NCBI GenBank assembly: GCA_947165185.1 | Contig: CAMUZL010000003.1 | Location: forward strand, 1 to 38,876 | From: an uncultured Selenomonadales bacterium | GTDB taxonomy: Bacteria; Bacillota; Negativicutes; Selenomonadales; Selenomonadaceae | Direction: 5' to 3' | Length of the DNA: 38,876 nucleotides | In this document: piece after piece, positions 1-38,876 of the stretch | How positions within the stretch are numbered: position 1 is the first letter of the stretch | Layout of the letters: the number at the start of each line of letters is the position of its first letter | Notes under the pieces: model-generated | The model's database searches: none | What the model was told of the DNA's origin: nothing | What the model saw: only the letters and a program-made list of their open reading frames with translations | Translations under genes and position numbers: made by a program

Positions 1-2
1 TA

Positions 3-713
3 TTTGCGGGCGACGTGTTGACTCAACAGAAATTATTTGGCGAACGGAGCGACGACGGATTTTTGGGAACGATACCGCAGGATTGTCGAGCCGTGTCGAT
101 AAGCGTGAACAATGTCACGGGCGTAGCGGGCTTTGCAAAACCGGGCGACTTCGTTGACTTGTTGCTTGTTGAAAAAGACAATTATTCGGCGACGACGAAC
201 ATACTTTTACAAAACGTTCAGTTGCTGAGTATCAACCAAAGCATGAGCGCATCGACAGTTGACGGCACGGAGGCGATAAACAATCCGACGATAGCGACAT
301 TGGCGTTGCGGCCTGCCGACGCGTTGAAATTAATTTCTGCGGCGAAGTTGGGCGAGATATATTTAATGTTGCGTCCTTTTAAACCGCAAAACATGTATGT
401 CGGCGAAATGGAATATACAATCGAATCGATAAGCAAGCCCGCGCCGAAGCCGGAGCCGGTGCAACAGCCGGTACCGCAGATACCTTCACAAGTTGCGCCG
501 AATGTGCCGTTGCCGCCGCAGGAGCCGAAAATTGAAATAATCGTTGGCGACAAAGTTGAGCAGCCGGCGAACGGCGTACAAGTCGTCACTCCTCAACCTT
601 CAACGCCGCGCCCGCCCGTAGAGGGCGGGCGCGGAGGATCTGTGACGGAATTACCGATGATTCCATCAATGCCGATAGTAAATTTGCCGCCGAAACCGAG
701 CGGTGAAAATTGA
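3..713 (+). CDS. cpaB: Tad pilus assembly protein CpaB/RcpC, 5' end cut by window
   Basis: C-terminal part of a CpaB/RcpC protein, a periplasmic partner of the Tad pilus secretin. The reading frame is already open at base 3, and the residues there look like the middle of a SAF-type domain, so the true start lies upstream of the window. Visible are the phrases around VSISVNNVTGVAGFAKPGD and VDLLLV that are typical of the CpaB SAF/RcpC domain, followed by a segment ending with 'LMLRPF'. The last 90 or so residues are a Pro/Val/Gln-rich tail, probably a flexible periplasmic linker, which contains a GC-rich hairpin at 606-634. The gene ends 12 bases before the secretin gene, as expected in a tad operon. 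Identification rests on both sequence and context. Confidence 0.85.
   Translation, partial: FAGDVLTQQKLFGERSDDGFLGTIPQDCRAVSISVNNVTGVAGFAKPGDFVDLLLVEKDNYSATTNILLQNVQLLSINQSMSASTVDGTEAINNPTIATLALRPADALKLISAAKLGEIYLMLRPFKPQNMYVGEMEYTIESISKPAPKPEPVQQPVPQIPSQVAPNVPLPPQEPKIEIIVGDKVEQPANGVQVVTPQPSTPRPPVEGGRGGSVTELPMIPSMPIVNLPPKPSGEN
606..634. repeat. Perfect 12-bp GC-rich hairpin inside cpaB
   Basis: Bases 606-617 pair perfectly with 623-634 around a 5-base loop (GTAGA). It lies within the proline-rich tail of CpaB and is read through in frame. No U-tract follows, so it is not a standard terminator. Similar hairpins occur at 6238-6268, 21726-21756 and 37505-37529. Confidence 0.75.
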
Positions 714-725
714 CAGGTATGAGCC

Positions 726-2414
726 ATGACACACGGATTTTTTAGAGAACTTTTATTGACGGGCGCGGTGATGGCGGTTATGACTTCAACCGTGCACGCG
801 CAGCCCAAAATGTTATCATTGAACAAAAACACGTCGCACTACATGAACTTGGGGCAACGGATAACGCGGATAGCGGTCGGCAGTGCTGAAGTTGCGACGG
901 CGGTACAGTTGCCTGGTTCAGCGAACGAATTTTTAATTGTGACGAAAGCCAATTCGGGCACGACATCACTTTTCGTATGGACAGTGGACGGCGAGCGGCA
1001 TGAATACGTTGTAACCGTATCGGCGGAAGACCCGGGGCAAGCGTTGACGATAGAGCAAGCGATAGGATTGCCTGACGTTCATGTTCGCATGGTCGACAAT
1101 CGGATTTTGTTGACGGGGACGGTTGAGAACCAATACGAAAAAAATTATGCGTTGCAAACAGTTCGACTTTTCGTCGGCAAAGCCAGTGACAGCAGTTTAC
1201 TTGTCGGTAGCGGTTTTGACATGAAACTTGAAACTTCGGCGGCGAATGATGTCGGGCGCAGTGACGATTTGGAAGTGAGCAAGTCGGAGAGCAAAGGCGA
1301 GATAATTGACCTTTTACAAATCCGCAATCCGACGCAGATTCGGCTTGAAGCTCAAATCATTGAAATAAATTCCGAAGACGCGAAGGCACTTGGCTTGCAA
1401 TACGGCACGTCGGGCAGTGGCGGCATTTTCAGTTTCGGCGAAGACTACACGCGGCCTTCACACACGACTATTTCCGAAACGACTTCGGACGATTGGTCGC
1501 GGAATTATTCGGGCGATTGGACTGATTCATACAGCGGCAATTCTTCGGACGGATACAGCGGCACGCGATACAGCTACAACGGCGACACGAATAATAATTA
1601 CACAAACTCAAATAATAACGGCTGGTCGAACGACTACACGAACGGGCGGAACGGCGGCAACGATTGGAGTGGCGGCAGGAGTTTCAACCGCACGGTCAGC
1701 GTTTCTTACGGTGACTTGGTTAGTTTCGCGAACAATCCGCTGAAATGGATTGGTCAACATTTTGCTCCCGTGAACATGACGTTGACGGCTTTGACAAGTA
1801 AAGGCAAGGCGAAAATTTTGTCGCGGCCGAGCGTGATGACATTGAGCGGTGAGCAAGCGACGATACAAATTGGCGGGCGGATACCGTATACTGCGACGAA
1901 CGCGAACGGGTCGAGCAATGTCATCTTTGAGAATTACGGCATCATTTTGCAATTCAAACCTGTTGTTGACGAGAATAACAAAATCAATTCGATAATTCAC
2001 GCTGAAGTTAGCAACATTGGCAGTCAAGCGGTGAACGGCCAACCGATAATTACGACGCGGAGCGCGGACTCTGTGATAAACGTCAATTCGGGCGGTGCAA
2101 TCGTGATTGGCGGTTTGATGGATTCTTCGGAGACAAAAAACGTGACGAAAATTCCATTGCTGGGCGACATCCCGATACTCGGCGAATTTTTCAAGCACAC
2201 TTCAAAGAGCCGCGACAAACGCGAACTGATAATTTTGGTGACGCCGCGGATAATCGGAGCCGAAGAAGCGGGCGAAACATATTGGTCGCCGACGATGCGC
2301 GAATGGTACGGGCTTGACCAAAAATATCGCGAGGCACTGGAGCGTGTGAATTTCAACAGCCCGAAAGCTGAGGAGCCGCCGGCGGGAATCGACAAACCTT
2401 TTTCGGACAAGTGA
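726..2414 (+). CDS. rcpA: Tad pilus secretin RcpA/CpaC
   Basis: Outer-membrane secretin of the Tad (Flp) pilus, forming the channel through which the pilus leaves the cell. It has a signal peptide (about residues 1-25, hydrophobic LLLTGAVMAVM then an Ala-x-Ala type site), then an N-terminal pilus/secretin domain, a BON-like region (GLPDVHVRMVDNRILLTGTVENQ) and the secretin core, which ends with IPLLGDIPILGEFFKH and ELIILVTPRIIG. Between about residues 245 and 320 there is a long Asn/Ser/Gly/Tyr-rich insertion of repeated S-G-D/N-W/Y units, which interrupts the first part of the secretin domain and is not typical. The ATG at 726 was chosen because it gives a full signal peptide; its ribosome binding site is weak. 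It is followed after 11 bases by a cpaE-like gene. Confidence 0.92.
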   Translation: MTHGFFRELLLTGAVMAVMTSTVHAQPKMLSLNKNTSHYMNLGQRITRIAVGSAEVATAVQLPGSANEFLIVTKANSGTTSLFVWTVDGERHEYVVTVSAEDPGQALTIEQAIGLPDVHVRMVDNRILLTGTVENQYEKNYALQTVRLFVGKASDSSLLVGSGFDMKLETSAANDVGRSDDLEVSKSESKGEIIDLLQIRNPTQIRLEAQIIEINSEDAKALGLQYGTSGSGGIFSFGEDYTRPSHTTISETTSDDWSRNYSGDWTDSYSGNSSDGYSGTRYSYNGDTNNNYTNSNNNGWSNDYTNGRNGGNDWSGGRSFNRTVSVSYGDLVSFANNPLKWIGQHFAPVNMTLTALTSKGKAKILSRPSVMTLSGEQATIQIGGRIPYTATNANGSSNVIFENYGIILQFKPVVDENNKINSIIHAEVSNIGSQAVNGQPIITTRSADSVINVNSGGAIVIGGLMDSSETKNVTKIPLLGDIPILGEFFKHTSKSRDKRELIILVTPRIIGAEEAGETYWSPTMREWYGLDQKYREALERVNFNSPKAEEPPAGIDKPFSDK

Positions 2415-2425
2415 GGTGAAAATTT

Positions 2426-3265
2426 ATGATTGATATTGGCGCGAGGAGCAGCGTAATAATCAGCGTTTTCAGCACGACGCCGGGGATTGGCAAAACGGTT
2501 GTTGCGATAAATTTGGCGGCGGGATTTGCTCGCGAAGGCTACAGCGTTTGCCTTGTTGATTTGGATTTACAATTTGGGGACGTGTTGAATTACCTGCAGT
2601 TGGTGTCGCCGCAGACGATAGCGGGAGCCCAGCGCGCCATGTTGGATGCCCCTGAAAATTTTCACGTGCGGAACTTTTTGATTGACTACGGGCATGGGGG
2701 CGTTAAGTTTTCGATAATGCCCGCGCCTGTTTATGTCTTCGACGCTTATCAAATGGACGTGCAAGTCATTGAAAAAATGATAAGTCAGCTGAACTATTTT
2801 GAATTTGTTATCCTTGACTTGAACTCGATGTTCAGCGCGTTGAATTTGGCGATGATGGATATGAGCACGGTCGTCAACTATTTGGGCGTCATTGACTTTT
2901 TGCCTGCCTTGAAGAATTTCAAAATCGGCTATGATACCTTGTTGCGTTTTGAATACGAGGAAAGCAAAATCCGCATTGTGGAGAATCGTGCCGACTCGCA
3001 AAAATTAATCGACGGTCGCGACGTTGAGCGATTGTTGGGCGAAAAATTTTATCACAGATTGCCCAACGACTTTCAATCTGTTCGCAAATCCATAAACATG
3101 GGGCAACCGTTGATGTTTGCCGCGCCGGACTCGAAGTTGACGCGGAGTTTTGAAGAGCTTGTTGCGAAGTACACGAACAAAAACATTTCGCAGATTAAGA
3201 CAGAAACGAACGACGGATTTTTTGATCGGTTGCGGCGTTGGACGGGCAATTTGTTTGGGAACTGA
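2426..3265 (+). CDS. cpaE: CpaE-like MinD/ParA-family ATPase, paralog 1
   Basis: Cytoplasmic MinD/ParA-type protein, 279 aa, that in Tad systems helps place or energise the pilus machine. It lacks the receiver-like N-terminal domain of full-length CpaE. The P-loop (residues 17-24, TTPGIGKT) keeps the Walker A lysine (K23), but the deviant-Walker signature lysine that usually opens the motif (KGGxGKT) is Thr18. CLVDLDLQFGD matches the family's D-L-Q-F-G-D motif, and EFVILDLNS is the Walker B strand. It starts at ATG 2426, preceded by GAGGTGA. A second, differently altered CpaE follows 21 bases later. Confidence 0.85.
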   Translation: MIDIGARSSVIISVFSTTPGIGKTVVAINLAAGFAREGYSVCLVDLDLQFGDVLNYLQLVSPQTIAGAQRAMLDAPENFHVRNFLIDYGHGGVKFSIMPAPVYVFDAYQMDVQVIEKMISQLNYFEFVILDLNSMFSALNLAMMDMSTVVNYLGVIDFLPALKNFKIGYDTLLRFEYEESKIRIVENRADSQKLIDGRDVERLLGEKFYHRLPNDFQSVRKSINMGQPLMFAAPDSKLTRSFEELVAKYTNKNISQIKTETNDGFFDRLRRWTGNLFGN

Positions 3266-3286
3266 TAATCGGGAGGAGATGAGCGT

Positions 3287-4393
3287 GTGGCGTATCAAGT
3301 TATATTAATCGAATCGAATCGTGAGGTAATGAACGAACTTTTGACGCCGTTGAAGCGTTCGCCCGATTTTTCTGTAGCGGCGACATACACGAGCGCGCAT
3401 TCGGCAATCGGGCAAGCGAACATGTTTCAGCCGAATTTATTTTTAATGGACGTTGAAGACGACGAAGAACTTGAGATGTTGCCTGCTTTCGCCGACATTT
3501 TTCCGGGCGCGTATATTTTGGGCATGATGACGGTATGGGACGCGAACCGGGCGTATCGGAGTTTGCGCGGCGGGGCGATGGGATGCATACTGAAACCGTT
3601 CACTGCCGAGGACATTTTGAAATCGTTGCAACTTTTCAAAGCACGTGGCGCGCATAAAGCGGGGCGAATCGTATCGTTTTTCAGTGCGAAAGGCCGAGCG
3701 GGTCGGACGACATTGGCGGCGATATTGGCGTTGATGATAGCAGACAAGACGGGCGAAAAAGTTGCGTTGGTTGATGCGGATTTACAATTTGGCGACTTGC
3801 CGATATTTTTTGACGCGGCTCCAAAGCGGTCGATAATCGACGCGGCGCAAGACATAAAACTTTTGACGCCGATAACATTCGAGCCGTATTTTTACCCTAT
3901 CACTTCAAAAGTTTCATTGTTGAGCAGTCCCGACAAGCCGGAATATGCGGAGTTAGTGACGCCCGCGAGTTTGGTGGACGTTGTGCGCATGACGGAAAAT
4001 TTATTTCGGTACGTGCTTGTTGACCTGCCTGCGGGCTTCAATCCTTTGGCGATAAACGTATGTCGTCTGTCGAATTTGGTATACGTGACGACGATGATAA
4101 ACACGGGTTTTGAGGTACGTCACGTCAAAAAAGTGATGGAAATGTTTGCGTCTCAGGCGACACCGGAACGCGAGATACGAACGGTCTTCACTCGTGTCAA
4201 TCCTTTCACCGAAGAAGAGCGGCACAAGATAGAGCGGGAGCTTGGCTATCCCGTTGATGACATGATACCGAACGAATACAAAATGATTTCTATAGCGAAC
4301 AGCGGGCGATTGTCGCACGGCTTACCTAAGGGCACGTTATTGATGCGGGCGATAGGCAAGATGGCCGACCACATTATTGCGGGAGGGAAGTGA
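3287..4393 (+). CDS. cpaE: CpaE ATPase with receiver-like domain, paralog 2
   Basis: Full-length CpaE, 368 aa. Residues 1-120 form a response-regulator-like fold with an acidic strand end (LFLMD, D55) and K103 in 'LKPF'. This is followed by a MinD/ParA-type ATPase. Its P-loop is KGRAGRTT (residues 135-142): the signature lysine (K135) is kept, but the Walker A lysine is Arg140. The D-L-Q-F-G-D motif is intact (VDADLQFGDLP), as is a Walker B-like 'YVLVDLPAG'. The GTG start at 3287 has a good GGAGGAG site. The gene overlaps the following tadB start region by 4 bases. The changes complement those in the preceding paralog. Confidence 0.9.
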   Translation: MAYQVILIESNREVMNELLTPLKRSPDFSVAATYTSAHSAIGQANMFQPNLFLMDVEDDEELEMLPAFADIFPGAYILGMMTVWDANRAYRSLRGGAMGCILKPFTAEDILKSLQLFKARGAHKAGRIVSFFSAKGRAGRTTLAAILALMIADKTGEKVALVDADLQFGDLPIFFDAAPKRSIIDAAQDIKLLTPITFEPYFYPITSKVSLLSSPDKPEYAELVTPASLVDVVRMTENLFRYVLVDLPAGFNPLAINVCRLSNLVYVTTMINTGFEVRHVKKVMEMFASQATPEREIRTVFTRVNPFTEEERHKIERELGYPVDDMIPNEYKMISIANSGRLSHGLPKGTLLMRAIGKMADHIIAGGK

Positions 4394-5358
4394 GCGCGTT
4401 GTTTATTATTATGTCGGCACTTATGGCTGTGCTGACGTTTTTTTTCGTGATACTGATTTTTACGTATTTCAGGCGGCGGCAGAGTCTCGACATATTTCAC
4501 CGACTGCGGCGGCACTATGACAAAGATTCGGACAGACGTGCGAAAAAAAGCGACTTACTTCAGAGCGGCTACCAATATATAAAGCGCGCGTCGACACCGT
4601 TGGCGGCGTTGAATTTGGTTAAGCAGTTGGAATTCAAATTAAAGCAAGCGGGCATACCGTTAATGGGCGGCGAATTTATCGTAATCGTTTCGTTGACGAC
4701 GATATTCGGCGCGGTCTTCATTTATATGGTTTCGCTGAACATAAACTTGTTGCTTTTGACATTGTTCGGGTTGCCGTTGTTTGCGTGGATGTGGGTGAAG
4801 GTGAAAATTGACAAACGCAAGCAAGCATTTACTGAGCAACTCGGCGACTGTTTAACGACGGTGGCGAATGCGTTGCGGGCGGGCTACAGTTTTCAGCAAG
4901 CAATGGACGTAGTGGCGCAGGAAATGGAGCCGCCGATGAGCACGGAATTTGCGCGAGTGACGGCAGATGTTGCAATGGGCGTGAACTTGGAAACTGCGCT
5001 TGACCAAATGAATCACCGCGTCAAGAGTTCGGACTTTGAACTTGTCGTGACGGCGGTATTGATACAGCGGGAAGTCGGCGGGAATTTGGCGCAAATACTT
5101 GACACGATAAGCGACACGATAAACGAGCGAATTCGCATGAAGCGGGAGATACACGCGTTGACGGCGCAGGGGCGATTTTCGGCGTGGGTGTTGCTGATAT
5201 TGCCGTTTGTCGTGGCGGGTTTCTGCTACGTTTTCAATTACGATCAATTCATGATGCTGTTCGAGGAGGAAACCGGGCGCATTGCGATGATGGTTGCGTG
5301 CGTTCTTGAAGTGTTGGGCTACTTTGTAATACAAAAAATAGTTGACATTGAACTTTGA
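4390..5358 (+). CDS. tadB: Tad pilus inner-membrane protein TadB
   Basis: Inner-membrane platform protein of the type II secretion F family (about 322 aa). It has an N-terminal membrane segment (residues 1-25), a pair of helices around residues 100-140, the GspF domain (QLGDCLTTVANALRAGYSFQQAMDVVAQEM and LVVTAVLIQREVGGNLAQIL) and a C-terminal membrane segment. Together with TadC it is thought to anchor the CpaF ATPase. GTG 4390 overlaps the cpaE stop but sits only 2 bases from the GGAGGG site, so the TTG at 4399 or ATG at 4411 may be the real start. Confidence 0.92.
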   Translation: MSALFIIMSALMAVLTFFFVILIFTYFRRRQSLDIFHRLRRHYDKDSDRRAKKSDLLQSGYQYIKRASTPLAALNLVKQLEFKLKQAGIPLMGGEFIVIVSLTTIFGAVFIYMVSLNINLLLLTLFGLPLFAWMWVKVKIDKRKQAFTEQLGDCLTTVANALRAGYSFQQAMDVVAQEMEPPMSTEFARVTADVAMGVNLETALDQMNHRVKSSDFELVVTAVLIQREVGGNLAQILDTISDTINERIRMKREIHALTAQGRFSAWVLLILPFVVAGFCYVFNYDQFMMLFEEETGRIAMMVACVLEVLGYFVIQKIVDIEL

Positions 5359-5425
5359 CACGGTTAAGATAAGCACATCAGAGTTTTACCCAGAAAAAAA
5401 TACCATTGATTTGGGGGAGATAACC

Positions 5426-5635
5426 ATGATGCAGTACATTGAAAAGTTGCTCAAGAAAATGAAGGCAACGGAAAAAGGTCAAGGCATGGTCGAGTACGCG
5501 CTGATTATTGCGTTCGTCGCGGCGATTGCGATTTTTGCGTTGAACGGCGGTTTGAGAAATGCGGTTTCGAATGCGTTTGACAAAGCGACATCAGGCGTTA
5601 ACTCAGCTACTACTAAAGCATCTGCAACGGAGTAA
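5426..5635 (+). CDS. flp: Flp family type IVb prepilin
   Basis: Major pilin precursor, 69 aa. The prepilin peptidase site is visible as KG|QGMVEYALI, with the conserved Glu at +5 and Tyr at +6, followed by a hydrophobic helix (ALIIAFVAAIAIFAL) and a short Ser/Thr/Ala tail, as in Flp pilins. The ATG at 5426 has a GGGGGAGA site 6 bases upstream; the frame is open further upstream, but that extension would run into tadB and has no binding site. A terminator-like hairpin follows, which would let the pilin message be more abundant than the genes downstream. The matching prepilin peptidase (TadV/CpaA) is not in the window. Confidence 0.93.
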   Translation: MMQYIEKLLKKMKATEKGQGMVEYALIIAFVAAIAIFALNGGLRNAVSNAFDKATSGVNSATTKASATE

Positions 5636-5688
5636 CCTTATCGGCTTGAAGTCGACAGCAAACAACTGAACAGAATTGAAAAACATTA

Positions 5689-5717
5689 AAGCTTCCGAAG
5701 TAATTTGGAGGCTTTTT
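5689..5717 (+). terminator. Intrinsic terminator/attenuator between flp and tadE
   Basis: Eight-base stem with one G-T wobble (AAGCTTCC / GGAGGCTT) and a 10-base loop, followed by TTTTTCTTT. It ends just before the AAGGAGG site of tadE, so it probably reduces rather than abolishes expression of the downstream tad genes relative to the pilin. Confidence 0.75.
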
Positions 5718-5736
5718 CTTTAAGGAGGTGTGCCGC

Positions 5737-6210
5737 ATGAAAAAGCAGCGGGGACAATCAGTCGTGGAGTTTGCGTTTATCGTGCCGATGTTCACGTTGT
5801 TTTTGTTTGGCTTGATATACGGCGGGACAATGTTCTTGCAATATTTGAATTTGTGCAATGAAGCGCGAGCGAATGCGCGGCATTATGCAATCATGACGGA
5901 GGAGCAACTCAAATCGAATTTAGGCGACCCGTATCCGACCGAGACGAATCCGAAAGACCTGGAGAATTCTGACAGGATTGGTTCGTTTTACAATGTGACG
6001 CAAAAAGTTTGGGTTGAGACCAAGACAGACGAGGACACCAACAAAACTACGCTTGAAGATGTTGTTGTAGAGGTAGAGTTTGCGCGGAACAACGACGATT
6101 TGCCAAATGTTTTGAATTGGATGGGGTGGCCGCCGGAGAAACTTAGGCCTTTGTATTATCGGATGCGGATAGAGCAGGACATTGTGATTTCGAGCGGGGA
6201 GGGCGGCTAA
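5737..6210 (+). CDS. tadE: TadE-like pseudopilin
   Basis: 157-aa minor pseudopilin of the Tad system. The N-terminus MKKQRGQSVVEFAFIVP is a TadE-type processing region (G|QSVVEF), followed by one membrane helix (MFTLFLFGLIYGGTMFL) and a soluble domain with a charged acidic stretch. The ATG at 5737 lies 8 bases after a perfect AAGGAGG. The stop overlaps the cpaF start by one base (TAATG). It could equally be called TadF, since the families are related. Confidence 0.85.
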   Translation: MKKQRGQSVVEFAFIVPMFTLFLFGLIYGGTMFLQYLNLCNEARANARHYAIMTEEQLKSNLGDPYPTETNPKDLENSDRIGSFYNVTQKVWVETKTDEDTNKTTLEDVVVEVEFARNNDDLPNVLNWMGWPPEKLRPLYYRMRIEQDIVISSGEGG

Positions 6211-7724
6211 TGAGACCGAAAAGTTTGTTGGAGAGGTTGCGCGGCGACGGCGAAGCCGACGCCGCGCACAAACCCGCCGAGCCGCAGCGATTGCCGCGGC
6301 CGTCGGAAGCGCACCATGAAACGAAAGCTGTTGTTCCTCAAAAACATGAATACACGATGAAGCAGGAGCAACAGGAACGCGAAGCACCATTGGAAGCGTC
6401 GGCATTTGCGGGGCGGCGTTCGCATGCGTCAAAAGATGACGTAGTTCAAGAAATGAAATTGGCCGTGCACCGTCGAATCGTCGACGAGATGACGCCCGAA
6501 GAGCAAGCGATATTGGTACGTGGCGAAGAGGCACGCGAACAAATAAAAAATATCATTTCTGTTTACAGTTCGCGAGAAATTGCCGACGGCAACTACAACT
6601 TAACGCGTGGCGAGCGGATACAGTTGGTTGACGACATCAGCAACGAGCTGTTGGGGTTGGGGCCGTTGGAGCCGTTATTGCAGAACGAAACGATAACAGA
6701 AATCATGGTAAACGGGCCGCACCAAATTTTTATCGAGCAAAAAGGCAAGTTGAAATTAACGTCCGTTCGCTTTTACGACAACGCGCACTTGATGAGTATT
6801 ATTGAACGGATTTTGACACCGTTGGGGCGGCGGGTTGATGAATCGAGTCCGTTGGTAGATGCGCGCTTGGCAGACGGTTCACGTGTAAATATCATAATCC
6901 CGCCGTTGTCATTGGTTGGACCTGTGGTGACAATCCGAAAGTTTTCAAAGAACGCCCTGTCAATAAACGACCTCATAAGTTTCGGGACGTTGAGCGCGGA
7001 CATGGGGCAATTTTTGGAAGCGTGCGTGCGAGCGCGTTTGAACATTTTGGTATCGGGCGGCACGGGTTCGGGCAAGACGACGACATTAAATGTGTTATCG
7101 TCATTCATACCCTCGACCGACAGAATTGTCACGATAGAAGACGCGGCGGAATTGCGGCTTCAGCAACAGCATGTTGTGACATTGGAATCACGGCCGGCGA
7201 ACTTGGAAGGAACTGGCGCGATAACGATACGCGACCTTGTACGAAATGCGTTGCGCATGAGACCCGACAGAATTATCGTCGGTGAAGTCCGCGCAGGTGA
7301 GGCACTGGACATGTTGCAAGCGATGAACACGGGTCACGACGGTTCATTGACGACGGCGCACGCTAACACACCGAGGGACGTTTTGAGCCGATTGGAAACG
7401 ATGGTATTGATGGCGGGCATGGAATTACCTGTGCGCGCAGTACGGACGCAAGTTTCGTCGGCCATTGATTTGATACTTCAGCAGTCGAGAATTCGAGATG
7501 GTTCGCGAAAAATCACATACATAACCGAAGTTCAAGGCATGGAAGGCGACACGATAATTTTGCAAGATTTATTTCGCTACGTTCAAGATTACATAGACGA
7601 GAACGGCAAATCAGTTGGGCATTACGAGAGCACGGGATTGCGGCCGACGTTTATGGACAAATTCAACATGAACGGCATATCGTTGCCGCCGAACTTTTTC
7701 ACGAGTGGGCGGAGGGACATGTGA
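6210..7724 (+). CDS. cpaF: Tad pilus assembly ATPase CpaF/TadA
   Basis: Hexameric secretion ATPase of the type II/IV family that powers Flp pilus assembly from the cytoplasmic face; 504 aa. The first 95 residues are a low-complexity, Glu/Gln/Ala-rich leader containing a GC-rich hairpin. Then come the N-terminal domain ([18 protein letters not shown]), Walker A GGTGSGKT (residues 283-290), the Asp box ([12 protein letters not shown]), Walker B ([20 protein letters not shown]) and the His box ([12 protein letters not shown]). All catalytic motifs are intact. It starts at ATG 6210, coupled to tadE, and its stop overlaps the tadC start. Confidence 0.95.
6238..6268. repeat. Near-perfect GC-rich hairpin inside cpaF
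   Basis: Bases 6239-6251 pair with 6255-6267 around a GAA loop (13 pairs with one A-A mismatch; T6238-A6268 extends it). It lies in the low-complexity leader of CpaF and is translated in frame. It is similar in form to the hairpins in cpaB, the large ATPase gene and hcp. Confidence 0.6.
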
Positions 7725-8710
7725 TGGTATTGGTGATGTCTTCCTTTGCGGGGCTTGTTTGGTTTTTGTTTATCGCGTGGTTGTTGATTTACAAAAATCA
7801 AAGTCCCGAAGTTCAATTACGGAAACGGCTTGACGCGATGATACGGCAGGCGGAATCGGAGCGAGCGAAGTTGCCGGTTTCGGTCAAGAAGACGAAAGTT
7901 AATACTGCCAAGGCCGTAAATCCTCAACAAGCGGTCACGCGCAGTCTGAGTTTTTTTGAGCGGGTGATAAAACCTTTTTGGGATTCATTGGACGAGCGGT
8001 TCCAGAAATTTGCGCCGGCTGAGATAAAACTTCAGATAGAGGACAAAATTTTTCGAGCGGGAAAAACGGGAGTATGGGACGCCAGGCGATTCATAACCAT
8101 TTGGTGTTTGATGATTTTGTTGGGAATCGTCGGGGCGATTTTTTTTGCACAGAGTCAAGGTTTTCACCCGTTGCAGCGCGTGATAATTATATTGTTGGGC
8201 GGCTTTATCGGCGCGATGTTACCTTTTGCGTTTTTGAACTCGAAGATACGGCAGCGGCAAAAAGTGTTACGGCGGCAGTTACCGGAGTTTTTGGATTTGT
8301 TGTGCGTGAGTGTGCAGGCGGGGTTGTCTTTTGACGGGGCAGTTGCGAAAATAGTTTCGCGAATGGAAGGTCCATTAATCGACGAGTTTCGGCGATTTCA
8401 AAATGACGTTGGATTGGGCATGACTCATCAATATGCGTTGAATCAAGTAGCGAAGCGGTGTGATTTGGAGGAAGTATATTTATTTACGACCTCGGTGATA
8501 CAAGCGGAGCGATTGGGGACGAGCATGACGCGGACATTGAAAGTGCAAGCGGACAACATGCGGGACCGGCATCGTCAGTGGGTACGCGGCGAAGCCTTGA
8601 AAGCGCCGGTCAAGATAATTTTCCCGATGGTTTTGTTTATTTTTCCTTCGATATTTGTGGTATTGTTGTTTCCTTCGGTTATTACGATTGTTCGGAATTT
8701 GGGCGGTTGA
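7724..8710 (+). CDS. tadC: Tad pilus inner-membrane protein TadC
   Basis: Second GspF-type platform protein of the Tad system (about 328 aa). It has an N-terminal membrane helix, paired helices around residues 120-175, the GspF domain (LPEFLDLLCVSVQAGLSFDGAVAKIV and EEVYLFTTSVIQAERLGTSMTRTL) and a C-terminal membrane helix. The ATG at 7724 was preferred over the GTG at 7721 because it lies 7 bases from GGAGGG; it overlaps the cpaF stop by one base. This is the last recognisable tad gene. Confidence 0.92.
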   Translation: MVLVMSSFAGLVWFLFIAWLLIYKNQSPEVQLRKRLDAMIRQAESERAKLPVSVKKTKVNTAKAVNPQQAVTRSLSFFERVIKPFWDSLDERFQKFAPAEIKLQIEDKIFRAGKTGVWDARRFITIWCLMILLGIVGAIFFAQSQGFHPLQRVIIILLGGFIGAMLPFAFLNSKIRQRQKVLRRQLPEFLDLLCVSVQAGLSFDGAVAKIVSRMEGPLIDEFRRFQNDVGLGMTHQYALNQVAKRCDLEEVYLFTTSVIQAERLGTSMTRTLKVQADNMRDRHRQWVRGEALKAPVKIIFPMVLFIFPSIFVVLLFPSVITIVRNLGG

Positions 8711-8716
8711 TTTGCG

Positions 8717-10369
8717 ATGGGTTCGTTGGAATTTATCAAAAGCATTAGAGCCAAGCTTTTTATTTTTTTCTTTTTCATGGGCGGGGTACCGTTTTTTACT
8801 CTGATAATCGTTGGAGCTTGGAACTCGAAAGCGGAGCTTGAAGAATATGCGCGGCAGATAAGTTTGATGCGCAGTGCGATGATTTCGGAGCATGTGACGG
8901 AGCTTGTTGAAAAGAACATGGCGGTGTTGCATTCTCTTGCGTTGACGTCGGAAGTTATCAATTTTGTGCAGAGTGGCGACGAGGCATATCGGGGAGTGGC
9001 GGAAAAGATATGTCGGGAAACGAACGCTATATTTAAAGATGAAAATTTATTGGCTTTGACGGATCGGACGGGTCAACAAATGTTTCGGACGGACGGTTCG
9101 ACTTTGGTGAACTTGAAAAATCGGGCACATTATCAAGAAGCCATGAAGGGGCGGGAATACGTTACGGACATTTTGGCGAGCATGTCGACGGGCAAGATGA
9201 TAGTTGTAATGGCGGTACCGGTTTTGAATTCGGCGGGCGAGCCGGTTGGCATGGTTCAGCGGAATTTTGATTTATCGGCTGTTCAGGAATTTGTTTCGAT
9301 GTTGGATGACAACAACACTTCGATAATCGTCATGGACAGAGCCGGGCGGGTTATAGCGAATTCGGACGAGATTATAGGCATTGGAACTGAATACTCGACC
9401 GATAATGCGTATCGTGTTTTGTTGGACAAAGTTTATAACAGCAACGGTGTTTTGGACTGGGAAATCGACGGTGTTGAATGCATGTCGACATATTCGCGGA
9501 ATTTGCAAACGGGCTGGATGATAGTGACAGTGCGGTCATACGATATTATTTGGGCGCAGGTTTACGAGAAGATTTTTTACGGGACAATGCTTGGCTTATT
9601 TTTATTGGCAGTTATAGGTGGTTTGGCTTGGATGTTTTCTTCGACGGTCTCGGCACCTATCGTGAAGATTACGGACGCGGTTGGCAAGATAGCTGCGGGG
9701 GCGGATGTTGAAGAAGTGAAAGTTGAAGTTTCGACGAATGACGAGTTGGGGCAAATGGCTGCGGCGTTTAATAAGATACGGAACGAGCGGGAGCGGCTTG
9801 TTGAGGATTTGGACAAAGTACAAGTTGAGCGGGACGATTTTAAACTGGCGTCGGAGCTTGACAAGCTTACAGATCTTTTCAACAAGACGACCATGGAGAA
9901 ATTGTGTGAGATGAAGTTGCGAACTTTCAACGAGAATAATTTGCCGAACGTTTACATAGCGTTTTACATAATTGACCTTGACCATTTCAAAGAAGTAAAT
10001 GATTTGTTGGGGCATCAATTTGGCGACAAGGTACTGGCGGAATTTGCGAACGGTTTGCGGAAAGTTTTTCGGACGAACGATTGTATTGGGCGGTTTGGCG
10101 GCGATGAGTTTGTAGCGATAATCGACAACTTGCCGCAGTTGGATGTTGTACGGCGGAAAGCTGAGCAAATAAGAAATCTTGCCTTCAACTTGACGGTCGA
10201 GGGCAAGACGAAATTTGTAACTGCGAGTATAGGAATTGCGATAGCACCTTTTGAGGGGCGTGATTATGAAACGTTGTTTCGAGCGGCAGACGAAGCGGTT
10301 TATTGGGTGAAGAACAACGGCAAGAACAATTTTCACTGTAAATATCTTGCCGAGAATGATTCGGTTTGA
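8717..10369 (+). CDS. Membrane diguanylate cyclase with dCache sensor, HAMP and GGDEF
   Basis: Predicted c-di-GMP synthase, 550 aa. One membrane helix lies at about residues 13-33, then an extracytoplasmic double-Cache-like sensor, a second helix near 291-311, a HAMP region, a short coiled segment and a GGDEF domain. The active-site motif GGDEF (461-465) is intact, and the inhibitory I-site RTND (452-455) lies exactly five residues ahead, so product feedback is expected. It starts 6 bases after tadC without a terminator, suggesting co-transcription with the pilus genes; c-di-GMP control of surface attachment would be a natural link (inference). The ribosome binding site is weak. Confidence 0.92.
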   Translation: MGSLEFIKSIRAKLFIFFFFMGGVPFFTLIIVGAWNSKAELEEYARQISLMRSAMISEHVTELVEKNMAVLHSLALTSEVINFVQSGDEAYRGVAEKICRETNAIFKDENLLALTDRTGQQMFRTDGSTLVNLKNRAHYQEAMKGREYVTDILASMSTGKMIVVMAVPVLNSAGEPVGMVQRNFDLSAVQEFVSMLDDNNTSIIVMDRAGRVIANSDEIIGIGTEYSTDNAYRVLLDKVYNSNGVLDWEIDGVECMSTYSRNLQTGWMIVTVRSYDIIWAQVYEKIFYGTMLGLFLLAVIGGLAWMFSSTVSAPIVKITDAVGKIAAGADVEEVKVEVSTNDELGQMAAAFNKIRNERERLVEDLDKVQVERDDFKLASELDKLTDLFNKTTMEKLCEMKLRTFNENNLPNVYIAFYIIDLDHFKEVNDLLGHQFGDKVLAEFANGLRKVFRTNDCIGRFGGDEFVAIIDNLPQLDVVRRKAEQIRNLAFNLTVEGKTKFVTASIGIAIAPFEGRDYETLFRAADEAVYWVKNNGKNNFHCKYLAENDSV

Positions 10370-10370
10370 G

Positions 10371-10406
10371 AATGCGCGCCGCCTTTAGGCGGCGCGCATT
10401 GTTTTT
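10371..10406. terminator. Bidirectional intrinsic terminator between the cyclase and pit genes
   Basis: Perfect 13-bp stem (10371-10383 with 10388-10400), loop TTTA, then GTTTTT on the plus strand. It ends the tad/cyclase transcript. On the minus strand the hairpin follows the pit stop codon directly, but it lacks a strong U-tract there. Confidence 0.85.
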
Positions 10407-11400
10407 AAAAAATTTGTTCGACGAGGGTGAATGAGAGTGCACCGACAGCCGCGCTTATTGGGATAGTGAGACACCAGGCCTTGATCATATTTTGAGCAAC
10501 TCCCCAATGAACGGCGTTAGTTCTTTTGGCGGTGCCGACACCCATGATAGAGCCGGAAACGACGTGAGTTGTTGAAACCGGTAAGTGGAGCAAAGTTGCT
10601 CCGAAAACGACTATTGATGAATTGAGGTCAGCCGAGAAACCGCTGGCGGGTTCCAGTTTGAAGATTTTGCCGCCGACGGTTTTTATTATTCGCCAACCGC
10701 CTGAAGCGGTACCGGCAGCCATAGCGGCGGCGCAGAGGATTTTGACGAAAGTCGGGACTTCGAATTCTGAAATGAAGCCGCCCGAAAAAAGAGCGAGTGT
10801 TATGATACCCATAGACTTTTGGGCATCATTGGAGCCGTGTGAGAAGGCCATAGTGGCAGCGGCGGCGATTTGGAGTTTACGGAATTTGTCATTTACGCTG
10901 TGAGGCGACGCGTTTTGAAGGAAATAGCAGATGACGTTCATTATGACGAAGCCGGTTAAAAGAGCGATAGCGGGCGACGCGATTAGAGCGATAACAATGG
11001 AGCCGATACCGAGCCAATTGAGACCGACATTGCCGACGGAAACGAGGACAGCACCGATTAGGCCGCCGACCAGTGCATGAGAGGAACTGGAGGGGATACC
11101 GATTTTCCAAGTCAACAGGTTCCAAAAGATTGCGCCGAGGAGTGCGGCGATGATAATTTTTTCATTAACGAAAGTTGGAGAGCTGACAATATCGCCGCCG
11201 ATAGTTTTCGCGACGCCGGTTGAGACCATTGCGCCGAGGAAATTTAAGATGGCCGCCATAGCGATGGCGTGATTTGGGCGAAGTGCTCTGGTGCTGACGG
11301 AAGTTGCGATAGCGTTAGCGGTATCGTGGAAGCCGTTGATAAAGTCAAAGATGAGCGCGAGGACGATGACGGTAAAAATGAGATATTGAAGTTCGAGCAA
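10405..11400 (-). CDS. pit: PiT family inorganic phosphate transporter
   Basis: Low-affinity metal-phosphate/proton symporter of the inner membrane, about 331 aa, a usual length for short bacterial PiT proteins. The two PiT signatures are present: DFINGFHDTANAIATSVSTRAL near the N-terminus, and the inverted copy around MAFSHGSNDAQKSMGII in the second half. About ten hydrophobic segments are visible. The frame is open to 11586, but the extension is not PiT-like; the TTG at 11400 lies 8 bases after AGGAG and gives the standard N-terminus LELQYLIF. There is no PhoU-like gene next to it. Confidence 0.92.
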   Translation of the reverse strand: MLELQYLIFTVIVLALIFDFINGFHDTANAIATSVSTRALRPNHAIAMAAILNFLGAMVSTGVAKTIGGDIVSSPTFVNEKIIIAALLGAIFWNLLTWKIGIPSSSSHALVGGLIGAVLVSVGNVGLNWLGIGSIVIALIASPAIALLTGFVIMNVICYFLQNASPHSVNDKFRKLQIAAAATMAFSHGSNDAQKSMGIITLALFSGGFISEFEVPTFVKILCAAAMAAGTASGGWRIIKTVGGKIFKLEPASGFSADLNSSIVVFGATLLHLPVSTTHVVSGSIMGVGTAKRTNAVHWGVAQNMIKAWCLTIPISAAVGALSFTLVEQIF

Positions 11401-11513
11401 TAAAATCACTCCTGACAGAGAATTTGTTAGACGCGTAGTCGAACGTCGATTATTTCGATTTATATAGGCAAGTTCCTTTAAGCTGTAAGAAGATAAAAAT
11501 TTTACATTTACTA

Positions 11514-11543
11514 TTGACACGAGTGGTTGAAAAGGAATATTCT
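11514..11543 (+). promoter_or_regulatory. Candidate promoter for the Rep-like gene
   Basis: Perfect -35 hexamer TTGACA (11514-11519), then an 18-base spacer and TATTCT (11538-11543). It lies in the 170-base divergent region between pit and the Rep-like gene. The -10 element is imperfect, so this is a suggestion only. Confidence 0.4.
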
Positions 11544-11570
11544 TTAGAACAAGATTTTGGTTAAGAGCAG

Positions 11571-14501
11571 GTGAATACTTTGGCACAGGAAAAAGTTGAA
11601 AGTTCGGCGGCGGCGAAAAAAGAAATGGCTCCTCAAAACAAGCGTCGCAAAGAACTGGGAGTTGAGGTTCATAATTTTGATGGCGATTCTGGTTATTTTT
11701 TTTCGGCCGAAGATTCTAGGTACATACGCGGTTTGACTACCGAACTTGAATTGGAGAAGCGATTTAATGTTGGAACTGGTCATTTTGAGCGTTCGGATAG
11801 GATGAATCTTTTACGGCGGTCGAAATTGTTTTTAGCGCGTCGTTCGTTTGCAGATTTGTCTGAGGAGAACAGACCGAAGTTATATGGTGCGAAAAATAAG
11901 ATTGAGACGGTGCTTGATTGTTTTCCGTCTGTAAAGTATTCGTATAGTTCATCGTTGCCTCCGAAAGTTGTTATGCGCAATCATGGTATACCTGAAGAAT
12001 TTTACGGTCGGTGTAAGCCGAATGAGGTGCGTTATTTTGATGTGTGTTGTGCGCCTGATGGTTCGTCGAAGAAGGCGCGAATGAGTGATGTCAGTCGTTC
12101 CGCTAATATTCGTTTAGACCCTATGGATGCTCCTCGTCAACTTTTCATTTATCGTTGTCGTATTCGGCGTTGTATTGCTTGGGGGTATTCTGTCGGGCTT
12201 GTGCCGATAATGATGACGTTGACGATATTTCACCGGTGGAATCCGTTGCGCGGACTTTTGCGCGTTCTCAGTCGTTCGTGGGATAGATTTTTTGCGTCTG
12301 GTCGTCCTGCAGTGACGCGAACGAAACAGATGGGAGTGCAGGCGTATATTCGTCGTCTTGAAGAGACTATCACGAACGGAAAAGGTACGCAGGGGTATAA
12401 TTCTGGTTGGCACCCGCACTATCACGTTATATTGTTCGTGCCTAAGGAAAACTTGTCGTTGATATCGGATATGGAGGAGGAGTTGCAAGAAGCGTGGTTT
12501 GAAATCGTCAATCATTTTTTTGCTAAGGAGTTTGGTGAAGAGATAGACCCTTCATATGCGTCCGCTTTTAAGAAGCACGGATTAGTTTTTAGTCGTTACA
12601 GCGATTTTGATATGAAGCCATCCGAGCGGAAAAAATCTCGTTGTGTGCGTTTTGCTAAGAGGCGGAAAAATGGCAAGCGTCCGATTCGTCCGGTTGACGA
12701 TAGCGATTATATGGCGAAGACGGTGGGTTGTGACCCGCAGATGTTGTATACGGGTGAGTCGGAGATGACGTCGATACACGCGAAAAATAGTCGTATACCG
12801 TTTGATTTACTGTGCGATGATACCGCTGAGAATAACGATTTATGGGTTGAATACGCGATTGCGACGAAGGGGCTTCGCAGTTTTGTTTTTTCGCGCGGTT
12901 TGGGTGGTCGCGTGCGCAAATATTTTGAAGCTCATCCTGAACGTGATTCCGTTAAGAGTTTTGTTAAGAGCGATAAGGTTGTCGCACAACTTGACAATAA
13001 CGTTTATCATTTACTTTATCGCACGTGTACAGTAGACAAGATGTTACGCGTTGCGGTGAAGGGGTATGATAGTCTGTGTGATTGGTTCACGGAGTTTTAT
13101 TTGAATCTTGGTTATACAGTTAGCGACATTACCGATGACATGATGCCGTTACCGCCTGGTACGTGTTCGCCCTTTGGAGATAGGTTAGATATTTTGACTT
13201 TATATAGAATGTCAAGGATTAAATCAAACGACATAACCGTCAAAACGCCGTGCGCGTCGGTGCGTGATGGGGAAGCGCGAGCGGAGAAAAAGTCAAATAC
13301 AAAACGGCCTCGCGACGCGAAAATTTTCAAAGAGTCGACAACGAGCGCAATATCAGCTACACAGTTTCAAACAACCGTATCTGCGCCGTCTCCGTTCGCT
13401 ACAACGTCACCGACAGTCACGACATCTACACTGCAATTAAAAACCGCGTCGTCATCGGCAACAGCGTCAGGCACTAGTTCACATCCGATTCAATTAGAGC
13501 TACAGTTTTATCCTGATGCGCCGTGCGCGTCGGTGCGTGATGGGGAAGCGCGAGCGGAGAAAAAGTCAAATACAAAACGGCCTCGCGACGCGAAAATTTT
13601 CAAAGAGTCGACAACGAGCGCAATATCAGCTACACAGTTTCAAACAACCGTATCTGCGCCGTCTCCGTTCGCTACAACGTCACCGACAGTCATGACATCT
13701 ACACCGCAATCAAAAACCGCGTCGTCATCGACCGATACATCGCCCTTATCGACATCTGTCGAGCCTTCGTCTGTATCTGCGCCGTCGATAACTACGACTG
13801 ATACGGTAACGCACTCTACAGTTATTGAATCGTCATCTCCGTCTGCATCTGCCGTCGCCGCCGATTTTCCGCTCGCTCCCGCGTCGTCTTCTGCAAACGT
13901 CGAATTTTCGTCGGCTGCAAACGATTCTGTATCCGCGTCGGCGCCGCCTGTTTCGTCACAATCATCGGATGAAGACTCACTTGACGATGATGCGTCAGAT
14001 ATCTACGACAGCGCTTCAGCGGACGCTGCCCGCAAAGAAGACAAAGAAGATTTGCCTGGCGAAGGTTTTCTACTCGACGCCCGCACCAGACACATTCGTT
14101 TGCTTAAGAATATATCTGATGCGCTGGTAACACATCGTTTGTGTGGACAGAATATTAGTCAAGAGACTCTTGATATGGTCGCGGAGTCTTTGGAGAAGGA
14201 GCTCCAAGTAGTTCTTGCAAATCCCGATGCGAAACTTTCCAAATTCGACGACATTCCGTCAGCGCCTTCTGTGCCGGACGATTTCTCAGATTCCGATGAG
14301 GTTTGGATGTCTTCGGAGTCTTATTCCCCCTTTGAAAAGTTTGATGATAATTCTATTGAGGCGCGTCTTAATGAGGTGTCTAATTCGAAATGGTATCCTG
14401 ACTGGTATAAAGCGCGTCTCAGGAATTTGAAGGCGTCCTCCGATTGTGCCGCCGCGAATTCCGCGTCTGTCGCAGATATCCACAAGCGACATTCATCTTA
14501 A
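11571..14501 (+). CDS. Rep-like HUH endonuclease protein with long disordered tail
   Basis: 976-aa protein whose first half resembles rolling-circle plasmid replication initiators of the pUB110/pC194 (Rep_1) type. Visible are motif I (MMTLTIFH), the HUH metal-binding motif HPHYH (residues 281-285, within GWHPHYHVILFV) and the tyrosine motif DYMAK (Y380, K383), followed by the family's S-R-x-P-F-x-L-L phrase (NSRIPFDLLCDD). Residues about 560-840 are Ser/Thr/Ala/Pro-rich and probably disordered, with a 91-residue in-frame tandem duplication. The C-terminal 130 residues look folded again. Arg is often CGT here, unlike the neighbouring genes, which suggests foreign origin. The GTG at 11571 has only a poor binding site; the TTG at 11580 is an alternative. 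No plasmid maintenance or mobilisation genes surround it. Confidence 0.75.
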   Translation: MNTLAQEKVESSAAAKKEMAPQNKRRKELGVEVHNFDGDSGYFFSAEDSRYIRGLTTELELEKRFNVGTGHFERSDRMNLLRRSKLFLARRSFADLSEENRPKLYGAKNKIETVLDCFPSVKYSYSSSLPPKVVMRNHGIPEEFYGRCKPNEVRYFDVCCAPDGSSKKARMSDVSRSANIRLDPMDAPRQLFIYRCRIRRCIAWGYSVGLVPIMMTLTIFHRWNPLRGLLRVLSRSWDRFFASGRPAVTRTKQMGVQAYIRRLEETITNGKGTQGYNSGWHPHYHVILFVPKENLSLISDMEEELQEAWFEIVNHFFAKEFGEEIDPSYASAFKKHGLVFSRYSDFDMKPSERKKSRCVRFAKRRKNGKRPIRPVDDSDYMAKTVGCDPQMLYTGESEMTSIHAKNSRIPFDLLCDDTAENNDLWVEYAIATKGLRSFVFSRGLGGRVRKYFEAHPERDSVKSFVKSDKVVAQLDNNVYHLLYRTCTVDKMLRVAVKGYDSLCDWFTEFYLNLGYTVSDITDDMMPLPPGTCSPFGDRLDILTLYRMSRIKSNDITVKTPCASVRDGEARAEKKSNTKRPRDAKIFKESTTSAISATQFQTTVSAPSPFATTSPTVTTSTLQLKTASSSATASGTSSHPIQLELQFYPDAPCASVRDGEARAEKKSNTKRPRDAKIFKESTTSAISATQFQTTVSAPSPFATTSPTVMTSTPQSKTASSSTDTSPLSTSVEPSSVSAPSITTTDTVTHSTVIESSSPSASAVAADFPLAPASSSANVEFSSAANDSVSASAPPVSSQSSDEDSLDDDASDIYDSASADAARKEDKEDLPGEGFLLDARTRHIRLLKNISDALVTHRLCGQNISQETLDMVAESLEKELQVVLANPDAKLSKFDDIPSAPSVPDDFSDSDEVWMSSESYSPFEKFDDNSIEARLNEVSNSKWYPDWYKARLRNLKASSDCAAANSASVADIHKRHSS
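13246..13730 (+). repeat. In-frame tandem duplication within the Rep-like gene
   Basis: Bases 13246-13457 recur at 13519-13730, offset 273 bases (exactly 91 codons), with about three mismatches over 212 bases. The unit encodes a charged opening (ASVRDGEARAEKKSN) followed by Ser/Thr-rich sequence. The 61 bases between the copies are unique. Near identity implies a recent duplication or ongoing copy-number change. Confidence 0.92.
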
Positions 14502-14606
14502 CGGCCTTTAAGTTTCCGCCGCCGCGAATTTTTCCGCTCGCCGCAGTTCAACTACACACGCCGATTTTATTTTATCACACGCGAACGATTTTGTGTGCAC
14601 CGCCCG

Positions 14607-14632
14607 AAAAAAAATCCCGACCGCAGTCGGGA
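14607..14632 (-). terminator. Intrinsic terminator of glgB
   Basis: Read on the minus strand: TCCCGAC, loop TGCG, GTCGGGA, then eight T. It lies 32 bases past the glgB stop. The 162-base region between the Rep-like gene and glgB holds nothing else clear, apart from a 14-base direct repeat (14527-14540 and 14646-14659). Confidence 0.85.
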
Positions 14633-14663
14633 ACTTGTGAACGGAAATTTTTCCGCTCGGGCT

Positions 14664-16682
14664 TTACGCTTTCTTTCTGAGGACGACGGCGGAACGAGCG
14701 GGAATATAGAGCTTGAGCCAATCTTTATCTTGTCTGTCGTAAACCGGGTCATAGTTAGTCAAATGCGGCACGGAGTCATCCGTCAAACCGAACCCGCCGA
14801 ACTTTTTATCGTCGGTGTTGAGCACGACATCATACTCGCCTTTGGGGACGAGGAAGCCGTAGTCGGTGAAAGATTTCGTCGGCGAGAAGTTGAAGACGAA
14901 CACGAGATTTCCGCGCATGTACGCAAGGATTTGATCAGCGTCGTCGTGCCAGATTTCGCGCACAGGTAACGTTTCAATTCCCGGCTCTGACTTAATGACG
15001 GCGAGCATTTCACGATCAAAGTCACCGAGCCAGTGATAGCACAGTTCCTTGTTATCGAGCAAATTCCATTGCCGCCGCGCATATTTGTAAGACCAGCCGT
15101 TTCCTTCGCGCGGGAAATCAATCCATTCCGGGTGACCGAATTCGTTGCCCATGAAGTTGAGATAGCCGCCGTTGCATGTTGAGGCCGTGACAAGCCGAAT
15201 CATTTTGTGTAGAGCGATACCGCGATTTGCGACGTCATTTTCGTCACCCTTCTTGAAGTGCCAATACATGTCGGCATCAATCAAGCGGAAAATAATCGTC
15301 TTGTCACCGACGAGTGCTTGGTCGTGACTTTCCGCATACGAGATAGTTTTTTCGTCAGCGCGGCGATTCGTCAACTCCCAGAAAATCGACGACGGTTTCC
15401 AATCTTCGTCGCGTTTTTCTTTAATCGTCTTAATCCAGTAATCGGGGATATTCATCGCGAGCCGATAATCGAAACCGAATCCGCCGTCCTCGAATTTGCT
15501 TGCGAGCCCTGGCATACCGCTGACATCTTCGGCGATAGTGACGGCGTCGGGCTTGACTTCATGAATCATTTTGTTCGCCAGCATCAGATAACAAATTGCG
15601 TTGTCGTCTTGGTGCCCGTTGAAGTAATCGCCGTAACTCATGAAAGCTTCGCCGAGCCCGTGGCTGTAATACAGCATTGAAGTGATTCCGTCGAACCGGA
15701 ACCCGTCGAAGTGGAATTCTTGCAGCCAATATTTGCAGTTACTCATCAGGAAATGCAGCACGTCATCTTTTCCGTAATCGAAGCAGAGGCTGTCCCACGC
15801 GGGGTGTTCGTGGCGGTCACCTTCATAAAAGAACTGATTGGGGTCGCCCGCGAGATTTCCGAGCCCTTCGACTTCATTCTTAACCGCGTGGCTGTGAACG
15901 ATATCCATGATAACCGCGAGCCCCATCTGATGTGCGGCGTCAATCAACTCTTTAAGTTCTTCGGGAGTGCCGCAACGACTTGACGGCGCGAAAAACGAGC
16001 TGACGTGATAACCGAAACTCCCGTAGTAGGGATGTTCCTGAATCGCCATGATTTGAACGGCGTTGTAGCCGGCTTTTTTTATCCGCGGCAAAATGTTATC
16101 TTTGAATTCGGTATACGTTCCGACTTTTTCCGCGTCCTGCGCCATTCCGACATGACATTCATAAATGAGCAACGGGCTTTTATCGATTTTGAAACCGTCA
16201 TCATTCCAAACATGCGGCTTTTCGGGGTCCCAAACTTGAGCGGAAAAAATTTTCGTCTTTTCATCCTGCACGACTCTTTGACACCACGCGGGAATTCGTT
16301 CGCCTTCGCCGCTGTCCCAGCGCACATTCATTTTGTACAAGTCGCCATGTTTCAACTTATCGGCGGACAACTTCAATTCCCAATTTCCGTTTTCAAGCCG
16401 TTTGCAACGATAAGCCTCGTCTTTTTTCCAGCCGTTGAAGTCGCCAATCAAATGAATATCCGTGGCGTGCGGTGCCCATTCGCGGAAAACCCAGCCGCCG
16501 TCGCTTGTGCGGTGCAGACCGAAATACAAATGTCCGTCGGCGAAATCGGAGAGCGTGCGTTTACCGTCTTGCGTGAGTTGAGAAATTTTCCAGAGCGCGT
16601 GATCGTGGCGGCCGCGAATTGCGTTTTCATACGGCTCAAGCCACAAATCCTTTTCAACCAACCCGATGTGTTTTTGACTCAT
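14664..16682 (-). CDS. glgB: 1,4-alpha-glucan branching enzyme
   Basis: Glycogen branching enzyme, 672 aa, which transfers alpha-1,4 chains to alpha-1,6 positions. An N-terminal CBM48-like domain (VFREWAPHATDIHLIGDFNGW) precedes a GH13 barrel with the nucleophile Asp331 (GFRFDGITSM), the acid/base Glu385 (TIAEDVSG) and the His-Asp pair in YAESHDQALVGDKT, then a C-terminal all-beta domain. The overall sequence, including YFGYHVSSFFAPSSRCGTPEELKELID and NEFGHPEWIDFPREGN, is of the eukaryote/Bacteroidetes style (GH13_8-like) rather than the E. coli style. The ATG at 16682 has an AAAGGATGG site. It is a single gene with its own promoter and terminator; no other glycogen genes are adjacent. Confidence 0.95.
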   Translation of the reverse strand: MSQKHIGLVEKDLWLEPYENAIRGRHDHALWKISQLTQDGKRTLSDFADGHLYFGLHRTSDGGWVFREWAPHATDIHLIGDFNGWKKDEAYRCKRLENGNWELKLSADKLKHGDLYKMNVRWDSGEGERIPAWCQRVVQDEKTKIFSAQVWDPEKPHVWNDDGFKIDKSPLLIYECHVGMAQDAEKVGTYTEFKDNILPRIKKAGYNAVQIMAIQEHPYYGSFGYHVSSFFAPSSRCGTPEELKELIDAAHQMGLAVIMDIVHSHAVKNEVEGLGNLAGDPNQFFYEGDRHEHPAWDSLCFDYGKDDVLHFLMSNCKYWLQEFHFDGFRFDGITSMLYYSHGLGEAFMSYGDYFNGHQDDNAICYLMLANKMIHEVKPDAVTIAEDVSGMPGLASKFEDGGFGFDYRLAMNIPDYWIKTIKEKRDEDWKPSSIFWELTNRRADEKTISYAESHDQALVGDKTIIFRLIDADMYWHFKKGDENDVANRGIALHKMIRLVTASTCNGGYLNFMGNEFGHPEWIDFPREGNGWSYKYARRQWNLLDNKELCYHWLGDFDREMLAVIKSEPGIETLPVREIWHDDADQILAYMRGNLVFVFNFSPTKSFTDYGFLVPKGEYDVVLNTDDKKFGGFGLTDDSVPHLTNYDPVYDRQDKDWLKLYIPARSAVVLRKKA

Positions 16683-16736
16683 ACAATCATCGCCATCCTT
16701 TCAAAACAGTCGAGAATTTTGTTAGCGGTTGCGTCG

Positions 16737-16765
16737 ATTGTAACAAAAGAATTGCGCACAATCAA
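16737..16765 (-). promoter_or_regulatory. Sigma-70-type promoter of glgB
   Basis: On the minus strand, TTGATT (16765-16760), a 17-base spacer and TACAAT (16742-16737), about 55 bases ahead of the glgB start. Both hexamers are good matches with ideal spacing. Confidence 0.65.
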
Positions 16766-16788
16766 GGCGATATTGGTGCAAAAAATAT

Positions 16789-16817
16789 TTGCCTGCGCGT
16801 AAATCTTCATTTATAAT
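16789..16817 (+). promoter_or_regulatory. Sigma-70-type promoter of the PglZ operon
   Basis: TTGCCT (16789-16794), a 17-base spacer and a perfect TATAAT (16812-16817), 40 bases ahead of the ATG at 16857. It diverges from the glgB promoter with only 23 bases between the two -35 elements, so a regulator binding here could affect both. Confidence 0.7.
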
Positions 16818-16856
16818 GTTGACATAAAATTTTTCAGCAAGAGGAGGTTTTTGTAA

Positions 16857-18260
16857 ATGTCTGACAAGATGTTGAAGAAAATTCTCGTCGTTATATCTGA
16901 AAATTTTTCAAACGGTGTGCGTGCAGATTTCATTACCGACAATCAAATCCGCCGCGCCTACAAACTCAAATACAGCGGCGAAGAAATCCCCGTGTCGTTC
17001 AGCGTGACGAACTTCATCAAAAAAGTTTCGTTTTATTACGGCGGTAAATATTATTTTGTAACGGCGTTGAATCGCGGGCGAGTGTTCCGTTTGGTCGACA
17101 AGGTTTTGAACGCGGGGAACATGATAGTTTACTACGAAGAATTTTTCGCTCGTTATCGCGGCAAATTGAATGATTGGCACGTGAAGACGCCGTCGGTTTT
17201 GGGAGCTTTGTTGCGCACGAACGACAGCCAATATTATTTCTCCGACAAATATTTTGCGGTGAACAAATTCGTCAGGTTGGGAGACGTGATTGAATACAAA
17301 GTTCGTTCGTTACCTGCTTGCGTTCCGTTTACTGTCGAACAAATTCACGAGAACTTGCCGTATGTTCCTCTTCAAGAAATTGAACGGGCATTGAGTAACC
17401 CGCGCAAATACTCGAAATCCATTGACGGGAAATATCTTTTGACAGAGCAGCTTGCGTTTGACCTTACCGAAATCAATGAAATTCGCAGTGGATTGTTGAG
17501 CGATTTAAAAACCGACGGGCACGCGATATTCAACGCGCAAGATTTTCCAAACACTCTTGCTTTGAATCCCGAATTCAGCGAGGCGACAATTCGCGGTGTA
17601 TTGTTTGACCGTTTTTTTTCCAAAGAATTTTCGCGTCACGGAAATATTTTGACAGTGCGCGGGGCGGCGTTCGGCGGTTTGAACTTACTTAAAAGATTTT
17701 GTTCATTGCGCGACGAAGTGACGTTGAACGAGCTGAACGACCGAGCGAAAAAGTTGGGCATTATCCGTCAAGCGTCGATTATTGAAGCGGCACTCGAAAC
17801 GATGATTCGCGTTTCAAAAAATATTTTCGTGAAGGACGAGTTTATCAAATTTCACACTTTAGCGATTGACGAAGCTTTGACCCCGTTTGTTCAAGGCAGA
17901 ATCATTGCGTTGCGTGACGTGAAAAGTTTTGAGAAATTTGAGCCGGCGAAAGATACACGCGGCTTTGAGTGGGAATGGAACGTGTACTTGCTTGAAAGTT
18001 TTTTGCGTAAAGTCAGCCGCAAATACAAATTTCACACTTCAAAGGCGACCAATCTGGTGAACGGCGCGATTTGTCCGCGAGACAAAGTTTTTTTGAACTA
18101 TGTCGACTTGATGTCGGCGGTGGTTGTGCAAGAAAATATCCCGCTGGATACAAATGCTATAGACGCATTTTTAATCGAAAAAAATTTCCGAACGAAGCGC
18201 GTCGAAAGGTTGAGCACGTCGATAATCGAGCGGGCGCACGTCATGAGTTTGGCGATATGA
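16857..18260 (+). CDS. Unknown protein, first gene of the PglZ operon (467 aa)
   Basis: I do not recognise this family. It is soluble, with no signal peptide or membrane segments. It seems built from several successive helix-helix-strand units of 70-100 residues that look like winged helices. Examples are residues about 1-75 (VVISENFSNGVRADFITDNQIRRAYKLKY ... KKVSFYYGGKYYFVTAL), about 175-200 and about 220-275 (a hairpin-like HGNILTVRG at its end), so a multi-domain DNA-binding role is possible but inferred. It starts at ATG 16857 after an ideal AGAGGAGG and its own promoter. A terminator-like hairpin separates it from the next gene. Position at the head of an ATPase-PglZ operon suggests a regulator or a DNA-recognition subunit. 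Confidence 0.8.
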   Translation: MSDKMLKKILVVISENFSNGVRADFITDNQIRRAYKLKYSGEEIPVSFSVTNFIKKVSFYYGGKYYFVTALNRGRVFRLVDKVLNAGNMIVYYEEFFARYRGKLNDWHVKTPSVLGALLRTNDSQYYFSDKYFAVNKFVRLGDVIEYKVRSLPACVPFTVEQIHENLPYVPLQEIERALSNPRKYSKSIDGKYLLTEQLAFDLTEINEIRSGLLSDLKTDGHAIFNAQDFPNTLALNPEFSEATIRGVLFDRFFSKEFSRHGNILTVRGAAFGGLNLLKRFCSLRDEVTLNELNDRAKKLGIIRQASIIEAALETMIRVSKNIFVKDEFIKFHTLAIDEALTPFVQGRIIALRDVKSFEKFEPAKDTRGFEWEWNVYLLESFLRKVSRKYKFHTSKATNLVNGAICPRDKVFLNYVDLMSAVVVQENIPLDTNAIDAFLIEKNFRTKRVERLSTSIIERAHVMSLAI

Positions 18261-18285
18261 ATTACATAACTGAACGAAAAAAAAA

Positions 18286-18316
18286 CCCGCCTTGAAGAAT
18301 TTCACGGCGGATTTTT
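18286..18316 (+). terminator. Terminator-like attenuator after the first PglZ-operon gene
   Basis: CCGCC (18287-18291) pairs with GGCGG (18306-18310) and TGAA with TTCA inside, with one mismatch between the stems, loop GAAT, followed by ATTTTTC. The upstream A-run could also serve the opposite strand. The AAGGAGG site of the next gene begins only five bases later, so partial read-through is expected. Confidence 0.6.
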
Positions 18317-18335
18317 CATAAGGAGGCGAAAAACC

Positions 18336-19085
18336 TTGTCGAGTTTGAACGCGTTTGACAGTTGTCCGCCGAAGCAAGATTGGCTGCGCCGATTTATCGA
18401 CGAGCCGCGAGAATTTTTGACACATCCCGGCTTGGACAGCAGGCAATTTTACAGTTTCTGCATATTTCTTCGTGGTGCGCAGTTGTTGGAGAAAAAATCT
18501 GTAACGAGCTTTGCTTATCTCCTAAAAAATTTCGGTTGGGACAGAGAGTCGGCACTTGCTCTTATGCTGGTGAATTTAGTTGCGAGCAACGTGCAAATTC
18601 GATGGTTCGTAGAAAATTTTCCGCTTGAAGAAACTCTGACACGTTCTGAAGTTGAAATGAAACTTTTATTGACGGGGCTGTCGAAAAGTTCAGCGAAAAA
18701 AGTTATGGGGAGTTTCGGGAAACTGAGCGGCACGGCTTTTGGAACGATTTTGAAATTTGGCAAGGCAACTTATATTGGCAATCAACTGATAACGTTGACG
18801 CGAACGAAAACGAAAATCACGGACGGGCGCGTAATTTTGTATTCACTCTATAAAATGGCGGAACGGTGCGGCGAACGGCAATTTACGTTGACTTCGCTAC
18901 TTGAAATTACTGAAAGCCCCGCGAAAATTTTTGGTCTGACGAGTGACGAACTCGAACAATTTTTAAACGGATTGAGCGCGAACTTTCCGGAATTTCTTGA
19001 CGCGACTTTTACACATGACCTTGAAAAAATATCGCTTGCGCCCGATAAAAATAGCAAAGACGTTTTGAAACTTTTTGAGGATTGA
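18336..19085 (+). CDS. Unknown protein, second gene of the PglZ operon (249 aa)
   Basis: No family recognised with confidence. It is soluble and mostly helical. The N-terminal 60 residues (WLRRFIDEPREFLTHPGLDSRQFYSFCIFLRGAQLLE) are followed by a helix-turn-helix-like stretch, FGWDRESALALMLVNLVASNVQIRWFVENF. A middle part GLSKSSAKKVMGSFGKLSGTAFG precedes a C-terminal helical region with FGLTSDELEQFLNGL. In size and operon position it is comparable to the small accessory proteins (BrxA, BrxB) of BREX loci, but I see no clear sequence match to either. The TTG start at 18336 lies 8 bases after a perfect AAGGAGG. Its stop is 2 bases from the ATPase start. Confidence 0.8.
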   Translation: MSSLNAFDSCPPKQDWLRRFIDEPREFLTHPGLDSRQFYSFCIFLRGAQLLEKKSVTSFAYLLKNFGWDRESALALMLVNLVASNVQIRWFVENFPLEETLTRSEVEMKLLLTGLSKSSAKKVMGSFGKLSGTAFGTILKFGKATYIGNQLITLTRTKTKITDGRVILYSLYKMAERCGERQFTLTSLLEITESPAKIFGLTSDELEQFLNGLSANFPEFLDATFTHDLEKISLAPDKNSKDVLKLFED

Positions 19086-19087
19086 CG

Positions 19088-22000
19088 ATGGACATCAGCT
19101 GGAACAAGTACGACATTTATTTTGAGGTTGATGCGGGCTACTATCCCGAAATCAACGAAGATTCGATTCAAGACCCAAAAAATCGTTGGGAGCAGACATA
19201 CGCGCACGAATCAGTTATCGCGACGATTGAGTCTTTGGAAAAAATTTTGAGTCGAGCCGGCAACACGGACAAAAAAGGGCTTTGGGTTGAAGGTTCTTAC
19301 GGGACGGGCAAATCGCGACTTTTGTGGACGTTGCGAAATTTGTTGGATTGTGCGCCCGAAAAATTAGTTGCTTACTTCAATGCGAACGAGGGTTTGCGCG
19401 ATAAAGTTGACCTTCGCGAAAAATTATTGGCGTTGAAAGCCGGCAAGATAGTGACGGCCTCTCGATATGCGTCGGGCGAAATTTTATCGACGCGGAATTT
19501 GATACATGCCGTATTTGACAGCTTGACCGCCTCTTTAAAAAAATCCGGCTACAAGTTCAACGGCTCGAAAACTTTGCGCGGGAAAATAGTTTCGTGGTTG
19601 GAGGCCGACGAAGCGAACATGCAACTTTTTCGTGCCAAAATTCAAAATCCGAAGTATCGCGGAATCGGAGCTTTTGCGGGCAAAACGGCCGCCGAAATAC
19701 TTGACCGCCTTAAAAATTCTGATTTGTCGATTGATGAGCTTGTCAACGAAATTTTGAATTTGGGCGAGCGCGAAGGAATTCGGGCATTTGAAATCGACAT
19801 TGACGATTTAAAACACTGGATAGCCGAAGTCATTGACGCGAACAAACTCAAAGCGATAGTTTTCTTTTGGGACGAGTTCACAGATTTTTTCAATAGCAAC
19901 CGAAACAATCTCGGCGACTTTCAAAAACTGGTTGAGCTGGTGAACCTCAAGCCGTTTTATCTGGTTATAGCGACGCACATATCGGCGGGCATGGGCAATG
20001 ACGAATCCTTCAAAAAGTTGCGCGACCGATTTATCGGGCGGAACATCACGATGCCGAACAACATAGCGTTTGAATTGATTGGGCACGCATTGAAAATCAA
20101 ACCGGCGGCGGAACGCGACTGGCAATTCATTTCTGCCGCATTGAAAGATCGCACGCGGAAATCGCGCCGAGCGGTGGCGGAGTATATCAAAGCTTCCGAA
20201 AAAATTTTATCGGGGATATTACCGATACACCCGATGGCTGCGCTGATGTTGAAAAACATCTCGACATATTTCGCGTCGAATCAGCGGAGCATGTTCAACT
20301 TTATCAAAACTGATTCAGTGGACGCTGAAGGATTTCAGCAATTCATAGCGACGCGAAGCCCGCAAGTCGGCGACCTGCTGACGACGGATTATCTCTGGAA
20401 ATTTTTTTACGAGCAGGGGACGGACGAACACGTTACGGGGCGCGGGCGCACGAATTTGGATTTGGTTATCGCGACGATACTTGATTCATTTTCGCGTTAC
20501 ACAGAATTTTTCGAGCTTTCTCATCTCGAAAAAACTGTTTTGAAAACGATATTGATGATGGAAGCGGTGACGCGGAAATCGCAACTTGAGCGAGTGAAAT
20601 TGTTGCAACCGAGCGCGGCGAACCTTGAATTGACGTTCGAGGGTGTTGACGAATTGGACGGCGGAGTTGCGCTGAACATAGCCCGCGACCTTGTCACGAA
20701 AAAAATATTATATCGGCAGGCGGGGACTGAAGAAATTTTTGCGACGGCGGCGGTATCGGGCGACCAAGCGAAAATCGACGAGCAACGGGAAGCGGTTTTA
20801 AAAAATTTCCGCTTATCGACTTTGATTGAAGAAAATCGATTCAGCGAAGAATTTATTTTGTCGGCATCGCAACGGAGTCGATTAAAAGTCGAAGTGGCGA
20901 CGTTGGAAAATTTACCGACAAAGGCGACGAAACTTGTCCGCGATTTAAAAATTTATCAAGTCGGAATGCTTGTATGTTTTGCGCGTGACGAAATTGAGCG
21001 ACAGAAATTGACAGTGCGAATTCGTGAACTTTCTGTGACTGAACAATATCGTTCATTGATTTTTGTTGACGCGGGCGAAAATTATTTTGGCGTCGAGCGA
21101 TTGAATCGTTGGTCGGATTACATGTCGCACGCTGAATATTGGCGCACGCGAGATTTGCATTTATCTGAGCAAAATCAATCGAATGCTGAGGAAGTTGTTC
21201 GGGAGTGGCGGCGTGAGTTTCGTGACGGGGCGTTTGTAATATATCCGGCTTTACCAAAAATGCAAACGGAGCGACGTGCAATAACGTGTGCGAGCTTGAA
21301 GGGTCTTCGGGAGGAACTCGCCAAAAATATAATCGAACTGTATCCTTTGACATTTGATAATGCGGACGTGGCGGAGTCGTTATTTTTGACGAACGCGAAC
21401 AGTTTCCGCAAGGGCGCACAGTTGGGAATTACCGAAGAAACATACGGTCTTTACAGTCAAGCGGCAGTGCAAAAAATTTTGGGTGAAGTGTGGCGGCGCG
21501 AAAGTTTGTATTGGGAGTTACAGCCAGCGTTACCGATTTCCTCATTGAAAATATTGGCTGACAAATTTATCGCTGAGCAACTGACGAAAAATCAGCGCGT
21601 TTCTTTTGACGAAATAATTGAGTTGCTGATGACGAACGGGTTCATGCCGTGCAACCTGTATGCAATATTAACCGGCTTTCTCCTGAAAGAATACGCAAGC
21701 GAGCGATATCGATATATAGAGGGGAGTGCCGCCCGCGTCGCAGACGCGGGCGGCACACTAACCACCGAGCGATTGGCAACATTTATCGCTGAGTGCATGA
21801 ACCATATGCTTTCTTCTAAAAAAAATCATCGCGAAATGTTTATCGAAGTCATGTCGAAAGGCCAACGCGAATTCTTGAAATTTTCGCATGAAGTTTTCGG
21901 AACGGCAGAAAATATGCAGATTGAGCAAACTGCAAATAAAATTCGAGCGCGGTTAAATGAAACGAAGCGGATTTTATGGTTAAGCGAACAAGTAGCGACG

Positions 22001-23281
22001 GAACAATACAAACCGTTTTGTCGGCAACTGATTCAACTGGTAAACGCGCAGGATGGGGATTTTGTGTCGGGAATGGTCGAGCAAATGGGCAATTTTCTGA
22101 TGACCGGCAGTTTTCACGTTAAACGATTAAAAATGTTGTTGACGGGTAAAGAATCAAGACTGGCACTGGAAAAATATTTGCGGGAGTATTCTGGCGGCGC
22201 ATTGTTTGAAGTTGCGGCAGTCACAAATATACTTGATGAAGTTCAAAAAAAATTGACGGGCACGGCATTATGGTCGAAATCTGCGGCAAACGGCGTCATC
22301 GATAAATTATTATTAGAACACAAAATCATAATGGCGAGTCGAGCGGTCGGAATAGAATCTGAAAGGTTTGCGGAATGCGTTGGATCGTGGATTGAGCGGC
22401 TGAAATTTGTCCGTGTGCCGAGTGAAATTTTAATCGAACAATTCCCAACCTTATCAAAATTTTTCGAGATCCTGCGGTTGGTTGTAAATCGCGGCGAACT
22501 GTCGGACGATATGCGTGCAAGTTTTCTGGCGGCTTTGGTGGAAAATGCGAGTCAGATACGAACGATACTGAATGGCGACGCGAGAATTTTGACGCAACGA
22601 TTTTCCGAACAATTTGCGGAATTGAGCGCGTCTGATAAGAAAAAAGTCATAGCGAGCTTGCCGACAAGTTCATTTATCGACGGGCGTCAAGAATTTGAAC
22701 GGCGATTGACAATTCTGGCGGATGACGTAAAAAATAAACGGTTGAATTCTGAACTGAAGCGGCAGTGGAAAAAAATGACGTTGAGCGAAAGTCCGCAGGC
22801 ATGGTCGCGAAAAAATCGAACACCAATTCTTTTAATGATTGAAGTTGAGGAGCGAGCGACGGCGCGTCGAGCGTTCGCGGCGGTGACGAGCGAGACTGCA
22901 AATGCGTCCGAAATAGAATTTGCGACGCGATATTTGAATTCAAAAACGTTATTCGGCGAGCGGTTGAATGACAAAAACAGCATAGACGAAGCCTTCAAAA
23001 AAGAATTACTCGGCGACAAAAGATTTTTGTTGAGCGATTTGGACGAAGTGCGAACGGCATTGGAAAAAAATTTTGGTGAGGCGTACACGTGGAGCGAAAG
23101 CGTAGAGGTGCAAACCTTTCTTGAAAAAATGGCGCGGGAAAAGTATTTTTCCGGAGCGAGCGAACGAGCGGCGGAAAAGTTGCAAACGATGGGCAGTGAC
23201 CGAGTGAAAGAATTTTTGCTCAAGCTGATTCGCGAAAATTATGCGGTCGGAATGGAGATATTGCGCGGTGACGAGAAATGA
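19088..23281 (+). CDS. Giant BrxC/PglY-like P-loop ATPase
   Basis: About 1397 aa, cytoplasmic. The N-terminal part is an AAA-like ATPase with Walker A GSYGTGKS (residues 69-76, within LWVEGSYGTGKSRLLWTLRNLL) and Walker B FFWDEFTDFF (D262, E263). The opening, with WNKYDIYFEVDAGYYPEINED and HESVIATIESLEKIL, and the very long helical C-terminal region of about 900 residues resemble the large ATPases found next to PglZ in BREX-type and related systems (BrxC/PglY, DUF499-like). The closest family cannot be fixed by eye. The ATG at 19088 was chosen over TTG 19082 because GAGG lies 7 bases ahead. It overlaps the pglZ-like gene by 4 bases (ATGA). A perfect 14-bp hairpin lies in its coding sequence at 21726-21756. 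Confidence 0.85.
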   Translation: MDISWNKYDIYFEVDAGYYPEINEDSIQDPKNRWEQTYAHESVIATIESLEKILSRAGNTDKKGLWVEGSYGTGKSRLLWTLRNLLDCAPEKLVAYFNANEGLRDKVDLREKLLALKAGKIVTASRYASGEILSTRNLIHAVFDSLTASLKKSGYKFNGSKTLRGKIVSWLEADEANMQLFRAKIQNPKYRGIGAFAGKTAAEILDRLKNSDLSIDELVNEILNLGEREGIRAFEIDIDDLKHWIAEVIDANKLKAIVFFWDEFTDFFNSNRNNLGDFQKLVELVNLKPFYLVIATHISAGMGNDESFKKLRDRFIGRNITMPNNIAFELIGHALKIKPAAERDWQFISAALKDRTRKSRRAVAEYIKASEKILSGILPIHPMAALMLKNISTYFASNQRSMFNFIKTDSVDAEGFQQFIATRSPQVGDLLTTDYLWKFFYEQGTDEHVTGRGRTNLDLVIATILDSFSRYTEFFELSHLEKTVLKTILMMEAVTRKSQLERVKLLQPSAANLELTFEGVDELDGGVALNIARDLVTKKILYRQAGTEEIFATAAVSGDQAKIDEQREAVLKNFRLSTLIEENRFSEEFILSASQRSRLKVEVATLENLPTKATKLVRDLKIYQVGMLVCFARDEIERQKLTVRIRELSVTEQYRSLIFVDAGENYFGVERLNRWSDYMSHAEYWRTRDLHLSEQNQSNAEEVVREWRREFRDGAFVIYPALPKMQTERRAITCASLKGLREELAKNIIELYPLTFDNADVAESLFLTNANSFRKGAQLGITEETYGLYSQAAVQKILGEVWRRESLYWELQPALPISSLKILADKFIAEQLTKNQRVSFDEIIELLMTNGFMPCNLYAILTGFLLKEYASERYRYIEGSAARVADAGGTLTTERLATFIAECMNHMLSSKKNHREMFIEVMSKGQREFLKFSHEVFGTAENMQIEQTANKIRARLNETKRILWLSEQVATEQYKPFCRQLIQLVNAQDGDFVSGMVEQMGNFLMTGSFHVKRLKMLLTGKESRLALEKYLREYSGGALFEVAAVTNILDEVQKKLTGTALWSKSAANGVIDKLLLEHKIIMASRAVGIESERFAECVGSWIERLKFVRVPSEILIEQFPTLSKFFEILRLVVNRGELSDDMRASFLAALVENASQIRTILNGDARILTQRFSEQFAELSASDKKKVIASLPTSSFIDGRQEFERRLTILADDVKNKRLNSELKRQWKKMTLSESPQAWSRKNRTPILLMIEVEERATARRAFAAVTSETANASEIEFATRYLNSKTLFGERLNDKNSIDEAFKKELLGDKRFLLSDLDEVRTALEKNFGEAYTWSESVEVQTFLEKMAREKYFSGASERAAEKLQTMGSDRVKEFLLKLIRENYAVGMEILRGDEK
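21726..21756. repeat. Perfect 14-bp GC-rich hairpin inside the large ATPase gene
   Basis: Bases 21726-21739 pair perfectly with 21743-21756 around loop GCA. It encodes SAARVADAGGT in frame, a segment of different composition from the flanking protein, as if a small palindromic element had been inserted without breaking the frame. Confidence 0.8.
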
Positions 23282-25029
23282 ACGAGGCAAAGGCGAAAAT
23301 TTCGGCGTACTTGAGCGGCGCGGATAAACATGCATATTTTGTTGCAGTCGACGGCGCGGAATATATGGATATTAGAAATTTTTTGCGTGATATGTCTGCA
23401 ATTCGACTCAGCAATTTTTGTCGTGGCGATGTTTTTCCTGATGGTGACGAATTTATCGAAGCGGCACAGAAATTATCCGGCAACGCGCTAGCTTTGGGAG
23501 TCGGAGAATTTACGGCGTTAAGCGGAAATTATCGGCTGATAAATCGGTTACGTTCTTTGACTTTCAAAAAAAAATTAGTGGTATTGTGTCGCGGCGTGAA
23601 AAATTTTTTGTTGCGGCTGGCGACTGAAAATCCGAAGTTCCGAAAAAATTTGAGCGTTGTGGAATCGTCGGATAGTTTTTCAGTGACGCAATATTTACCT
23701 AATCTTGGTGTCAAAACGGCGTCGAAAAATTTCCGTGAACTTTTACTCGCTCTTGAAGACGGAGTGACGGGCGCGGTCGAAGTCAATTCGGAGTTATTGC
23801 TTGAAAAAGTTTTTCGAGTGGCGACGGCATATGATGCGATAAAATTGCGCGAACCCGAATTACGGTCACCACGGACGGCGTTGAATGAAAATCAGTGGCG
23901 AAAAGTTTTAAACGGCGACAAAACCTGGTCAAAATATTTGCGCGGCTTTAGCGAAGGCTTTGCGAACAAATACGAACAATTTGCTTTTGAGCAGTCGGCG
24001 AATTTTGAGGAATTCGAGCGAAACATTTTCGACGCTCTCTTAAAAATCAAACCCGGTTCGCGGGAATTCACCGAGCTTTACAACTTGCGGAAAGTTTTGG
24101 TTGCCGGTAACGAAAAATTTTTGCCTGGCTATATTGACGCGGCGAAAGCGTTCGGAGCTGACGGGATTTATTATTTGACCGACAACACGCTTTTGGAATT
24201 TCGGGCGGCGATGGAGTTGGCGGCGTCTGCGTCAAATCGTTCAGTTCTGGAAAAGAATTTCCCCACAGTGCGAAAATACTTGACGGTTTTTGATTTTGGA
24301 GACGAGAGGTTGACGGAATATTTTCGACTGTACAAGGAGCTGAAATTGTTTAACGTTGTTTCAAAAGAATTCTTGTCGCAGGTTGAAAAATTTTCGGCTA
24401 TGCGAATTTACAACGAGCTTGAAACGCGGCAAGCGATTTTGGAGCGAACGGGCGGTGGAAAATTGTATTGGCTGGACGGGTTGAGCGTTGACTTTTTGGG
24501 TTACATAAAATCACGTCTTTCCGAAATGGGTTTTCGGTCGAAGATACAAACGGCGCGAGCGGAATTACCGACATTGACTTCAATAAACAAAGATTTTTAC
24601 GCTGAATGGCCGTGGGAAAAATTTCCGAAAAATGAGCGTCTCGACAAACTGCGGCATGAAACGCAAAAAGTGTCGGTTTATTTTTGTGACGAAATCTTTA
24701 TAATTGAAGACATGCTGAAGGAAATTTCTGCGGCGTTGAAGAACGGCGAAACTTCCAAAGTTATTTTAACGAGCGATCACGGTTCGAGTCGCGGAGCGGT
24801 GATTTGTCGCGGGCGAACGATAAAGTTGCAGTTGACGGGCGAACATGGCGGGCGTTGTTGCAAAGTCGACGAACGCGACGCGAAGCCGATTTGCGCAGTT
24901 GAATCGAACGGATATTTTTCTTTGACGAATTACGACCGAATTCAAGGCGGGCGACTCGAAGGCGTGGAAATGCACGGCGGCGCGACGCTTGAAGAAGTTT
25001 TGGTGCCGGTGATAGAAATTTTTGCGTGA
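23278..25029 (+). CDS. pglZ: PglZ-domain protein
   Basis: 583-aa protein with a C-terminal PglZ domain of the alkaline phosphatase superfamily, as found in BREX and related phage defence systems. Candidate metal-binding motifs are D400 in LYWLDGLSVDFLGYI, D500-H501 in LTSDHGSSRG, and H566 in EMHGGATLEEVLVPVIEI, the standard PglZ ending. It is shorter than typical BREX PglZ (about 800-900 aa); the N-terminal 380 residues are probably an interaction domain. The ATG overlaps the ATPase stop (ATGA), implying translational coupling. No PglX methyltransferase or BrxL follows; instead a sensor kinase gene begins 13 bases downstream. Confidence 0.88.
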   Translation: MNEAKAKISAYLSGADKHAYFVAVDGAEYMDIRNFLRDMSAIRLSNFCRGDVFPDGDEFIEAAQKLSGNALALGVGEFTALSGNYRLINRLRSLTFKKKLVVLCRGVKNFLLRLATENPKFRKNLSVVESSDSFSVTQYLPNLGVKTASKNFRELLLALEDGVTGAVEVNSELLLEKVFRVATAYDAIKLREPELRSPRTALNENQWRKVLNGDKTWSKYLRGFSEGFANKYEQFAFEQSANFEEFERNIFDALLKIKPGSREFTELYNLRKVLVAGNEKFLPGYIDAAKAFGADGIYYLTDNTLLEFRAAMELAASASNRSVLEKNFPTVRKYLTVFDFGDERLTEYFRLYKELKLFNVVSKEFLSQVEKFSAMRIYNELETRQAILERTGGGKLYWLDGLSVDFLGYIKSRLSEMGFRSKIQTARAELPTLTSINKDFYAEWPWEKFPKNERLDKLRHETQKVSVYFCDEIFIIEDMLKEISAALKNGETSKVILTSDHGSSRGAVICRGRTIKLQLTGEHGGRCCKVDERDAKPICAVESNGYFSLTNYDRIQGGRLEGVEMHGGATLEEVLVPVIEIFA

Positions 25030-25042
25030 GACGGTGACGACC

Positions 25043-28000
25043 ATGAACAATAATTTTGACGATTGGCGAATTTTGCGAACGGCGGACAAGTTTACATTTT
25101 TGTCAATCGGAGCAATCGCGTTTGTGTTCATGCTCGTCATTTTTTTGAACGTAAAATTAATTTTCGAGATGACGTCGAAGCAGACGGAAGAAATCGGGCA
25201 AATGCAACTTGAGCGGATACGAAGCGAGTTGCAGGGGCAACTGACGGATGCCGAACGAACGTTATTGCGGGTGGCGCTGACTTCCGAACAAATGTTGGCG
25301 TCAGGCGAATCGTTGGAAAACATCCGTGCATTTTTTGAGCAGGAACAGCGTGAGCAGAAATTTTCATCAAATGGAGAGTGTTTTAACGTTTACATAGCGA
25401 ATAACGAATGGGCGATAATCCCGACGTTTAAAATACCGGCAGATTATCACGCGACGGAACGTCTCTGGTATAAAGGCGCGGTGACGAATCCGGAAGCGAT
25501 ATATATTTCCGAGCCGTACACGGACGCGATGACGGGCGAAATGTGTTTCACGTTGTCAACGCTTTTATCTGACGGTCAAACAGTGGTCGCTCTTGACGAA
25601 ACGTTTGCGAGTGCGCGTGAATCGGTGATAAAAATGAACGCGGGCAGTAATCGCACGGCGTTAATCGTGACGAAGAGCGGGAAAATTATCGGGCACAAAG
25701 ACATGTCGCTTGTCGGGAAAAAAATTTCGAAAAGTCTGTTGCCCGAATACGAATTGATACTTGAGCGGCTTGTAAATAACCAAACAGATGCAAGTTTTCC
25801 GATGGAGCTGAACGGGCGGCCGAGTATGGTTTTCAGCAGCGCGACGAAAAACGGCTGGTACATGATTTTGGTTGTGGACACGTCGATTTTATACCGTGCC
25901 GATTATTCTCAGTTGGCGGTAACGACGGTGCTGAGCCTGGTTATGTTGGTGGCGATAGTTTTTTTGTATCTCAAAAGTTTAAAAAATCGGTTGCAGGCGC
26001 AGAAAGCGTTGCGAGTAAAAGAAGAATTTTTATCGGGTTTGTCCAGCGAATTGCGGACGCCGTTGCGAAGAATTTTAAAAATATCAGACGCGGGCGAACA
26101 GTTTGCGCAAGTACGGGAATCGGCGTTGCAGTTGTCGGACATGATGGACAATCTGTTTTCATTTTCGACACTTGTAAACGAGCAAAAATCCGAGCGGCAC
26201 ATTGAGGACGACGAAAATTTATCGAAAGGCAGTCGAAAAGCGGTACAGCTGATAATAATCGTTTTGACTATGGCATTGCTGGTGCGTCTCGGAATCAGTT
26301 TATTCACGAATGTCGGTTGGGGCGATACGAAAATGAATCGCGAAGTCGAATCATACGAACACATCTTGTCAAAATGGGTCGTCGAGCAAAAAAGTATCCT
26401 TAGCATGTTCGCGAACACGATAGCGGAGCAGCCGGAAGTTTTGGACGATTATTCGGCGGCGGTGAAATTTTTGGATGGCATTGCGAAAAATTATCCCGAC
26501 ATTTCTGCTTGCTACATGGCGAATCCGTACAAACAACATCAAGTTATCATGAATAACGGCTGGGAGTCTCGCGATCCGAACTGGCAGGTTGCGAAGCGGC
26601 CGTGGTACATAGAGACTGAAAAAAATATTGAAGCGTCGGACAGTTTCACAATCTCGACGCCGTATCTTGACGACAGGACGGGCAAATATTGCGTAACAAT
26701 TTCCAAAGTGGTTTACGGTCACAACGGCGAATTTTTGGGCGTTTTCGGCATAGATTTTTACCTTGAGCGGCTGATAGAAATTTTGGCGAAGAGTTACACG
26801 AGCGACGGATATGCGTTTTTGGTTGACCGCAACGGTGTTATTCTGAATCACCCGCATTTTGATTATCAAATGACGCCAAAACGAATGACGAACATTTCTT
26901 CAACCGAACATCAAGAAGTTTGGGCGAACGGAGCCGATTTTATTTTGACGGATTATCGGGGAAATTTGATGACGAGTGTGGCGCGCAAAGATGAGCTGTC
27001 GAATTTCACGGTCGTTGTCGTGAATAAATGGCGCAACATTTACGGGCAAGTAATTCTGTTTGGCATAATCTTTTTAATAATTTACGCAATCGCTGTGAGT
27101 TTGGTTGTCGCGCTGATAAATCAAATGCTCAAATGGCAAACGGCGGTTCAAGAAAAATTGCAGTCGGCAGTTGATGCGGAGATTTCAGCGGGGCAAGCGA
27201 AGACGCAATTTTTGGCGCAGATGAGTCATGAAATTCGCACGCCGATAAACGCGGTACTCGGCATGAACGAAATGATTTTGCGCGAATCGAAAGACAAAGA
27301 CATCCGCGAATACTCTCAAAACATAGCGAGCGCGGGGCGGACGTTGTTGCACTTGATAAACACAATTCTCGACTTTTCAAAAATCGAAGATGGCAAGATG
27401 CAAATAATTCCCGTGCGTTATGAAACTTTTAACATGATTGACGACCTTGTCAACATGATTTCGGAACGTGCGCACAAGAAAAATTTATCGTTGATAACGG
27501 AAATTTCGCCGGCGTTGCCGCGAAGTCTTTTCGGCGACGACATGCGAATCAAACAAGTAATCACGAACATTTTGACTAACGCGGTCAAATACACGAAGCA
27601 AGGCAAAATTACGCTGACGATTAGCGGGCAACAAGTCGACGCTGAAACTTTTGAAATGTTCGTATCTGTGGCGGACACGGGTATCGGAATTCGCGAAGAA
27701 GATTTGGACAAACTTTTCTTATCTTTCCGCCGTTTGGACGAAGTGAAAAATAAAAATATCGAAGGCACGGGACTTGGCATTTCAATCGTTCAAGAGCTTT
27801 TGAAAATGATGGGCAGTAAGTTGCAGGTGTCGAGCGTCTACGGCGAAGGTTCGGAGTTTTCATTTACGTTGCGGCAAAAAATCATGGACGCGACGGCAAT
27901 CGGGAATTATGACGAACGACCCACGGAGCGCGAAAATCAGCAAGCGGCGGATATAAATTTTGTCCGAGCACCGAAAGCGCGGATTTTGGTTGTGGACGAT

Positions 28001-28798
28001 ACGCCGATGAATCAAAAAGTTTTTAAGGCCTTACTCAAACGCAACGAAATTGTCCCGGATATGGCGGACGGCGGGCAACAATGTTTGGAAATGGCGGCGC
28101 AAAATTTTTATCACATAATCTTTTTGGATCACATGATGCCGGAACTTGACGGTGTGGCAACTCTCAAGCAGCTGAAAAAAATGTCGTTACCTTCCGAAAC
28201 AAAAATAATCGTGCTGACGGCGAACGCGATAACCGGAGCGCGAGAAAAATATTTGCAGGACGGCTTCGACGATTATTTGTCAAAACCGATAGATGTGGCG
28301 GCGTTGGAAAGCATACTATCAAAATATTTGCCGCCCGAATTAACCGTTTCTGACGAATCTGACGACCTTGATAAATACATTACAAATGAAGTTGCAGAAA
28401 ATATTTCGGAGGAAGTCGGCGAAGACGAATTTTCCGCGTCGGAACGTGCACACTTGTTAAAAATTTGTCCCGACATAGATCTGGCGACGGGCTTGGCGAA
28501 TTGCATGGACAGCAAGGAATTTTATATCGAAATGGTGAAAGAATTTTTGAGCGGCGACAAAAGCGGCGAACTCGAAACGGTATTTTTGGCGGAAAATTGG
28601 CGTGAATATCGGGTAATTGTCCACGCTCTCAAAAGCACGTCCCTTGTAATCGGCGCGGTTGAATTCAGCAATCGTGCGAAGTTTTTGGAAATTGCGGCGC
28701 GTGATGAAAATTCGGACGAGGTCAAAGCGAATCATGCGTCATTGATAACCGATTATAAAAAATTGCGGCAGGGATTGAGCGAGTGGGTTGGAGGCTGA
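25043..28798 (+). CDS. Hybrid sensor kinase with two Cache sensors and a dead first kinase module
   Basis: About 1251 aa, with membrane helices near residues 14-35, 291-312, 401-421 and 670-692. The first half has a double-Cache-like sensor, then a lone dimerisation segment (LSSELRTPL) in which the phosphoacceptor His is Ser335, with no ATPase domain. The second half is a full hybrid kinase: a double-Cache-like sensor (SACYMANPYKQH, RPWYIETEK), HisKA with H729 (MSHEIRTPIN), HATPase (NILTNAVKYT, DTGIGI, GTGLGISIV), a receiver with D1029 (FLDHMMPELDG) and HPt with H1194 (HALKSTS). The gene appears to derive from fusion of two kinases. The ATG at 25043 was chosen over TTG 25022, which overlaps pglZ. 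The response regulator follows directly and is the likely partner. Confidence 0.92.
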   Translation: MNNNFDDWRILRTADKFTFLSIGAIAFVFMLVIFLNVKLIFEMTSKQTEEIGQMQLERIRSELQGQLTDAERTLLRVALTSEQMLASGESLENIRAFFEQEQREQKFSSNGECFNVYIANNEWAIIPTFKIPADYHATERLWYKGAVTNPEAIYISEPYTDAMTGEMCFTLSTLLSDGQTVVALDETFASARESVIKMNAGSNRTALIVTKSGKIIGHKDMSLVGKKISKSLLPEYELILERLVNNQTDASFPMELNGRPSMVFSSATKNGWYMILVVDTSILYRADYSQLAVTTVLSLVMLVAIVFLYLKSLKNRLQAQKALRVKEEFLSGLSSELRTPLRRILKISDAGEQFAQVRESALQLSDMMDNLFSFSTLVNEQKSERHIEDDENLSKGSRKAVQLIIIVLTMALLVRLGISLFTNVGWGDTKMNREVESYEHILSKWVVEQKSILSMFANTIAEQPEVLDDYSAAVKFLDGIAKNYPDISACYMANPYKQHQVIMNNGWESRDPNWQVAKRPWYIETEKNIEASDSFTISTPYLDDRTGKYCVTISKVVYGHNGEFLGVFGIDFYLERLIEILAKSYTSDGYAFLVDRNGVILNHPHFDYQMTPKRMTNISSTEHQEVWANGADFILTDYRGNLMTSVARKDELSNFTVVVVNKWRNIYGQVILFGIIFLIIYAIAVSLVVALINQMLKWQTAVQEKLQSAVDAEISAGQAKTQFLAQMSHEIRTPINAVLGMNEMILRESKDKDIREYSQNIASAGRTLLHLINTILDFSKIEDGKMQIIPVRYETFNMIDDLVNMISERAHKKNLSLITEISPALPRSLFGDDMRIKQVITNILTNAVKYTKQGKITLTISGQQVDAETFEMFVSVADTGIGIREEDLDKLFLSFRRLDEVKNKNIEGTGLGISIVQELLKMMGSKLQVSSVYGEGSEFSFTLRQKIMDATAIGNYDERPTERENQQAADINFVRAPKARILVVDDTPMNQKVFKALLKRNEIVPDMADGGQQCLEMAAQNFYHIIFLDHMMPELDGVATLKQLKKMSLPSETKIIVLTANAITGAREKYLQDGFDDYLSKPIDVAALESILSKYLPPELTVSDESDDLDKYITNEVAENISEEVGEDEFSASERAHLLKICPDIDLATGLANCMDSKEFYIEMVKEFLSGDKSGELETVFLAENWREYRVIVHALKSTSLVIGAVEFSNRAKFLEIAARDENSDEVKANHASLITDYKKLRQGLSEWVGG

Positions 28799-28801
28799 CG
28801 A

Positions 28802-30055
28802 ATGCGAAAAATTTTGGTGGTTGACGACGAAAAAATCATGTTGCGAATTGCAACTAAAATTTTGTCAAAAGAATATGAAATACTCTGTGCGAGTTCGGGC
28901 ACGGAGGCAGTCGAGGTATTTCGTCGCGAACAACCCGACATGGTTTTATCGGATTTGTTGATGCCGGGCATGGACGGCTACGAACTTCACCGAATTTTGC
29001 AGGAGCAAAGCGCGGGTGCGGTGCCGATAATTTTCATGACGGCGGACGACAGCGACGCGAGCGAAAGTCGCGGATTTGAGATAGGTGCGGCGGACTACAT
29101 ACGCAAGCCGTTGAAACCTGATGTTTTGATAAGGCGCGTGAAAAATATTTTTGACCGCTTTGAACAAATTCACGGGCTGAAAGAGGCGGCGACGGTTGAC
29201 CAAATGACGGGGCTTTTGAATAAAACTGCGGCTGAACTTACAATTTCCAAACTCTGCGAAACGAACGACGGAGTTTTGTTGGAACTGGACCTTGACAGTT
29301 TCAAACTTGTGAATGATTTGTACGGGCACGCGATGGGCGACAAAATTTTAATCGAATTCGCTAAACTTATCAAAGAGCAGTTGAACGCGGGCGATGTGGC
29401 GGGACGAACTGGCGGCGACGAATTCATAGCGTTTTGTTGCAAAGTTCATGATGAACGAACCATTTTCAAAAAAGCTAGGCTTCTGAACGGTCGTTTGCTG
29501 AAGGCGGCACGAGAACTTTTGGGCGCGGACATGAAAATTTCTTTGGGCGTGTCGGTCGGCGCGGTGTACGTTCCCGACGAAGGCCGAGATTTCGCGCCGC
29601 TGAAGGAAAAAGCAGACAAGGCTTTGTACAAGGTGAAACATTTCGGTAAGCACGGTTGCGCATTTTACGGCGTGGAAAATTTTGACGGTGTGACGACGAA
29701 AAATATTTTGCAAACTCAAATGTTGCTGAGCGAACGCGGAAGTGAGTCGAAAGCGTATATCGTCAACTTCGACCGATTCAAAACGGTTTATCAATTTTTG
29801 TCGCGTCAAAATGAAACGTGTTCCGGCTCAATGAAATTTTTGCAATGCACGTTCGAGACTGAGGACGATGACGAGCGCGAAAAATTTTTGGCGTTGTTGA
29901 CGGCAATATTAAATCGCGGCGATTGTATGACGCAGTACGGACGCGAACAATTTCTGATATTGACGGCGAACGCATATTCTTTCCAAACAAAAATTCAAAC
30001 GGCGTCGGAAAAATTGAGCGGCGAGCTGACGATTGAGCTTGCCGAAAAATTTTGA
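28802..30055 (+). CDS. Response regulator diguanylate cyclase with a degenerate second GGDEF
   Basis: 417 aa. A CheY-like receiver (D51 in MVLSDLLMPGMDGYE, conserved K in 'IRKPLKPD') is followed by a GGDEF domain with intact GGDEF at 204-208 and LELDLDSFKLVNDLYGH. The I-site is absent (NAGD in place of RxxD), so product inhibition is not expected. The last 110 residues look like a worn second GGDEF domain, with NRGDCMTQYGREQF in place of the RxxD...GGDEF region (Y379-F384). It starts 3 bases after the kinase stop and is probably phosphorylated by that kinase's HPt domain; the output would be c-di-GMP. Confidence 0.9.
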   Translation: MRKILVVDDEKIMLRIATKILSKEYEILCASSGTEAVEVFRREQPDMVLSDLLMPGMDGYELHRILQEQSAGAVPIIFMTADDSDASESRGFEIGAADYIRKPLKPDVLIRRVKNIFDRFEQIHGLKEAATVDQMTGLLNKTAAELTISKLCETNDGVLLELDLDSFKLVNDLYGHAMGDKILIEFAKLIKEQLNAGDVAGRTGGDEFIAFCCKVHDERTIFKKARLLNGRLLKAARELLGADMKISLGVSVGAVYVPDEGRDFAPLKEKADKALYKVKHFGKHGCAFYGVENFDGVTTKNILQTQMLLSERGSESKAYIVNFDRFKTVYQFLSRQNETCSGSMKFLQCTFETEDDDEREKFLALLTAILNRGDCMTQYGREQFLILTANAYSFQTKIQTASEKLSGELTIELAEKF

Positions 30056-30059
30056 CGTC

Positions 30060-30104
30060 AAGCCCCACAGTGACGTTAATCACTTTTGCGGGGCTTTTTT
30101 TTTT
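30060..30104 (+). terminator. Intrinsic terminator after the response regulator gene
   Basis: AAGCCCC (30060-30066) pairs with GGGGCTT (30090-30096), with an inner AGTGA/TCACT stem, followed by a long T-run. It separates the signalling genes from the nitrate reductase operon, whose ribosome binding site starts about 20 bases later. Confidence 0.88.
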
Positions 30105-30137
30105 GCTAAAATTTTTTGATAAAAGGAGAGTGATAGC

Positions 30138-33100
30138 GTGGGAAATATTTTCAAGAAGTTAAAATATTTAAGCCCGCTTGAGCGCAACGAACACCAGCAG
30201 ATAAACAAAGGCGGCCGCGAATGGGAGAGCATGTATCGCGATCGTTGGTCGTTCGATAAATGCGTTCGTTCGACGCACGGCGTAAATTGCACAGGCTCAT
30301 GCAGTTGGAATATTTACGTCAAAAACGGTCTTGTGGCGTGGGAAAATCAAGTGCACGATTATCCCGAAACGTCACCGGAAATGCCGGATTTTGAGCCGAG
30401 AGGTTGCCCGCGTGGCGCAAGTTTTTCGTGGTATTTGTGCAGCCCGCACCGAATTCGCTATCCTTATATGCGTGGGGAATTGGCGGAACTGTGGCGAGAG
30501 GTGCGCAAAAAATATCCGACGGCGTTGGCGGCGTGGCAGTCAATCGCGAACGATCCTTCAAAAATGAAACTTTACAAGCAAGCCCGCGGCATGGGCGGTT
30601 TTGTGCGTTCAAATTGGGATGAGGTCAGCGAATTGGTTGCGGCAAGTGTTTTGCATACGGCGCAAAAATACGGTCCCGACAGAATTTTCGGGTTCTCCGT
30701 CATTCCCGCGAAATCGATGCTCAGTTACGCGGGCGGCATGAGATTTATTCAACTTTTGGGCGGCGCGGGTTTGAGTTTTTACGACTGGTACGCGGATTTG
30801 CCTCCCGCCAGTCCGCAAGTATGGGGCGACCAAACCGACGTTCCCGAAAGCAGCGACTGGTTTAACGCGGGCTATATCATCACGTGGGGTTCAAATGTGC
30901 CGCAGACTCGAATGCCCGACGCGCATTTTTTGACGGAAGCGCGCTACAAAGGCACGAAGGTTGTATCAATCGCGCCCGACTATGCCGAGTCGACGGCTGT
31001 CGCGGACACGTGGATAAGTTTGAAAACCGGTTCCGACTCTGCGTTTGCGATGGCAATGGGTCACGTGATTTTGCGCGAATATTATCGGGACAATCCCGCC
31101 GAATTTTTCGTTGACTACGCCCGCAAATTTACCGACTTTCCGTTTTTGGTCACTCTCGCCGAACGCGACGGCAAATATTATCCGAGTCGTTTTCTGAACG
31201 CGAAAGATTTCGGGCGCACGGACAAGCACGCTGAATTCAAACATTTTGTTATCGACGAAAAGACGGGCAAGTTTGTTGTGCCGAACGGAACGATGGGCGA
31301 CCGTTGGGATCGTCAAGATAAATGAAATTTGCGCTCCGAGAATTCGGACACGGGCGAAGAAATAATTCCGAAGTTGTCTATTCTTCGCGAACGTGATGAT
31401 GTTGTCGAATTGATGTTGCCGTATTTTGGAAACGACCGCGGCGAAAAGTCGATGATAAGTCGCGCCGTTCCCGTGAAAAAAATCAAAACTTGTGACGGCG
31501 TGAAGATTGTCACAACTGTTTACGATTTGACGCTTGCGAACTACGGGATTGACACGGGACTTGGCGGCGAATGCGCGTCGAGTTACGAAGATGACACGCC
31601 TTATACTCCTCGTTGGCAAGAAAAATTTACGGGCGTCAAAGCTGAAATGGTAATTCACACGGCGCGGGAATTTGCTGACAATTCTTTGAAAACTCACGGG
31701 CGGACAATGGTAATCATGGGCGGCGGAATCAATCATTGGTTCCACGCTGATGTTATTTATCGTACAATTTTAAATCTGCTGATGATGTGCGGCTGCGAAG
31801 GACGCAACGGCGGCAGCTGGGCACATTACGTCGGGCAAGAAAAATTGCGGCCGATTGAAGGTTGGGCGCGAGTGATGACGGGCACGGATTGGCAAGGCGG
31901 CGCGAAGTTGCAAAATTCAACTTCGTTTTATTATTTTGCAACCGACCAATGGCGCAACGAGGAAATTGACACGGCACCGCTTGTTTCGCCCGACACGACA
32001 CCGCGCTATCGTCACCCTAGCGACTACAATATTATGGCGGCTCGGCTCGGTTGGTTGCCTGCTTATCCGTGTTTCAACAAAAGTGGGCAGAAAATTTTCG
32101 ACGAGGCGACTGCGGCGGGCTTTGAAGGTATCGATGGCATTCGCAAATTTGTGGCGCAGAGTTTGAAAAATCGCACGTTGGAATTTTCATGGGAAGACCC
32201 CGACGCGCCCGAAAATTTCCCGCGTAACTTGTTCATTTGGCGAAATAATTTAATCGGCTCGTCGTCGAAGGGACACGATTACTTTTTAAAATATCTGCTC
32301 GGCACGCGCAACAGTATTTTTGCCGAAGAAGAATCCGTCGTCAAACCGCAAGAAATAAAGTGGCGTGACGAATCCGAAATTTCGGGCGAAGGCGGCGCGC
32401 TGCAAGGCAAGTTGGATTTGTTGGTTGACCTTGATTTTCGTATGGCGGCGTCCGCGCTGTATTCGGATGTGGTTTTGCCGACAGCGACTTGGTACGAAAA
32501 AGACGACCTTTCCTCAACCGACATGCATCCGTTCGTTCACCCGTTTCAAGCGGCGGTGGATCTGATTTGGGAAGCGCGGAGCGATTGGGACATTTTCCGC
32601 ACGTTAGCGAAGGCGGTTTCAAAAGTTGCGACGGAGGCGGAGTTGCCCGTTTACAAAGATGTTTTCGCCGTTCCGATACAGCACGACACGGAAGGCGAGA
32701 CGGCTCAACCCGAAGGCAAAATTTTGGATTGGAGCAAAGGCGACTGCGAACCCGTTCCCGGAAGAAAAACGATGCCCGCGATTGCGATGATTGAGCGCGA
32801 TTACACGAAACTTTATGACAAATGGGTTGCTCTCGGACCCGCGATTCAAAAAGGCAACGGCATGAAAGGACTCGGCTGGGCGTCCGACGATTTGTACGAA
32901 GAAATTCGCACGCGCAACGGCGTTGTCGAAGATAAAAATTTGATTTCTTACGGAATGCCGTCGCTTTACACCGCGAAAAAAGCTTGCGATGCGGTGATGG
33001 GCTTGTCGACGACGACGAACGGAAAAGTTGCAGTTCGTGCTTGGCGCGACCTTGAACGTAAAACTGGCTTGAGCGACTTGACGAAATTGGCGAGTGACCG

Positions 33101-33827
33101 CGAAAGTGAACGTTTTACTTTTGAAATGGTTGCGATACAGCCGCGGGAAACAATCACGTCGCCGACGTTCACGGGCTCGAATCAAAATCGCCGCTACTCT
33201 CCGTTTACCGTGAGCATTGAGCAACTTGTTCCGTTTCGCACGGTAACGGGGCGACAAAGTTTTTATGTCGACCACGAATTAATGTTTGAGTGGGGCGAGT
33301 CGATGAGCGTTTACAAACCGATTCTTGACTTTAAGCCTTTGAAAAATCCGCTTGGGCAGTCGAAAGAAATCACGCTGAAATTTTTGACGCCGCACAATAA
33401 ATGGTCGACGCATTCAATGTATTTCGACAGTCAGCAAATGTTGACTTTGTTCCGTGGCGGGCAAACGGTTTGGCTCAACGAAAAAGATGCGGAAAGTATC
33501 GGCGTGCGCGACAACGATTGGTGCGAAGTTTACAACCGAAACGGCGTTGTCATTTCGCGTGCCGTTGTTTCACCGAGACTTCCACGCGGCGTAATGTTCA
33601 TGTATCACGCGCAAGACCGTCACATCAACGTTCCCGGCTCGAAAATTTCGGGCACACGCGGCGGGACGCACAACACGCCGACGCGAATTCACATGAAGCC
33701 GACGCACATGATTGGCGGCTACGGGCAGTTGAGCTACGGATTTAATTATTACGGGACGACGGGCAACCAGCGCGATATTTATGTCGTGGTGCGGAAGGCG
33801 CAGGAGGTTGATTGGCTTGAAGATTAA
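30138..33827 (+). pseudogene. narG: Nitrate reductase alpha subunit, interrupted by one in-frame TGA
   Basis: Catalytic subunit of membrane-bound nitrate reductase, full length at about 1229 codons, but split by a TGA at 31323-31325 into 395 and about 833 codons in the same frame. The flanking residues RQDK-stop-NLRSENSDTGEE align with the conserved KWNL...TGEE of NarG, so a TGG (Trp) codon has become TGA. Everything else looks functional: the FS0 cluster ligands (HGVNCTGSCSW and RGCPRGASFSW), the Mo-ligand Asp in VPQTRMPDAHF, and the molybdopterin-binding C-terminus with GGTHNTPTRIHMKPTHMIGGY. The GTG start at 30138 has AAGGAG. The second part begins with no ribosome binding site, so it is unlikely to be made alone. 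It could be a true nonsense mutation, a sequencing error, or a read-through stop. Confidence 0.9.
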
Positions 33828-35238
33828 AGCGCAAGTGTCGATGGTGATGAATCTTGACAAATGCATAGGTTGCCACACTTGTTCAATCACGTGCAAAAAT
33901 GTCTGGACGAATCGCGCCGGCGCGGAATACATGTATTTCAACAACGTGGAGACGAAACCGGGTATCGGCTATCCGAAAAATTGGGAAGACCAGGAGCGTT
34001 GGAAAGGCGGTTGGCAAGTCGAAGACGGCGAACTGACTTTGCGGAGCGGCTCAAAGTTGACGCGCATGTTGAAACTTTTTTATCATCCCGAACAGCCCGA
34101 ACTTGACGATTATTATGAGCCGTGGACTTATGATTACGAAACGTTAATCAGCTCTCCTCGAAAAAAACATCAGCCTGTGGCGCGACCGCGTTCGCTGATA
34201 ACTCAACAGCGCATGGAAATCAAATGGGGGCCTAACTGGGGCGACGACCTTGCGGGCGGTGATGATGCGCGTGCGGACGTGAACTTGAAAAAAATCGGTC
34301 AAGAAATTGCGCTTGAATTCAGCGATATTTTCATGAAATATTTGCCGCGAAACTGCAACCACTGCTTAAATCCCGCGTGCGTGGCGGCGTGTCCGAGCGG
34401 CGCGATTTACAAGCGCGAAGAAGATGGCGTTGTTTTGGTGTCGCAGGAAACTTGTCGCGGCTGGCGTCATTGTGTACCGGCCTGCCCGTACAAAAAAGTT
34501 TATTACAACTGGAAAACCAACAAAGCCGAGAAATGCACGTTCTGTTATCCGCGACTCGAAAACGGCTTGCCTTCAGTTTGCACGGATACTTGTGTCGGGC
34601 GCGTGAGGTACATGGGAATTTTGCTTTACGACATGGACGCGGTTTGTGACGCGGCGAAAATTCCCGATGAAAAAATGATTTATGCGAACATGCTGGACCT
34701 TGTCAAAGACCCGAACGATCCTGCGGTTATCGAATCGGCGCGGAAGTCGGGCGTTTCTGAAATGGTTTTGAAGTCTGCGCAAGAGTCGCCCGTTTATCAA
34801 ATCATCAAGCGTTGGAAATTGGCGTTGCCGCTCCACCCCGAATATCGCACTTTGCCGATGGTTTGGTATATTCCGCCGCTCTCGCCAATCGCAAAAAATT
34901 TTGAAGACCGCGTCTATCTGCCGAAGTCCGAGGCAATGCGAATTCCCGTCGAATATTTGGCGGCACTGTTCACGGCGGGCAACACGCGAATAATCGTCGA
35001 GACGTTGCAGAGACTTTTGGACATGCGGGCGGTCATGCGACAAAAAGAAATCGGCGAAACTCTTCCTCAAAATTTGGAATTCGAGCCGCTTGAGTATGAA
35101 AGAATGTATCGACTTTTGGGCATTGCGAAATACGCCGACCGAGTCAAATTGCCTGCGGGACTTCAAGGCAAAACGCATGAAGAGTTGCGCGAACTGCAAG
35201 GTTCGACAGGTTATGCTTGTCCGGGAGGCTGTTGCTGA
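33817..35238 (+). CDS. narH: Nitrate reductase beta subunit
   Basis: Iron-sulfur electron-transfer subunit, 473 aa, that carries electrons from NarI haem to NarG. All four cysteine groups are visible: CIGCHTCSITC, CNHCLNPACVAACP, CRGWRHCVPACP (the Trp marks the 3Fe-4S cluster) and CTFCYPRLENGLPSVCTDTC. The TTG at 33817 gives the standard N-terminus (LKIKAQVSMVMNLDKCIGC) 9 bases after AGGAGG, inside the end of narG (11-base overlap), implying translational coupling. The open frame further upstream is a shadow of narG. It is intact, unlike narG. Confidence 0.95.
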   Translation: MKIKAQVSMVMNLDKCIGCHTCSITCKNVWTNRAGAEYMYFNNVETKPGIGYPKNWEDQERWKGGWQVEDGELTLRSGSKLTRMLKLFYHPEQPELDDYYEPWTYDYETLISSPRKKHQPVARPRSLITQQRMEIKWGPNWGDDLAGGDDARADVNLKKIGQEIALEFSDIFMKYLPRNCNHCLNPACVAACPSGAIYKREEDGVVLVSQETCRGWRHCVPACPYKKVYYNWKTNKAEKCTFCYPRLENGLPSVCTDTCVGRVRYMGILLYDMDAVCDAAKIPDEKMIYANMLDLVKDPNDPAVIESARKSGVSEMVLKSAQESPVYQIIKRWKLALPLHPEYRTLPMVWYIPPLSPIAKNFEDRVYLPKSEAMRIPVEYLAALFTAGNTRIIVETLQRLLDMRAVMRQKEIGETLPQNLEFEPLEYERMYRLLGIAKYADRVKLPAGLQGKTHEELRELQGSTGYACPGGCC

Positions 35239-35756
35239 TGGACGAATACAGACAAGTTTTAAAAATCGCGGCGTATCTGCTGGAATATCCCGACGAATCG
35301 TGGCGTGCCGAGTTCGACGAATATCGGGCGGCGGCTTTGGAATTGTCGACGGCTCAAATTCGTGACGTGTTCAAAGATTATTTTGATTACGTGGAGCAAC
35401 TGGGCGCGAAAGAATATGAACAACAATACGTTCGCAAGTTTGACTTTTCGCAGAACACGAATTTATATTTGACGACGCACAATCGGACGGACTTCGGCAA
35501 GCAGGCGAACGAGATGCACGAATACAAGACGCTTTTTCTTGAAAACGGCTACGACTTGCAAAAAGAATTGCCCAATTATTTACCCGCGCTTTTGGAATTG
35601 GCGGCGACTGTCGAGCGGTCGGCGGCGCGAAAAATTTTGGCGAAGGCGCATGACAAGCTTGAGTTGTTGCGCGAAAGATTTATCGAAGCGAAATTGCCGC
35701 AAGTATTTTTGTTGGACGTGGTTTTGTCGCAAGAAACGGCGTTGGAGGTGAGTTGA
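35238..35756 (+). CDS. narJ: Nitrate reductase delta chaperone
   Basis: 172-aa TorD-family chaperone needed for molybdenum cofactor insertion into NarG and for NarGH membrane attachment. The family phrase YVRKFDFSQNTNLYLTTH is clear, together with the helical N-terminus YRQVLKIAAYLLEYPDESW. ATG 35238 overlaps the narH stop by one base, with GGGAGG upstream. The stop directly abuts narI. Confidence 0.93.
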   Translation: MDEYRQVLKIAAYLLEYPDESWRAEFDEYRAAALELSTAQIRDVFKDYFDYVEQLGAKEYEQQYVRKFDFSQNTNLYLTTHNRTDFGKQANEMHEYKTLFLENGYDLQKELPNYLPALLELAATVERSAARKILAKAHDKLELLRERFIEAKLPQVFLLDVVLSQETALEVS

Positions 35757-36428
35757 ATGAGCGGATTTTTATGGGGCGCGTTGCCGTATATCGCGTTCAC
35801 GGTTTTGATAGTCGGGACGGCGTATCGATATTGGACGGGCGAGCGCGGCTGGACGACGAAATCGAGCGAATTTCTTGCGAAAGACAGCTTGAAAGTCGCG
35901 GGACCGATGTTTCACTTGGGCTTGTTGATGGCGTTCGGCGGACACGTAATCGGAATTTTGGTGCCGAAAAGTTTAACGGACGGCGTCGGAATCAGCGAAC
36001 ATTTGTATCACATAATTGCGTTGGCGGGCGGCATACCTGCGGGACTGTTATTTTTCGGCGGATTTTTTTTGCTGATGCAACGACGTTTCGGCAACCCGCG
36101 AATGAAAGTCAACACGTCGACAATGGACGTTTGGTTGTATTTGGTTTTATTTCTGACGCTGGTGACGGGTTTCGGCGGGACGCTGATGAACGCGGTCGGA
36201 CTTTTGGGCGACTTCAATTATCGGGAGGCAATATCGCCGTGGTTCCGTTCGGTGTTGGCAATGAGCCCCGACGTTGAATTGATGGCGGACGTACCGTTGA
36301 TTTTCAAAGCGCACATGGTGATGTGGATGATAACTGCAATTATTTTTCCACTGACACGACTTGTCCATTGCTTGAGCTTTCCGTTTGAATATTTCTTGCG
36401 GAACAAAATCGTGTATCGGCGCAAATAA
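35757..36428 (+). CDS. narI: Nitrate reductase gamma subunit, cytochrome b
   Basis: 223-aa inner-membrane subunit that binds two b haems and takes electrons from quinol. Five hydrophobic segments are visible. The His residues in [15 protein letters not shown] near the N-terminus and in FKAHMVMWM and [11 protein letters not shown] near the C-terminus fit the haem ligands. The C-terminus [14 protein letters not shown] matches the family. ATG 35757 directly follows the narJ stop, with GGAGGTGAG upstream. Confidence 0.94.
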
Positions 36429-36445
36429 ATTTGGGAGATGGTTTG

Positions 36446-38077
36446 ATGGAAGCGAAGATGTTTTGTTACCAATGCTCTGACGCGTTGGGCGGCAAAGGTT
36501 GCACGCAAGCCGGAGTTTGCGGCAAAAAGCCTGAAGTCGCGAAACTGCAAGACCTTCTGATTTACGTGACGAAGGGCATTTCGGCAGTGACGACGAAATT
36601 GCGCGCCGAGGGGCAGGAAGTCAAGCCGCGAGTGAATCGACTTGTGACTTTGAATCTTTTTGCGACGATAACGAACGCGAACTTTGACGCTGAATCTTTG
36701 ACGCAGCGGATTGAGCAAACGTTGCGGACGAAGTCGAAACTTTTGGCGGCATTGACGTACAAAGAAAATTTGCCCGAAGCGGCGACGTGGACAGACGAGC
36801 GCGAAAATTTTTTGTCGAAAGCCGAAGTTGTCGGTATAATGTCGACGGCTGATGAAGACGTTCGCAGTCTTCGCGAGCTGATAACTTACGGGCTCAAAGG
36901 ATTGGCGGCGTACATGAAACACGCGAACCGCCTTGACTTTTCCGACGAAAAAATTGACGCGTTCACGCAATCGACGCTTGCCAAACTTCTCGACGACAGT
37001 TTGAGCGTTGAGAAATTAACGGCGTTGGCGTTGGAGACAGGCAAGTTTGGCGTGGATGTAATGGCGTTGTTGTCCACAGCTAACACGAAAACTTACGGCA
37101 ATCCTGAACTGACGAAAGTTTTTTTGGGCGTGCGAAAAAATCCCGCGATACTCATCAGCGGACACGATCTGCGGGATTTGGAACAGTTGCTTGAGCAAAC
37201 GGCGGGCACGGGCGTTGACGTTTACACGCACGGCGAAATGTTGCCGGCGCATTACTATCCAAAACTGAAAAAATTCCCGCATCTTGTCGGGAATTACGGG
37301 AACGCGTGGCAAAATCAAACGACGGAGTTTGAGAAATTCAACGGCGCGATTTTGCTGACGACGAATTGTTTGATGCCGCCAAAAGAAAGTTATCGTGCGC
37401 GAGTTTTCACGACGGGCGCGGTCGGCTATCCCGGTTGCAAACACATTGACGAAGTTGACGGCGTAAAAGATTTTTCGGAGTTGATAGCAGTCGCGAAAAA
37501 ATGTCCGCCGCCAACGAAGTTGGCGGCGGGTGAAATAGTCGGCGGCTTTGCTCACGAACAAATTTTTGCTGTTGCCGATAAAATTGTCGAGGCAGTGAAA
37601 TCGGGCGCGATAAAAAAATTCGTAGTGATGGCCGGTTGCGACGGTCGTCAAAAATCCCGCGAGTATTACACAAAATTTGCCGAAGGTTTGCCGAAAGACG
37701 CGGTGATTTTAACGGCGGGTTGTGCGAAATACAAATACATCAAACTCAATCTCGGCGACATTGGTGGAATTCCGCGAGTATTGGACGCGGGTCAGTGCAA
37801 CGATTGCTATTCGCTTGCATTGGTCGCGCTGAAGCTGAAAGAAATTTTCGGACTTGACGACGTAAACAAATTGCCGATTGTCTACAACATTGGCTGGCAC
37901 GAGCAAAAAGCGGTGACAGTGCTGCTTGCGCTTTTGTATCTCGGCGTGAAAAATATTCATCTCGGTCCCGTGCTACCGGCATTTCTCAGCCCGAACGTCG
38001 CGAAAGTTTTGGTTGAGCAATTCGGAATCGGGACGATAACAAACGCGGAAGACGACCTGAAAACAATGCTGGGTTAA
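36446..38077 (+). CDS. hcp: Hydroxylamine reductase / hybrid cluster protein
   Basis: 543-aa hybrid cluster protein; relatives reduce hydroxylamine and nitric oxide. The N-terminal motif [23 protein letters not shown] has the Cys-x2-Cys spacing of the strict-anaerobe class with a 4Fe-4S cluster. Hybrid-cluster ligands are recognisable in [14 protein letters not shown] (His), [10 protein letters not shown] (Glu), TTNCLMPP (Cys), GYPGCKHI (Cys) and the later AGCAKYKY and [10 protein letters not shown] regions. The ATG at 36446 was chosen over TTG 36431, with GGGAG upstream. It follows narI closely and would protect against NO and hydroxylamine formed during nitrate respiration. A perfect hairpin lies at 37505-37529. 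Confidence 0.95.
37505..37529. repeat. Perfect 11-bp GC-rich hairpin inside hcp
   Basis: Bases 37505-37515 pair perfectly with 37519-37529 around loop GAA. It encodes [11 protein letters not shown], which matches the usual length of Hcp here, so it may have arisen by conversion rather than insertion. Confidence 0.7.
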
Positions 38078-38097
38078 AGAGTTTTTCTGTTGCGACG

Positions 38098-38127
38098 GTC
38101 GGCGATATATCGTCGACTATTTTTTTT
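38098..38127 (+). terminator. Intrinsic terminator after hcp
   Basis: GTCGGCGA (38098-38105) pairs with TCGTCGAC (38110-38117) through one G-T wobble, loop TATA, followed by TATTTTTTTT. The GGAGGTG site of the next gene begins at once, so it may act as an attenuator for the MoeA-like gene. Confidence 0.78.
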
Positions 38128-38139
38128 GGAGGTGTAAGC

Positions 38140-38876
38140 ATGAAGGAAATTCGAGTTGAAGACGCTGTCGGACAGATTTTGTGCCACGACATCACGCAAA
38201 TTGTTCGCGGCGTGACGAAAGGTGCGAAATTTAAAAAAGGCCACGTGATCACGGCGGATGACGTACCTGAATTGTTGAAACTCGGCAAGGAAAATATTTT
38301 CGTGTGGGAGACGGACGAATCGAAGTTGCACGAAAACGAAGCCGCCGAGATTTTGCGCGGAATATGTCAAGGTCACGGACTCGAACCAAACGCCGGTCAG
38401 TGAAGGCAAAATCGAACTAAAGACCGCGTATGACGGCGTTTTTTACATTGACGCGGAAAAATTGAACGCGCTGAACGATGTCGACGAGATTTGTATCGCG
38501 ACACTTCAAAACAAAATACCCGTTCGCAAAGGCAAAACCGTTGCGGGAATGCGAGTTATTCCTCTCGTTATCGACAAGCAGAAAATTGAGCGCACAAAAA
38601 CAATAGCGGGCGAAATCCCAATTTTGAAAGTTGAGCCGTACAAAAAATTCAAAGTTGGTTTGGTCGTGACGGGTTCCGAAATTTACCGTGAGCGCATCAA
38701 AGACACGTTCACTCCCGTCATCGAATCGAAACTCAAAACGTTCGGCGGACTCGAAGTCAACGAGCGTCGGTTATCGGACGACACGAAAGAAATGACGCGT
38801 TCAAAAATTCTTGAGTTGGTTGAACTCGGCATGGAAATAATTTTGTGCACGGGCGGAATGAGCGTTGATCCCGACG
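38140..38876 (+). pseudogene. MoeA-like molybdopterin-binding protein, frameshifted and cut by window end
   Basis: The first part (from ATG 38140, after GGAGGTG) reads MKEIRVEDAVGQILCHDITQ and ends in a stop at 38401-38403 after 87 codons. The +1 frame then continues as SEGKIELKTAYDGVFYIDAEKLN and runs to the window end with the MoCF domain phrases VVTGSEIYRE and ILCTGGMSVDPD. Relatives are single proteins of about 340 aa containing both parts, so one extra base (or two lost) between about 38366 and 38400 has broken the gene. The family acts in or senses molybdenum cofactor synthesis, which suits its place after narGHJI. It could be a real mutation, an assembly error or a programmed shift at CAG-TGA-A. 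Confidence 0.8.

What the first reader, a model, noticed from the sequence alone, without database searches (positions are those of the whole stretch)
16857..25029. Methyltransferase-free four-gene PglZ/giant-ATPase operon, a candidate new defence system
Seen: four tightly packed genes with one good promoter, encoding two proteins of no recognisable family (467 and 249 aa), a 1397-aa P-loop ATPase and a short PglZ protein, with ATGA coupling between the last two. Known: the ATPase-PglZ pair is the core of BREX and of BREX-like modules reported alongside DNA phosphorothioation. Inference: this is a minimal or distinct branch, because the usual PglX, BrxL and Dnd/Ssp genes are absent from the window. 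It may work without modification, or borrow a mark made elsewhere in the genome.
Basis: partly seen in the sequence, partly recalled or inferred. Interest (0 to 1): 0.85.

Follow-up and report, generated by a model that had tools for sequence, protein, structure and literature searches.

The report
BREX-4 operon lacking its DNA writer
A rumen bacterium carries a cut-down copy of a known phage-defence system (BREX type 4) that has deleted the enzymes for chemically marking its own DNA yet keeps its DNA-binding, motor and nuclease parts under strong selection, which raises the testable question of how such a system avoids attacking its own cell.

Summary
The four genes are real, but they are not a new system built on an unknown plan. 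They are a reduced BREX type 4 operon. Gene 2 is the DUF4007 (SspB-like) C-terminal third of BrxP, gene 3 is BrxC and gene 4 is type-4 PglZ. Gene 1, here called G1, is a tandem winged-helix protein with no named family. G1 sits directly 5' of brxP in 71 of 80 loci from many phyla, so it looks like a common first gene of BREX-4 that the published descriptions I could read do not mention. Complete relatives read G1-brxP-brxC-pglZ-brxL-cysteine desulfurase. In the window the PAPS-reductase (phosphorothioate-writing) part of brxP, brxL and the desulfurase are gone. Sister loci lost the DUF4007 part too, leaving 3'-end remnants (clearest in G091). The writer-less state arose at least three times, and the retained genes stay under purifying selection (dN/dS about 0.06-0.27) with catalytic residues kept. 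The likely mechanism is a DNA-binding, ATPase-driven, nuclease-armed restriction module without its own self-mark. That step is inferred, not shown.

The parts
16789..16817 (+). promoter-like site TTGCCT-17-TATAAT upstream of G1
   Evidence: consensus scan only, not above the chance level for the region
16857..18260 (+). G1, 467 aa, tandem winged-helix protein; homologues directly 5' of brxP in most BREX-4 loci found with it
   Evidence: no Pfam/PADLOC/NCBIfam match; 71 of 80 genome-contig loci have BrxP immediately 3'; AlphaFold2 pLDDT 89.9, winged helices
18287..18310 (+). hairpin CCGCC...GGCGG followed by a T run, between G1 and gene 2; possible attenuator/terminator
   Evidence: conserved after G1 in L095, L097, L099, L100; only 2 genome places, both after G1; RNA fold -14.1 kcal/mol, z -1.84
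18336..19085 (+). DUF4007 (SspB-like) protein, 249 aa = C-terminal third of BrxP without the PAPS-reductase part
   Evidence: PADLOC BrxP 3.7e-50 over 523-775/779; DUF4007 2.1e-5
19082..23281 (+). BrxC/PglY ATPase (TTG 19082 or ATG 19088)
   Evidence: PADLOC BrxC 7e-209 full length; 58 of 59 family-conserved residues kept
19292..19315 (+). Walker A of BrxC (GSYGTGKS)
   Evidence: sequence; G71/Y73/G74/G76/K77 conserved in 97 complete-system BrxC
19871..19876 (+). Walker B of BrxC (D264-E265)
23278..25029 (+). type-4 PglZ, 583 aa: ORC/STAND-like N-terminal domain plus PorX-like phosphodiesterase domain, C-terminal tail absent
   Evidence: NCBIfam BREX_PglZ_4 285 bits, cut-off 140; PorX Z 15-16 over about 240 residues at 313-583, N-terminal ORC5-like Z 9 at 1-131, Acinetobacter PglZ (9zn5) Z 13.8
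24577..24579 (+). PglZ T434, invariant Thr; proposed equivalent of PorX T272 / E. fergusonii PglZ T538
   Evidence: invariant in A2; equivalence inferred from motif position, not from a residue-level structural superposition
24973..24975 (+). PglZ H566 (HGGATLEE), equivalent of PorX H500 / E. fergusonii H741
   Evidence: profile alignment to PorX

Best explanation
The locus is a BREX type 4 operon that lost its phosphorothioate writer (the PAPS-reductase part of BrxP and the cysteine desulfurase) and BrxL by deletion (shown by comparison), and has been maintained as a shorter module (shown: purifying selection, catalytic residues kept). Proposed mechanism, inferred: G1 (tandem winged helices) and DUF4007 (SspB/BrxA-like DNA binder) place the complex on target DNA; BrxC, an ORC/Cdc6-type ATPase, assembles there and moves or signals in an ATP-dependent way; PglZ, a metal-dependent phosphodiesterase/nuclease, nicks the DNA and blocks phage replication. 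As no self-mark is made by the locus, discrimination must come from the DNA sequence or state recognised (for example replicating or entering phage DNA), or, in genomes with a separate writer, from that mark.
For: Profile identities. Full-length relatives G1-BrxP-BrxC-PglZ-BrxL-DndA in the same family. Sister loci without BrxP carry remnants of its 3' end, e.g. L099 'FTRDSEKISPAFDKIAEDVLRLFED*' against window gene 2 'FTHDLEKISLAPDKNSKDVLKLFED*'. BrxC tree: writer-less state at least 3 origins, nested among complete loci. None of 5 writer-less loci with downstream sequence has BrxL beside it against 26 of 29 complete-BrxP loci (Fisher p=2e-4, not corrected for ancestry). dN/dS in the window clade: G1 0.09-0.12, BrxC 0.06-0.18, PglZ 0.17-0.27; second clade L101/L113 0.11-0.24. 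PglZ keeps 30/32 and BrxC 58/59 conserved residues. PglZ model has a PorX-like phosphodiesterase and an ORC/STAND-like domain. [quoted passage not shown]
Against: No experiment; anti-phage function is inferred from the family. The surroundings (Tad pilus, glgB, hybrid histidine kinase, nar genes) are not a defence island. PglZ carries two clade-wide changes beside the first metal-site Asp (G403S, E405D) and lacks its C-terminal tail. DUF4007 is kept only in the window copy, so it cannot be essential to the reduced form. The genome is a 71%-complete MAG, so a writer elsewhere could be missed.
Confidence: 0.6

Rival explanations
1. Split system: the module is the restriction half of BREX-4 and uses phosphorothioate marks made by another BREX-4/Ssp/Dnd locus in the same genome.
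For: G063 has complementary deletions: contig C143 keeps G1-BrxP-BrxC-DndA but lost pglZ and almost all of brxL in one deletion (brxL 3' remnant, 89% identical to L117), while C13 keeps G1-BrxC-PglZ without BrxP. G111 and G074 also have BrxP/PAPS elsewhere.
Against: No PF01507 hit in G000 (71% complete) or G091 (83%); in G099 and G106 only a 289-aa, non-BrxP protein and a sub-cut-off fragment. If a writer were always present, missing it in all four by incompleteness alone has a chance of about 0.004 (MAGs lose accessory genes more often, so this is a lower bound). Carriers are not enriched for writers (3/7 vs 29/66).
Confidence: 0.2
2. Decaying remnant of BREX-4 on its way to loss, without function.
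For: Stepwise loss of PAPS part, BrxL, DndA, PglZ tail and (in sisters) DUF4007; L122 (G106) has brxC split by a frame break.
Against: Intact ORFs in several divergent loci (dS about 0.35-0.9) with dN/dS 0.06-0.27, about the range of complete systems (0.16-0.20); conserved residues kept.
Confidence: 0.08
3. Repurposed module: G1-BrxC-PglZ now serves another DNA task (for example plasmid or replication control), not phage defence.
For: Chromosomal-type surroundings without other defence genes; clade-specific PglZ changes; long stem branch of the window clade in the BrxC tree (0.75 changes per site).
Against: No partner gene was seen to be shared among the reduced loci apart from the core genes; patchy distribution and several copies per genome are typical of defence loci.
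Confidence: 0.12

Closest known systems
BREX type 4 (brxPCZL, phosphorothioate-based)
   Same: BrxC, type-4 PglZ, the DUF4007 part of BrxP, gene order; G1 also precedes brxP in many BREX-4 loci
   Different: PAPS-reductase part of BrxP, BrxL and cysteine desulfurase absent; PglZ C-terminal tail absent; hairpin after G1
Ssp phosphorothioate system (SspABCD-E / SspFGH)
   Same: DUF4007 = SspB-like, BrxC = SspC-like (weak PADLOC hits)
   Different: No SspD or SspA in the locus; the effector is PglZ
BREX-related capture (BRC) systems: DUF6079 + PglZ + DUF4007 + STAND + HerA (PMC12839542)
   Same: Combination of BrxC-like ATPase, PglZ and DUF4007 without a PT or methyl writer
   Different: No HerA/FtsK, GNAT or TGT gene; here the proteins are type-4 BREX orthologues
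PbeABCD
   Same: Nothing beyond being linked to phosphorothioation
   Different: Pbe proteins are HKD-helicase, small protein, CxC ABC-ATPase and DndE (PMC10853773); none is here

Membership tests
BREX type 4 | type-4 PglZ | tested here: met
   NF033445 285 bits, cut-off 140
BREX type 4 | BrxC/PglY ATPase | tested here: met
   PDLC02485 7e-209, full length; Walker motifs kept
BREX type 4 | DUF4007/SspB-like part of BrxP | tested here: met
   PDLC02510 3.7e-50 over 523-775
BREX type 4 | PAPS-reductase (writer) part of BrxP | tested here: not met
   absent from gene 2; no PF01507 hit in the genome held; genome 71% complete
BREX type 4 | BrxL beside the core genes | tested here: not met
   none in the window; genome-wide search for BrxL not run
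BREX type 4 | cysteine desulfurase (in 56% of published loci) | tested here: not met
   none in the window
BREX type 4 | phosphorothioate modification of host DNA | not testable with these tools
   needs LC-MS/MS or PT-seq
BREX types 1-3, 5, 6 | PglX/BrxX methyltransferase | tested here: not met
   none in the window; NF033452 has no match over its cut-off in 6 genomes
PbeABCD | CxC ABC-ATPase, DndE, HKD nuclease-helicase | tested here: not met
   four proteins scanned; none of these families; composition from PMC10853773
Ssp | SspD PAPS reductase with SspB and SspC | tested here: not met
   SspB/SspC similarity only; no SspD

The most novel reading that the evidence does not exclude
BREX-4 can run without any self-mark: the G1-BrxC-PglZ core, evolved at least three times by discarding the phosphorothioate writer and BrxL, is a stand-alone DNA-sensing nuclease defence whose target choice is set by G1, a winged-helix protein that is an unrecognised component of BREX-4 in general.
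Probability: 0.3. Interest if true: 0.75.

Novelty: new variant of a known kind. Interest (0 to 1): 0.52.

Why it matters
In BREX the roles of writer, ATPase, PglZ and BrxL are hard to separate. Here nature has done the knock-outs: writer-less effector loci that stay under selection in several lineages, and, in one genome, an effector-less writer locus beside a writer-less effector locus. This makes the questions 'which BREX-4 proteins mark DNA, which restrict, and how is self spared without a mark' directly testable. G1, a widespread but unnamed first gene of BREX-4, is a candidate missing part for reconstitution experiments.

Tried and rejected
Looked for a methyltransferase role: none. Pbe and Ssp membership: rejected. 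Named family for G1: no hit in Pfam, PADLOC or NCBIfam; Foldseek and VIA gave generic winged-helix matches (SelB, UFL1, Z-alpha with Z about 9 over 58 residues), which I do not read as Z-DNA binding; BrxA, SspB and DndG structures did not appear among the listed rows, which proves nothing. Plasmids: no G1 homologue; only a weak BrxC-like match in Methanosphaera. Viral contigs: one G1 relative, not followed. Universality of G1 in BREX-4: tested on PglZ_4 loci drawn from the phylum; G1 upstream of BrxP in 5 by HMM plus 1 by profile-profile match out of about 11 loci with enough sequence, so common, not universal. Misassembly as the cause of the missing writer: rejected, since several independently assembled MAGs share the structure. 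First reading of L096 brxC used a wrong frame; redone.

Full report
What is there. The four ORFs exist at the stated coordinates. Gene 3 is a full-length BrxC (PADLOC E 7e-209) and gene 4 a type-4 PglZ (NCBIfam BREX_PglZ_4, 285 bits, cut-off 140). Gene 1 (G1) has no named family. BREX type 4 has no methyltransferase by definition: it uses a PAPS reductase and phosphorothioation (PMC12839542). The absence of PglX is therefore expected; what is missing is the PAPS-reductase part of BrxP, BrxL and the cysteine desulfurase.

Relatives. The genome is a MAG (2.27 Mb, 285 contigs, 71% complete); relatives are rumen Selenomonadaceae, one of them named Quinella. In 189 genomes of the family, G1 relatives occur in 39. 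Neighbourhoods of 40 loci show the complete form G1-BrxP-BrxC-PglZ-BrxL-DndA. The window has G1-DUF4007-BrxC-PglZ. Its closest relatives L095 (second locus in the same MAG), L097 (G063), L099 (G091) and L100 (G099) have G1-BrxC(-PglZ) with no gene 2. L101 (G111) is DUF4007-only, and L113 (G074) and L122 (G106) lack BrxP. None of the five writer-less loci with sequence beyond pglZ has BrxL or DndA beside it; 26 of 29 complete-BrxP loci have BrxL (Fisher p=2e-4, uncorrected for ancestry).

Derived by deletion. The gap between G1 and brxC in the BrxP-less loci still encodes the end of BrxP. L099 reads FTRDSEKISPAFDKIAEDVLRLFED* (window gene 2: FTHDLEKISLAPDKNSKDVLKLFED*), L122 reads EKNSADVLKLFDR*, and shorter pieces remain in L097, L100 and L113. 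A BrxC tree places the writer-less loci in at least three separate positions among complete ones (quick search, long branches noted by the program). The window clade has a long stem, so its exact position is less sure than its unity (support 100).

Maintained. Within the window clade dS is about 0.35-0.9 for most pairs and dN/dS is 0.09-0.12 (G1), 0.06-0.18 (BrxC) and 0.17-0.27 (PglZ). The second clade (L101/L113) gives 0.11-0.24 and complete systems 0.16-0.20. BrxC keeps 58 of 59 and PglZ 30 of 32 residues conserved in about 100 complete systems, including Walker A/B, D400, T434, D456, H460, D500-H501 and H566. The two PglZ changes (G403S, E405D) are shared by the clade. The PglZ model (pLDDT 88.7) has an ORC/STAND-like N-terminal domain and a PorX-like phosphodiesterase domain.

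G1. A genome-contig scan with the G1 alignment found 80 loci in Bacillota, Desulfobacterota, Spirochaetota, Bacteroidota, Synergistota, Planctomycetes, Chloroflexota, an archaeon and others. In 71, BrxP starts within 400 bp 3' of G1, in 5 (all writer-less Selenomonadaceae) BrxC does, and 4 are other cases. In many phyla the G1 region is the C-terminal part of a longer protein. From the other direction, about half of the PglZ_4 loci sampled across the phylum have a recognisable G1. The model (pLDDT 89.9) is a chain of winged helices. The BREX-4 descriptions I could read list BrxC, PAPS reductase, DUF4007, BrxL, PglZ and a desulfurase, and do not mention it. The primary BREX-4 paper (Yuan et al.) was not held, so novelty of G1 is not proven.

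Marks made elsewhere. No PF01507 protein in G000 or G091. G099 has a 289-aa protein (shorter than BrxP) and G106 a sub-cut-off fragment. G063, G111 and G074 have BrxP elsewhere. G063 is striking: its second locus keeps G1-BrxP-BrxC-DndA but lost pglZ and nearly all of brxL in one deletion, the mirror image of its writer-less locus. Across carriers, though, writers are as frequent as in the genus (3/7 vs 29/66).

How it probably works. Shown: ancestry, deletions, selection, conserved catalytic residues, folds. Inferred: G1 (and DUF4007 in this copy) bind target DNA, BrxC acts as an ATP-driven assembly, PglZ nicks. [quoted passage not shown] How the host is spared without a mark is open, and is the interesting question.

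Verdict. A new variant of a known kind: a repeatedly evolved writer-less, BrxL-less derivative of BREX-4, which fails the defining writer test for BREX-4 membership while clearly descending from it. The by-product, G1, may matter more widely.

Noticed in passing
window 30138-33827: narG is cut by an in-frame TGA (31323-31325) where relatives have Trp; nearly all genus homologues are intact, so a point mutation or assembly error in this copy.
   Followed up: yes
L126 (G076:C27) 4185-5210: A segment of about 1 kb with the pglZ 3' end and the brxL 5' half lies inverted inside an otherwise complete BREX-4 operon, with an imperfect 26-nt inverted repeat near it: possible invertible switch or assembly inversion.
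   Followed up: partly
L098 (G063:C143) 14578-14800: Clean deletion of pglZ and most of brxL in a PT-writer locus, leaving the last codons of brxL; a small Cys-rich ORF follows before the desulfurase.
   Followed up: yes
L132 2637-4685, L133 9932-11980, L110 1881-6492: G1-like regions in larger proteins: 682 aa outside BREX (L132, L133), and two in tandem before BrxP (L110; one with DUF4357).
   Followed up: no
window 11571-14501: 976-aa protein with a Rep_1-like region and a duplicated Ser/Thr-rich stretch, on the chromosome-like contig.
   Followed up: no
L200 2131-4932: ORF that joins the BrxP PAPS part to the BrxC C-terminal half (Fibrobacteria MAG): internal deletion or misassembly.
   Followed up: no
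G000 contigs C145 (L095) and C251 (L096): Further partial copies of the reduced module in the same MAG, each cut by contig ends; copies or strain mixture.
   Followed up: partly
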